DNA of 64,000 nt from Paramacrobiotus metropolitanus (taxonomy: Eukaryota; Tardigrada; Eutardigrada; Parachela; Macrobiotidae): positions 1 to 64,000 of the forward strand of contig NW_026570415.1 in assembly GCF_019649055.1 (NCBI RefSeq). Direction: 5' to 3'. Position numbers and translations under genes: made by a program. Below the pieces are notes generated by a model. The model saw only the letters and a program-made list of their open reading frames with translations. It was not told the DNA's origin and did no database searches. Each line of letters starts with the position of its first letter. Within the stretch, counting starts at the first letter, position 1. Positions 1 through 64,000 of this stretch are shown piece after piece.

Positions 1-1251
1 AGCTTTTTTCTGTGCTGTCAGAACTCGAAAATTTTGGGACAAACCTTGTGGACAGTTAGCCTACTTTCTGAAGCCGTATGGTGAAAACGAACACCATTTT
101 TCGGGAGACGAATTTTTTTACCACTACAAGTATACTGTTTTGCATGGCTACTTTGCTGCAGTACGAAGTCAATCGGTTCCATGAGAAGTCGATCCGCATG
201 ATCAAGTCACCTGCTAATGCGAAGAGAAAAACTGCAGCAACCACTGATGCCATGGGAATGGCGCTGCCGGTGGAATTGTGGCAAGAGGTGTTTTCCCACT
301 TGGACACTGTGGAGCAGACGCAGCTGCGCGCTGTGTGCGCGACGTGGAACCGCATCAGGGATGTACTGCGCTCCACTGTAATCATCCGCAAGGAGGATAC
401 TTCTATGGCTGCAGCGGTTTCCTAGGTTTGGCGACCGTGTTCAAAAGCGTTCGCCCGGGCATTCAGCGCGTTATCATAACTTCTTCCGAAAACATGGACC
501 GCAGCATGGACCATATGCTGCGTTGTGCGACATGATACAGTGTGCAGCTTATCGTCAGTTCGGCATCCAGTTACGCACCGTTCATCTGCACCTCGTCCGA
601 CTTAACTTCCTGCTGAACTGCGCTGCCCACGATCCTCACAAAACTGAATTTCACCTGCATCAGTGTATTCCTGTGAAGCCGCATATGCAACACAATTACA
701 CCTGGCTAGAGGACTTCAGTGCCCGATGCCGCAGTCTGCCGTGCGAGACACTCATCGTCCCACATTGCGGTGTCTCATTGGTTTGCGATTTCGGTATTGG
801 ACTGCGGATAAGGAAGTTCACGGCGAAGACCGGGGTCAGCATCGGCACCGTCCGATCGGAGCCACGGGATATCGGGTGTGCATTGTGGGATGCACTGGAG
901 GCGGCGCTGTTCTTGTCGCATGAGCAGGAGCTACGCAATTTAGCTCAGCGGTTGAAATGGAGCGGAAATTTGGATCAAGACGGCAAACTGAAGAAAGTTT
1001 TCTGCGCGGTAAAGATGACAACTTCAGTTTGCGGAACTTCTCCACCGTCTGTTTTGTGACGACTTTCACTTGATGGTTTTGTTTTCTAGGCACTCTGTGC
1101 TGTGCAGTCAGCCGATCCGCGTCCGTCGGCGCATTATCGCGGGAAGAAGTGGTGCGTTGATGGTGTAGAAGAATTGCAGTTGGAGAAGTTATCGAATATT
1201 ACACGTCACTTCCTGCAGGAATGGATGAATTGGAAGGGCATAGTCTCTTAA
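1..1251 (+). pseudogene. F-box/LRR family copy, frameshifted, 5' end outside window
   Basis: Exon 2 runs from 162 (after the acceptor ttgctgcag) to 1008 (donor gtaaag) and exon 3 from 1090 to 1251. Exon 2 starts with the short basic helix that precedes the F-box in this family. The F-box (ALPVELWQEVFSHLDT) follows at about 259-350, then the LRR-like part and the G-C-A-L-W-D-A-L-E-A motif. Exon 3 carries the S-A-D-P-R-P-S-A-H-Y-R-G-K-K-W tail and stops at 1249-1251. Two frame changes inside exon 2, near 380-400 and near 510-520, break the reading frame, so this copy is probably dead. The exon with the Tudor/KH0-like part would lie left of the window. Both introns use GT-AG, as in the intact copy at 61313. 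Sequencing indels could mimic the lesions, but two in one exon make true decay more likely. Confidence 0.8.
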
Positions 1252-1422
1252 GAAATGCTCGATTTTGCTTTCGGTGCACATCACTTAACACTTCAGCTTT
1301 TGTTTGTCAAGCTCATGGTTAAAGCTGGACGCTGTTTCATTTTTACGGATAGAAAGTTTTCTGCGCGGTAAAAGATGACAGTTTCAGTTTCTTCAGAGCT
1401 TTCAGTTTCTGCCGCAGTCAGG

Positions 1423-3121
1423 TATGCCGCGCCAGGTTGGACAAAAGTGCAACAATTCGTGGAATACTAAGACACGTGATGGCGAACAACTCTTTAAAGT
1501 TCGATAATTGTGCATTACTGTTTAAACAACTTTCTTTCTGAACGAAAGCTGAAACAAGAGTTCAGGCACGATGATCACGGAAGAGATCATCGTGCCTGAA
1601 CAGTTAATATTCCCAATAGACCAATAAATTTTCACACAAATATTTTTTTTGGAATTAGGATATATCAATTTTTCCAAAATCACGTACTTCGTTCGAAACT
1701 TAAACACTGCGGTTAACATTTGTGTGACTGCAGCCAAAAATTCGTGCCACTAATACGTGGGAGCAGGTGATATATTTTGCAATTCAAAAACTGATGATGT
1801 TTACCTAGCCATTTCAAACGGAATTGTTCGTTAGCTTCTGTAATCTTTTCCGGAATGTCGTCGAAATGTAATATCTCCAAATCCAGATCTTGGTCCATAT
1901 TAGTAGTATGACAATATTTTCAAGCGATGAAAAAAGCGACAATATATATAATAATATGACAAAAAATTGTAAACAACAAGATAATATTATTTTAATATGA
2001 AACCTTGTCAGTAAACTTTGTCCTCGGAGAGTACGTCTTTAATGGAATGATTTATTACATTGCAGAGTGCTTCTCTAGATTGTAAGTTTATGTTTGACCG
2101 GACATTTTGACACGTTACCGCGCAACCTCGTATACTTGTGGCTTCTGGCCTTGCGTCGTATTGTTAGTATTGCGTCTTATTGTTAGTATTTTATTTGCAT
2201 GCAAGCACAGAACTATGTTCGTGTAAACATGGGTAAAACTCGCAGAACTTTTAAGTTATGTATTTCATCATTTACGGACACTTTGCGTAAGCTTGTAATT
2301 TACTGCAGCAGAAAATACTTAATTACATATCTGCACTCCACACTCTACAATCATCTGCACTCTACAGTTTTATATCTATATAATGTAATACTATTATTGT
2401 AACTAAAAAGCAAGTACAGTATTTATGTATCCACTGGTTCCGTGGTTGCAATCGTTAGTCTTATGTATTCTGTATTAAGTACTGTGCAGTAAACATTTTC
2501 GGGTGCTGTGTGCGTTTTCTATACTGAAGATCATCCTCTGACCACTTGTATTTCACAAACAAACAAAATATTGCAAACGCTGGTAATCCTACAGAAAATA
2601 TGAAAATTTTTTTTTGGCCACTAAAACTGACCACTCATCTACGAATCCATAAAAACGGCGAAGAATTACGTTTTGGGCGTTAAGACTAAATAAATATGTC
2701 TATGAGGAGAAGTATAAGTATTTTGAATTTTCAAGTCGAAGAGTGACTCCGGGGTGTGTTAATGTTTTTTTGTATTTCTTGCGCTCTTCAAAGATGGTCG
2801 ATCATAAACGTACGTTCAAAGATGTAGTTAACGCTCCTTCTGCAAATTCAGGTCTTTAGACATTGGGGATCTCTAAAGACGACTTTCTTTAAAGAATACT
2901 TCCTCGGACAAGTTTCTTTAGAGAATAGTTCCTAGTCCAATGATAAATGTAAAATTCTCAAAATGATGTATTTTCAACTTCAAGCATCTCTTCACAAAAT
3001 TTGTAGATATTTTGGCTCTTCAAAGAAAAAAGTGCTAATGTTCGAATAACAATCGCGTTTCTTTAAAGAACTGTTTATCTTTAAAGGAATGTTACACTTT
3101 TGTCCACTCCGGCGCGGCATA
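1423..3121. mobile_element. Non-autonomous DNA transposon with TIRs and 6-bp target duplication
   Basis: The left end at 1423 reads TATGCCGCGCC, then a spacer and TGGACAAAAGTG. The right end at 3121 reads the same motifs inverted, giving imperfect terminal inverted repeats of about 35 bp. GTCAGG flanks both sides exactly (1417-1422 and 3122-3127), which fits a 6-bp target duplication. The interior is AT-rich, has many CTTTAAAG palindromes and holds no long ORF. A 61-codon ORF on the minus strand (1713-1898) has no recognisable domain. No transposase is visible, so the element would depend on one supplied elsewhere. I cannot assign a superfamily. Confidence 0.75.
1560..1601. repeat. Perfect hairpin, 17-bp arms, 8-nt loop
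   Basis: GTTCAGGCACGATGATC is followed by eight bases and then its exact reverse complement. It lies inside the DNA element at 1423-3121. There is no T-run after it and this is a eukaryote, so it is not a bacterial-type terminator. Confidence 0.9.
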
Positions 3122-3127
3122 GTCAGG

Positions 3128-3714
3128 ATTCCTTCTCATTCACTGCATCTATTTTGCTAATAAATATCTGCTTCGATAGCGATAACAAAGCTCCATACTT
3201 CGCAACATTAACGGTTAATAATTTGGGCAGCTAGTTCTAAGATACAAACCATGCAAAAGCTTTCTTGAACTCTAAAGTATACTAGGAAATTAAATTTGAA
3301 CTGCTGTAGAAAGCTTCTAATAACAATATCCTTTGTAGATGGCTCATGGATTTTTTCTGCAGTACATATCCTGTTGCTTTTTGTCTACGGTAGCCCGTTT
3401 TTAATCTTGGATATCGTATACAGAACTGCATTATTCTCTTGCCAGCCATCTCTACACAGCACAAACGGCAAAAATTACATCGAGTTTTGACAGAGACACG
3501 TTGTGCACCGGCGCTTTCTGTCGCTGATCGATAATATCGTATTTTGCAGACCACCACAAGAGTAGCCGACGAACAAGACAAATTTCTTTGAACAGGGCCA
3601 TGCAAACTCTACCTCCACGACCAAAGCGCTCTCAAAAAGGTTACCGGTTGAAATCGCGTTCGTGCGCGTAGCCTAGCAAATACGACATTGCGTATATGAT
3701 GTGGTCTTGCAGAT
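3128..3714. other. Intergenic spacer
   Basis: AT-rich sequence between the DNA element and the F-box remnant. A 107-codon minus-strand ORF (3282-3605) has no domain I recognise and is probably chance. I see no other gene or repeat. Confidence 0.5.
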
Positions 3715-3810
3715 GTCGTGCGGTATGCAGTCGGCTGATCGGCGGCTGTCTTCGCATTATCACGGGAAGAAATGGTGTCCCGATAGTGTGCTAGATTTAC
3801 AGCTGGTGAG
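3715..3810 (+). pseudogene. Isolated F-box family exon 3 fragment
   Basis: After a splice-acceptor-like tcttgcag (ending 3714) the sequence encodes a fragment resembling the family's last exon: C-G-M-Q-S-A-D-R-R-L, then H-Y-H-G-K-K-W and D-L-Q-L. No F-box or Tudor exon lies upstream, so this is a solo exon relic. The end of the homology runs directly into a hairpin (3792-3830) whose right arm copies the last coding bases in reverse. Confidence 0.75.
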
Positions 3811-3830
3811 CAAACACAGCTGTAAATCTA
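3792..3830. repeat. Hairpin, perfect 14-bp arms, 11-nt loop
   Basis: TAGATTTACAGCTG at 3792-3805 is repeated inverted at 3817-3830. The left arm is the end of the F-box exon 3 relic, so the right arm looks like a fold-back copy of gene sequence. Confidence 0.9.
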
Positions 3831-4362
3831 ACAATATAAAAGATGCACTAGAACACCTACGAAAACAGACGGCTCTAAGTCTAATTGGCTGCTAATCTGC
3901 CTAGTCATCTTACATAATCTAGAAAACCAGAAAAACTTTATTCGGTGCCAAGATATGAATGTGGAGCTGAGCTACAGAGCGCCAACTTTTTCTTCGTACC
4001 AGTCAATGTGAATTTCTCCTATCAGCTGAGCGTCTGGCTTAAGTACTACAAATTACAAGACAACGACCGATTTTATTTTTACAATGTAAGTGATGTAACG
4101 AGGACTAATTTTCTTTTTGCAGTTTATTACGACGTTGTATCTACGCTAATGCGACATAATTCGAGCTGCAAGTGTTCCACAATATTTTCAAACTGCGAAA
4201 CGGTTTCGCAGTTTTGTATATATTAGTAGTGCTTCTGACTTGCGCTCAAATTCAAGATTTGGGCGGATAGCTCTACCGCGCACTACGCTCCGCTCTTCCG
4301 CAGCTGCAAAACGATCATTCCAATTTTTATGCTCGATTAAATTATCAAATCCACCGAGCGGA
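3831..4362. other. Spacer upstream of the F-box gene at 4363
   Basis: AT-rich sequence that should contain the promoter and 5' UTR of the + strand gene starting at 4363. The ORF at 3945-4226 resembles nothing known to me. No clear TATA box or repeat. Confidence 0.4.
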
Positions 4363-6175
4363 ATGAACCGCGTTAACGCGGTAAACGTCCTGGGCAGCGA
4401 TCAACAGATGCGCTACGGATGCGTCGTGGACGTGGCTGAGGATGGTCTCCTTGTCGATCTCGGTCCCAATCGGCGAAGGGAATATGCGCCATTTCACAGC
4501 GTCTTTCTGGAAGGCATGCGGATTGATCCACCGCAACTGGCCTACTGCCTTGCCAAACAATGGGGCCAAGTGGAGATTCTCGTGCCGGAGACGCCATCGG
4601 GTCCTTGGATTTGGGTCCCGGCGGAAATGCGCAGTATTGGCCGTGACTTCTCCATGGTACAGTATGGAGCGGCCCTTTTCCAGTGGCGAAGTCCGGACAG
4701 TGGCGTGCTGTGCACCGACATCGTCCCCATCCAACGCTTCCGCGTCGCTTCAGTGGCCGAGAAGGCCTTCAATCCTGCTCGGCCTTCAATCCTGCTGATA
4801 GCGACAATGTGGTCGGGCGGTTTACCTTTGTGGAGCTCAGTATGGACGTAAGCACGGAATTCCGTTCATTACCAACTGAAGAAGCCGGCGCACTAATTAA
4901 GCGATTGAATGGCTGTTGCCTGCGGTTTTACTGCGTGCCGGTTGTCGCGGTGAATGTAGTGGACGGCTCGCTAAGATTCATTTGCCAGATTATGCATAGG
5001 AAACGACTCCTTATTCCCGCAGACGCTTGGTCGGTAAGTGTCGCAGCGGATTTCCAACGCTGAATGTTCCGCTTAGTGTAGATTGTTTATTTGTCAGCTG
5101 GCCCTGGCTCGCTTCCAGGAGCGCGTGCTCCGCATCCTCCAGTCTCCTCCTGAAACTCCGGCAGCGGATAACGACATGACGTTAGTGCTACCGGTGGAAT
5201 TGTGGCAGGAGGTCTTTTCTCATCTGCGCACTGAACATCAGACAAAACTGCGCGCTGTGTGCACAACGTGGAACCGGATCATGGATGCGTCAGCGCTGCG
5301 CTCCACGATCGTCGTTCGAACGAGGTGTGTCCGTGTCGATTACTACAGCTATGCCGGTTTCCTTGACCTGGCGACTGTGTACAAATGCCTACGCCCCGGC
5401 ACCCACCGCGTCATCATCACGTGTCCCCAGTACGCGGAGTGGGACCATAAGTATGCAGCGATGGTGTTGAATATGATAAAATCAGTGTCTGATCATCAAG
5501 CCGGCATCCGACTCCATTCCGTCCTTCTGCACCGCGTCAGATTTGACTTGCTGATTAACTCGAGTTCCTTATCGACCTTCTCGACAATTGCGGAATGTGG
5601 CCTGCATCAGCCGGATCCTGTGAAGCCGAGTCCGGGATACGGTTATTATTGGCTGGAGGATTTAATTTCCTTGTGCTGTACTCTACCGTGCGACACTATC
5701 CAGATCGTGCCAACAGCGGTCCATACTTTGGCCTGCAACTTTGAAGTAACATGGAGCAGATACAAGTTTACAACACAGGTCGACATGCGCCCTACGCGAC
5801 TGCCCCCTGGAGATGATTTCGGCTGCGCACTGTGGGACGCGTTGGAAGCGGGATTGCCGATGTTGGGTGAAGATGAGCCACACAAGCTGCTCGAGTGGAT
5901 AGAAAAGGGCTGGAATTCGAAGCGAGACGTTTGCACGGTAGAATCCACGGTCTACAGCTTTCTAACGCTGCTCTAGCAATCTTTCAGTGTGGTATCCGTG
6001 CAAGGATTACGTTTTGTAGACGCTGTGCGCGCTATACTCCACGGATCCCCGTCCGCCGTCGCATATCCGCGAGAAGAAGTGGTGCGTGGACGGCCTGCAA
6101 GGTTTGGAGTGGGAGAAATTGTCGCCGATGGCCCAGCGCTTTCTCGTTGCGCTGCGAGCAAAAATGTACGCATAG
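4363..6175 (+). pseudogene. FMRP-N-like/F-box/LRR gene broken only by a 17-bp tandem duplication
   Basis: Exons are 4363-5033, 5098-5937 and 6020-6175, joined by introns of 64 and 82 nt (donors gtaagt and gtagaa; acceptors ttgtcag and ttttgtag), all phase 0. Exon 1 starts at the ATG before N-R-V-N-A-V-N-V-L-G. It encodes the first Tudor-like unit (G-C-V-V-D-V then R-R-R-E-Y-A-P-F), the second (V-E-I-L-V-P-E-T ending D-I-V-P-I-Q-R-F-R) and the KH0-like part. Exon 2 holds the helix (LALARFQERVLRIL), the F-box (LPVELWQEVFSHL) and the LRR-like region. Exon 3 holds K-K-W-C-V-D-G-L-Q. The unit ggccttcaatcctgctc at 4764-4780 is repeated at 4781-4797 with one mismatch. Its 17 bases shift the frame, and without them the three exons sum to exactly 550 codons. 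It may therefore be a very recent or polymorphic null allele, or an assembly error. Confidence 0.85.
4764..4797. repeat. 17-bp tandem duplication inside exon 1
   Basis: Two adjacent copies of a 17-base unit, differing at the last base. It falls between the second Tudor-like unit and the KH0-like part of the host gene and accounts for that gene's only frame break. Confidence 0.9.
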
Positions 6176-6957
6176 AAATGATATCTTTTGCAAGCTGTGG
6201 TCAGCGCTGTGCGCTGAAAAATAGCAGCTTAGTTCGGTAATTTAGCGCGTTCGTCAATCCGTAATTATTCACTTTAACTCTGTTAATTCACTTTACTTCT
6301 ACTGCTAATATTTGGCTCGCCGCAGTACCGGCGCTTTCACGTGAGGTCGCAGCCACATAATAAATTTGAGGAAAAGTATTTTTGTCGGCCTAGTTTTCCG
6401 AGAGGACATAAATTGCCTCTATAAATTGTAACGGCTGTTTATTCTATGTAAAAATCTGTGTTATATGTAAAATGTTCTATGTGAAATTCTATGTACAATG
6501 ATACATGAATACGTGAAACTATGTTCTATGTTAAATTTATATGTAAAAACTATGTACTAGATTTTTTTATGCAAAGACGAGGAGTCACTCAGTGAACCCG
6601 ATACATGGGTAGCCTTTCAAATGCCGTCAAAACATCTTTAAAAGCGTGTGTGCCAATCTAAAAGCGTGTACTGTGTACTGCATGCAATAATTTAATTTTG
6701 TGTTACCTACTCGTAGGTCGTTAAACAATGAAATATAAAGTTATTATTTTGAACTTTATAATAAGCAACCACAAAATACAAATTTCAAGACTTTCTAAAT
6801 TCAGAAAACTTGTAATGCTAAAAAAACGCTGCGCACACATTTAAGTGCATTTTCCTAGTAGCTGTTTTATTACGGTTTATTGACTGTATTATGCAGTTAT
6901 ATCAGCACACGCTTTGGCAACTCGGTTCTTAGAGTACAGGCGATGGTAAAAATTGGA
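6176..6957. other. AT-rich spacer with degenerate ctatgtaaa repeats
   Basis: Between about 6430 and 6560 a short motif (ttctatgtaaaa, ctatgtgaaa and variants) recurs several times with loose spacing. The remainder is unremarkable AT-rich DNA between a + strand gene and the 3' end of a - strand gene. Confidence 0.5.
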
Positions 6958-9900
6958 TCAGAAAGTGTATATGCGCATTTTCGTTTCCGCTGCGGGAATC
7001 ATTGGACACGACGCGGCACACATTCCGTTGCATGGATACTGCCATAGGACCCCAGCTTGGCCGAGTCGGTCATGCAACCGCATCCGTTGCTGCGCCTGGT
7101 CGTACATCTTACTGCTCATCTGAAATTTGGCCATTTTCAACCTGCGGATAAGCGGTACAATTTGCTTAACACTAACACATTAATGATTACGCTAAGCAAA
7201 ACAGGTTAACCCATGATTTTACTGGTTGCACGAAACTCATTCCCAGAAGCTCCAGTGAATGCGGGAGGCTTACCAGTCATCCGAATCCGAGCCGCAGTAA
7301 TCGTACTCCAAGCCGTACTCGTACTGAGGAAACAAGCGTTCCTCAATGATTTTGATGAAATACCGCGTGGTGCAGTCGCCCTCCATTTGCGAGAGGAAGC
7401 GTAACGTAATGCGCGACAGCGTATCGAATGGAATGTCCTCGGGTCCATCCAGACACCACTTTCGTCCTCGGTGCTGCGATGCCAGACGCGGATCAGCAGA
7501 CTGAGTTGCGCACAACATCTGCGGAATAAAAACAGGGTGCACCGAAGTTAATGGCGGTGTAGAATAATCTTCGAATTCTTATTTAAGCGATGCTAAAGTG
7601 GATAATTAACCTTTTAACAGAACCGAAGACCCGGCAGATCGTACCATAAGAGTATGAAAATCAGCAAATTTCAAAAAGCGATAATACTAAATAGTTACAT
7701 AAATAAACAGGGAATAATCTTACGTAAGAAATATGATTTGTTGCTTTACCCAGTATGTCCAGACTTTATCCAGTTTAAAAAGGGCAGCCCATTACATGCA
7801 TATCTTTTAAATGAATAAGAAATACTAAATGCAAATACTATTTAAATATCATGTTAAAAAATCAAAGTAAAAAAAACATCACAAAGGAATTTCAGACCAG
7901 CAGAGAAAGGATAAGAACACTAAATTAATGATGCTAAAAAATATTAATACATTAATTTAAATTTCCATTTTAGTAATTGGAAATAAATTTAGATAAATAA
8001 TAACATACAAAAATTACGAAAACTGGCCAGTCGATCAAAGCTTCAATGCCGTATTAGCTTAATATTTGTTTTCAAACCGTGCATTGTAAACACATGCACA
8101 GCTGCTGCAGGCACAAAAATTTAACAGAGAAGAGGTGGCTAGAGTTTTCGTTGTATATGGAGGAAGGAGTTTTTTAATCATATGTGATCAGTCAACAGCT
8201 CGTCTCACCTTGCGCATTTCGGTACCATATACTAGTTCACGGCCGGTTTCTGCTGCGACCAGCGTAAGCGCCCTCATCCATCTCGACATCCCACTCGACC
8301 GGTCGGTGCTCGGCATCGGCAGCGCCGTCTCCAGCGCATCCCACACGGCGCAGTCGAAATCCCTGGTCACTGTTATGCCAGCCGTATCGATATAGGTTTT
8401 GTGGTGCAAATAAATGGTTTCGTGGGGCGAATATATCGTCTTCTTGTCCAAAACGTATAATGAAGATGGACGGAGCAGTTCACAAAGCGGAAAAAATCAC
8501 ACGGAACGCCGCGGCATGAGGCGATGAAGTAGTCCAGCCGGAAGTAGCATCGAGCGCCCTCCACGTACACCCAATTCACCGCTTTACTTCCAGATCCATG
8601 GAGCTCGCACGCGCGCGGCAAATAACCCGCTCCGATTCGCAGCCGGCAATGGAATCCCACCAGATAGAAGGTCTTCAGCCGAGCGCCGGTATGTTCCTGG
8701 CCGATGTATCGTAGGACATCCAGCACCTTAAACACATCGTTGTCCTTCATCAAGTGGCATTTTTCATCCATAACAACATTTTGTAAGGATGGGCGGGCGG
8801 GGGGCTTTCGCACTCGGCGCCCATCACAGACAATCAGGCGATGTGTCGCTGGGCGGAGACATTTAAAAATGGGTGCCGTCATGTAGTAGACCAACCGGTC
8901 GGACTGGGTGGCCTCGAAATCGGCGCTGTTGACGATAACGTTTGCTGTCAGCGTCGGCGAATCCAAAATCAAGTTCCAAGCGGCGCAGACTAAGCGCAGC
9001 CTGTTCTGCGTGCACGTGCCGATCCATGGGAAAACACTTCGCGCCACAGTTCCGTCGGTAGCGCTGGGAAGTCTACTTCGGCACCGCAGTCAGCCGGATG
9101 GCCAGTCATCTCGGCAATCATCCGTAGAACTGATGCAGAAAGTTCGTTTTGCAGTTTTTCTAAAGCCGAATCCTGGAAAAAAAAACGAACTTTTAATTCG
9201 GAGCAAAGGATGTAGAAATAATATATCTTACCACAAAGCGCCAGCCTTCGAGGTGGATGTACCACACGTATCCGGTGACGACCTCCACAAACGGCACCGG
9301 TCCGCTGCTTTTCAGACGCTTCAGGATTTCTTTCGCCGGCAGCGTGTAGTTCACCGGCACTTTGATAAAACGCTTGGTGAAAGTGTTCCTTTTGAATCTG
9401 TCGGGCCAGCTGGCCCCCGTTGGCGGGGTCCACGTTGTAGCAACAATCGAACGCGGTTCCGGCCAACGATGCTCCGCCCACCAGTGCCTCGGGACACTCC
9501 AGCGTATCCGTTCAACCGGGACCAGATCCGTACGCTCGCCTTCATCCCACCATTTCACAACGGCCACAATGTACGTGCTATGCTGTGTCCCGTCCGTCAG
9601 ATTGATCATTTCAGCCGGGAACCAAGTCCACGCGTCGGAGGAACTATCTCGCTCTAACACTTCCACGGGAACGGGAGAACGGGCGCGCGTGTAAACGCTG
9701 GCGATACGTTCGCCGTCTACCGGTGGATCTGTGCGGCAGCGGAATACGCGGTGGAAAGGAACCAATTCGCGGCGTCGTTTGGGACACAGGAAGTCGATAA
9801 GGAGTCCCCAGTTCGTTACGTCCACGACACGCCCATAACGGAACAGGCCGTCGTTCGCCACAACATCCACACGGTTGGTGGCGCTGATTCCGCTCCACAT
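6958..9900 (-). pseudogene. FMRP-N-like/F-box/LRR gene with a fourth exon; two frameshifts in exon 2
   Basis: Exons on the minus strand are 9900-9232, 9172-8209, 7518-7274 and 7141-6958. Exon 1 (223 codons from ATG at 9900, M-W-S-G-I-S-A-T) has both Tudor-like units (GRVVDV, E-L-V-P-F-H-R-V-F; V-E-V-L-E-R ending D-L-V-P-V-E-R-I-R) and the KH0-like part. Exon 2 has a helix, an F-box (LPTELWREVFSH), the LRR-like region and D-C-A-V-W-D-A-L-E. The frame changes once inside the F-box near 9025-9035 and again near 8430-8460. The exon is 964 nt instead of a multiple of three. Exon 3 has the S-A-D-P-R tail and runs into an acidic stretch, with a consensus donor gtaagc just before its own stop. Splicing to the acceptor at 7142-7144 is in frame and adds a 60-residue Met/Gln/Arg-rich, Cys-containing tail. 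The other copies lack this exon. Confidence 0.75.
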
Positions 9901-12120
9901 GGTCGGTATTCCGTTCAAAGAGGATGTTGTATTTATTTGAGATACTGTTACTCTGTGCGCTTAAATGACTTTAAATAATGATGAAAGTTCACCACACTAC
10001 AGAGAGAACTCGTTTTGCGGGCACCAGCAGCGATTCCTGTCTGTCAATGCTGCTGAAGAATTTGTATGATATATTAGTCTTTCGGCGTTCCTTCCGTTTA
10101 TCAAGCATTGTACAGCGATACGTGCGGAATTCAGTTCCGCATGATTACTCACCCATCTCGACCTGAATGCGCTCAGTTTGTAGACTGTACAGTAGTTGAC
10201 TGTAGCAAAAAATCATACATCGGTTTAACGTTTATGCCAGCACACGTCTGGGTATTGTATGTACTATCATTCTATACTCTGTACATGCGTTTGCATCACG
10301 TGCTGGAGTTAGGAGTACTCTTATTCAACATGCGATGAAATCATCCGCGCCGGTTGAATTACTATTATCTACTTCCAGAGTACTGCGGCATCGTTCAGGT
10401 AAGAAATGCTGCTGCATGTTCTCTGTAACTGCTGGCAAACATGTCATCAGTCGTACAGCATGAAACATATGTATTAACGGTTTTAACAATTAATATTTGG
10501 TATGCTCGTAATGCATACAAGCATCCTTTTTCCGAACAGGGTGTTTGTATCATGTATGTATATACTGTTCTTGAGAAATATCCGTTTTCTATGATTTTAC
10601 TGTATTTGGAAAATATTCCTCTACCTATTAAAAGTGCAGCAATCGAACAAGTTAAGTCACAATTACTCACACAGACGCGGCCACTACGTGCTTGTCAGGG
10701 TTAATTGCCAAGAACAACGCGATAATAACTACGCCATAGTTACTCATTATGAAATCATGATTACATCATATGATCATACGGATGATTATCGATCACACCT
10801 AAGCGGTACCGATCCATATATAAGAGCCTATCAAAAGCATTCTATTTATTCGAGTATTATCCAGCCTCGTGATCACTTCTAATAGTGTACTGTATTGTGC
10901 ATTAATGGTCAATGGACATTTGCCAATAAAGGTTATTACACACCTGGATGTTTGGCTCCTTATATTTAACATAGGAACTGGCCATCGATGACCTTTACAT
11001 AGGTCTCATACGCACACACACACACAGTAGGTACACACACAGGTAAAGAACTCAGTCACACACCATTGTTGTGACAGATACAGAAATGTGGTACTTCCTA
11101 ATATGTACTGGGTTAAAAGAGCACAACCTGAATAAGCATAAATGCTAACAGGTAAGTAGATGGAGAACATTAACGAAAAAAAGCAGCTGCGTAAAACAGT
11201 CTTAAAACGATAACGCTATAAGAACCGGTAAATAGTGAACACGGAGGCACAGTCTAACTCTCGGTATATGTAGTTGAAAACACACGACGGATTTTGTGCA
11301 ATAATCCACTTATGTCTTGGAGTTTCAGATAGCGTCCCGCCGTACCAGAGTATCAGGATCAAGTTATATTTTTGAGCCCTACACAAGTGCAATGAAAACC
11401 ATGAAAACACTGAGTTCAATGGTCAAGTAAATCCGAATTGTTCGATCCCGAACTTATTCCAAATTCCAGATTACACTTATAAAACGGTTCTCTTTCGCAG
11501 TTCTAGTTTACACGTTTCCGAATAATAAACCACTGCATTGTGATCAGTGAAGTATCAGAATTAGTCCTCGCAATTGGCGCTTGAGAAATGAGATCGCTTC
11601 ACCTCTTTTATTTGGTTACTGGCTTACTATTTGAGTTGGTCGCCACAAGATACACGATTATGAACAAAGCAATTGGCGGGTCGGCCAAGTTTACGTCCGC
11701 CTTTTCACTTTGCCGTTTTTAGCATTACCTTTACCTTTGCGTCCGCTAAAAATTGTCACAGGGAAGTCACTGGAATATTCCCATGCCAAAATCAGTGAAT
11801 GTGAGCAAATAATAGGAGACGATCGTACAGAAATAATGTATAAAGCGTTAAACATTGACAGTGCTGCCGACTACACTGTCTGTGCGAGGCTGCAAGTACT
11901 TTGTACTACCGACATTGCTGCGAGGAATAATCTATACGATCCAGTCTATCGATTTTTCTGTTAGGTGATCGCTCAAAAACCGAGCATGCGCTGTAATGCT
12001 TCCAGTAGAGCTGCTATGAACTTAAACTTGGGCTCTTGCAGACAGAAATTTAAATCAGTTCTACAGATCCTAACACCTGGCAAACCGTCTGTTGCCTAAA
12101 AATTACGGTTTCAGTTCCAA
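9901..12120. other. 2.2-kb spacer with a CA microsatellite
   Basis: Divergent promoter region between the - strand gene starting at 9900 and the + strand gene starting at 12121. A short (CA)n tract and scattered cacaca runs lie at about 11011-11065. The ORFs here (for example 9978-10338, 10395-10882, 11710-11964) show no domain, no paralogy with the rest of the window and no splice context. A splice acceptor-like gtttcag ends just before the ATG at 12121, suggesting a 5' UTR intron. Confidence 0.45.
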
Positions 12121-14518
12121 ATGAGCGAAATGGCGGTTCAGTCTGCTTTAAATACGTATTTTTCGACGGGAAGACGTCGTGGATGCTTCAACCTGGGCTA
12201 TGCCGTGATGGTTAATCTGATATCCGATGAATTGTACCTGGGATTTCTTCAAGACACGGACGAAGAGCGGCTCTTCATAGATTTCGACTGTGCCGATATC
12301 GCCCCTTGTTGGGTGGCAGCTAAACAAGTATGGATGACTTCCAGTCACGCGTACGGTCACCTCAACACACTGGAAGAAATGCAGTACGAACCTCTGCATG
12401 TTGCACTACGAAACACTCCCACCGGTCCCTATGTTTACCGCCCAGGGAAACTGGCGCAGCAAAGCACGGAGGCGAATTTATTTCTGAGCTGTGTCGTTGT
12501 GGATAACCTGGATCAAGTGGGAGAGTTTTATGTTGTACATCCCTGGCAGATAGCCGATACGAACAGCATCCCGCGGTTTCCAACGGATGAATCAAACTAT
12601 CAACCTCACCCGCGAAAAGTGGTGATCCCGGTAAGCACCATGGAACTGTTGGATATCGATGAGTATCGTGTTATACGGATGCTGGATATGGTGTTCCGCG
12701 GGGGAAAACGCGAGAGGTCCTATCAGGAGTATGCGGATCGGTTGTTTGTGCGAATAAATGCGAAGAGCTTATATTTTCTTATTGGGCATATACAGTGCTC
12801 GCACGTTAGTCCACTCTGTTGCCCGAATGAATGGGAATCGAACTGGTCTTGGAAGATTAATACGGCGGAGAGAATTGCTGTGGGTGTGGAATACTATTTA
12901 TCTCAGTACTGTGGAAAACCCGAACGATGTCCTGGCGGCCGCGAGTGCTCGATATCAGGTAGGTTGAGGTCATCAGAACGAAGAGAATATTCATTATTTT
13001 GTGAACGAATACGTTTGTATCAAGCATACTTTTCGTTTGGTGCAGACTGTACAGAGGATCATGAATTGTTCGAGTATATGCCGCCTGAAATCATCTCGTT
13101 CGTTCTGGAATCTTTGGATATCCACTCTAAAGTCAGGGCGAAACGGTGAGCGCTTTACCTTCTTTATATGATTTGCCGCTACTATGCTGTGCAGTCTCTC
13201 AATATCGAAGTTTACATTTCAATAATAACTAATACTTAAATGTTAATACAACTGATACTTTATTACTTAAAAAATAAATTCTCACTACTATAACCGATAC
13301 TGATTCGTAATTAAGGAAGTAGCAATTATATTAGGTAATACCATACCAAGTCGTTCCCTTACGATAATGCCTAAAAGAAAAGTACATGTAAAATCTAAAT
13401 ACAATAAGCACATTTAGTGTACAGAACATGCGCACTGTGGGATCTCTTGCTGCCGGATCCCTTTTAACGCGTGCATCATTCTGGACCTGGCTAATCTCAG
13501 CACGCAATGGCCGCTTTACCGAAAAACAGAGGGCTACCTGCTAGCGCGCCTGCACCACACCGTTAACCGCAACACTCACGCCTTAGTTCTCCACAATCTC
13601 TTTCACCGCAACACGGACAACGGCGCTCTCAATAACTATTATCTGTTGCTTATCGTGCAGCTGCTAAAAATCAAGTGCATACTCCCGTTGATCATGCTGA
13701 TGAATCTGCGCGTGCGCGTTGGCAGACTATATCCAACCGACGAAGATAATCCAGATGATGAGAATTGGAGTGTCATGTATTTCCATGCGCTGGATTTGAC
13801 GGATGTGTGCCAACGGTTGTTCATCAGAAACTACACGGTGGATTTTGACGCTTCTCCATACTCCGCCGACTTTCTGGGCTGTGCGTTTCAGCATCCAATG
13901 CCGGGATTTGTCGAATCTAGGGGATCTTTCTCTATGAGTATCAGGATCCCCGAGATGAGCTTGCCTTATGCCCGTGGCAAAGCGGAGAAAGCAGAATGCC
14001 TGCAACAGTTCAAATCGGCGTTAATGGCCCACTGTCCTCCGGTGGATCCGGCAGTAAGGAAGCGCGTCATGGATCTTCACGCCAATTGGGTGAAAATGGT
14101 GCCGTATCCGGGACCGCAGTGGCTGGAGCTTCGGCAACTGCTGAAATTGTGAGCTTGCTCATTAAGACAGGCGTTTCTCACATTTTCAGGGTTATTTGTA
14201 TATTGTAGCTACGGAACGTATAAAAACCCTAAACGCCGGCGATTTTGGAGATTTTGGCGGAAATTGGACGTGAGGCATTTGGATGGAGATTTTCTGGGAA
14301 ATCTCCAGCTAATTATCTTGGGGCAGGAGTACCCAGACGGCGCTGATCTGGCACCCATCCCCGCGCCTACTCCCATCGATTTCGTGTGTTATGACAAAGG
14401 GGGTTGCTACCACTGTGGTTGGACAGAATGCACCGATACTCGGATTTCTAGACAGGTTTTCTTTTCCGTGGATGAACAAGCCAACCAGTGTTCAACAAAT
14501 TTATGTGTTCTTCACTGA
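12121..14518 (+). pseudogene. Divergent four-exon Tudor-like/F-box-like gene (subfamily B), probable frameshift in exon 3
   Basis: Exons are 12121-12958, 13046-13145, 13425-14148 and 14209-14518, matched exon by exon to the paralog at 39634-43262. Exon 1 begins M-S-E-M-A-V-Q-S and has two Tudor-like units (V-M-V-N-L-I-S-D then L-F-I-D-F-D-C-A-D; R-N-T-P-T-G-P-Y-V-Y then V-V-H-P-W-Q-I-A) and a KH0-like segment. Exon 2 starts an F-box-like motif (MPPEIISFVLESLD) that continues in exon 3 (C-A-L-W-D). Exon 4 is splice-dependent: an in-frame TGA directly after L-L-K-L overlaps the donor gtgagc. It ends with a Cys cluster (C-Y-D-K-G-G-C-Y-H-C-G-W-T-E-C) that could bind zinc. Relative to the paralog, exon 3 lacks two bases near 13461-13467, creating a stop. 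An alternative acceptor (atctcag ending 13500) would restore frame but delete 25 residues of the F-box region. Confidence 0.65.
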
Positions 14519-15340
14519 ATCTGCTTTCGAGTTACGAAACTCTTCGAATTTGGAATCTGACATATTGGTGTTTCGTGCTAGGGTTTCTTTTTGATGTTTC
14601 TTATTTTGTGTTGCATAATCGCATTATACTGATAATAGATTGCATAATTGTGGGATTTTCTTACGTAAATAACTTAAAAATGGTTGAATTGATTGAAAAA
14701 TTTTCAAGATTGCACCACAGAGTCTGGTGTACGGAAAAATGCAAGTAATCCAAAACGAGCAAACTGTCCGGAATTTGCCAAAATAAAACGCTGGAAGAAA
14801 AATAACTAACTGGCCTAAGCAAACTTTATTGTATGTCGCCCATTCATTTAACAATGTGTTGTTGAGTCCACTTACCTTTTCGTATACAGATAGTGAGCTA
14901 CATATATGCTAATCCAGCCTAATCGGATACCACAGCATCATAGGCTGGTCCACATAAACATCTTTACGAGCCAAGAAGTACAGCGTGATTTAATTTCTTT
15001 CTCTTGATTTATTTGAAGTGCATTTAATTAGATTGATGTTAACAACGCTGGCGACTGCACGAGGAAAGCGTCTGTTTGGGGCGTGTGTACGTACGTGGAC
15101 CTTCGGCTGGCATTGATTGGCTGCATCTTTCCATTTTGCGCGGATCCGAGTGAGGTCTGCCGCATTGATAACCGCGTATTAGGTAGGCCAAGTGAAAACG
15201 GGACAGTTTTCCATACGATATGTATAAACATTGTAATTGTCAAAATTAATGAAGCAGTGTACGCTGTGCAATACTGAAGATTTTCTATTTTTACGGCCAA
15301 ATCACGCTGCTGCTGCTTCGACGTTGCTTCACTGCCATGC
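14209..15340 (+). repeat. Segmental duplicate of 19107-20110
   Basis: Exon 4 of the subfamily B gene and about 800 bp of downstream sequence recur at 19107-20110. Shared stretches include aaaattaa-gaagcagtgt and the gattga/gatga-tt-aacaacgc region near 15030 and 19790. Homology fades near cacgctgctgctg (15307 and 20080). The two copies are clearly diverged and have different indels, so the duplication is not recent. Confidence 0.75.
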
Positions 15341-16480
15341 CTATAACGCATTTCGAGAATCCTAGCAGTTTCTCAACGTGCGAAGAACGTACACGAGGAA
15401 GTCGAAGTCTTGAGACTGACGGCACAGGATTCAACATGCACCGGAAGCAGAGCGTTCGTTGATTTTCGCTGCGCAGACAGACAAACGACAGACAAAACGA
15501 AAAACGGCTTCTTTTTGGGCAGACCATTCTATTCCCAACTGCTTAGTAAAGACAGATAACGAACCCGGCCAATCCATTGGAGATCCTCTTGGGGTCACTT
15601 CTTGCAAGTTTTGGTGTTTTTATTAGACGTAGTTGTTTTGTATGGACATGATACACCTTAAATAGCTTACATTACTAGAAACCGTGATTATAATAATAAT
15701 AATTGTCGTAAGAGGCATCGACAGATATACGTGCGCTCGAGTGGAAGACGGCGGTTGTTTGCCGCCATCTATGTTATTCGGTTTATAGCTAGATCAGCCG
15801 CTTAAAACAGGCGCTTCGAATTTGGAAACTACAAACAGCAGAATTCGTACTTACCAGCCATGCTAGCCAGTACAAGCCAATACCTGATTTGCGATAAGCA
15901 ACCGGACTAGTACACATGCCCAGAAATCGCGAGCACAAGTCATAAAAAGTAATTAAAAATCAATTAAGACTGTGCTTACTAGGAACAGTCATGGTCACAG
16001 AGAGACGGGCCCGACTACCAAAAGTGACAATCGGTAGGCCGCAAGTGCACATGCACATGCGAGAGGTAAAACGATGGATGAATCACAGGAGAAGGGAGAA
16101 TTTGGTCTGCCCTGTGTCTGCCCGTGGCCGGTCCATCGCGCGTGCAGTTTTTCGCAAGGCGAAAGAGGCAAGCATTCCTTTCAAACGCATGACGCGGTGC
16201 CTCCGAGTCATGGTATCTGTAGCATGGGTACTAGCCGCTTGCTTATCGCAAATTCCAAAATGTTTTGTCTGTTACGTCGACCGTCCCACGTTCGGATGGT
16301 CTTAATGCTGTTATTGTTTTGTAATGTGATGTTTCTGAATGTAATGTTTAAAATCCTCGCTAATAACCAACTCAATAAAATTAAGAGACGCCGCGCGTCA
16401 GTGCAAACAAGGCAGTGTGCCCAGTGCAGTGCCAATAGCAGTTCACGGTTACTACTTACTAGTAATCGCTACTCAGATTA
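15341..16480. other. Spacer without a supportable gene
   Basis: Mixed-composition sequence with several ORFs of 60-160 codons (15991-16305, 16074-16559, 16208-16435) overlapping in different frames. None shows a domain, a family match in the window, or splice sites at its edges. I regard them as chance. Confidence 0.45.
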
Positions 16481-16883
16481 TGGCCGTCAAAAGAAACGCC
16501 GGCCTCGTTTCTATAAAGTAGAGCAGCCGATTTATCAGCAGAGCTATCCGCACGGCTAGTGATTGGTTGACCTTTTGACCGGTCGCCATCTTGCTTTGTT
16601 CATTCCGCTGCACAGCATTCGCCGCGCTGCGGCTAAGCTCATTTGCGTTCTTTGTCGTTGGCTGCACTAAAAATTCGGAGTTGATTTATGATTTGGAATT
16701 GGTTCGCTAGTTATTTTATTCTTCCTTTTCGGAAACAGCTCTTGCGCTTTTTTATTCGTTATTATTGATTGGTTTGACTGCCCACTAATTTTCCGCTACG
16801 CGAGTAAAAGGCACAATTTTCCTAATTTTTTAAAATTTTGTATCTGAGCTGTCGTTTCAGGAGGAATAACTAGGCTTCCAACC
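16481..16883 (+). promoter_or_regulatory. Promoter/5' UTR shared with the inverted paralog at 25201-25600
   Basis: The 400 bp before the ATG at 16884 match the reverse complement of 25201-25600. Preserved blocks are gccggcctc (16500), gccgattta, a CCAAT-type tgattggttgacctttt (16560), gccatcttgctttgttcatt (16584, like a YY1-type GCCATCTT site) and a pyrimidine tract with gtttcag (16853-16859) just before the start. The last block suggests a 5' UTR intron acceptor. Conservation beyond the coding region means the two genes were duplicated as genomic DNA. The element names are inferred from motif resemblance only. Confidence 0.55.
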
Positions 16884-18527
16884 ATGCCCAAGAGGCAGTA
16901 CGCCAACAGCGTGGACATCCTGGGTGACGACGGGATGATGCGGCGTGGACGCGTGGTGGACTTGGCGTACCACGGACTCTTCATCGATCTCCTCTGTCCC
17001 GACCGACACCGGGAATTCGTCCCATTCGACAGACTCTTCCCGCCTTACAAGAAGGTAAACGGTAATCGGCCTCGTACTGTTTATAAAGAGTTTTCCACTG
17101 TAACCGTTGAAGCTCTCGTTCCAGAATCGCCGATGGGTCCGTGGATCTGGCTCCCGGGTGAGGCGGTAATTTTCGGATCCGGCGTGCCGCCGGACGAGCA
17201 GACAATCGGCCCCGTGGTCCATGTTCGCCGTACGACAAACGGAACTTCGCGCACCGAGGTCGTTCCCAGTAATCGAATTCGTAGGGAAGGTTCGCGCGAA
17301 CCGATCCGTCCCGGGACTTTCGTTAAGGATAGCGTGCAGTTGGATGGTCAGTTTCGCTCAATGTCCGCGGAGAATGCCGAGACACTCATTCAGCGACTGA
17401 ATTATGAAGTAAATCACGGGCACTTTGGTTTCACTATTAACGTGGTGAGTTTCGTTGACGCTCGGTTAGAGTTCATCCCGTGGCGGGATTTCTCCCGCCC
17501 ACCAGACTGGCATTATCGACCTGCTGATCGCGTTTGGGCTCGATCAATTGTACTGCGCGCATTCTGGAACGTCGTTGCGGAATTGTATGGCGAGCTCAGC
17601 AGAAAATCCAACGTTTCACGCGACGATCAAGCAAATAACCCACAGACGGAATCGCTTCCGTTGGAATTGTTGGTAGAGGTATTTTTCTACTTGGAAACCG
17701 CAAAGCAGACCGAGTTACGCAGCGTCTGCGCAGCGTGGAACTCGATGATGAACGCGCCAACGCTGCTTGCTTGCATCATGATCATAGATGGCTATGATTA
17801 TCGGTGGGATCGCGGATTCTCCGGCTTGGCGACGGTATTCAAACGCTTGTATCCTGGCACGCAGCACGTGATACTGGTGAACGATAGGAGCTTGACCAAC
17901 CAGCGCATTACGGGCATGATGCGGTTGTGCAAGATGATCGGCTATGTCGCTCAGCAGCGACCCGGAATCCGCCTGCGAAACGTGGTGCTCCGCGGTTTCC
18001 AGTTCAGTGTGCAAGTGGACTGGTCCGCCAACGTGTCCGGATGTCCAGTACATCCGCCGGATCCTCCCGGGTTCCCGCGGAATGGAATGCATCTGTATCG
18101 GCTGCAGGATTTGATTGCAGCGTGCAGTCGTCTCCCGTGTAATACCATTCTCATGTCAAACTGTATGGTTCGTTTGGTCTGCTGTAATTATGTTTCAGAA
18201 TTGCGGCGCCGGCAGCTGACAGCCCGGATTCCGCAACTGCCCATACGTGGGGAATTCGGCTGCTTTGTGTGGGACGCGTTGGAGGCGGCGGTGCCGATGG
18301 TGAGCGAATGGAAGCTGCAAGAGCTCTCGCGCTGGATGAAAGGCATTACGGATGGACGCAAGAAATCGTTATGCGCCATGCTGTATGCCACACAATCCTG
18401 TGATCCGCGTCCGTCCTCGCATTATAACGGCAAGAAGTGGATGGTGGATGACCTGCAAGATTTACAGGTAGAGTATCTGTCGCCTGTCTGTCGGTATTTC
18501 CTTTTGCAGCTGCAGAAGACGTTTTGA
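16884..18527 (+). CDS. FMRP-N-like/F-box/LRR protein, intact, no coding introns
   Basis: A single open frame of 547 residues. Residues about 8-48 form the first Tudor/Agenet-like unit (SVDILGDDG, GRVVDL, R-E-F-V-P-F-D-R-L-F-P-P). Residues about 72-132 form the second (T-V-T-V-E-A-L-V-P-E, P-W-I-W-L-P-G-E, T-E-V-V-P-S-N-R-I-R). Residues about 145-200 form a KH0-like segment (G-T-F-V-K-D-S-V-Q-L through V-V-S-F-V-D-A-R-L-E-F-I). The F-box is at about 256-295 (LPLELLVEVFFYLETAKQTE, then V-C-A-A-W-N). A divergent LRR-like region runs to about 475 with F-V-W-D-A-L-E-A, and the tail is D-P-R-P-S-S-H-Y-N-G-K-K-W. Family knowledge: F-boxes bind Skp1 in SCF ligases; FMRP Tudor units and KH0 mediate protein and RNA contacts. 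Other copies have introns at the two homologous places, and this gene has neither. An acceptor-like gtttcag upstream suggests a leader intron remains. Confidence 0.85.
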   Translation: MPKRQYANSVDILGDDGMMRRGRVVDLAYHGLFIDLLCPDRHREFVPFDRLFPPYKKVNGNRPRTVYKEFSTVTVEALVPESPMGPWIWLPGEAVIFGSGVPPDEQTIGPVVHVRRTTNGTSRTEVVPSNRIRREGSREPIRPGTFVKDSVQLDGQFRSMSAENAETLIQRLNYEVNHGHFGFTINVVSFVDARLEFIPWRDFSRPPDWHYRPADRVWARSIVLRAFWNVVAELYGELSRKSNVSRDDQANNPQTESLPLELLVEVFFYLETAKQTELRSVCAAWNSMMNAPTLLACIMIIDGYDYRWDRGFSGLATVFKRLYPGTQHVILVNDRSLTNQRITGMMRLCKMIGYVAQQRPGIRLRNVVLRGFQFSVQVDWSANVSGCPVHPPDPPGFPRNGMHLYRLQDLIAACSRLPCNTILMSNCMVRLVCCNYVSELRRRQLTARIPQLPIRGEFGCFVWDALEAAVPMVSEWKLQELSRWMKGITDGRKKSLCAMLYATQSCDPRPSSHYNGKKWMVDDLQDLQVEYLSPVCRYFLLQLQKTF

Positions 18528-18720
18528 TAGACTGATGATTTCGAAGCCAGCTGTGGATGACAGCTTGATAATGGTGCTTCAGGTATTTTATGGTTGATAG
18601 CTGATGCGCTTTCTCATTTTTTTCATGCAGTAATACCAAAATTGGACATCGGTCTGTTATTCGCCTGTTTTTGCTGGACAATATTTTTGGATCGTTTTTG
18701 CTGATTGTAACATCTTTCGT
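18528..18720. other. 3' flank of the F-box gene
   Basis: Short AT-rich stretch. No poly-A tract or target duplication that would mark the upstream gene as a retrocopy. Confidence 0.4.
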
Positions 18721-19376
18721 ATGGAACTTCACGCTAAGTGGGTGAAAATGGTGCCAGATCCGGGACTGAAGTGGCAGGAGCATCGATAGCTGCTGAAATT
18801 GTAAGCTTCTGAATAGTTTTCATAGTAAAAACTTCGCTCGTGAATTTCTAAGCGTTAACTTAAGAAAGTGTACCGGGTGCAATGTAAAAGCTAAAACTTT
18901 TAGCTTTTACATAGCTGCTGATCGCACAATCTTTTAGCCTAGAAGAGTTTGCGATCCGCAGCTATTCTTCCAGCGCGCCACCTGGAAGAGGTGTAGGTGA
19001 CCCAAATTTGAAACCGCATAATTTAAGTGGCTGAAATAAGAGAAATATCGAACTACTGAATGGTTAGATGCAACTGGTGTCTTACAAGGTTATTTGTATG
19101 CTGCAGCTACGGAACATACGAAGCCCTAAACGTAGACGATTCTGGCGATTTTGGCGGAAACAAGACGTGAGGCACTTGGATGGAGTTGTCCCGGGGAATC
19201 TGCAGCTGACCATCCTGGTGCGGGATTATCCAGACGACGCTGAACTGGCGCCCATCCGCGCGCCCACTCCAATCGATTTCGTGTGTTATGACAAGGGGGG
19301 CTGCTACCACTGTGGTTGGTCCGAATGCGCCGATACTCGGATTTCTAAGCTGTCTTTCTTTTCCTCGGATTGCTGA
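18721..19376 (+). pseudogene. Subfamily B remnant: end of exon 3 plus exon 4
   Basis: 18721-18803 matches the end of exon 3 of the gene at 12121 (its 14070-14150), including W-V-K-M-V-P and the donor-overlapping L-L-K-L. 19107-19376 matches exon 4, preceded by the acceptor gctgcag. A one-base loss early in exon 4 puts W-R-F-W-R-K and the Cys cluster (Y-D-K-G-G-C-Y-H-C-G-W-S-E-C) into another frame from the spliced entry. The 'intron' between the pieces is longer (about 300 nt) than in the source and contains a perfect hairpin at 18882-18912. No exons 1 or 2 are present. Confidence 0.75.
18882..18912. repeat. Perfect hairpin, 15-bp arms, 1-nt loop
   Basis: ATGTAAAAGCTAAAA, a single C, then its exact reverse complement. 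With one spacer base this is a near-perfect palindrome, located in the remnant's intron. Confidence 0.92.
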
Positions 19377-20285
19377 CAAGTCAACAAGTGTACAAGTATA
19401 CAAGTACAGCAACTTTATGTGTTCTTGGTTGATTTTTTGCTTCCGAGTTAAAAAACTCTTTGGATTTACTCTTTTAATTTCGAATCTGACCTATTGGTGT
19501 TTCATACTGGGGTGTCTTTTGATGTTTCTCATTTTAGGTTGTATAATCACGTAATACATTGCATAACTGTGGAATTTTATAACGAAAATAGCTTGAAAAT
19601 GGGTGAATTGATTCTGAAATTTTCAAGTACCCCAAGAAGAGCAAACTGTCCGGAATTTACGAAAAATAAGCAGCTGGATAATCGGATACGACAGTATCAT
19701 ATACCGGCCCACCTAAACATCTTTACGAGTCAAGAAGTACAGGTTGATTTAATTTGTTTCTCTTGATTTGGCTAATGTGCACTTAATTAGATGATGGCTA
19801 ACAACGCCGGCAACGACTGCACGTGGTTAAAGCTTTTGTTTGGTGCGCTTGTATGAGTTGTATGTACATGCGTGGACAGTCGCATGCCACTGATTGGCTG
19901 TCTCTTTCCATTGGGCGGATTAGAGTTAGTTTTGCCGGATAGATAACCGCGTATTCTTTAGGCCGAGTGAAAATTGGACAGTTCTACCATACGATCTGTA
20001 TAAACATTTTAATTGTCAAAATTAACGAAGCAGTGTGCGCTGGGCAATACTAACGAGTTTCTATTAATACAGCCAAAACACGCTGCTGCTGTTCGCCGTT
20101 GTTTTCCTGTGCTTGGTTCACGTTTTCCCCATATATATTTACGACCGGCTGCGTTGTGTTTTAATTTTTGTACTCGTAAATCTAGAACTATTCTACTGTT
20201 ATTTGGAATTTAGATCTGCATTGCAGTATTAACAGGCAGACCTTCGTGCCAAGACATCACCAGCATGATCAGCAGACTGCAACAT
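19377..20285. other. Downstream part of the segmental duplication
   Basis: About 730 bp of non-coding sequence matching the 3' flank of exon 4 at 14519-15340 (see the repeat at 14209-15340). After about 20110 it is unique. The short ORFs match no domain I know. Confidence 0.5.
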
Positions 20286-20575
20286 CCTAACAGCGTGGAG
20301 TTCTGGGCGACGACGGGATAGTGCGGCGCGGACTCGTGGTAGACGTGGCCGACCACGGATTATTCGTCGATCTGCTCTGTCCTAATCGGCGCCGTGAGTA
20401 CACTCCTTCGAACGGCTCTTCCCGGCCCAGACCAACTCTTTGGAGCTTTTCGACACGCGTTACGAAGAGTTTTCCACTACTCCCGTGGAAGTCCTCGTGC
20501 CGGAGACAGCGCAGGGTCCCTGGGTGTGGCTCGCGGGTGAGGTACCGGCAGTTCCGTTCGTTGTACCGACAGACA
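20286..20575 (+). pseudogene. Tudor-like exon 1 fragment of an F-box family copy
   Basis: The sequence aacagcgtggagttctgggc begins a match to the start of exon 1 of the gene at 16884. It encodes N-S-V, then in a shifted frame R-R-G-L-V-V-D-V-A-D-H-G-L-F-V-D-L-L, R-R-R-E-Y, and in a further frame V-E-V-L-V-P-E-T with P-W-V-W-L-A-G-E. Homology ends near 20575 in the middle of the second Tudor-like unit. No KH0, F-box or tail follows. It is a truncated copy with at least two frame changes. An ATG at the expected start is missing. Confidence 0.75.
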
Positions 20576-23542
20576 AATATGTTTGCCAGGGATTTTCGTG
20601 AATTAAAATCCGCACCCATGCACATGCTGTTGTTCGCCTTACAGTTTTCATTAGTCGGCAATAGTTTATTAGTCATCCAATTACAATGCCTGCGAAAGTT
20701 AACATTGCGTAGAATTTTCTGATAAAGCTTCAATGTACCCAGTTCTTAGCTGAGACTATGCCTCGCATCGTTGCAATATCGATTTAATGATTCGACGGTA
20801 AACCTGCAGCCTGATGCAGTATTTGCCAATACACGCCTCGCTGGTTCGAAGTGTCTCTGCATCGCAGCTGCGGAAGACTCTAAAGTAGCGTACGAGTTCA
20901 GTGCTCGTACTCCGCTGGCGCATCGTGGATAGATTGTTACCGATATCCGTACAAGTACCGTAACTCTACCACTGTTGCCGCTGCTGGTATACTACGTGAT
21001 AAAAGTCGGTGTTGTGATCAGTTGCACCCGGTGAACGCTTATACACTGTATTACATTCTAATTAGCGTTCCCGTAATAAGCACAGGAGAGAGTATCAAAC
21101 GACCGGCGATGCTGCATAGCTTGAAGCAGCCACAAAGCGATTGATCCGGACTCCGGAGTGAGTAACGCCTTTTGTAAAAATTCGAAAATGGCAATCGATT
21201 GCCCCAGTTCAGCTATACATGCTACTGGAGATATCACGCGGCTGAATAAAACGATCACAGAAACACTCAACGGTAAAGCATTTGACGTGACTCTCGTGAG
21301 CCATCAAATGCACTCCGAAATTATCGATCGACTGGCCCGCACGACTTTCATCGATTAAAACTGTGGTACTTAGTAGCAGTTGCATTCGGCGTTGCTTTCG
21401 GCGTTGCTTCCAAGTGTCAACTCATCGGCCGCGGTTAGGATCCCGTCGCGCTTTCGATATGCTTGTGCCTTCATTATTGCCGTTTCCCCCTTCATTATTG
21501 CCGTTTTCTCCATTGCGTGCTGTGCATCTCAGCCGACAATTATTGTGACAATAATTGATCTTTAACTGGAAGCAATGATGATCGGCTGCAATTCACAGCA
21601 TCGGTCACGGTATCGGTGAATACCGTCCAGCATTACGCTCGCAGCGACTGCCACAGCGCCACGACTGGTGCGCCTTCTCTAGATACAGATTTTCGGGTAG
21701 CTAGCAATTATCTTTCGACTACCTACTCGATGCGTCGCCTGGAGTTCTGCATCAGCTACAAGCCTTACATGCCGCCAGAAGAAGGACAGCAAGGAAACAG
21801 CTGTCCGTCTTCAGCTAACATGTCAGTATTGTGGGTACACTAAGGTTTCCAAACATCTGGCTATATAGTTCGGCAACCCTTCTACATCTAAACCGGTCCA
21901 AGCGAGTAATGACAATCGTTATTGTGGCGTAGTGCAGTGGCACTGATGTCACGATAATGTTGTGTCCGCTGTGACCTCTATGCGGTGTGTTGTCCAGCAC
22001 GGCAACTGCGGTTGCAGTGTGCCATTGTTGTCCTGATGACAACGATCAGTTGGTTGTTTGCGCCCTCAGTGGCGGTTCATAATATATGAAAGTTAAGTTT
22101 ACTTTTTTTTGCACTTTATTTCCATGGCTCGATGACAATATCTAGGTCTATTTACGATTAAACGAAAAAGTTTACTCAGCAAATGTTAAATTGGCGCAAT
22201 CTCAGTATCCCTGTACAGTTGTTTCCCTGTTCATCCCGGCGCCGGCAGCACGGCGCCGTGTGCATCTGCCTTTCGTGCGTTACAGCTCAATATCACTCGC
22301 ATTCGTGTTCTTACTGATTAATGCTGTTGCGTTGTTGAAATTACCACCCACCCGCCCTACAGGGCAAACGCTGACTGTTACTTTCTCTGACATGTTGCCG
22401 CAAGTTGTACGTATTCTGCTATGCGTATTGCTCAGGTCTTTATAAATAAAAGGGGGGCGAAGGGACCGGGCACAGGCACCGGGCACAGGTCATGCCGGCA
22501 CTTCTTCAAACCTCAGTTACCGCACGGGAAGTCTGCAATCTCACAGCCTACCGGGTTCCAGGATACGGAATTCGCATACAATTTAAATACGTATTGTGCC
22601 GCCACCTCAAGTCGTGACAGTTATTGACAACGGTTAATGCTGTTTTTAAGAAGATTAATTTTCCCAGCTCCAGTAACTGACTCGGAACGCTCTCTCGCTT
22701 TCCTTTTTCAATCTCCGGTGATGAAGTTGCCGCAAAGTGTACCGGCCACACCACGAACGAAGCGCCAAAACTGAGAGCTGAAATCAGAAATCTAGTAGCT
22801 AATTCCATGGAGTTACTGAAATTATGATTTCAGTAATTCCATGCAGTTCTCAGCTCTTCATTTGTAAACTTTTTAGCGGTGCAAAGCGTCTGTGTGATAG
22901 CGTTATGAGTGAAACAACTTAACCTTTTTTATTTAAACTTTGATACAGTTAAAGACTTAATACCTTGTCGCACGTCTCGCACCTTTCTCTGAAATTTTTT
23001 TCTTTATTTGATGGAAATGCGTCGTTCGGCCTCTTTTCGGCAATTTCAGAGGGACAACTGAAGAGAAATTAAGCAGATGCGACTACAGAAAGGAAGGAAC
23101 TACTCTTCGACGGAATTTTAGTGATTTGCAATTATTATCGACAATTATTTTCAGCCGGGTGTCTCTATGCCGTTATTGCAGACTTCAGGAGAAATCGTTA
23201 TCGAGATTTGAATAATTTTTAGCATTGACAATGTATCAGAGAACAATAAGACACAACAGTTAGAGCGCTCGATAATCGGAATTCACGTTCAATGCTAATC
23301 AGTAATCGGCAACTACATGGCAAATGAAAGGATCATTAACGTAAAAAACTGAACGCTACGAAAGGTATTACAATCTACAAAAAGGTTGCTAAAATATTGT
23401 CCAGAACACAACAGAAAAAAAACGAGAGCGAAGTCATAAGTTGCGTGAAGAAAAAAGAAAGCGCAACTCTCAACCCCAAAATCCCAGGGCGTCATTTAAC
23501 AATCTGTCATCCACGAGCCATGGCTCCAAAATCGTCAGTCCT
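20576..23542. other. 3-kb spacer without a supportable gene
   Basis: Contains many 60-90 codon ORFs in all frames but none with a domain, family match or splice context. A 16-bp inverted repeat (one mismatch, 4-nt loop) lies at 22807-22842 and is extended by weaker pairing outward. The rest shows no repeat or RNA gene that I can support. Confidence 0.45.
22807..22842. repeat. Hairpin, 16-bp arms with one mismatch, 4-nt loop
   Basis: ATGGAGTTACTGAAAT (22807-22822), loop TATG, then ATTTCAGTAATTCCAT (22827-22842). Confidence 0.85.
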
Positions 23543-25200
23543 TCAACACCTCTTCTGAACCTGCAAGAGAAAATACCGGCAGATACGCGACAGAGTCTCT
23601 ACCTGTAATTCTTGCAGCTCATCCACCACCCACTTCTTTCCATGGTAATGCGCCGACGGACGCGGATCAGAGGATTGTGTGCCATACAGCATCGCACATA
23701 ACTTTTCCTTGTGTCCATTCGTAGTGCCTTTCATCCAGCGGGACAGCTCTTGCAGGAACCATTCGCTCGCTACCGGTGCCGCCGTCTCCAACGCGTCCCA
23801 TACAACGCAGCCAAAATCCTGACGTACTGGCAATAGCGGAACCTTGGCTGTGAGCTGCACACGCCTGTCACAAAAACATAATTACAGCAGACCAAACGAA
23901 GCTCGCAGTTTGACAAGAAAATGGTGTTACACGGGAGACGACTACATGCGGTGATGAAATCCTGCAGACGATACAGAGGCGTTCCATTTCGCGGGAACTC
24001 GGAAGGAAGAGGCGGATGCACCAGACATGCGGATACGTTGGCCGACCAATCCACTTGCACATTGAACTGGAAACCGCGGAGCACCATGTTTCGCAGGCGG
24101 ATTCCGGGTCGCTGCTGAGCGACATAGCTGATTATCTTGCACAGCCGCATCATGCCCGTAATGCGCTGGTCAGTGGTCACGCTCGTCTCGTGCACCAGGA
24201 CCACGTGCTGCGCGCCAGGATGCAAGCGTTTGAACACGGTTGCCATGTCAACGAACCCTCGCCCCCATAAGTACTCAGCGACATCTCTGATCATGATACA
24301 AGCACACAGCGTCGGTGCGTCCATTATCGAGTTCCACGCGGCACAGACCCTGCGCAGCTCAGTCTGCTTCGCTGTTTCCAAATACGAAAACGCTTCCACC
24401 AGCAAATCCAAAGGAAGCGATTCCATCTTTGCGTTGTTTGTTGGATCCTCGCTTGGAACTTTCGATTTTCTGCTGCGCTCACCATGAAGTTCCGCATCGA
24501 CGGTCCAAAAAGCGCGCAGCACATCCGACCGAGCTGAATCACGGTCAGCAGGTCGATAGTGCCAGTCTGGCGGGCCGGAAAAATCCCGGAACGGAATGAA
24601 ATCCAGCCGGGCGTCAACGAAACTCACCACGTTCATGGTAGAACGAAAGGGACGGTTGTTCACTTCAGAATTCACTCGCTGAATGATCGTCTTGGCTTGC
24701 TCCGCGGCCATTGAGCGAAATTGATCGTCCAACTGCACGCTATCCTTAACGAACGTCCCGGGACGAATCGGTTCGCGCGATTCTTGCCGGCGAATCCGAT
24801 TCCAGGGGACGATCTCGGTGCACGGCGTTCCGCTGGGCGAACGGCGAACATGGACCACGGGGCCGATACTCTGCTCGTCCCGCGGCACACCGGATCCGAA
24901 AACCACCGCTTCCCCCGGGAACCAGATCCACGGGCCCATCGGTGATTCTGGAACGAGGGCTTCAACGGTTACAGTTGAAAACTCGTTATAAACAGTGCGA
25001 GGCCGATTACCGTTTCCCTTCTTGTATGGTTTGTAAGGCGGGAAGAGCCTGCCGAATGGGACGAATTCTCGGTGTCGAGTGGGACAGAGGAAATCGACGA
25101 AGAGCCCGTCGTACGCCAGGTCCACCACGCGTCCGCGCCGCATCATCCCATCGTCACCCACGACGTCCACACTGTTGCCGTAATGCAGTCTCTTGGACAT
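23543..25200 (-). pseudogene. FMRP-N-like/F-box/LRR gene, no coding introns, one frameshift
   Basis: Close paralog of the gene at 16884, in inverted orientation. From ATG at 25200 (M-S-K-R-L-H-Y-G-N-S-V-D-V-V-G) the frame is open through both Tudor-like units (GRVVDL, R-E-F-V-P-F-G-R-L-F-P-P; T-E-I-V-P-W-N-R-I-R), the KH0-like part (T-F-V-K-D-S-V-Q-L-D-D-Q), the F-box (LPLDLLVEAFSYLETAKQTE) and most of the LRR-like region. A single-base loss relative to 16884, around 23860-23880 beside an A5 run, moves the last 105 codons (L-T-A-K-V-P-L-L-P through D-P-R-P-S-A-H-Y-H-G-K-K-W, stop at 23543) into another frame. All the rest aligns without a gap in frame, so a sequencing error is possible and the gene may be live. 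The reading frame has no introns, like its sister. Confidence 0.85.
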
Positions 25201-25600
25201 GGTTGAGAAGATCAGGAGTTCAAGTTTCCCGCCTGAAACAACAGTTCAGATGTGGAGTTCAGTAGACGTAGCCGAGTTGAGTGCTTAACTCGCGTAACGG
25301 AAGGTTAGTGGGCAATAAAACCGATCAAGGATAATCCATAAAATGGAGATAATATACTTCTGGAAAGGAAAATAATTAGCGAAGAAATTCCAAAACCCAA
25401 ATCGATTCCTAATTTTCCATGCAGCAAACGATAAAGAAAGCAAGTGAGCGCAGCCGCTGCGCGGCGCCAACAGTCATTGGAATGAATAAAGCAAGATGGC
25501 ATCCGGTTAAAAGGTCAACCAATCACTGGTCGTGTGGATGGCTATGCGAATAAATCGGCAGCTTTGTCGAAAGGAGGCCGGCGCTTCTCTAAGCGGCTAA
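25201..25600 (-). promoter_or_regulatory. Promoter/5' UTR matching 16481-16883 in inverted orientation
   Basis: Reading on the minus strand, the blocks gccggcctc, gccgattta, gtgattggttgacctttt, gccatcttgctttattcatt and tgtttcag occur in the same order as upstream of the gene at 16884. Their retention while the surrounding bases differ suggests functional constraint. The acceptor-like tgtttcag lies 37 nt upstream of the ATG. Confidence 0.55.
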
Positions 25601-26313
25601 ATGACGGCCTTAACCTAATTTAGCGATAAATTGTTTACTTCTTCTAGTATTTGCACTGCACTGGCCACATTGGCTTTAAACCAAACAGAAAATCGTGTGT
25701 TGAACTGTCTATAATATGTCTCGTTTTCTGTGTTGTAACAAGCAATTGGGAAAAGGACGATTTAATCAAAAAGAGCCCATTCGCTTTGTGTGTCTGTGCA
25801 ACGAAAATCTAGATACGCTGTGCTTTCGGAGAGTGTTACTGCTATGCCATACTCAAAAACTCCATATTCCTCGTGTGCTTCCGTGACTTTCATAACGTTT
25901 TCCTCCGGAAAACTGTTGAAAATAACGTCGGTGATGGCGCTGGTAGATGGTTGAAATTGATGCCGAAAACATAACCACAAGGTACACAGCATTACTGTGT
26001 AATCGAAAGGCGAAAGGGTACAAGAAGTTTTAAATTATGGACTAATACTAGATTAATTTATAATATGCAAAGTCAGCGGTGAACAGATACACGATAATCA
26101 GTTGCCAGGATTTTCAAAATTCCTTATGTACATGGCAATCAGGGATGTCAGGACGAGGTTCTCGTATAGCGACAGGTTAGGCAGCGTTCTAGCGCTGTGT
26201 GTGTTTTGGCATTGTACGGAAGAACATTTTCAGGCGTGCTGCTTTTTTGACAAGTCCTAGAGTCCTATTCACAAGCTGATATTAGCATATACATTTGATA
26301 CTGATGATTCGTA
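25601..26313. other. Spacer
   Basis: AT-rich. A 76-codon minus-strand ORF at 25762-25992 (F-N-S-F-P-E-E-N-V-M-K-V) is preceded by no clear promoter or splice site, and I do not recognise it. The sequence Y-G-V-F-E-Y-G-I-A-V-T-L followed by L-D-F-R-C-T-D faintly recalls the first Tudor-like unit of subfamily B, so a decayed fragment is possible. Confidence 0.35.
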
Positions 26314-26315
26314 TA

Positions 26316-26481
26316 AGGCCCTGTCCCGAATTTGAAGCGAATCTCGCTATGGTATGGTTGCTCAACCGCACGAGGTGGCTGTATGCAGTGGCCACGCCTA
26401 CAGATACGGTACGCGAAGCCACCTCGCGAGGTGGAGTTGCTGTATCGCAACGAGATTCGCTTTGAATTCGGGACGAGGCCT
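26316..26481. mobile_element. 166-bp MITE with 31-bp TIRs and TA target site
   Basis: The left end AGGCCCTGTCCCGAATT continues to GCGAATCTCG. The right end is the inverse, AGGCCTCGTCCCGAATT to GCGAATCTCG, with about 28 of 31 positions matching. TA lies on both sides (26314-26315 and 26482-26483), as for Tc1/mariner-type elements. The interior itself folds (acgaggtggct against agccacctcg). No coding capacity. Confidence 0.85.
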
Positions 26482-26772
26482 TAGTGATCTATCGCAGTTT
26501 CTGTTGATTTTGTGATTTCTCTTGCCTATTTCCGCGTGTATCTGCTGCTGAACCGTTCGTTGGCGCACATTTCGGTTGTCCAGTTGTTGCACTTTCTCGT
26601 GTCTTTTTTTTATGAGTGCAGCACGTTTCCCGTTTATTTGTAAACAATTGTACAAAATCATTGAACAACAGTATACAGATTCAGGTAAGACATCATTCCT
26701 ATCACAACTCAAACGTTAACGAACGTACAGCGCTTCAGTGAAGAACTCCCATGCGGCTGCTTTAGTGGCTCT
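26482..26772. other. 3' flank of the small secreted peptide gene
   Basis: T-rich stretch with no feature I can support. Confidence 0.4.
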
Positions 26773-27081
26773 CTAGTCCTTATTCTTGCCCAAATGCTTC
26801 TGCACCACGCCCTTGACCACATTGGCCGCCGCGCCCACCTTGGCGCCGTCGCCGGCACTGACACCGGGCGCCAGCGCTCCGATCACGGCTCCCACTACTC
26901 CGCCCTTTCCGGCATCGGTCAGAACATTGCGACGACTTCTCTCCAGGGAATACGCATCTACACGACACAGCACAAGGGTTAAACTAGATAATCGCAAATC
27001 GCAATACAACTATATTCAAATACACTTACTGGCTGACACGACGAGGAAGACGAGGAAAAGACATGCTACGCGCGCCGACAT
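26773..27081 (-). CDS. Small secreted peptide precursor (78 aa), glycine/alanine/valine-rich
   Basis: Two exons on the minus strand: 27081-27030 (ATG, 52 nt, donor gtaagt) and 26957-26773 (acceptor gtgtag, stop TAG), joined in phase 1. Exon 1 encodes a signal peptide, MSARVACLFLVFLVVSA, with an A-x-A-like cleavage region at the exon junction. Exon 2 begins A-Y-S-L-E-R-S-R-R-N and offers a furin-like R-S-R-R cut. The mature part of about 51 residues has T-D-A-G-K-G-G-V-V-G-A-V-I-G-A-L, then a Gly/Ala/Val-rich stretch and a Lys-rich end (K-H-L-G-K-N-K-D). Net charge is slightly positive and there are no cysteines. The layout fits a processed secreted peptide, for example an antimicrobial or neuropeptide-like product. 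I recognise no family. Neither of the large gene families in the window resembles it. Confidence 0.75.
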
Positions 27082-28546
27082 TTTACACACTGTTCAGGAT
27101 TTTGCACGAGTAAAAAATAAAGAAAAATTAATGTGTAATAATTATGATTAAGTAAAAAGCAGTTAGCTTCGCTTTTATACGCGCGTGTGATTGTTAAGCG
27201 GCAAAGAAATTTAGCCCCAAGCTGCATGATAGTGCGCAAGGTGTTATTCCGCTTAGTTTTTCGGTGTTGACGGAAATGTCCCATATAGTGAGTACGGTAC
27301 TTAATTTATTCGGTTCTTTTGCAGCGACTGCTTTTGTCGAGCAGTTTAATTCGCCACGCGCTATGAGCATGCACCGTGGTTAGCTGTGGCTGAATCACGT
27401 AGCGCCCGCGGGGCACTTTCTAGGCGCGGTAACAGCTCACTTTTTGCGGTTGTTTCCAGCGCAGCTGCGTTTAATTAATTCTCTTATAAAATTAATTAAG
27501 AATATGTATCGTAAAACTGGATAAACACCACAAGAGGCTAATCTTCTATGGCTGCCACCCAGTGAAAAAATTTGTGAATATTTATGAAGGAACGGCTTGT
27601 TTTCGGTCCTGCAGGTCGAGCGAAGATTATGATACAGTTTCACTGCGATTTTTTGTATATGTGAATGTACATATGTATCTGATATCACCGACTAAGACAA
27701 TAATCGTCAGGTTGTCGCACAAAATCGCTACGCAAAAAGTTCTTCAACTTCGCGGCTTCGTAGTGGGCGACGATGTTAGTAAGGTTTTATCGAAAATTAA
27801 AACACAATATTAAGGAACTGCAAAGATTTTATACAGGTAGAATATATCAGCTGCACATTGGATAGTCTGTTATTGATTATTAAACTCTTAAATTAACGCA
27901 AGTCACAATTGTCGCATTATATACGTTCCTACCGGGCTAGTACTATCGATATAGTAGTAAAATCTACATCTGTATGCGCACATTACAATGATTACGATTT
28001 ACGATAAACTGTTATAATAATCATTATGACATGTACTGCACATGTACAGTTACTACAGTATACAAGGATACAGCCGGTGTAAACAGCGGCAATGGCACAG
28101 CCGGTGCATACATGTTGAACATGCATGTACAAAGCGCAGTACATGTTGTACTTGCTCTATGTACATACCATTGCACATAATCCGCATGTGTGTGAGACAT
28201 TGGAATGCTTTATGCGTCAGTGCACAACGATACAACTTCCGCCTGTACCGGCATCAGACACACATCACGCAAACCTTGCATGATACTACATTAGGACATG
28301 TGAGTTCGGTACATATTTGCATGCATTTTGCCTGATGAGACAATTTAATGCAATTTGAAGCCATGTTTGTACTGAATACGTACAAAAATTCCAGCACAGT
28401 ATTAGAGCTAACACATTACAGCAGATACGTACTAACCTTAGATAAAAATACACGCAGACCCCTGTACGGAGCTATCAGTGTTCTTTTTTACTATTTCGAC
28501 TGGAAGCGGCTTGTATAAGACATCACGTTGCTCCACTATTTTGACC
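27082..28546. other. Divergent promoter region between the peptide gene and the BTB gene
   Basis: No gene supported. From 28030 to 28180 the motifs catgta, acatgt and tgtac recur with many small palindromes, making an ORF at 28042-28335 that I read as chance. No TATA box stands out for either neighbour. Confidence 0.45.
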
Positions 28547-29912
28547 ATGACCTGCCGCACTGTAACGCAGCACAGCGGCGTCCTGTATCCGATCGTCCTA
28601 TTATACGAAATTCCCACGGAGCGCTTCGAGAAGAGCTCCAACGGCTGCGGCTACTGGATCTACACGGCTGATATCGGTGTGGAGGAGCAGCCGCAGCACA
28701 CCGGCATTCCACCGACCGTCTGGTGCATCACCATTACCGTCAACCAGACCAACGGCGTTGCCTCCGCCAAGATCGAGCCCTGCATCGAGCGCACACAACT
28801 GACCAGCCCGGAAACGATACGCGTGGAGTGCGCGGTCAGCGGAACCGTCAGGTAATTATTAGGCATTTATGCCAATAATTTTAGTATTTTGTTTTTCTTT
28901 GTAGCTTTTATTACAGTACATTGATTATTATTTCCTCTTTCTTCTGGCTTAATTTTCCAGGTTTCACGAGTGATTCTCCTACAATTTTTTCTTGTTTATG
29001 CTTCGAAATGCATGAGGGAAATTTTTACTATGGAAGCCATTCATTTTGAGCATTTTTGTTTGTCCGGAAATTTAAACACCAGGTGACAGAAATAAAACAG
29101 TGTATATTTAAAGTAAAATGAACGAAATATGAGACAAAACGAAATGCACAACCATAAAAAAAAACTTGGTTTTTGTTTTTACAATACAAGTACGAATTTT
29201 ATGGGGAGAACACTGTCAGCGTAAACTACTCATATTTTTTCTTGGTTATAGTGCAGGTTACGGTGACAAATTCGAGGTGACCATCGGGCCGGACGGCTGG
29301 GCCAGCCAGGAGACCGCCCGCTCCGTCTCCGTCCCCATCGACTCCGACTACTACGCGCTGTGCCGCACCAGCCACTGCCGCCTGCGCAGCCGCGCCACCG
29401 TCTACGCCAGCCTGGCGTTCTACACCCAACCCGACCGCGGTCGCACCGCTGCCCACCAGCGTCAGCTGCTCCACAGCCTGGGCCACCTACTGGATAGCGG
29501 CCGCTCCGCCGACTGCACCATCGTCTCCCGCGAGGGCAAAGAGTTCCCGGCGCATCGCGCATTGCTCGCCGCGCAATCCCCGGTGTTCGACGCCATGTTC
29601 CACGCCGAGATGAAGGAGCGGGCGTCCGGGGTGTGCCGGGTGGAAGAGAGCGCGGAGATCGTGGCGGCGCTGCTGCGGTTTGCGTATACGTGTCGCGGAA
29701 CCTTGGAGCAAGGGGAGCGGATGGAGGAGCTGCTGGAGGCGGCGGATAAGTACGATATGCGGGAATGGCGAGCGCATTGCGAGGACGTGATGGCGGACGG
29801 TCTCAACGTGGAGAACGCGCTGCGGTATCTGGTATTCGCCAAGGAACGCGGGCTGAAGAAGCTGAAGGTCAAGGCGGCGCAGTTCATCGGGGAGAACTGC
29901 ATTGAAATTTAA
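28547..29912 (+). CDS. MATH-like/BTB-BACK protein (SPOP-like layout)
   Basis: Two exons, 28547-28851 and 29252-29912, joined across GT-AG (donor gtaatt, acceptor ggttatag) in phase 2, give 321 residues. The start is the ATG before T-C-R-T-V-T-Q-H. The N-terminal ~160 residues (with P-P-T-V-W-C-I-T-I-T-V-N and R-A-T-V-Y-A-S-L-A-F) have the length and strand pattern of a MATH domain but are divergent. A BTB fold follows: S-G-R-S-A-D-C-T-I-V, E-F-P-A-H-R-A-L-L-A-A-Q-S-P-V-F-D-A-M-F and E-M-K-E-R. The end is BACK-like (A-A-D-K-Y-D-M-R, N-A-L-R-Y-L-V-F-A). In animals such proteins are Cullin-3 substrate adaptors, so this is a second ubiquitin-adaptor type in the window. Its coding GC is far higher than the neighbouring family, suggesting a different history. 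Confidence 0.85.
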
Positions 29913-30625
29913 ATGTCAAGCCATTCCATGTGAGCAGAAGCACCGGCTTTTTGTATCATAATAATTAGTACAAGTTTATAACTATTTTCCAGCGATAATC
30001 GTAATTCAACGCTTGCTGTGTGAAGCCGTTTGTAGGTTTCGGCACGTTTCGTATCGACAAATTCGATTTTTTTAAGGCGACCTAGCTGAGTTTTTTCGAA
30101 TATTGGGCTAAGAAAGCGCGGCGATCAGCCAATTAGGAAGAGCGATACTACTGAATGTTTAGCGACTCGAAAGGTCAGAATGTTAGGGTTGCAAAACAGT
30201 CAGGCCAACAAGTAGTCTGTTACAAATAGCATTAATATATAATCCCAATAAAATCCCCGTAGATCGTGATTTCGAAACTGCGTTTGGTACATTGAGCGAA
30301 ATGTTTTACGATGATTTCTTCACAAGTGTCTCGCAAACTTTGGGGTGTTTACTAAGAAACATCGTGCACAAACAATAAATGGAGCCATCGAATCCAAATA
30401 AAAATGCAGCAATGAGGCGAAACAAAAATAGAATGTGATGGTATACGAAATGCTGTGAATCAGATTGAAAAAGAAACTAGCTCAAGCCAATTACATTCAA
30501 GCGTCAAGTATCACTTAAGTGACTTAACCACCACTTAATAACACACGGTAGCTCCTGCCAAACAGTGAACAAACAGTGAACTAAGCGTTTAACGTGGAGC
30601 AGAATTGTGCAGTCCCTCACGCAGC
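29913..30625. other. Spacer between two converging genes
   Basis: 3' flanks of the BTB gene and of the minus-strand F-box gene. AT-rich, with nothing else visible. Confidence 0.45.
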
Positions 30626-32009
30626 TCACCATGTCATCCCAGCCGCCCACTCCCGTAGTTGCACGAGGAAGTGCAGGGACAGCCGCGACAGCTTCTGTAG
30701 ATGCACATCTTGCAGACCGTCCACGCACCACTTCATCCCGCGGTAATGCGCCGACGGATGCGGACCGGCCAACTCCAATGCGCCCAGCATCTGCAAAATG
30801 AATCGGCACCGTAGCGACCTTCAAGTCGTAACAGAAACCGGTTGTAAAACAAAACAGGCAGGTCTACCTTGCAGAAGGCTTTTTTCACTTCTTCCTCGCG
30901 TCTCGGGTTCCCGCCCACTTGCAACCGCTGAAGTAGACCCGGCAGCAGCTGCAGCTTGCCCTCACTGGGCAGCGACAGTGATGCCTCCATCGCTTCCAAG
31001 AATGCGTCGCGGAAAGCACCGCCGAGCGGCAATCGAGCGCTGGCTATGTTGATGGAGAACGAAGCACCATATTCAGGCTTCCACTTCAGTGAAACATCCC
31101 CGTTAACGATGTGCAGGGCATCGCACGGCAGACTGTGGCAGACGGCCAGTAAATCCTCGAGCCAGTAAAAACGAAATTCCGGCCTGGGCAGAGCTGCTGA
31201 AACCTGAGTGGTTTCGGCGGCGCCGTGTATCAACAAGCAAAGTTCGACGTTAAGCAGATGGAGGCAACGCAGGCGGATGCCGGGCTGATGATCAGCCACG
31301 TACTGGATCATGTCGCACACCAGCATCGCGTAGTCCGTGCCCATGCGTTTATCAGACGCACGTTGAACGACAACGCGCTGCGTCCCTGGGCGAAGGCAGT
31401 GGTACAGCGTCGCCCAGCCCAGGAAAGCGTCCGTTCCGCGTGTGGCGGTGCGGATGACGATTGTGGCACGCTGTACAAGTGAATCGATGATCCGGTTCCA
31501 CGTTGCGCAGACAGCGCCCAGCTTCGTCTGGTCCACCGTGTCCAAGTAGGAGAAGACTCCCTGCCATAATTCGGTCGGCAGCGCCATTTTGTAGTTGATG
31601 GCAGGAGTCGTGTCAGAAAGCCTCTCCGCCGCCCGGATGAAACTGCCATGGAAGAGGTCATCATCGCTCTGAAAACACAACCGCACACGGTAGTAGAACA
31701 TCACCCACACAAAGGAATGCTTCGGCGCAGAAACCAGTTTTGGCCAGAAATTGGGAGAATCGCTACTTGAGAGGATAAAACGACTCGTATTTGTCTGACT
31801 CCAGAAAAACTGCGATCTCTTACCGACGCTTCTTCGGATGCGGAGTAGTCTGTCGGTTTTGCTCAATCTGGTAAATGTACTTCAGTTTGCCATCCACGAT
31901 ATCCACCGCCGCGACGTAGAACCAGCGGCGAATCCGCTCGACGTCATTCAATCGTCTGATGAGCGCCTCGGTTTCTTCCGCAGACAGCGAGCGAAACTCT
32001 TCGCCCAAG

Positions 32010-32161
32010 TGTGACGGCATGTACTTTGTATATGACTTCAAGTGCTTAGCAACGTTAACCTTTATGAATATTTACATTCCTGACATACAGTCTACAGTTA
32101 GTCAGTTCTCTGGTTGGCTCGCGGAATTAAATAAAATATACGTATTTGGTAATACGTGACA
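32010..32161 (+). repeat. 5' LTR, 152 bp
   Basis: Begins TGTGACGGCATG and ends AATACGTGACA. Contains an aataaa-type signal (taaataaaatata). Identical to the 3' LTR. Confidence 0.95.
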
Positions 32162-32202
32162 TTCTGGCGTGAAGGATTGTTTTCTAACTCATACGCGCAG
32201 CC

Positions 32203-33273
32203 ATGCCAAACAGTACTACCTCTGCACCTGCTTCTGCACCCTCCAAAGATGATAGCGGATCTGGTCTTCTCCGTTTTGAGCCAGCGACCATGACTTGGCG
32301 CAGCTGGCAGTTTCGTTATCGCAATTACATCAAATTGCGAAAGGTCACGGACACCGACGAACAAAAGGCCATTCTGCTTGACGCTCTTGGGGTTGAAGCG
32401 ATGGAAATGTTACATTCGATGTGTTTGCCTCGCGATCCTGATGATTATACAAATGCACAAATCGTAGACAAACTCGAGCAGGCATACGTCAGGAAGACTA
32501 ATGCCACCGTCGAATGGGCGAATTACTTCCGACTGCAGCAGGACGCTGGAGAAACTCTCCTTGATTTCTCCAACAAACTCCGCCGCAAAGCGATAAACTG
32601 CAATTTCCCTTCTGATGTCCTCGAAAAAAACTTGTCATCGACATTTCTAAACGGGGTCACTAATGACGCAACTCGACAGCACCTTATGACCAAGGATTTT
32701 ACGACCTTGGAGAAAGCGCTGGAATTGGCTCAACAATACGAGCTTGCGAAGAGCACGAAGCGCGGTCAGCCCGCCGCTGAAGTAGCCAGGATCGAAGGCG
32801 CGCCGAGAAGAGGCGGAGGCAACCGTGCGCGGGGAAACAGACAAGGAGCTGGACGCGGCAGAGGCAACGCGCCAGTTCGAAGCGGACCCAGAGGTGACAC
32901 ACCGTGCGCCGGATGCGGAGCTAACCACGCGCGCACAGAGTGTTGGGCAAAGGACGCTGTGTGCCGGAATTGCGGGAAGAAAGGGCACATCGTCAAAGTA
33001 TGCCGCAGCAGCAAGCAACCGCCACAGCGAGGCCGAGACGGACGGCGAACCATGATGGTCGAAGAAGAGTTCGACGTCATGTCGGTTGACGCCGCGATTG
33101 GGCAATCCATTTACGTGCCAGTGCAGTTGAACGGCACCCCAGTGTCGACGGTGCTCGATACAGGCTCCGGTGTCACCATAATCACGGTGGAGACATGGAG
33201 ACAGATTTGTTCACCAAACTGGCCCCATACACGCATCCACTGCGTAGCTTCACCGGCCATACCTTACGTGTGA
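32203..33273 (+). CDS. gag: Gag polyprotein with zinc knuckles and protease start
   Basis: ORF of 356 codons from an ATG 41 nt after the 5' LTR. The first ~200 residues are a capsid-like helical region (W-R-S-W-Q-F-R-Y-R-N-Y, then F-S-N-K-L-R-R-K-A). A basic Arg/Gly-rich stretch follows (N-R-A-R-G-N-R-Q). Two zinc-knuckle-like motifs come next: C-A-G-C-G-A-N-H-A-R-T-E-C and C-R-N-C-G-K-K-G-H-I-V-K-V-C. The aspartic protease core D-T-G-S-G lies near the end. The ORF overlaps pol by about 80 nt in another frame, as expected where this family uses -1 ribosomal frameshifting. Confidence 0.9.
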   Translation: MPNSTTSAPASAPSKDDSGSGLLRFEPATMTWRSWQFRYRNYIKLRKVTDTDEQKAILLDALGVEAMEMLHSMCLPRDPDDYTNAQIVDKLEQAYVRKTNATVEWANYFRLQQDAGETLLDFSNKLRRKAINCNFPSDVLEKNLSSTFLNGVTNDATRQHLMTKDFTTLEKALELAQQYELAKSTKRGQPAAEVARIEGAPRRGGGNRARGNRQGAGRGRGNAPVRSGPRGDTPCAGCGANHARTECWAKDAVCRNCGKKGHIVKVCRSSKQPPQRGRDGRRTMMVEEEFDVMSVDAAIGQSIYVPVQLNGTPVSTVLDTGSGVTIITVETWRQICSPNWPHTRIHCVASPAIPYV

Positions 33274-36200
33274 TGGGAACAGCCACGGTAAAGGTCACAC
33301 ACGCGCAGACCCGGAAATCGCTGCCGATAGTGGTGGTTGCGCAAGGTGGCAACGTCCTTGGACGCGATTGGATACAGGCACTGGATCTGAGCCGGCTGAG
33401 CCTCAAGGATCTGCAGGCGTCATCCATCCGGCTGGTCGCCGGTGACCTCAAGCTGGACGAAGTCCTGAACCGCCACCGAGCCGTTTTTCGCGATGAATTG
33501 GGCCATTGCAAGCAGTACAAAGCGCATTTGTACTTGAAGCAAAACGCGAAGCCGGTGTTCTGTAGAGCCAGAACTGTGCCTTTCGCGTTCCGCGATGCGG
33601 TAGAGAAGGACCTGGACAGACTGGTGGAACGCGGTATCCTGACACCAGTCGATCATGCCGAGTGGGCAGCTCCGATCGTCGGTACTCAGAAGCGGGGTGG
33701 CGATATCCGGACATGTGCGGACCTCAGCACAGGCCTGAACGACTCCCTGGATGTCCAGAAGTACCCCCTCCCGACACCAGACGAGTTGTTCGCGAAACTC
33801 AATGGTGGCTGCAAATTTAGTACACTCGACCTGGCCGAAGCATACGCCCAAATCGAGCTGGACGAGGAGAGCAAGCAGCTGGTTGTGATCAACACACACA
33901 AAGGCCTGTTTCGCTACAACCGTCTCCCGTTTGGCGTGGCCAGCGGTCCGAGCATTTTTCAGCAGATCATCGAGCGGATCCTGCAGGGCTGTGAAGGTGT
34001 CGCTGTCTACTTAGATGACATTATTGTCACCGGTGCGACGGAAGAAGAACACCTCCGCAACCTCGAAAAAGTCCTGCAACGGCTCGAAGAGCACGGCCTG
34101 ACGCTCAAGCAGACCAAATGCCGGTTCCTGCAAGAATCGGTGGAGTACCTTGGCTTTGTGGTGGACAGCCGCGGCCGACACATATCGCGCGACCGCGCCA
34201 AAGCGCTGCTGGATATGGACGAACCAAGGAACGTCAGCGAGCTACGCGCCTTCCTTGGCATGGTGAATCACTACGGGAAGTTCCTTCCCGATGTATCGAC
34301 GAAGTGTAATGTCTACCACAATCTCCTGAAGACCGGAGTGACATGGGACTGGTCAAAGGAATGTGCGCGTCAGTTCCGAGAACTGAAAGAGGACATCGTC
34401 CGGGCGACATTCCTGGTGCACTTCAACCCGGAAATGCCACTGGTGCTGGCTGCCGACGCCTCACAATATGGCCTGGGTGCTGTCCTGTGCCACCGGTTCC
34501 CCGACGGGACAGAGCGACCGATTGCCCACGCGTCGAAGAGTCTCAGTGCGGCCGAAAAGAATTATGGCCAAATAGAGAAAGAAGCTTTGGCGCTGGTGTT
34601 TGGTTGCAAGAAATTTCACCAGTATATCGCTGGGAGGGAGTTTACGCTGCTGACAGACCATAAGCCGCTTCTCAGCGTGTTCGGCAGCCGGAAGGGCGTT
34701 CCCGTCGTAACCGCCAACCGCCTACAGCGATGGGCTCTGCTGCTCATGGGATACAGTTTCTCCATCGAGTACCGCAGGACGGAGGATTTCGGCCAAGCCG
34801 ATGGGTTGAGCCGCCTGCCACTGCATTCTACGCAGCTGGAAGGCATATCCGGTCTCGGCATGGACAGTGTCGTGAGTGCCGTGCATAGCAACAACGCCAA
34901 CCACCTGCCGCTGTCAGTCACAGCGATCGCGGAGGAGACGCTGGTCGACCCGGAGCTCCGAGAAGTAAGCCGTTACATCCTAAACGGCTGGCCTAGCACC
35001 ACTGCCGACAGCCTCCGACCGTACAAACGGCTGGAGCACGAACTGGTCATGGTGAACGGCTGTGTTTGTTGGGGTCACCGGACTGTGATTCCTGACAAGT
35101 TCCGCCAGCAGGTGCTGACATATTTGCACGAAGCCCACATGGGGGCTGGGAAGATGAAAGCGGAAGCCCGAGGCTACTGTTGGTGGCCGCAGATGGACCG
35201 AGAAATTGAGCAGGTCACCAAAGACTGCCGTACTTGCGCGGAGCGAGCACACGACACCGCGAAGGTCCCGCTGGCCCAGTGGGAAGTTCCCGACGCGCCG
35301 TGGAAACGCGTACATATGGACTTCGCAGGCCCGTACCATGGAACCATGCTGTTCGTGGTAGTGGACGCCATGTCAAAGTGGCCGGAAGTCATTTCCATGA
35401 AGCACGCCACGACCGAGACTGTCATCGATGCTCTGCTCACGATGTTCAGTCGCTACGGAGCATTTGCAGAAGCCGTTTCCGACAACGGTACGCAATTTAC
35501 TTCACAGCAGTTCGCGGATTTCTGTAACCAGTTTGGGATTAAGCATATCCGAACGCCACCGGGTCACCCGCAGTCCAACGGGCAAGCAGAGGGTTACGTA
35601 CAGACCGTGAAAGAGGGAATCGCAAAGCTGATGGAAGACGGTAAAACACTTCCGGTTGCCCTGCGTCAGTTTCTCTGGCGGTATCGCAGCGTTCCACACG
35701 CCACAACGGGCAAGTCGCCGGCCGAGCTGTTTATGGGCCGCAAGATGCGTTCAACGTTGGACCTGCTGATTCCCGTCATGATGACCACAGCTGAACGGAA
35801 CCGTGAGCGATACCGCAGGAATTTTGATAAGCGGACAGTTCCGAAAAGCTTTCAGCCTGGTCAGCTGGTTCTCGTTCGAGATTTCCGCCCCAGTCGCGAC
35901 GTTGACTGGGTCAGTGGAAAACTGATCAAGCGGGACGGCGCCCGAATCTGGGAGGTTTCCGTCAACGGAACAGTCTGGCGCCGACACTATAATCAAATTC
36001 GACCGCGATACTGGCTGGAACCAGATGAAGTGAAACTTGGCAGTACACTGCCAGAAACGCCAGTTGTCGACGCACAGAACAATTCTGCAGCACGGATGGC
36101 GGATGAAACACCGAAACAGGAAGCGCGCCCTGCTAATGAAACGGTGAAACCTCCGCCAGATAACGTCAAAGAGACAACAACAGCGAAAAATGAGGCAGCG

Positions 36201-36326
36201 GTAGCTCAACAGCCAACCAAACCGAAAAAGGTCAAGCCGCCGCAGCCAGTTGAAAATTTACGTAGAACGGAGCGAACCATAGTGAAACCGGATCGATTAA
36301 TAGCGGATCCTAAATTTGGTTCTTAA
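33195..36326 (+). CDS. pol: Pol: RT, RNase H, integrase
   Basis: ORF of 1043 codons. In order: the protease remainder; reverse transcriptase with the Y-L-D-D active site (V-A-V-Y-L-D-D-I-I-V-T-G) at about residue 275; RNase H (L-V-L-A-A-D-A-S-Q-Y-G-L-G-A, L-T-D-H-K-P-L); integrase with an HHCC zinc site ending in C-R-T-C, a catalytic core starting V-H-M-D-F-A-G-P, then V-S-D-N-G-T-Q-F-T-S and G-Q-A-E-G-Y; and a basic tail. The ORF looks open throughout. It would act in virus-like particles in the cytoplasm and then in the nucleus. Confidence 0.93.
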   Translation: METDLFTKLAPYTHPLRSFTGHTLRVMGTATVKVTHAQTRKSLPIVVVAQGGNVLGRDWIQALDLSRLSLKDLQASSIRLVAGDLKLDEVLNRHRAVFRDELGHCKQYKAHLYLKQNAKPVFCRARTVPFAFRDAVEKDLDRLVERGILTPVDHAEWAAPIVGTQKRGGDIRTCADLSTGLNDSLDVQKYPLPTPDELFAKLNGGCKFSTLDLAEAYAQIELDEESKQLVVINTHKGLFRYNRLPFGVASGPSIFQQIIERILQGCEGVAVYLDDIIVTGATEEEHLRNLEKVLQRLEEHGLTLKQTKCRFLQESVEYLGFVVDSRGRHISRDRAKALLDMDEPRNVSELRAFLGMVNHYGKFLPDVSTKCNVYHNLLKTGVTWDWSKECARQFRELKEDIVRATFLVHFNPEMPLVLAADASQYGLGAVLCHRFPDGTERPIAHASKSLSAAEKNYGQIEKEALALVFGCKKFHQYIAGREFTLLTDHKPLLSVFGSRKGVPVVTANRLQRWALLLMGYSFSIEYRRTEDFGQADGLSRLPLHSTQLEGISGLGMDSVVSAVHSNNANHLPLSVTAIAEETLVDPELREVSRYILNGWPSTTADSLRPYKRLEHELVMVNGCVCWGHRTVIPDKFRQQVLTYLHEAHMGAGKMKAEARGYCWWPQMDREIEQVTKDCRTCAERAHDTAKVPLAQWEVPDAPWKRVHMDFAGPYHGTMLFVVVDAMSKWPEVISMKHATTETVIDALLTMFSRYGAFAEAVSDNGTQFTSQQFADFCNQFGIKHIRTPPGHPQSNGQAEGYVQTVKEGIAKLMEDGKTLPVALRQFLWRYRSVPHATTGKSPAELFMGRKMRSTLDLLIPVMMTTAERNRERYRRNFDKRTVPKSFQPGQLVLVRDFRPSRDVDWVSGKLIKRDGARIWEVSVNGTVWRRHYNQIRPRYWLEPDEVKLGSTLPETPVVDAQNNSAARMADETPKQEARPANETVKPPPDNVKETTTAKNEAAVAQQPTKPKKVKPPQPVENLRRTERTIVKPDRLIADPKFGS

Positions 36327-36369
36327 CGGTGTGCTTGAGTGTGTTTAACTACAAACACACTGGGGAAGG

Positions 36370-36521
36370 TGTGACGGCATGTACTTTGTATATGACTTCA
36401 AGTGCTTAGCAACGTTAACCTTTATGAATATTTACATTCCTGACATACAGTCTACAGTTAGTCAGTTCTCTGGTTGGCTCGCGGAATTAAATAAAATATA
36501 CGTATTTGGTAATACGTGACA
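36370..36521 (+). repeat. 3' LTR, 152 bp
   Basis: Identical to the copy at 32010-32161. Preceded by the purine tract tggggaagg. Confidence 0.95.
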
Positions 36522-37002
36522 CCAAGTCCACGATGCACTGCTTTAACACGCCTGGCGTGACGGAATCGGAGTAGTGGCAGTCTTGTCGATATCCACGAAC
36601 GCGCTGGATGGGGACGATGTCGGTGTGCGGCATGCCCGTGTCGGGACTCCGCCAGCGGACAATGGCCGCGTTGAAATACTCCGTTGTGAAGCCGCGTCCA
36701 ATTTTAATTAATTCACCTGCCACCCACACCCAGGGACCCGCTGGCGTCTCGGGCACTAGAACCTTCCCCGGGATGACAGAACGGTGAGGAGCATTACTGA
36801 GCTCTGTAAACCAGCAAGGAGGCGTTTGAACGCGATCTGCAAAATAGACACGCTCGAACGGCGCATATTCACGACGCCGCCTGGGACAGCGCAGATCGAT
36901 GATGAGCCCATCCTTCGCTAGGCCCACCACCTGCCCATAGCGTATTTGCTGATCACTGTCCCGCAAGAACACGGCGTTGAATTTAGACATTCCGCTGGGC
37001 AT

Positions 37003-38085
37003 GGTTGACGACGTTCTGCACGAAATGGGATACACTGAAGATGGCTACAGCGGATTACAGCGAACTAACTAACAATCATTCAAACCACCGGTGATAGAAA
37101 GATCAGAATCGCAATAAGTTTGGTAGAAAAGTGAATGATAATTTCATAGTACACACGTTATATGAGTGAGAAACAGTTGAGTAAAATGAACCGCTGCACT
37201 AAATGTGAGGCCGCCAGTTACGGTCTTTGAATCTTAAAGACGTACTGCAGAAATGGTGACTGGCGAAGTACTTCGCCGGACAACAATATCGGTTCAGTAC
37301 CTCTCCGTCGTTTAACAGCGCAGCCGGCTTTAGAGGTGGCATCTTGCCAGTACTATTTTCCTCAGTGAGAAGCAGCTTAAGCGTCCATCCTACATATGAA
37401 GTGTAGTGCATGAACGTACTCGAACAAATGATGTACGAGTATCTTGTGAATCAAGATGATGTCCTATGGATAATTCGCCGTAGCAGCGAAACAGCAATGT
37501 ACAGGGTTGTTGCTATATTTAGCATTTTGTTGTCTGGTTGGCACCGTAGCGAGCATCGTTCATACAGAATATTTCGCCGCAACATATACGACCTGTAGTG
37601 CAGAGGTTTTGCGAGAAGAAGCCTTACTTTCGAATCATCACTGAAAAGAGGGAACAGCTAGCACCGGAACTGAATCCACGGCTGGGTATAACCGCAGTAG
37701 CCCACTGATGGCGTCATACGGAAGCAGGGTGGCCGTAGCAGATCCTGTCGATATTTTATACAAGAAACAGCCTCGGCTTCGCCTCCGCGTTTCTTGGGTT
37801 CTAAACTCCTTGGCCGGTTTACGGATTGTTAACTTAGAACGGATAAATCTGAAGAGCCCGATAACAAAAATTTTATAAAAAAATGGATGTTTTGGTTTCG
37901 TGCAGTCGAACGCAATTACTTTGACTTTACAGATCATTTTTTTTTAAATTTTCTTAGCGAAAACCCATCCGAATCAAATCACCCACGAGAGTATCACATT
38001 ACAAACTAAAAGGACGCTAAGACTGGACAGTGGTGCTAGATAGGTCACCCATTAAGAACTTAGCAGGCCCTGCTCTATTTTGCTC
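37003..38085. other. Spacer with a short fold-back repeat
   Basis: Upstream flank of the split F-box gene. A roughly 36-bp sequence at 37762-37797 (caagaaacagcctcggcttc... ending gtttcttg) has self-complementary ends and recurs inverted at about 60787-60822. Otherwise unremarkable. Confidence 0.5.
37762..37797. repeat. Dispersed fold-back repeat (copy 1)
   Basis: Ends CAAGAAAC and GTTTCTTG are inverted repeats around a core with cctcggcttcgcctccgc. A second copy lies on the opposite strand at about 60787-60822 with few differences. Confidence 0.7.
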
Positions 38086-38780
38086 AGTAATACAGTTTGG
38101 TCATACGTTCACCTAACGGGCTCTGTGCACTGGATAGCTTTGGCAGCTCGGTCACCCACCTACCTAATATAACGGGATCTATGCAAAGGACAGTACTGGT
38201 AACTCGGTCACTAGATCACTTAACGGAGTTTATGCGCTGGACAGTAGTGCTAGCTCGCTCATTAGATCATTTAACGGAGTTCGTGCACTGGACAGTAGTG
38301 GTAGCTCGGTCACTAGATCACTTAACGGAGTTTGTGCACTGGACAGTAGTGGTATCTCGGTACTCTTTCACCTAACGGGTTCTGGGCACCGGACAGTGGT
38401 GGTAGCTCGGTCACGTACTCACCTAGCGATTTTTTGACGCACTCAATCACTAGGTGAGTGACTGACCGAGCTCAACCTGTCCAGTAAGAAATATCGCAAG
38501 GTAAGGAGAAAAATCGCTAGGTGAGGATGTGACCTTGCTACAACTACTGTCCAGTGCACAGAGCCCGTTAGGTGAGCAAGAGCAAAGCCCGCTCGATGAC
38601 TCACTCACCTAGTAGAAATTCCGCTCAGTGGGCAGTAATAGTGTTTCGGTCACTCACTTGTCTAGGGATTTTTCTTACTGGTCAGTGGTGGTAGCTCGGT
38701 CACCCACTCATCTAGAGATTCCGCTCAGTGGTCGGTGATAGTGTTTCGGTCACTCACTCGTCCAGTGATTTTTCGTATTG
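38086..38780. repeat. Minisatellite, 51-bp period, with inverted blocks
   Basis: In 38160-38375 the unit (taacggagtt, gtgcactggacagtagtgg, tagctcggtcactagatcac) repeats at 51-bp spacing (38221, 38272, 38323). Flanking units are more degenerate and of variable length. From about 38430 to 38620 related units appear in reverse orientation, then forward again to 38780. Because 51 is a multiple of three, the array stays open as an ORF (38097-38375). This is not evidence of a protein. Confidence 0.85.
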
Positions 38781-39633
38781 ATTTTATATTTGATATTTTT
38801 ATATTTTATATCGGTTGATTTTAAACGTGTTTCGAGCTCGGCAACAATGTTTGAATAACGCGAGTGTTCGAATAAGTACAATAATTTATTTATTTTTCGG
38901 TTTAATTAGTGTGATAATTATGTCAATTGGTATTTTGTATTGTATCTAGGCAAATATTTCTAAGTTTCAAGGTGACCTTTAAGATGGGTTGGATCAATCT
39001 GCTCTTGATGCCGGCTTGATACCGGCTCGATATTTTCATAAAAAAGCACATGCCGGCCACGTCTGAACTATCCCGGATCTAATGGCGTTGTCCGTTTTTC
39101 CAGAAGTTTTATGGTTATAGAGATCTCAAAACTATGGGGCGCCGCGCGTAGTATAGATCTTGTACTTAATATGTGCGAGGTTATTCCGTTAAGCAGTACT
39201 AACGCAAGGTATACTTTCCGCCAAGAGACACGTCTCAACACCGTCGGGAGGCCACGAATTAAAAAAAGAACCTTATCCATGAGACTGACAACATTGCTAG
39301 ATTAAATTACAGTATATCGCTCACTCGATCCGCTAGTCAAGATCGAGTGAGCGGTTAGAAATCAAGTCAATCAAATACAATTTAAATACTCAACATACTT
39401 CTGTTGTGCTCTGGTCAATAAAATCGTGTTTATCATACTTTAAATCCACTCATACGCAAGAACGAAGCCACATATGGAGGATGCAATCTGCCGAATTTCT
39501 GAGCGGGGTTAGCTAGTGAACAATGTAAAAGCATAACAAGCGGCGCTCGTAATGAATGCAGCAGACAGAGAACGGAGTTTGCTTGAAAGCACCAATAAAT
39601 CGAAAAGCACGGAAAGTAGCTGTATGTTAGTTG
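38781..39633. other. Spacer
   Basis: AT-rich. The ORFs at 39068-39305 overlap on opposite strands and show no domain. cactcgatc and gatcgagtg at 39321-39350 form a small inverted repeat. Confidence 0.4.
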
Positions 39634-41699
39634 TTAAAAATCCGGGGACAAGAAAACCTCTTCAGAAATACGAGTATCAGTGCATTCCGAGCGTTTTGAA
39701 TTAGCCACAGCGACAGCCAACACCTTTTTCTTGGCAGACGAAATCGACTTGAGTAGGCGCGCAATACGCGTCCGTTCAGCGCCGCCTGGGTAATCCCGGG
39801 CCAGGATGGTCAACTGCAGATTCCCCAGAACAACCCCATCCAAACGCCGAACGTCCACATCTCGCCAAAAGCGGCAAAGTTCAGGGCTCTCATATGTTCC
39901 GTAGCTGCAACATACGAAATAAAATTGGGAAGCAAAAGGAACAGATTCAACGCAGCATATCAGATTCATAGCAGTTTTTCCGATTTAAAATAAACTTCAA
40001 AAATTTCAAAATTCATTCGAGAATTGCGGAAAAGCGCTACGAACTTGAAATTGATTTACTTCCGACTTTATGGCCATGTGTCTTTTACAGTTAAGTTTGA
40101 ACAAGATCGGGTAATAACCAGACTTTTGGTACACAACAATGCATTTAAACTTTTCGCCCATTTCAGTTCGTCATATCTCGACAACCGGATGTTGCGCGAG
40201 CAAACCGTTTTCAGAACAGTGTATACAAATCGTTTATCTTCAGAATGACATAAGGTGTTTCTAGAGGATGACATAAAGTGCTAGTACTAAAACGTCATTC
40301 GGAGTGCGCAACGTAAAGTTTAAGTGTGTGTAAACCATTTTTAACACCTTGTACCGGCTACTACCGGGCTACGCTCCTTAATCAGCAAGCTTACAATTTA
40401 AGCAGATGTCGAAGCTCGCGCCACTGCGGCTTCCGATATGGCACCGTTTTCACCCATTGGGCATGGAGAGCCATGACGCGCTGCTTTACCGCGGGATCCA
40501 CCGGAGGACAGTTGGCCTCTAACGCCAATTTGAACTGCTGCATACATTCTGCTTTTTCCTCTTTACTTTCGGCATACGGAAAGCTCATCGCGGGAATCCT
40601 AATGCTCATAAAGAAAGACCCCTTAGATTCGACAAATCCCGGCATTGGATGCTGAAATGCACTACCGACAATGTCCGTCGAGTAAGACGAACAGTCAAAA
40701 TCCACCGTGTAATTTCGGATGAACAACCGTTGGCAGACGTTCGTGAAATCCAGCGGATAGAAATACATAACACTCAAACGGTCATCTTCGGGATCTTGTT
40801 CTTTTCTGGGATTGGCTCGGCTCACACGCACCCGCAGATTCATCAGCATGATCAGCCGGAGTATGCATCGGATTTGTAACAGCTGTACAATAAGGGTCAG
40901 ATAATTGAGAGGGATGCCATCTGTATTGCGGTGGAAGAGATTGTACAAAACCAGTGCGTGAGTGTTGACGTTAACGGTGTGGTGCAGCAAGCGCGCTAGC
41001 AGGTACCCTTCCGTAGTTCGTTGCAGCGGCCATTGCGAACTGAGATTGGCCAAGTCCAGGATGATGCACGCGTCGGCTGCGGGATCCGGCAGCAAAAAAT
41101 CCCACAGTGCACAGGTTCTGTAACAGTTAATTAGCGGTATTGTGAACAAATTGCTTATTATTGTGCACGAGATTCTGAAACGAGTGGTCACGAACACTGC
41201 ATCCGAAGGACGTAAGATTAATACGTATTAGTGTTGGTCCGTTATACGTGATCGCACGTAGTAGATAAAAATCCCTTTTAAATACACCTGCGGAATATGC
41301 ACTCACCGTTTCGCTCTGACTTTAGAGTGGATATCGAGGGATTCCAGGACGAGCGACATGACTTCAGGCGGCAGGCCCTCGAACAATTCATGATCTGCTG
41401 TACAGCCTATACCATATGAATCGAATTTTATGTGCACTTGCATATAATGCATCTACATGGTTACAATTGACATATACATAGATCAGCATATACATATACA
41501 TAACCGGGGAAGCATGCTCGCAATATTATTTAAGCGCTTGTCGATAAAAGTTCAACGGGGTAGCGCGGCGTCTGCGCTGGGCACGATGGAAGGGATTGAT
41601 AAACCGAATAAAATTTTCTTGTTGCAGTTTTTGTGGTCCTTTCATTATTTTGTCTTAAGTTTGATTTGGCCAACAAAGTTTTGTATATACATAATAGGG

Positions 41700-42168
41700 A
41701 ATTTGCATTTAAATATAGATATAGATATATATTTGGTCATATACATATTACAATACATTACGTACAGATATACATATACCGTACATAAACAGTTACTAAC
41801 ATAATTATGCAGATACCTAATAATTACATATAAATAATATAGACATATACTGTATTTACACAAGTTTAAGAGCCACAAAAAAGACCGGGTGCGCGCAGAA
41901 TATCCGACGGCTTTTTTGAACTTCAAAGAAGCCGCGCGCTATTGTTTACGGCTTCCGCCATTTTGGTGGCTCTTAAACTTGTGTAAATACAGTACACATA
42001 TACACACATATATATACATATATACACATATACACATATCTATACACTTATACAAATACATATGCATTAATGCATATACTCATAAAAGTACAAATACAAC
42101 TGCATATTATACACATGCATGTACATATCCATTTTATATATATACGTATACAAACACATGTACATGTA
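41700..42168. repeat. TA/CA-rich simple sequence in intron 1
   Basis: Runs of atatacacatatata and related (acatat)n sequence surround the two MITEs, within the first intron of the minus-strand gene. ORFs here are low-complexity (Tyr/Ile/His-rich) and not credible. Confidence 0.75.
41850..41992. mobile_element. 143-bp MITE, copy 1
   Basis: Terminal inverted repeats begin CTGTATTTACACAAGTTTAA and continue through GAGCCAC. TA flanks both ends (41848-41849, 41993-41994), as in Tc1/mariner-type insertions. The interior has the run gaatatccgacggcttttt. No coding capacity. Confidence 0.92.
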
Positions 42169-42311
42169 CTGTATTTACACAAGTTTAAGAGCCACAAAAA
42201 AGACCGGGTGCGCGCAGAATATCCGACGGCTTTTTTGAACTTCAAAGAAGCCGCGCGCTATTGTTTACGGCTTCCGCCATTTTGGTGGCTCTTTAACTTG
42301 TGTAAATACAG
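42169..42311. mobile_element. 143-bp MITE, copy 2
   Basis: Same orientation and length as the copy at 41850. By eye the two differ at one base (aaactt against taactt near the right end). TA flanks both ends (42167-42168, 42312-42313). Confidence 0.92.
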
Positions 42312-44930
42312 TACAATTTCTGTATACATATGCAGTCACATTTCGGTAAATTAGGTTTCCTCCTTATTTTTGCAATCGCAAAGAATGCTATGTTAAATGT
42401 TTCGGTAATTCTGTGAATGTCCCCCTACCGGATATCGTATACCGGCCATCAGGGCATCGCTCTGGCCTTCCATAGTACTGAGACAGATAATGTTCCACAC
42501 CAGCGGAAATTCTCTCCGCAGTATTAATTGTCCACGACATCGGTTCCCATCCGTTTGGGCAGGCGAACGGCGCTATGTGCGAGCACTGCATGTGCCCAAT
42601 CAAGAAATATATAGTTGTCGCATCTATGCGCACAAACAACCAGTCCTTCATCTGATACTCTCTCCGTTTTCCCCTCGGAACACCATATCCAGCATCCGCG
42701 TAAGACGATATTCGTCAATATTCAACAGTTCCAAGGTCTTGGCAGGGATGATCACTTTCTTTAGGCGGAGCGACTCGTCTACTTCGTCCGTTGGAAACCG
42801 CGGGATGCTTTCAATATCGACCATTTGCCAGCGATGTACAATGTGAAACTCTTGCCCGTGATCCAAAGAATTCACAACGACGCAACTGAGTAGCAGATTC
42901 GCCTCCATACTGTTCTGCACCAGTTTCCCTGGGCGGTATACATAGGGACCAGTGGGAGTGTTACGCAGTGCAACATACACCGGTTTGTCCCTCATTATTT
43001 TATGGAGAAGATCGTACGGTTTCCAAGGAAAGGTCTGCGCTTTCTTAACAGGAACCCAGCACGGCGGAATATCGGCACAATCGAAATCTATAAAGAGACG
43101 ATAGCCGTCCGCGTCTTGACATGTATCTTCGTCCGTGTCTTGTACGAATCCCAGGTAGAGTTCGTCGGCAATCAAATTAACCATCACCACATTGCCGAGG
43201 TTAAAAAGTCCACGACGTCGTCCCGTCGAGAAATACGCGTTAAGAGCAGGCTGAAACGGCATTTGTGGATTGAATGGGGCACTTGCAAAGTGTGCGAATT
43301 TGCAGGATTAACTTTCTGGATGCAGGAGCCCAAGTTTAAGTGCACTGCGCTGAGTTGAAATAGCACACTGAGCACAGTACGAAGCAGGCATTCTAAACGA
43401 TCATCCAGCAACAGAAAATCAATAGGCTGTTTCGTCTAGACTCTTCTTCAAAACACAGTTGGTAGTGCTGACTGCACCGTATGTGCTTGCACAGACGGTG
43501 ACGTGTGGGGAGGGGTACACATCGGATCTCTATACGAACGTCTGGACTCCTGTACGCCTTTACCTACACATCGGGAGTTATCTAGCCTTCTCTATCATTG
43601 ATTCATTACTACTTGTACATAGCGATGTATATGATGCGGTCATAACGCAAACTCGCAAAGTCTATATAAAATAAGCTACGGTTTCTCCTAATATCGGATA
43701 ACAGTCGCATTTAGTCTTGCTCTTTTTGATTTCCTTGAGTTGTGAAATGCGTTGTGAGTTAATAAAAGGCAGCATCTTCCGAGTTGATTGGCATTCATAG
43801 TCGCCCTTACGGATTATAGCGTAATTGGCACGGTTTGATCTTGCCTTAACTGGTTACTCTCGCCTGACCCACGCAGTAAACGCAGTACCCGCTACCGGAA
43901 GTTAGTATTACGCTCGTGTTGCTGAAGGGTACCGGCTCAGGAATTCCTGACCGTTCTACCCATCATAGTCCGCATCCTTGAGAATCACCGTAACACAGTT
44001 GAGATAAGAGCGTTCTACTGATTGAGTCGTGGCTGAGGAAGTGGATAAAGCTCTACCTCGCCGTAGCTAGTCTTTATTCTACCACTACTACGGAATACTC
44101 TGCACAGACAAAGCATAGCTCTGAAACGCTTTTAATAATATTATGAGTTGCAGTCGCATAACAATATATGTACACTTGCAGCAACACTGTTACACCGCAA
44201 ACGTGCGTATAGTTTGTGCTGATACCGATAAAGGTATTTCTACGCTCGTCGCTCTGTACGTTATACCTGTAAACATCCATCGGACTTGCTCGAATCGAAC
44301 AGATAACCAGTATTGCACCGAACAATATTAAAATAAAAACGAATAAATAAAACTTACAAAGCAAACGAGTTTGTCCTTACAGTTCAGAAAAATGCAGAGC
44401 GTTCTAATAACCAGGAACACGGCAAATAAAAAGTACGATAATTATTACTAATCATATTAGCCTACCTGTGCATGCAAATCCAGAGAGAGAAACTCCGTTC
44501 CGTCTAATACAAAAGTCAGATACCGTCGTACCTTGACATGGCAGCGTAAAATGATGACCAAATTCTAATAAACTGCTTGCGAAAAACATCTGACTGCGAG
44601 ATTTTTGCCGTAACCTTTGATGTAGGCACTCTTTCGGAATTAATCTAGAGGCGAAGTAGTTTTGGCAAAACTGAGAAAGAATCTACAAGTTAGCTTGCCT
44701 CATTAACGACTCCAAAGGAGCGCTTTCGCGGGAGCATTCTAAATGGCTGCAACACGTTTTCAATAACTTTCCGGTGTTTTCGCAATAGTCTTGCTTTAAG
44801 CAGTTCTGAAGTACCGTTAGCGCATTACACTGTATGCAACCGGAAGGCAGTTGAGTGCATCCTGAACGTGCAAAGCGTAGTGCGTGCATCCCTGCGTAGT
44901 GCGACTAGCGAACTCTGTAGTGCAGTGCAT

Positions 44931-45090
44931 TACAAGCTTGTCCGGTAATTTCTGCCGGTTCAAAACAGCGAGATACACAAATTTGCGTGTTACGCCAAAC
45001 GTAATGTAGTGGCAATCGCTATAGCGCAAATTCCGCGCTAAATATGTGCTATCTGTACCTTTACGACAGAAATTACCGGACAAGCTTGTA
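44931..45090. mobile_element. 160-bp element bounded by perfect 24-bp inverted repeats
   Basis: TACAAGCTTGTCCGGTAATT plus TCTG (44931-44954) is repeated exactly inverted at 45067-45090. The outer ten bases are themselves a palindrome (acaagcttgt). TA ends suit a TA-targeting MITE, but no clear target duplication beyond that is seen, so a fold-back repeat is the alternative. Confidence 0.6.
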
Positions 45091-45373
45091 CAAGCCGGAC
45101 TACAAACTGAGCATATAAAGGTAAAGGTTGAGCGAAAAGCGCACTTAGAATGATGCCACCACATTACATTTAACGCAACAACAGGTTACACTCCGTAGTT
45201 AGATCGCCAATGTACTGCATCGACTTTAATTAGCCACTACCCTCTAGGCGACTCCGGTTAATCTATTAAAATATTTGGTGTGCACTGGCAAATTCCACGC
45301 CAAATGCTTGTTACGGGCTTAAATGGTGCAGGGTAGCGTGGAGTGGTATGAAGTTAGTCAAGTTTGGCGCAAC

Positions 45374-45525
45374 ACGAAATTTGTTACTCTCGCTTTATCA
45401 GTTTATGGTCAATTTGTTGCCTGGATTGCAAACAAAATTTCTAGTAACATGTAAATTTGTTATTCTCGCTGTATCAGTTTATGATCAATTTGTTGACTGG
45501 CTTGTAAACAAAATTTCTAGTGCAC
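45374..45525. repeat. Tandem duplication, two 76-bp units
   Basis: aaatttgtta-tctcgct-tatcagtttatg-tcaatttgttg and the following aacaaaatttctagt occur at 45377 and again at 45453 with a few differences. Confidence 0.85.
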
Positions 45526-45589
45526 TCAAAAGCAGGTGAATAAAAAGCAGGTGATTAAACAGATACAGCAAACGCAGCTTATATCACTT

Positions 45590-45916
45590 TAGTGCCGACA
45601 GAATTGTACACGGAGGTCTTTTCGTATCTGGATACTGTAACGCAGATGAAGATCGCCAGCACCCGGAACACGCTGCGTCACAGGGATCGGGAAGTTCGGG
45701 ATGAGTTCACGGCGGATCTCCGTGGACGACACCCTCACACTCCAACGTGATAGTGTACCGCGTTAACTGGATACCTCCACACTGCAGATTGCCGCACGCG
45801 CTGATGAAATCCGCAAGGTTAATGCTGACGTTACGAGACGGTGCCCGTAGCCGATGCAGCGCAAAAGCGGAGGTCTCCGTATCGGATTCTGTATCGTAGC
45901 GGATACCGATCCTCAA
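45590..45916. pseudogene. Rearranged F-box family fragments on opposite strands
   Basis: 45590-45665 (+) encodes V-P-T-E-L-Y-T-E-V-F-S-Y-L-D-T-V-T-Q, an F-box close to that of the gene at 61313. The piece 45916-45707 on the minus strand encodes an LRR-region fragment (N-V-S-I-N-L-A-D-F-I-S-A-C, I-Q-L-T-R-Y-T-I-T-L) that should lie about 350 nt downstream of the F-box in the same sense. One piece has therefore been inverted, and the sequence between them is missing. Confidence 0.75.
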
Positions 45917-46639
45917 ATACAGTTTTTTTGTACAGCATGTTCAGCCAACTTGGTCTTTACATAGTACTCGAAAATTTTAGAATCGGTTGAACCGTTATTC
46001 ACGTTGTAAAAACCCAGTGACGAAACGCTGAAGCCACGCCACAAGACCCACTACACTACGCCAACTTATGTATTTCACTCATCAACCACACATGTGCGGT
46101 TGCAGCAAAAACTCGCTTTATGTGTGCGAATATGATCACACAAGTAACCGGGATCAAACTACGTTAAAAAAACCATTAAAATTAACAGTTAAAACACAAA
46201 CAAAAACATTAAAAATAACAAGTTAGCGAGCATGCAAAAAATTTCAGATTATTCACAGGTTTATACTTGCGCAATAATTCTGCACACACTTCTCATCGAT
46301 TTTCGAAACCAGCTGACTGCTTCCACCATGCGGGTCTGGCATCGGGTTGTTTAGACGTACTTTTTATTAGCGCAAGCCAGTCATATTACAAATTTTGTTA
46401 CAAAAAGCGATTTTATCACAACAACAAAATTTCTGTTAAATTATCCGTTCCGTCCATGGTTCCAAGAACGGACGTAGCGCTGCCTCGTTGAATTGCGATT
46501 GACAGAGGCTGGCGGACGTATTCGTGTGAGCGAGGTTCACCAGTGTGCCGCTGCAGACGCAGTGACAGACGCTTACCGATTTTCTTCACTAAGATAGATG
46601 CCGACTTTCCCCAGGGCCCAAGTGTTTAAAATTCAAAGG
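45917..46639. other. Spacer
   Basis: AT-rich, no supportable gene or repeat. Confidence 0.45.
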
Positions 46640-47578
46640 CTAGTGGTGCGAAAATGTATCTGCCGTCAAGATACGCGTACAGCCTGGTTTTCTTGTCCTC
46701 GGCCAGGGCAGCGGCTGATCCCGCGGCTGACGAAATAGACTTGATATGCGATGATGCGACGTTTCTACGCAGGTAACATCCCAAGCTAAGCACATGCCAC
46801 GTTTCCAAGCAAACGTAGTGCATCCGTCCGGGCGGTGATCGGATGTATGGGGTGTGCCGCGGGGTGCAAGCTTCGCTAGGATGCCCGCTGGAACTAGTGA
46901 TCGGCAAACTATCCCGTTCAAACCGCTGTGGCGGGCATGTCTTCCAGCGGAGAACGAGCATGACAATCCGTGGTGGCCGTACATGTCGACTGGTTTGTAG
47001 CATTTTGCGCACGAGTGTGCTTCACAAATAACTGCATCCAACCTTAGCCCGACAAATAATTTCAGCGTTTCGCCATCAAGAAGGTTGCCGATATGCGCTG
47101 AAGGTAGAGCATTCAGCCAGATACCGGCTTCCAGTCTGGACTGAGCTAGCAGACGGGCTTTGTTGATTTCGTCGTCTCCAAAGACTTCCAGCAGTGTTGC
47201 AAGCGATGCCCTGCAGATCGGTATGTCCCACGCTCGCTGTGACGTTGGAAAGCTCAGCTCGGGGAGGTCTGGCAAGCCGCTTTTAGCTTTCCACGGTTCC
47301 TGAGCGCTAGTGACATCCAAGGCCGCGTGACCACGGAGCAGAAGCGACACCAGTCTGGATGCGGAATGAATCGAAGCCAAACACTATGGGAGAGCTAACT
47401 CTTCCGCACGACGAATGCCGATGCCGCCTCTGTTCGCAGAGAGGGTTGCCTGACGCCAACAAGGGCAGTCTATTCTGTTGGTCTGGACATTGCACAATGT
47501 TTGAAAACACTCCCGCATTACTTCGTCAATCTGGTATAGAAGTTGTGGCTGTTTCCAAGCGTTAGAACACCGCAGCAT
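46640..47578 (-). mobile_element. Retroelement remnant: C-terminal part of a reverse-transcriptase protein
   Basis: On the minus strand, 47578-47384 encodes A-T-L-S-A-N-R-G-G-I-G-I-R-R-A-E-E-L-A-L-P, the 'GG-I/L-G-I-R' motif found after the RT core in many retroelement proteins. 47380-46640 continues with I-H-S-A-S-R-L-V-S, then a Cys/His segment (C-A-K-C-Y-K-P-V-D-M-Y-G-H-H-G-L-S-C), A-G-R-H-A-R-H, R-P-D-G and A-W-D-V-T-C-V-E-T. The last motifs recall a nuclease-like end common in invertebrate non-LTR or related elements. The RT core itself is missing and the piece is broken, so it is a fossil. Family assignment is tentative. Confidence 0.7.
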
Positions 47579-48435
47579 GTATATAATCTTTGGGGCACCA
47601 AGACAACTCTTCAGAAGGAACAGCGCGTGGTGACGTGGTAAAAACTCCAGTCTCGCTGATACCGTCTTTAAAGAGACAGTTTTCGCCGCAATTGTGGTTC
47701 GATAGCGTCATCAGAAACGGGAGAGCCTAACAGACCGTCTGCGTAAAGTTGTCGCGGGAAGACGTAGATTTTCGCGGTGTCGCTTACAGAAACACCGTTT
47801 TCTTTTACATCAGTGCAAGCTCGTAGAATACGTTTTTCCATTGTACTGCTTTGTTTTCGCTTGTTACTCTCACAGTTCTCAATACAATAGTGCACCATGG
47901 GCGTGAACGCATAAAATATCTCTATATGAAAACAAGTTTGAGTACTCGCTACAGCCGCACACATGTGGGTGGTGCGTGAAATAAGCTGGCGTAGTGTAGT
48001 GGCTCTTGTGCCGTGACTTAAACGCTTCGTCACTGTGTTTTACAACGTAAATAACTAAAAACAACCGATTCTAAAATTTTAAAGTACTCTGTAAAGAGCA
48101 ACTTGTGCTGAACATGCTATACAAAAAACTGGAGGAAAATCGGTTCTGGGGCAAAATCACTGATGAAGTTGAAGGTATGTCGCCCATTGACTTAACATAG
48201 GTGGCCACTTGAAGGTCTCTACGGATACATAATGAAGAAAAAGCTGAGAATCATATTCCATTAACATTGTCGTGCCCTAATCACACATTTATACGAAATA
48301 CAGACAAAAATCATGGAAGGCTGCCACATGCCCATCTTACTTGACGAAACAGAAAAAAAAGGCGTACGCCAACTGGAAAACAAGCACGCAATTTGGCAAA
48401 TCTCGACGAGATGACTACTAATTCTAACGCTACCG
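47579..48435. other. Spacer
   Basis: 3' flank of the minus-strand F-box gene and of the retroelement remnant. The ORF at 47668-48033 has no domain I know. Confidence 0.45.
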
Positions 48436-50576
48436 TCAGTCGTCCAGATCCCGCCATTCCCCGATGGTAGCGCCGGTTCCCGATGGAAGTGCCACCTGCT
48501 GCAGAAAGTGCAGCGTCGTACGCGACAGCTTCACCAACTGCCAACCTTGCAGTCCGTCATGGCACCATCTCTTCCCGCGGTAGTGAGTTGACGGACGCGG
48601 ATCGCTCGACTGGACAGCACACATCATCTGCCAAAAAACAACCATTAGCCCCTATCGTGATATTGCCGGGCTAATGCCTATTGGAGAATTCGTTGCCTAC
48701 TATTGTTCGACAACAATAAAGAGAATCATAGACCACATGGCTGCACGAATGCGAGCTCCAATACCGCTGGCAGATTGTCTCGGATTTGTGAAATTAAAAT
48801 AGGCTTCGTGTTGCTCTTCGTTGGTCGAGTCGTACAAATTTTACGACCATGACGAAGGCAACCTACGAAATCCTTACCTTGCACACGGCATCGTAGAATG
48901 GCTCGTTCTCATCCTTACCGGCCACCCTTTCGGACCACTGGACAAGCACTTGCAGCTTCGCATCACTCAGCGCCGGCAACACCGCTTCGCAAGCATTCCA
49001 CAACGTGCAGCCAAAATCCCCTTTCAACTCCAGACGGGTATCCATAAACAGCATCTCCACAACAGGACCCTTTGTGCATTAGTCCATGTTGTCAGCCTTA
49101 AATGGGCAGTACCATTTAGTCGTACAGTTGACCATACGCAGCGATTCACACGGCAAAGCGCCGTAGATTCCAATGAAATCCTTCAGACGGCAATGACCAC
49201 CCTTCCGGCACGGTGTATACGGCTCCTTGTGCGATGCCTCCGTGCCGTGCAATATGCACGCGCTGCGGGAAAAAAAGTGATCGGTGGCGCGGTTGACCAG
49301 GAAGGACATCCGCCAGCCGACCAGGTACAGCGTGGTTGGACGGATGCCGGGTCGGTGCTTGGCCATGAAGGGCAGCACGTCGACAAGATGCAGCACGTCC
49401 TCAGTGCACATCTTTCCCTTTCGATCAACCAGCGCCACACGGCGCGTGCCAGGCCGGAGACACTTAAAGAGCGCCGTCGAGGAGAGGAAATGCCAGTGTC
49501 GTTTAGAATACCATTTGCAACGGACGAAGCGCTCAAGGACGATGCAGGCAGCGAGCACCGGCGAATCCAGGATCAGGTTCCAGGTGGCGCAGACGGCACG
49601 CAGCCGCGTCTGCGTCACCGTGTCCAACTGGCAAAATGCTTCCCGCCACAGTTCCGTCGGCAACGCACGATAGTCTTCCTTTTCAACCGCCTCTAACGCG
49701 CTTCTGCGCAAATAGTTAGATCGTCTCACTTCTCTTAATATGTCCTGAAAATTGCACAACAACGCACCTTTTCAAGTACGGATTCGTTTAGTTTCGTAGG
49801 AGCATCGTTTTTATAATTACCGAAAGGAATAGATCCATAAAGTCGTAGCGCATGCCGCGATCGTCCGCTTTGTAAGTGCAGACCAACTGGTCAGCGACGC
49901 AATCGACCACGCAAACATCCGACCAGGGTTTATACGGCTCACAATTAAACCAAAGCTAAATGAGTCCTTGTACTTCCTCCGCTGACAGCTGACGCAGCTG
50001 TTCCTTCAACGGCTTACCGCGACGGATGAACTCGCCGGAAGTCATGGGTCGGTGCAGTGCAGTGTAGATAGTGGGAGATGCCGCGCGTCGTTTGAGCTCA
50101 CCTGTCACCATCGCATGCAGTTGATCCCGTCCCGGAAGCATATAATGCTTATCGAGGTAATCCTGAAATAGCGGGCAGACGATGCGCTCGATGGGGACTA
50201 CTTCGGTGCAGGAAAGTCCCGTCACAGCATCCTGCCACTGGACAACCGGGGCTTCATAGAGCGCGCAACGCACACGGCGGCCGTGACAGGATATTTCCCC
50301 CGGGACCCACATCCACGGAGCATAGGGCCTCTCCCGCACGAGGACAAGCACGGGAATGCTTGGCAATTGGGATGCGTAGAGTGCGGCTAGAAGAACTCCG
50401 GGAAGAACGCGCGGCAAGAAGCAGTTTTCGATCAAGTAACATTCGCGACGCCGGCCGGGACACAGCAGATCGACCGAGAGCCCTGTCTCATGGACGCCCA
50501 CCAGGCGGCCGAAGCGCAGTCGGCCGTCGCGGCCCAGAACATGCACGCTATTTTTCTGTTGAAACCCTGCGCACAT
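48436..50576 (-). pseudogene. FMRP-N-like/F-box/LRR gene, frame preserved but with two in-frame stops
   Basis: Minus-strand exons are 50576-49821 (252 codons), 49744-48878 (289) and 48627-48436 (64), all phase 0 with GT-AG borders (donors gtaatt, gtaagg). Together they span 605 codons without any frameshift. Exon 1 (M-C-A-G-F-Q-Q-K-N-S-V-H-V-L-G) has both Tudor-like units (R-R-R-E-C-Y-L-I; P-W-M-W-V-P-G-E, E-V-V-P-I-E-R-I) and the KH0-like part (L-R-Q-L-S-A-E-E-V-Q-G-L-I). A TAG stands at 49958-49956, where the paralog at 63541 has CAG (Q). V-V-D-C-V-A-D-Q-L-V-C follows in frame. Exon 2 has the F-box (LPTELWREAFCQLDTVTQTR), the LRR-like region, a TAA at 49081-49079, then G-C-T-L-W-N-A-C-E-A. 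Exon 3 has the S-S-D-P-R-P-S-T-H-Y-R-G-K-R-W tail and a longer acidic end. Either the gene is freshly dead or the stops are bypassed. Confidence 0.85.
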
Positions 50577-51045
50577 GGTTGGCTAGGATGGGAGTTTAAT
50601 CAAGCAACACTGTGAGAAAGGAGAGAAATCACTCGAAACCGAAAACTGAGACTGGAAAATGCTCACTATGGTGATCGGCTCACGCTGTTGATATGAAAGT
50701 GTATGTCGCTAGATCGTAGCAACTCAGTGGCTTATTTACTAAACAGAGCATTTAGATTGTACCGATGTCGAGGTAATTAATGTGGTGCGAATTGGTTGCC
50801 ACAGTACTGACAGCAGCGAGCACTGCTCACTGGACAGCAGGTTGCCAGCAACCAATGAGCGGTGGCTTAAAAAACAACTCATAAACTGGAGCAAGGCATC
50901 TCATCGAAACGAGTGGGACTATACGTCCTCGTAAAAATATTATAGTAGTAATGTAGTAAAAACGAAAGTTGAAAGTATGATTTGGTGCACAAGGGCAAGA
51001 ACGACCGTCTCCTCAGTCCTCACGTCATCGTACAGCTGCTTCGCG
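50577..51045. other. Divergent promoter region
   Basis: Spacer between the minus-strand gene at 50576 and the + strand pseudogene at 51308. No motif shared with the promoter pair at 16481/25201 is visible. Confidence 0.4.
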
Positions 51046-51097
51046 TCTCCTTAAACTGCAGTACAACACTATAGTGTTGTACTGCAGTTTAAGGAGA
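51046..51097. repeat. Perfect 52-bp palindrome, no spacer
   Basis: TCTCCTTAAACTGCAGTACA plus ACACTA is followed at once by its exact reverse complement (26-bp arms). Confidence 0.95.
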
Positions 51098-51098
51098 T

Positions 51099-51146
51099 TT
51101 CGCTCATTGGTTAGTGGGCTAGCTAGCCCACTAACCAAAGAGCGAA
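51099..51146. repeat. 48-bp palindrome, one mismatch, no spacer
   Basis: Arms TTCGCTCATTGGTTAGTGGG plus CTAG and the inverse. The centre is GCTAGCTAGC. It starts one base after the palindrome at 51046-51097 ends. Confidence 0.93.
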
Positions 51147-51307
51147 GTGTTTGCAGTTTGCCTCTCTTTTGCTGCACAACAGTTAACGCGTAGTCGCTTT
51201 TGCTCGTTACTATTAGTCACTAATACCGTAGTATTATCGTTACGTTTGGCTGCACCTGCATTTTATTTCCCTTTTTTTACTATCCACTGCAATTCTCCAG
51301 CTAGGCC

Positions 51308-52982
51308 AACGGGATCTGCATGGCGTAGACGTACTGGGCCACGACGACATTCTAGGTTACGGGCACGTCGTGTACGTAGGCGAATTCGGGCTTTTCGTCG
51401 ACCTCCTCGGTCCGCAGCCTACCCCGAATTTATCCCCTTTGGCCGCGCCTTCCTGATCGATTATCATCACCGGGGAGCTTTCCAGCTTCACACCAGATTT
51501 CCATCCATTGTTCCTGGTACAAGGAGGTGGTGGTCCGCTGGGGACTAGCCATGGAACACACGGATGTCGTCCCGTTGGCGCGGGTTCGCGGAGACAGCCT
51601 GTTGACGGGGTACTGCCCCAATGCGTGAGGCAGTCGATGTTTGTTAGACGCTGTCTACCGTTGCCGGATAACACTTCCCAGGAGGCGGTATCCGACGCGC
51701 TCGAGCAGCGAAACCGTGGAGCCATCCATTCGCCTGCGCAAGCCGCCAGCGTGGGTGTGGTGAACGGTTGTGTCGTCTACATTCAGCGCCGATCCGACAC
51801 CGACAAAGAACTCGTAAGCAAATAACTCCGGATTGTTGAATTCTGTAATTGTGCAACACGTTGGTTAATTATAACGCTATTTTACAGGAAGCTCTATACA
51901 TCTTCCACCGCAAGTTTGGCGACTACACTTCCCAGATGCCAGACAAGACGCCGGTCATCCCACCAAAGAGCAAAACTTCGGCACTTTACGAGGTCGTCCC
52001 GTTGCCAGTGGAGATTTATCTGGAAGTCTTCTCGCATTTGGACACTTTAACGCAGACGAAACTGCGCGCTGTGTGCGTGACGTGGAACGCCATTGCGGAT
52101 TCGCCATCCTTAACTGCCACTCTCGTTCTCGACAGCGCGGCCGTTGGCCCGATCCGTGCACACAAGGAATCGTGGCTGACCTGTTCTCTCCTTGCTCCCG
52201 TCTACAAACGCTTCTCATCGTCCACGCAACGCATTGTCCTCACTGACGGCGGACGCTGCCTCGAAGGAAGCCACGTCATTAAAGTGCTGGACATGGTCAA
52301 ATTTAGTTCGCCACCTAATTTCGGAATCCCTTTGAAAAGGGTTCATTTGCATCGATTAGTGTTCAGTCTGATGGTCACTACCCGCTACGACACGGTGACA
52401 TCCGAGGGCGCACCATCCGTCTGTCTGCTGCATGAGCCGCGTGATCCGTCTCGCAACTTCAGCATCAATCTGGCTGGTTTCATCAGCGCCTGCAGCAATC
52501 TCCGGTATGGAAGTCTCCAGTTGACGCATTGCTCCATCACGTTGGAGTACAAGATTTCGTCCATGCCGAGAGACAGCGAACTGAAGATTCACGTTCCGCT
52601 TAATGTCAGGCAGCGTATTCCGGGAGCAGGCGACGTTGACTGCGCGGTGTGGAGGGCGCTGGAGGCGGGGCTACCCCGCCCACCGGTGAGCAGCTGTACT
52701 CTCTGTCCGCGCTTTTGACAGCAGCTACAGCGGAGCCTTTAACGACGAGACTTCCTGCAGGTCCTCTGCAAGGTGAGTCAGATCGACGTTGACAAACCGG
52801 GAATAACTGAGTTTAAGTGTCGGCTTTCGCAGGTGTTGTGTGCTCTGCAGTCGGCCGATCCGCGTCCCTCGCTGCACTTCCGCGGGAAGCAGTGGTGTGT
52901 GGAGGGTGTCAAGAACTTTCAGATTGAGAAACTGTCGCTGCAATTCTTCCTCCAGCTGGCGGTGTGCTGGGAGCAGTGGTGA
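51308..52982 (+). pseudogene. FMRP-N-like/F-box/LRR copy, several lesions
   Basis: Closest to the intact gene at 61313. Exon 1 runs from about 51308 to 51813 and is heavily broken. G-V-D-V-L-G-H-D-D-I and G-L-F-V-D-L-L-G are in one frame, E-F-I-P-F-G-R in another, M-E-H-T-D-V-V-P-L-A in another, and G-V-V-N-G-C-V-V-Y-I-Q-R-R (KH0-like) in another. The start-codon region has lost bases. Exon 2 (51888-52772) is open from the helix (EALYIFHRKFGDYTSQM) through the F-box (LPVEIYLEVFSHLDT) and LRR-like region. Near 52683 it changes frame and near 52750 it changes back, leaving stops between. Exon 3 (52833-52982) has S-A-D-P-R-P-S-L-H-F-R-G-K-Q-W. Introns are 74 and 60 nt. The uneven decay, exon 1 worst, suggests the F-box half lost constraint later. 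Confidence 0.85.
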
Positions 52983-53480
52983 TCCTGAACAGGATCCCCA
53001 AACGGCAGAAGCCATGGTAGCAGCCATAGTGTTTGATCAAAATTTTTAGTGATTTATCGTGCTGTCAAGACGTTGTTTACCGTGATTCGTGAAGATTCGT
53101 GGCTAATTGTGCGGTTTTCTAAGGCGGGTGTCTGGTAATTTTCGCAGTCGCTCTCCACCTTTTCTTTAAATAGGCTAATGTGTACGCGCATGCTTGCGAA
53201 GCGGCATTGCGGCTGTTTTCGATTTTTGTGACCTTTTTATATACTCTCTTTTATCTTTCTATATATTTTTTTTATATACTCTAGGTTCAAAAGCCTTATT
53301 GACCAACAAATTTATAGCTCTTATAAGGAATATAAGAATAACTTTCAATAAAACATAATATTGTGACCTTGCAAGACGATCTGCGCTACCTTATCGCAAC
53401 ACTATTTCTGCATTACTTATTACTTTTTACCAAAGTAAATTACTGAAAATGATGATATGCCAGATAAATTCAGTCCGTCT
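52983..53480. other. AT-rich spacer
   Basis: T-rich region (for example tatactc-ttttatct near 53240-53280). No gene. Confidence 0.45.
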
Positions 53481-53545
53481 ACGCACTACTGCTTCCCGCG
53501 GTACAGAGCTGACAGACGCGGATCGGTGTGCAGAGGGAACGCGAT
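53481..53545 (-). pseudogene. Isolated F-box family exon 3 fragment
   Basis: Minus strand encodes L-H-T-D-P-R-L-S-A-L-Y-R-G-K-Q, the family tail motif, then a stop. No other exon is near in the same sense. Confidence 0.65.
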
Positions 53546-53970
53546 GACTTCCAACAGTGATATCCACAATAACCAGGTACAATGAACCCAACCATCTCAA
53601 GCTGTCGTTCAGTAGTAAAAAGGCAGGATACGACTGCGCGGTAGAATGTTGTGTGTGGAAGCGGAAGTGCCAAAGTTACCCAAGATTTTGTTGTCTGATT
53701 ATGTAGTTATGTGATTGTTTCGTCCACTAATTTATCAGCATATAGCTTTTGGTACGCTGCAAAGTTGAGTTCGGTAACATGGTCGCCTTGAAAAATTTAT
53801 TATTAATGTTAATCTTCCTAACTGCACGCAACGAGGTCCGGAAGTGTGTGGGCTATCTGAGCGGAGGCTGAAGGGGCACCCGGCAGGTGTCGTGCTCGGC
53901 CTGCACGTGCGTGCGCAGCGATCGACCCGTCCTGCCTGCGCCCTTCTACACCTTGGCCCAAACACCCAAA

Positions 53971-54942
53971 TCAAAGAGGGTAGGCCTGGATGCCGCGGAT
54001 GGGTACCGTGTTTCGTACGTAACGGGTGTAGCAGTTACTTCGCCATCGCCCCGCTTCCTGTAAGCGCTGATGGGAAGTGCCATTTGCCGCTGCGGCGCTT
54101 GAGCCGCCGATGCGGAAGCTGTGGGTGCCGTATCTGTCGATGTCGGGAACTCCCGCTAGACCGGTCTTCATGGCTCTTTCGAAGGAGTGTCGGGTGACGT
54201 AACTGCCGCTCGGTAGAATGTAGAACGGGTCATTTTTGCCGGTGGTAATTCGGACGTCCATGTAGGCTTTTGTGGAGCGCACTGGGCAAACTGAGTGGCC
54301 GGTGGCGGACAGGGTGATGCGGTAGCCATGGTGAAATTGGTCCGTTTTTGAGCTGCGAATGGTGATGATTAGAGCATTTTCGTGAAGGATAACGTCGCTG
54401 AAGCGGAGAGTGGAGGCTGGGCAACACTTCCCGGTCTCGTTCGCTACCAGCTCGCTGACGCGGAAAAGGCCAAAGAAGGCAACGCAGAATGCACTCCAGT
54501 AGAGGAGCTGTTCCTGTTGCGGAAGATGCGAGTTGTGTAGTTTGTCTTTCATGGAGCGCATCAGATCCAGCGTTATTGGCAACCGCCGATCTGTACCTGG
54601 CATGTTGAGCCGCTTCAAGCCATTGACCGCCCGCGTGATGGCTGCGGTTGCTGAAGGGCGACTGATGCCTACCTCGGAGTGCGCATTGTCGATCCCGGCA
54701 AGGTAGACGATGGTGGTGGATGTTCCCAGGCCGTCGAGGTGGAGTTGCGCATTAAAGCGGAGAATAGTCTGCTCTGTCGCTGGTATAGGAGGCTCGCCGA
54801 TGGTTTTGCAAAATTGCGCAAAGCGGCTCCATCCGGTTTGGTAGGTCTTCCTGGTAGAGGCAGCGATGTGGTGAAACTGGACTGATGCGATGGTAGCGTC
54901 CAGGGCTGCCGTTAGCTGTAGCTTAGTCGCAGGCTTTCCCAC
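53971..54942 (-). CDS. Tyrosine recombinase of the DIRS-like element
   Basis: 323 codons. An N-terminal core-binding region (T-R-K-T-Y-Q-T-G-W-S-R-F, F-N-A-Q-L) is followed by the catalytic domain: F-R-V-S-E-L with the first Arg, S-S-K-T-D-Q with Lys, T-H-S-F-R-I-G-G with the H-x-x-R box, and G-R-W-R-S-N-C-Y-T-R-Y with the nucleophile Tyr. It would integrate the circular cDNA copy. It overlaps the RT ORF by 31 nt. Confidence 0.9.
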   Translation of the reverse strand: MGKPATKLQLTAALDATIASVQFHHIAASTRKTYQTGWSRFAQFCKTIGEPPIPATEQTILRFNAQLHLDGLGTSTTIVYLAGIDNAHSEVGISRPSATAAITRAVNGLKRLNMPGTDRRLPITLDLMRSMKDKLHNSHLPQQEQLLYWSAFCVAFFGLFRVSELVANETGKCCPASTLRFSDVILHENALIITIRSSKTDQFHHGYRITLSATGHSVCPVRSTKAYMDVRITTGKNDPFYILPSGSYVTRHSFERAMKTGLAGVPDIDRYGTHSFRIGGSSAAAANGTSHQRLQEAGRWRSNCYTRYVRNTVPIRGIQAYPL

Positions 54943-56582
54943 ATGTCCGGTAAGGGATCTGGTAATGTTGCGGCGCCCGGTGCAAGGCGGCGGAACCGGC
55001 TGACCTGAAAGCGTGATAGTGCGTCAGCGATTGCGTTGTCTGTCCCATTGATGTGCTTAATGGTTAACGCAAAGTTATTCTGAGCAGCAATCATGCTTAA
55101 ACGCCGCATAAGGTCGACCACGCCTGGATTGCGTGAGCCTAGCTTTTCCCACGCTTGGGAAGCCCCTAGATTGTCGCAGTGAAAAACAACGCGCCTGAGT
55201 ACGAGTTGATCTGCCCACAGCGCGACTGCGAAAAGGATGGCACACATTTCGAGATACTCTATGCATGGTGAGCAGCCCAGTATCCAATCTGGCCAGCGTG
55301 ACTGAAACCAGCGGCCTCGGAAGTAGCCGCCTATACCGAGCGTTGCGGATGCGTCGGTATAGAGGTCAATGGTGTTTGATACTGTCCATTCCGGTTCTAA
55401 AAACTTGGTCGTGCCGTTCCAGCGCGGAAGGAATTCTAACCACCATTCGACGTCTAGGCGGAAGTTGTTGTCTAACCGAATGGTCGCATTTGAGGCTTTT
55501 TTGTGACATTCATTTTCGCTGAGGAGGAAGGTCATGCGCCTTAGATAGAGCCGACCGGCGGGGACGCATTTGGTTGCAAATGCGAGAAGACCGATTAGAC
55601 TCTGCAGATCTCTGATCGTACACAAGTCGCGGTGGCGCCACTGCTCCAGAGCGCTTGTTAGCTCCTGCAGTTTGCCAGCTGGTAATGACAGAGTTTTCTT
55701 TACGGAATCGAGGACGATTCCTAAAAAAACTATTTCGGTGGATGGGCCTTCAAGCTTGTCGACTGCTAGGGGAACACCCAGCTCATCGCAAAGCTTTTGG
55801 AATGCAAGAACGAGCTCCCGACACCGCTGTATGTTCTTGCATATCAACAGGAAGTCGTCGATATAATGTAGGAGGTCAAAGTGCTTTGCGATCTGACTAA
55901 ACATCCAGTGTAATGCGTCGGAGAACTTACAGAATATCCCTGGTGCAGACCGGCAGCCGAATGGAAGGACTACGTCGTGGAAGTACTGTCCATCCAGTTG
56001 GAATCCAAGTAGGTGCCACTGGTCGCGTCTCACTGGGATTAGTCGGAAAGCGTTCTTGATATCCAGTTTTGCCATGACTGCGGCGCTTCCGTTGCGTAGA
56101 ATCAATTTGATGACGTCGTCGACCGAGCAGAACTTGAGTGGTGGGGAATCTTTGGTGATGTAGTCATTTATGCTGTCGCCGGTTGGTCGTGATAAGTCGG
56201 AGATGATTCGATGGCCGCCGCTTTTCTTGGGCCGCACTGACTGAGAGTTTGTTGTGAACGGGATAAAGGGCACAGTTAAGAATGGCCCGCGCGTGTGACC
56301 TGCTGCCACCTCTTTGGCAACCGCGGCGCGTAGGATATCGGCATGAGAGGAAGCGGAAATTGCATTAGGTGTGAATCGCGACTTGTCTGGACCACGATAC
56401 CCGATGTCGGCACCGTTAGTGAGGATGTCCAGAATAAGGTTAGCAATATTAGGGAATGGATAGTTAGTAAGGTGCCGCCGCCACGCTGAGAAGTTGAGCG
56501 GAGTGATCCGGCTTGCCGCGAATGGCGCCCCCGGATATGTCTGCTCCACCATGGCTGTGATGGTTGTGGTAGCCGTGGCCAT
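54912..56582 (-). CDS. Reverse transcriptase/RNase H of the DIRS-like element
   Basis: 556 codons. RT motifs: A-K-L-D-I-K-N-A-F-R-L-I-P-V, G-C-R-S-A-P-G-I-F and the Y-I-D-D active site (H-Y-I-D-D-F-L-L-I-C-K). The RNase H-like end has L-Y-T-D-A-S-A-T-L-G-I-G-G-Y-F, E-M-C-A-I and N-A-I-A-D-A-L-S-R. It overlaps the gag-like ORF by 119 nt in another frame. Confidence 0.9.
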   Translation of the reverse strand: MATATTTITAMVEQTYPGAPFAASRITPLNFSAWRRHLTNYPFPNIANLILDILTNGADIGYRGPDKSRFTPNAISASSHADILRAAVAKEVAAGHTRGPFLTVPFIPFTTNSQSVRPKKSGGHRIISDLSRPTGDSINDYITKDSPPLKFCSVDDVIKLILRNGSAAVMAKLDIKNAFRLIPVRRDQWHLLGFQLDGQYFHDVVLPFGCRSAPGIFCKFSDALHWMFSQIAKHFDLLHYIDDFLLICKNIQRCRELVLAFQKLCDELGVPLAVDKLEGPSTEIVFLGIVLDSVKKTLSLPAGKLQELTSALEQWRHRDLCTIRDLQSLIGLLAFATKCVPAGRLYLRRMTFLLSENECHKKASNATIRLDNNFRLDVEWWLEFLPRWNGTTKFLEPEWTVSNTIDLYTDASATLGIGGYFRGRWFQSRWPDWILGCSPCIEYLEMCAILFAVALWADQLVLRRVVFHCDNLGASQAWEKLGSRNPGVVDLMRRLSMIAAQNNFALTIKHINGTDNAIADALSRFQVSRFRRLAPGAATLPDPLPDMWESLRLSYS

Positions 56583-57705
56583 TTGAGCCGCAGATGGAGC
56601 AGGAGTGCTGCCGACCGGATGGGCATGGATTGCGGCAGCGTCCGTAGTTGAAATTACGGCAGATTTCCCCGTCTGCGGCGGTGCCGGCTCGAAAAAGCGG
56701 CTTAGGCGACGGACAGTCTCTGGCTAGGTGACCCGTGGCAGAACAGTTCCTGCATTGTGCGCGCTGATGTTTTGGGTTGCCGGTAAAGGTCACGCCTGTG
56801 GATGTGGAGGGAGTCCTGGGATTTGCTATGCATTCCTGGAAGGATTCTTCGTGTCGTCGCGTCCACACCTCGGTGTCCTCCGGGTTGTTGGCAGCATTGT
56901 TGCGAAACTGAATGTCGTATTCCAGCACGTGCTCCAATTTGTAGCCCCGTAGTGGATCCATAAGCAGCGCAATGTGGTCCAAATATCGTAAGAGTGGCTG
57001 GATGAGTTCCGGGTGGTCGATTATGCGATAACCCATGAAGACGGAGAACGCCCTCGTCCAGCTGGAGACCGACGTTATCTGCTCTTTCTTCGGGCCTGAT
57101 ACGAACGCAATCTCGCCGGTTTCGTCCTGGATCATGCGGGTGCCGGTATTTGACCTTTTTGCAGGTGCGCGATTATGTGGCAGAAGGTCGACAAAGTCCA
57201 CAAACTGCGTGTGGTCAAGGAGTTGCTCCCGCACCTTCGGACTCACTGCCGGCAGTCCGTGGGACTGCGCGGTGCAGCTGTTCGGTGGAGCTCCCAGTCG
57301 TTTAAACACGGATACTTTTGGCGGTATAACAGATTCGGTGATCACACTTTCAGCTCGCTTACCGGTATCGGTTGTGATGTGGTTGGACGCCGGGGAAAGT
57401 GAGCGTTTGGAGGAAGAGCTGTCGACCTGCAGCGCCGGCTGGCGGGAGCCATGCTGCCCAGTGGATTTCAGCTCGGTAACTTCGCGTTTCAGGTCCGCAA
57501 TTTGTGCCATTAGCTGTTCTATGACGCTGGTTGTCTGGATGGAGGATTCCGGTGGCACGACAACTCGGGAATTCACTCGTTTGCTGGGTCGCGGAGGCGA
57601 AATATCCCGAGTTCTTTTACCGGTATTTCCCGCTGTCCGGGTTCGACGGCGCGCAGCCGGACCTGATGGCTGGCCTGCATTGTTGTTTGACCTCTTTGGA
57701 GGCAT
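56464..57705 (-). CDS. gag: Gag-like protein of the DIRS-like element
   Basis: 413 codons from M-P-P-K-R-S-N-N-N. A basic N-terminus (R-R-R-T-R-T) is followed by a coiled-coil-like stretch (I-A-D-L-K-R-E-V-T-E-L-K), a conserved central region (T-S-V-S-S-W-T-R-A-F) and two or three Cys/His knuckles (C-R-N-C-S-A-T-G-H-L-A-R-D-C; C-S-I-C-G-S-N-G-H). Typical of nucleic-acid-binding first ORFs in this order. Confidence 0.85.
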   Translation of the reverse strand: MPPKRSNNNAGQPSGPAARRRTRTAGNTGKRTRDISPPRPSKRVNSRVVVPPESSIQTTSVIEQLMAQIADLKREVTELKSTGQHGSRQPALQVDSSSSKRSLSPASNHITTDTGKRAESVITESVIPPKVSVFKRLGAPPNSCTAQSHGLPAVSPKVREQLLDHTQFVDFVDLLPHNRAPAKRSNTGTRMIQDETGEIAFVSGPKKEQITSVSSWTRAFSVFMGYRIIDHPELIQPLLRYLDHIALLMDPLRGYKLEHVLEYDIQFRNNAANNPEDTEVWTRRHEESFQECIANPRTPSTSTGVTFTGNPKHQRAQCRNCSATGHLARDCPSPKPLFRAGTAADGEICRNFNYGRCRNPCPSGRQHSCSICGSNGHGYHNHHSHGGADISGGAIRGKPDHSAQLLSVAAAPY

Positions 57706-58227
57706 GATATAATGCGGATCCGTGTTAGTGGGTTGCGTAATTGTTTAGCAGACAATGTGGATGGCAGGTCACGCTGTCTCTGACTCGATCAGACTTGATC
57801 GCTTAGAGTGTTATCTCTGACTCGATATCAGACTATCGCTGAGAGAAAAACATCGAAATGCCGGTAAAATGCAAAACTGAAAATGAACAGATCGGTGCTG
57901 CTGAAAACACCTTATATAGGGAGACATGCACAGCCGGACAGTGGGCGTAACTGAGAAGACGCAACAGGGACGTTAGTCCAATGAACATTAATAGAATTTA
58001 ACATGTTAAATTATCACTGTTATCGCCTTGCAAATAAAACCGCAATGACTGCCGATTATGTGACACATAACATTTGATCAACCGAATTGTATAACACAAA
58101 CAGGAAAAAATACAGAGTTCAAATAAAACGAAAGAGCGAATCCACGTGCATTACTTTCTACCTGGAAATAACCCGATGCACGACTTCAGTAACGATTAAG
58201 AGGACAAGAATCGCGCAGGCCTTCATC
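57706..58227. promoter_or_regulatory. Probable leader/promoter of the DIRS-like element plus spacer
   Basis: On the minus strand tatataagg (about 57910-57918) is a good TATA box, followed by two copies of a gatcgagtcagaga-type repeat (57770-57830). Beyond about 58000 the sequence is AT-rich spacer. The boundary of the element is not visible. Confidence 0.5.
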
Positions 58228-59231
58228 TTATCGCTCGATCCTAGCTGCATTCTTCAGCACTTCAACCAGAAAGTGTCGGGTAAGACGCGACAACTTCTCC
58301 AGCCGCAATTGTCCCAGTCCATCCACGCACCACTTCTTCCCGCGGTAATGCGCCGATGGGCGCGGATCAGCGGACTGCGCCCCGCACAGTGTCTGCAAAG
58401 CGAAATTTCCATTAGGTTCTTGGAAATAGCGTTCGGACAAATGGCGCTGTAGTGTCGCGACAGCCTAACTGTCTTTTCTACCTTGCAGAAGAGCTTCCTC
58501 AGCACTCTCTCATAATTGGAATCCCCGCCCATGTTCCACTCCTTGATTAGTTCCGGGAGATTTTCCCCACGTCTCCAGGGCAGCGCAGCCTCCAATGCAT
58601 CCCACAATGCACAAGCAAAGTCCCTACCAAGCTCAAAATGGGCGCTGCGAAGACGGATCTTGGTTTCTGCCTTAATCTCCTCCTCCATTGATTTGACGTA
58701 AAACGAGCCGGATAACTGGACGATGCCATTCGTGATAAGGATTGTATCGCACGGAAACCGGTGGCACACTTCAATGAAATCCTGCAGCCAGCTACGATCG
58801 CATTCCGCATCCTGCTGCGACCGCGATGGAGACGGATGCTGGTCGCATTCGTTAGCGTGCAGGCCAAGGCATGTGCAGATAGTCATAGAGTAAATTAGGA
58901 CGCGGTGCAGATAGATAGTGCGCAATCGGATTCCGGTTTGGCGAGCCGCCAGGTACTGGATCAGGTCGCTCAGATGCCGCGCGGTGTCCGTAAACCACCA
59001 ACGTGCTCGGTCGGAGCTGACGGCAAGGCGGCGTGTAATGGGGCGCAAACATTTGTATACACTGTACAGCTCAAGAAAATTCTGAGGATCATTGCGGATG
59101 GCAATCGTGGACTGCAGTGCCGGCGCATCCATGATGCGGTTCCATGTTGCGCACACCGCGCGTAGCTTCGTCTGGTCCACGGTGCTCAAGTGGGAGAAGA
59201 CCTCCTGCCACAATTCCGACGGAAGCGCCAT
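58228..59231 (-). CDS. F-box/LRR protein without the Tudor/KH0 part, intact
   Basis: Minus-strand exons 59231-58482 (250 codons) and 58392-58228 (55 codons) join in phase 0 (donor gtagaa, acceptor tttgcag) to 304 residues. The F-box opens the protein (ALPSELWQEVFSHLSTVDQT, K-L-R-A-V-C-A-T-W-N). The LRR-like region follows with L-Y-S-V-Y-K-C-L-R-P, S-W-L-Q-D-F-I-E-V-C and C-A-L-W-D-A-L-E-A-A-L-P. Exon 3 gives S-A-D-P-R-P-S-A-H-Y-R-G-K-K-W-C-V-D-G. Upstream the frame stays open a little (F-S-C-T-N-E-E-P-A-E-A-P-I-Q), so a short upstream exon is possible. I find no Tudor or KH0 sequence up to 59560. It may be an F-box-only adaptor formed by losing exon 1. Confidence 0.8.
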
Positions 59232-59561
59232 CTGGATCGGAGCCTCTGCTGGTTCTTCGTTCGTGCACGAAAACGAATTAGAATAAACAAAAAACTGTTG
59301 GTGTAAAAAGCGAAAAACAGATTTCCAGAGCGGCGTATCGAAAATGGCGTTGGAAAACCTGCAGGTGGGTGCTGTTGCAGCACTTTATCAAGCATTAAGG
59401 AGAAAGGATTCCAGAAATAGCGTCAGATTACTGCAATGCACTAATAGTGACTGACACCTTTAGTGTACTTCGCAATGCTCGTACATTGTACGCAGCTCTC
59501 TTGACGCAGCTTTCTATAGACACAGCTTTCTTGACAGCTTTCTTGACATTGTACGCAGCTT
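59232..59561. other. Upstream region with short direct repeats
   Basis: Likely promoter of the gene at 59231. Toward 59480-59560 acattgtacgcagct and agctttcttgaca recur, running into the hairpin at 59562. Confidence 0.5.
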
Positions 59562-59610
59562 CCTATAGAGAGCGGATGTCCTATAGAGAGCGGCATCCGC
59601 TCTCTATAGG
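59562..59610. repeat. Hairpin with 17-bp perfect arms and a third copy in the loop
   Basis: CCTATAGAGAGCGGATG (59562-59578) is exactly inverted at 59594-59610. The 15-nt loop holds another direct copy of cctatagagagcgg, so the motif is present three times. Confidence 0.92.
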
Positions 59611-59647
59611 ATCGTTCGATAGAATATTTCATTAGATTTGTATGCTT

Positions 59648-59719
59648 TGCCGATAGCCTAGTGGTGCCTCTCTCGGCCTTAGAGTATGGAGGTTGTGGGT
59701 TCGATTCCCTCAATCGGCA
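59648..59719 (+). ncRNA. tRNA-like head of a SINE (Pol III A and B boxes)
   Basis: The 72-nt stretch has a consensus A box (TAGCCTAGTGG, 59654-59664) and B box (GGTTCGATTCC, 59698-59708). Its ends TGCCGAT and ATCGGCA pair, and a T6 run follows at 59722-59727. The anticodon arm does not fold as a normal tRNA, with no U33 or convincing anticodon, so I read it as a tRNA-derived SINE. The downstream 59728-59870 would be the SINE body. No poly-A tail or target duplication is identified. Confidence 0.65.
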
Positions 59720-60179
59720 GATTTTTTGCGAGTGTCTGTGCGAGCCTAGCCCAGCTCTTTCAATAATTATAATTGTGAAGTTCGGGTCCCAGTTGCATTT
59801 GGTGAAGACAGTCAAAACTCTTCCGCTTGGCGTTCGAAGCGGGAGAGGTTTTGGCAGAAATGAATACTATCTGGCCGGGTTTTCGATTACGGGCTTTCAG
59901 AATATAATATTGGTTTTGGTCAGTCTTTTCTGGTTTGCCGGCTCTGGTTTATCCCATTCGTGGCAATATAGATCTGAATCTGGATAACAAATTCACAGTA
60001 TTTGGTACATAATACAGAAAATTGTTCTCATATAATGTATAACTGCTAGCGATACACAGGTCCACATTATTATCGTTCAGGGGGTAACGTCAGAGGGGAC
60101 AGTGAGTAATGACGTCGTTTGGATTCTTTTGGGACAGACAGACAGAGTGACAGACAGAAACGTTTTCGTTTTTGATCCT
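59720..60179. other. Possible SINE body, then spacer
   Basis: Downstream of the tRNA-like head. The ORF at 59661-59987 crosses the head and is not credible as a protein. The end of the SINE is not defined. Confidence 0.35.
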
Positions 60180-60480
60180 AGATCCCGTTAGGTGAGCGGT
60201 TGACCGAGCTACCACTACTGTCCAGCGCACAGAGCGCTTTAGGTGAACGAGTGCCCGGTACAGTCCAGTGCACAAAGCCCGTTTGGTAAGCGGGGTGACG
60301 GAGCTACCACTACTGTCCAGTGCACAGAGTCGGTCATATAAGCAAGGTATCACTAGTCGGCGTATTCGCTACTGAACCGACAAACACCACCGGGCACAAA
60401 CCGTTCTCCAGTGACAAGAGCCTTTGAAATGATTGAGTTACTGAACTAGTGATAGTGTCCATTGTCCAGTGCATTCGCGC
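60180..60480. repeat. Minisatellite block related to 38086-38780
   Basis: Units with cccgttaggtgagc, gaccgagctaccactactgt and ccagtgcacagag repeat about five times. They are the reverse complement of the array at 38086. Spacing is irregular (about 50-55 bp). Confidence 0.75.
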
Positions 60481-61312
60481 TGTTTCAAAGTTTTTCAATT
60501 AATGAAATGTCGAGTTTGTTTTCGGGTAGGGGATATAACAAAAATTATCTCTACAGCTAAAGGAAATGTTTCCGACGTTGAGAGAATCATGAAGTGATTT
60601 TTATACAAAATATATTAAAGATATTCATATAAAATAGATTTTAGATAAATAAACAAAATGAATTTATACTTTTGCGCTATTGCGAATTTGCGATATATCA
60701 ATCATGTTTCAACAAAATGAAGATGATAATTCTACCAAATAAATATAATCACCTTCATTCAAATCAATTAAAGTACCCGTGGACCACAAGAACGCGAAGG
60801 CGAAGCCGAGGCTGTTTCTTGTAATTTATATTGTACGGGTGCGTATACTGTGAGTATGCCTTCTGTAAAATCTGAGCTGCGCTCCGGTTATCCAATGCAC
60901 GCTTACGTGCATTTCATTTTTTAATGCAGCGATTGCCCCGGTAGAAGCGTCAACCAATTGTCGTCCACTGTGGCACTCGACAGTTTTTAAAGTTAAAGCT
61001 TTAACTTGGTCAAACACTAAAACCTAAAACTTAGTGCAAGATGAAAAAGCACCAGCGTTTTTCCCATATTTAGAGCGGCTATCTTTCTCATCCGTTGCAA
61101 ACTACACTTGCAGTTGAGTAGAGCAGCTGGCTGCTGGTCAGCGTAACAAGCGAGAAATAGCGCTTAATTATCTCCGAAATTGACTTTTGTCGAACGTTGT
61201 CTGGGAAACTATTTTCAGGTCTTTCTATCGTTGTTTCAGGGTCTATTCAACAAGGCATTACTGACTTTCAGATTCATCATCGTAATCTCGGTTTTTCAGA
61301 ACTGGCAACGCG
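60481..61312. other. Promoter-side spacer of the F-box gene at 61313
   Basis: AT-rich. Carries the second fold-back repeat copy (about 60787-60822). An acceptor-like ggtttttcag ends 61299, 13 nt before the ATG, again pointing to a 5' UTR intron. Confidence 0.45.
60787..60822. repeat. Dispersed fold-back repeat (copy 2)
   Basis: Reverse-complement match to 37762-37797: acaagaacgcgaaggcgaag through ctgtttcttgt. Confidence 0.7.
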
Positions 61313-63129
61313 ATGCTTCAGTGGAATAGCGTGGACGTGCTTGGAGGCGATGCCATAATGCGGCTTGGGCACGTGATAGACGTGGGCGACGGCGGGCTTG
61401 TCATCGACTTCTTATGTCCCAACCGTCGACGCGAGCTGGTCCCGTTCGACCGGGTGTTCATTAGCGATCGCAACCGCTGCCTGGATGAGCAAAAGCTGGA
61501 CTCCTGTCGCCGTTTTGGCCAGTACCCGCCCGTTGACATCCTGATGCGGGAGAGCGTAGCCGAACCGTGGACCTGGTTCCCCGGGCAGATCTTCAGTTTG
61601 GTTCGCAGCATCCATTACTTTTGGTACGACGAGGTGGTGGTCCGTTGGGGTCACGCCATGGAACACACGGATGTCGTTCCACTGTGGCGAATCCGCTGGA
61701 CACTGCACGCTTATCGCCGTACCGCCTGGGCGGACCAATATGAGCACGGGACACTGCCCGAAGGCCCGGAACGAGTGACAAAGTGTACGTTTGGTAAACT
61801 GTGCTTGCGGTTGCCCGAGTCCCATTCCCCGGAGGAGGCCGCCGCCGCTCTTAAGCGGCGCAGCGTTAAACTAGAGTGTTCTGCTGCGAGAGCCGTCGGC
61901 GTGGCCGTGGTGGATGGCTGTGTGCTGTATATTCTGCGGCGACCCGTTGGCGAATCCAGAATAGCGAGTGAAACTGTATGCAAGCTAATATCTGTTTCAC
62001 TTGATTACATATAGTGCGCATCCTGCTCTCATATTTCGCCATTTTGTAGGTGGACCTTCACAGTTTCCATAACCGCCTAAGCCAGTACATTTCCTGGATG
62101 CCAGTTCCACCGTCAAACATCCAGACCGCAGCACAGGGTCATGGTGTTGTGCTACCGACTGAATTATTCACGGAACTGTTCTCGTGTCTGGATACTGTAA
62201 CGCAGACGAAGATTCGCATTGTCTGCGCAACATGTAACGCTATTCTGGAACAGCCAGTTTTAGCAGCGAACATCGTTCTCGTTAGCACGGCCAGACAGAC
62301 TGCTTCCTGGATGCCCGGTTCCCTCCTTACTCTCGTCTTCAAACGCCTTTCAGCATCCACCCAACGCATTATTCTCACGGATCGCGAAAGATGTCTCAAG
62401 GAAACCCACATCCTAAAACTGTTGGACATGATTCACTTCGTCGTCCAGCGGAATGCCAGAATCCGATTGCGAACGATTCATTTGTATGGAGTGCAGTTCA
62501 GTCTGATGATCGGTAGCCGCTCCGACACGGTCGCATCCGCTGCTGAATCATCCGCTTGTAAGCTGCACCGGCCTCGTGAACCGTCTCGCAGCTACAGCGT
62601 TAATCTCGCGGATTTCATCAGCGCCTGTAGCCACCTCCAGTGTCGTAGTATCCAGTTAACGCGGTGCACTATCAAGTTGATGTACACGGTGTCGCTGCCG
62701 AAGCGGCGGGATCGGATACTGGATGCCCCGATCCACATTACGCAGCGTCTTCCGGGCGATGGCGACGTCGGCAGCGCGGTCCTGGTAGAGCTGCTGGCGG
62801 GACTGCCAGCGATCACGGATGAGCAGTGGCAACGTTTGAACGGGATTTTCACCCAGGAATCTCCAGAAACTGTGGCCGCTGTGTGCCAGGTCAGCCAGAC
62901 CGACGGATAAACACGGCGATCCAATCCTTTTATGTTTTCTTAAGAGCACCAACAATCGTTGGTTTTTTGGTAGGTGCTGTGTGCGACGCAATCGGTTGAT
63001 CCGCGTCCTTTTCCGCCCTATCGCGGGAAGAAGTTTTGTGTGGAAGGGATGGAGAATGTGCGGCTGGAAGCACTGTCCTTGTTGGCACTCCACTCCATCT
63101 TCCAGCTGGTTACGCGCGGGATGCGTTAG
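61313..63129 (+). CDS. FMRP-N-like/F-box/LRR protein, intact three-exon reference copy
   Basis: Exons 61313-61975 (221 codons), 62050-62889 (280) and 62974-63129 (52), phase 0, introns 74 and 84 nt (donors gtatgc, gtcagc; acceptors ttttgtag, tttggtag), give 552 residues. Residues 5-50 form the first Tudor/Agenet-like unit (NSVDVLGGDAIM, G-H-V-I-D-V, R-R-R-E-L-V-P-F-D-R-V-F). Residues 68-128 form the second (P-V-D-I-L-M-R-E, P-W-T-W-F-P-G-Q, T-D-V-V-P-L-W-R-I-R-W). Residues 155-221 are KH0-like (C-T-F-G-K-L-C-L-R-L-P through V-V-D-G-C-V-L-Y-I-L). Exon 2 opens with a helix (VDLHSFHNRLSQYISWM), then the F-box at about 256-295 (LPTELFTELFSCLDT), the LRR-like region and V-L-V-E-L-L-A-G-L. Exon 3 is V-D-P-R-P-F-P-P-Y-R-G-K-K-F. 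Predicted SCF adaptor. Its targets are unknown. Confidence 0.88.
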
Positions 63130-63540
63130 AGTTCACGCTGTCGGGTAAATACAAAGGTCAACATGTGGCGTTAGGGAGAAGATAATCGTTTTGACAGCCT
63201 AGCGACAGCTTCGTACTGTGTTGGCATGTACTGGTAAAAGCGTTTTCATCGAATCGATTTGTTAAGCGTGTCCCGTGAATTTTTCTGCATGGTCCTGTAT
63301 CGTCGCGGTATCGGCTATGTCTACAACTTTTTGTGGCTGGCTTGATAATAGTTTGTTTCCATGAATTGTCAAATGCACATTTCATTACGCAAATGTAAGT
63401 ACGACTTTTCATTCTCCCGTGCCGTAATTCTGTGCATTTGCTTTACGCTAGCGCTGCTGTAACGTGATCCTTCAATTTACACCACATTAGATTTTGAGAT
63501 TTCGTAAGTGAAACACTGTTATTTATCAATGGTATTAACA
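63130..63540. other. Spacer
   Basis: No supportable gene. The ORF at 63158-63412 (-) has no domain. Confidence 0.4.
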
Positions 63541-63987
63541 CGCGTCGGCTGTCGGTGGAGGAAGTACGAGGTCTCATCCAGCGTTGGTTTAAATGTCAGC
63601 TATATGAGCCTTTTTGGGAAGCGTGCGTGGTGGATTGCGTCGCTGACCAGTTGGTCTGCATTTACAAGTCGTACGATCGGAGCATCAGTTACGACCATAT
63701 CAGCTACAGCCTTTTGGTAACCGTAGATCTCTTGCAAACCTAAGTACTGTAGTATATGTATTAAAATGCGCGTTTGTTGAGCGGTTTTCAGACCATAATC
63801 GGACGGTCCAACCGTAAGCGGAGGCGCGCGGCCAAAATGTACGAAGACTATAGCGTGTTGTCGACGGAACTGTGGCGGGAAGTGTTTTCCCAGTTGGACG
63901 CGCTGACGCAGACCCGGCTGCGTGGGCGTGGTCCATGAGGGTGACCAGTCAAGATGTGAACGAGCCATCTACGATGTGGTTTGCAAG
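63541..63987 (+). pseudogene. F-box family copy with most of exon 2 deleted
   Basis: 63541-63716 is the end of exon 1 (R-L-S-V-E-E-V-R-G-L-I-Q-R-W-F-K-C, V-V-D-C-V-A-D-Q-L-V-C), ending at donor gtaacc. It closely matches 49821-50005 of the minus-strand gene. Exon 2 begins at 63792 after gttttcag with a basic stretch (S-N-R-K-R-R-R-A-A-K-M) and the F-box (LSTELWREVFSQLDALTQTR). After R-L-R the LRR-like region is missing, and the sequence jumps to the last codons of exon 2 (atgtggtttgcaag), with the donor gtaagg at 63988. About 700 bp are deleted relative to the sister, and the junction changes frame. Both Tudor-like units are absent upstream. Confidence 0.8.
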
Positions 63988-64000
63988 GTAAGGATTTCAG

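Follow-up and report, generated by a model that had tools for sequence, protein, structure and literature searches.

What does a protein do that begins like FMRP and continues as an F-box protein? This question is raised by the gene at 61313-63129 (+) in the window, the stretch of 64,000 nucleotides of Paramacrobiotus metropolitanus DNA analysed here, whose contig belongs to a genome assembly of 169.8 Mb in 533 contigs (the genome searched). As read from the sequence, this gene, our target, has three exons and GT-AG introns and codes for a product of 552 aa, the C-terminus of which reads ...LCATQSVDPRPFPPYRGKKF...GMR*. Exons, donor and the 552-aa frame agree with the original prediction, and the motifs quoted there are present.

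Exon 1 (61313-61975; this and all further target features are on the + strand) is an open frame of 221 aa followed by a GT donor at 61976 (GTATGC). It codes for an FMRP-like N-terminal module, here called the head, for which AlphaFold and VIA-align place the FMRP NTD first. Tudor/Agenet unit 1 (61325-61462, residues ~5-50) has model strands at 6-10, 16-24, 28-32, 41-44, and 48-50. Unit 2 (61529-61699, residues ~73-129) carries a W-x-W-F-P motif and has model strands at 73-78, 87-94, 107-112, 118-123, and 127-129. Both units align with FMRP. The exon 1 portion of the KH0-like segment (61784-61942, residues ~158-210) is strand-helix-strand-strand in the model and lies within the FMRP fold match. 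Intron 1 (61976-62049, 74 bp, GT-AG, phase 0) cuts the KH0 segment ahead of its last helix; in the L053 paralogue, a phase-0 donor candidate lies, as judged by eye, at the apparent counterpart of this intron.

Exon 2 (62050-62889) contains the remainder of KH0, presumably with DLHSFHNRL as its helix, the F-box (62152-62277), and a C-terminal region. The Pfam F-box model scores 16.9 bits (E 0.0062) on the 280-aa exon and 19.6 bits (E 8.4e-4) on the longer open frame, in both runs lower than the Pfam cut-off of 20.5 bits, and the family F-box HMM gives 46.4 bits. Exon 3 (62974-63129) joins in frame to complete the 552 aa. It carries the family tail motif (CATQSVDPRP...GKKF), as expected of the conserved tail that had been predicted; a Pfam family was not found in it.

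The original prediction had lined up exon 1 with the FMRP N-terminus. As a single sequence, the target exon 1 matched no Pfam family at E 10 and no FMRP in PDB, where its top matches were to ATP synthase subunit d and gave nothing useful. The full-length family profile returned F-box chains and weak unrelated rows from PDB, with FMRP absent. With a profile of 30 heads, two uL24m chains (E 0.014 and 0.017) were followed by six collinear FMRP/FXR chain sequences (E 0.033-0.14), which are all six of those found in PDB by the tardigrade's own FMRP. The trypanosome uL24m rows (E 0.014-0.017) cover a short Trp-rich patch at profile positions 55-119 and were set aside; uL24m is absent among the 50 fold matches listed for each of two models, an absence that does not exclude it. 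The Pfam families touched by most members were Tudor_FRX1 (3 of 30, E 0.03) and Agenet (2 of 30, E 0.053), both sub-threshold.

Comparison of profiles gave a clear match to FMRP/FXR. When the 30 exon-1 products were aligned by hhalign with tardigrade FMRP, human FMRP, and FXR1, the probability was 97.4 (E 1.5e-11, 133 columns); another alignment setting yielded 98.0 over 188 columns, and the lower figures are preferred. The controls used a 53-row head alignment, which scores the same as the 30-head one. Against tardigrade FMRP, human FMRP, and FXR1 its score was 78; shuffling the FMRP columns 150 times gave no score above 19.9, and shuffling the family columns 100 times gave none above 29.7. 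The control probabilities were 0.1 for reversed profiles and at most 1.4 (FMRP-column shuffles) and 21.6 (family-column shuffles). Hence, collinearity with FMRP in the predicted order (Tudor, Tudor, KH0) exceeds what chance would give. That every exon 1 in the family aligns in this way, as had been claimed, holds for the rows tested (30- and 53-row sets), which do not cover all copies. A profile of KH0 only reached a probability of 95.9 against FMRP together with F-box-linked heads and 7.3 against FMRP alone, so that by sequence the KH0 of the window family does not match FMRP alone significantly.

Divergent heads link the window family to FMRP. The tardigrade FMRP gene (G000:C5, L009) has Tudor_FRX1, KH0, and KH_1 in Pfam. 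Its N-terminus, used as a genome query, found 86 other places at E<=10, with ~10 expected by chance, and 21 of these 86 were also among the listed exon-1 family matches. From the 26 best, 20 loci were taken; 18 of the 20 have a same-strand downstream F-box at E<=0.01, L072 is the nineteenth at 0.02, and L056 has none. The best locus, L053 (C49:48500-53200), matches human FMRP (4OVA) by phmmer at E 3.4e-10, its residues 12-172 pairing with 4OVA 6-164 through Tudor1 and Tudor2 into KH0; other chains are at 0.71 or worse. A downstream open frame on the same strand contains an F-box-like domain (E 2.1e-8). With the L053 head as the genome query, the FMRP gene came back at E 9.6e-8, amid F-box-family heads.

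By hhalign, the window family matches five divergent heads (L053, L055, L058, L059, and L061) with a probability of 99.4 (E 6.6e-22, 175 columns) and L053 alone with 98.2 (E 3e-14). The same five heads match FMRP/FXR with 99.1 (E 1e-18) over 169 columns, up to FMRP-profile position 180 and with KH0 included. Judged from these sequence comparisons, the FMRP identity of the head is settled by the divergent members. A still higher value against FMRP plus 13 heads (99.95, E 1.3e-37) is not counted as an FMRP match because the 13, drawn from the 20 loci by leaving out L056, L057, L060, L063, L066, L069, and L071, include near-family heads (L054 and L068). In an unrooted tree of 34 heads with long branches, tardigrade FMRP, human FMRP, and FXR1 group at 100/100, separate from the 31 others. 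Recent duplication of the FMRP gene is therefore an unlikely origin for the F-box-linked heads.

Structure prediction had been proposed as a further check, and its top match was indeed the FMRP NTD. For the AlphaFold model of the target head, VIA-align placed it at ranks 1-3, with a match to residue 217; for the model of a 547-aa paralogue, FMRP/FXR entries took ranks 1-7, with a match to model residue 241 and FMRP residue 199. These rankings are limited to the highest 1000 chains of Foldseek, which VIA-align re-ranks. The Tudor-like barrels of PHF1, 53BP1, ADCP1, and SGF29 likewise match single units or the pair, and on the target model the FXR1/FXR2 Tudor pairs are level with 53BP1. Such matches, together with the sub-threshold Pfam scores of single sequences, would suit a generic tandem Tudor/Agenet head of the Royal family that is equally near to 53BP1, SGF29, and plant Agenet proteins, its KH0 match being a by-product. 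We considered this origin, rejected it, and regard it as very unlikely. The tandem Tudor/Agenet N-terminus is assigned to FMRP/FXR by profile, phmmer, and fold matches, and the KH0 after the Tudors by fold matches and by the five divergent heads, which match through KH0.

Recognition of methyl marks or RNPs by such a fusion had also been suggested. The pocket data for FXR Tudor 2, in the part of the source at hand, are for human FXR proteins (PMC2970552), and FMRP interactions are described in excerpt as sensitive to F32L and/or Y96L (PMC5430443). Among 66 rows, some of them near-copies, the F32 column has F in 44 and L in 16, and the Y96 column has V in 50 and I in 8; tardigrade FMRP has I there as well. 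The pocket alignment is possibly shifted by two, with W at the A98 column in 37 of the 66 rows. On this column count (mostly F/L at F32 and V/I at Y96), the idea of methyl-lysine reading found little support and was dropped; the head probably does not read methyl-lysine as proposed for FXR Tudor 2.

Beyond the head, the family departs from FXR proteins. At E<=10, Pfam finds F-box in 23 of 29 members and F-box-like in 23 of 29, and five of the 29 are head-only pieces. The F-boxes of 16884, 23770, L053, L058, L059, 58257, and 30736 clear the Pfam cut-off, with 16884 clearing F-box-like and 23770 both models. With regard to leucine-rich repeats beyond the F-box, FBXL3 is the best PDB sequence match of the full profile (E 0.01; profile positions 234-339, the F-box and a short stretch beyond). 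No KH family was found among the 29 members scanned at E<=10 or in target exons 1, 2, and 3, and the same Pfam library finds KH_1 at 1.2e-20 in tardigrade FMRP as a positive control. The FXR C-terminal core was not found in the 29 members at E<=10, and RGG is absent from 28 proteins (26 database proteins, the target, and 16884), compared with eight motifs in tardigrade FMRP. As KH1, KH2, FXR core, and RGG were not found, the F-box-linked family does not consist of FXR proteins, and the predicted loss of KH1, KH2, and RGG stands.

In the scanned loci, head and F-box are mostly on different exons, as they would be if an annotation artefact had joined two neighbouring genes, one for the head and one for the F-box. 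This point is addressed directly by two paralogues of the window. At 16884-18527 (+), a single open frame of 547 aa takes in the head, the F-box, and the C-terminal region, and at 23770-25200 (-), head and F-box share an open frame of 476 aa. Because both frames hold both parts, the fusion is independent of splicing and gene prediction, and the claim of an F-box behind the head holds. The RefSeq model LOC129600767 is the gene of the 16884 frame (96% match) and includes head and F-box. By family HMMs, a downstream F-box on the same strand occurs in 29 of 30 exon-1 loci, all except L027. Family members supplied the sequences for the head HMM, which is therefore circular for their heads; the F-box HMM rests on database proteins and on F-boxes detected by Pfam. 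Among nine control loci fetched by FMRP-type Pfam models, two of which are the FMRP gene, only L052 has an F-box, and it sits at a family place found by the L053-head search. The artefact is refuted for single-exon members and, given the RefSeq models and the kept order, we rejected it as extremely unlikely.

The family HMMs find a head with a same-strand F-box at nine places in the window, the head being partial or in pieces at three of them (31853, 51316, and 63549). Further paralogues lie at 4354-5976 (+; head 4354-4994, F-box 5188-5319), 8373-9918 (-; head 9247-9900, F-box 8931-9038), and 49079-50576 (-; head 49959-50576, F-box 49535-49663). At 51316-52718 (+), the head (51316-51807) is broken into three pieces ahead of an F-box at 52002-52127. 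A fragment close to the window end (63549-63923, +) has a KH0-region head piece (63549-63692) and a partial F-box (63858-63923). At 20300-20553 (+), the head HMM finds a copy broken into several pieces. The broken heads at 20300-20553 and 51316-51807 are signs of family decay. A divergent protein pair without a Pfam hit is encoded at 12121-13149 (+) and 42648-43262 (-). Its residues 28-114 reach a probability of 94.8 against the alignment of FMRP plus F-box heads, 85.5 against the window family, and 2.5 against FMRP alone; by these scores, the pair is probably a further branch of the same head family.

On the minus strand, 30733-37035 is probably one paralogue, with head HMM positions 1-162 at 37002-36547, positions 169-219 at 32011-31853, and the F-box at 31581-31450. 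Its coordinates suggest interruption by a retroelement whose frames lie on the opposite strand. These frames, at 32203-36326 (+), are of LTR type, with PNMA/zinc-knuckle gag-like and RT-RNaseH-integrase matches in Pfam. A second retroelement at 53971-57705 (-) has a zinc-knuckle frame, an RT frame (RVT_1 E 3e-16), and a 323-aa frame without a Pfam hit, which by its motif we take to resemble a tyrosine recombinase as in DIRS elements. Among the F-box genes also lies a frame for a BTB/POZ protein (29166-29912, +; Pfam BTB E 1.5e-22). BTB/POZ is another type of ubiquitin-ligase adaptor domain.

The family is large. The exon-1 genome search gave 980 first-look candidates, of which the best 150 were scored (E at most 2.7e-18), and the L053-head search gave 664, of which the best 150 were scored (E<=4.1e-4). 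After de-duplication, at least 293 head places on 85 contigs remain, with L053-search pieces merged and broken copies kept; since both searches give the best 150 only, the true number is probably higher. The F-box search gave 1080 candidates, and the best 150 scored were all above the Pfam cut-off, not all of them head-linked. Measured against 215 listed head places, a head lies within 3 kb upstream on the same strand for 33 of these 150 F-boxes and on the opposite strand for five.

High copy number amid retroelements could mean that the family has multiplied out of control and has, for the most part, no defined role, with many copies decaying. The broken window copies (20300, 51316, and the apparent retroelement split at 31450-37002) and the exon-2 frames of L012, L017, and L030, which end early, agree with this explanation. 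However, the head is under purifying selection in close pairs, since among 300 pairs the closest 25 all have a dN/dS below 0.56 (0.08-0.55), and intact genes of 547 and 552 aa exist. We thus hold a family without a role to be highly improbable. For the C-terminal region, dN/dS is 0.42-0.67 in seven close pairs with at least 48 C-terminal codons; three pairs with only 16-17 such codons (ratios 2.48, 1.35, and 0.60) were set aside. It is clearly higher than that of the head in four of the seven (three among L021, L022, and L026), about equal in two, and lower in one. The picture of a constant head and a fast C-terminus is therefore weakened, being clear in four of seven pairs.

It is usually through an F-box that a receptor docks on Skp1-Cul1, part of the ubiquitin-tagging machinery of the cell. 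We consider it reasonably likely that these F-box proteins with an FMRP N-terminal head (Tudor-Tudor-KH0) are SCF receptors with a constant head partner and a C-terminal choice of target. What is observed for this explanation is the architecture, the FMRP collinearity, the fold match, the high copy number, and the purifying selection on the head in close pairs. Docking of the F-box on Skp1 would turn the protein into a substrate receptor of an SCF (Cul1) ubiquitin ligase. The partner of the head would vary little and would most plausibly be an RNP or chromatin-bound protein like those bound by the FMRP N-terminus; alternatively, the head may dimerise the receptor. The individual target would be picked by the C-terminal region. 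In a more specific version, which appears quite unlikely, a repertoire of several hundred SCF receptors would survey RNPs, e.g., those of retroelements or viruses; the head would be its constant part, a variable C-terminus would choose the target, and a translational regulator would thereby have given rise to surveillance at the protein level.

The strongest rival to an SCF receptor family is a non-degradative RNP adaptor, an F-box protein that, like nematode FOG-2, would control translation as a member of an RNA-regulatory complex. FOG-2 works with an RNA-binding protein; it acts with GLD-1, which it cannot target for degradation, and binds through a diverged C-terminus, according to the sections of PMC539060 used here. 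FMRP itself is an RNA-binding mRNP protein whose N-terminus binds other RNP proteins, as stated in the available part of PMC5430443. Skp1 (PF01466) occurs at four genome places (G000:C6:362595, C3:3480898, C12:1452956, and C26:957519), against hundreds of F-boxes, which also fits an adaptor. Skp1 is expanded in nematodes, and the tardigrade with its four places differs. However, the seven F-boxes that clear the Pfam cut-off suggest that Skp1 binding is predicted to be retained, and an adaptor without degradation is, in our view, possible if unlikely.

Under the SCF receptor reading, the family would connect RNP biology with targeted protein degradation in a way that is open to testing. The family also suggests that the head can work without KH1, KH2, and RGG, and a head detached from these parts, fused to an F-box, and present at about 293 genomic places in one animal is a natural experiment on its binding partners.

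To our knowledge, descriptions of the Tudor-Tudor-KH0 head exist for FMRP and its paralogues only. For an FMRP head with an F-box, or for a tardigrade F-box expansion, no description was found in the literature covered (subscription papers and preprints excluded), in line with the prediction that no family of this layout had been described. Three database searches gave at least 12, at least 10, and 23 hits, together at least 26 proteins, all from P. metropolitanus and listed as uncharacterized. In the two protein-database searches with 12 and 10 hits, the best 8000 candidates were scored; since shared 5-residue words are required, the protein search would overlook divergent relatives from other tardigrades.

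The closest known system is the NTD of FMRP, FXR1, and FXR2 (PDB 4OVA, 4QVZ, 3KUF, and 3H8Z), which shares the Tudor1-Tudor2-KH0 order, the first fold rank, and the sequence match via L053. FMRP/FXR proteins continue with KH1, KH2, FXR core, and RGG, whereas the tardigrade family has an F-box and a C-terminal region instead and does not keep FMRP Y96. The tardigrade FMRP gene has the same head but differs in its kept KH0, two KH_1 stretches, weak FXR core, and eight RGG motifs. An uninterrupted frame of 630 codons (L009, G000:C5:3433332-3433961) covers its coding region and includes Tudor, KH0, KH1, and RGG motifs; hence, tardigrade FMRP has no introns in that region. A fragile-X family member has been tied to an F-box protein in SCF-Fbxo4 and Fxr1, as far as the consulted part of PMC5688124 goes; there, Fxr1 is the substrate, whereas in the tardigrade the F-box protein itself carries the FMRP-type head. 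Domain capture by F-box genes is documented in PMC12062965, the available text of which does not contain the words tudor, agenet, or fmr. The nematode F-box expansions (FTH/DUF38, including FOG-2, and Mariner-HTH) are likewise large lineage-specific families with an extra domain. They carry FTH/DUF38 or a transposase HTH as the second domain, whereas the tardigrade family carries the FMRP head. The tardigrade family is thus an expansion of the nematode-like kind, built on an FMRP head joined to an F-box, a combination for which we found no published description.
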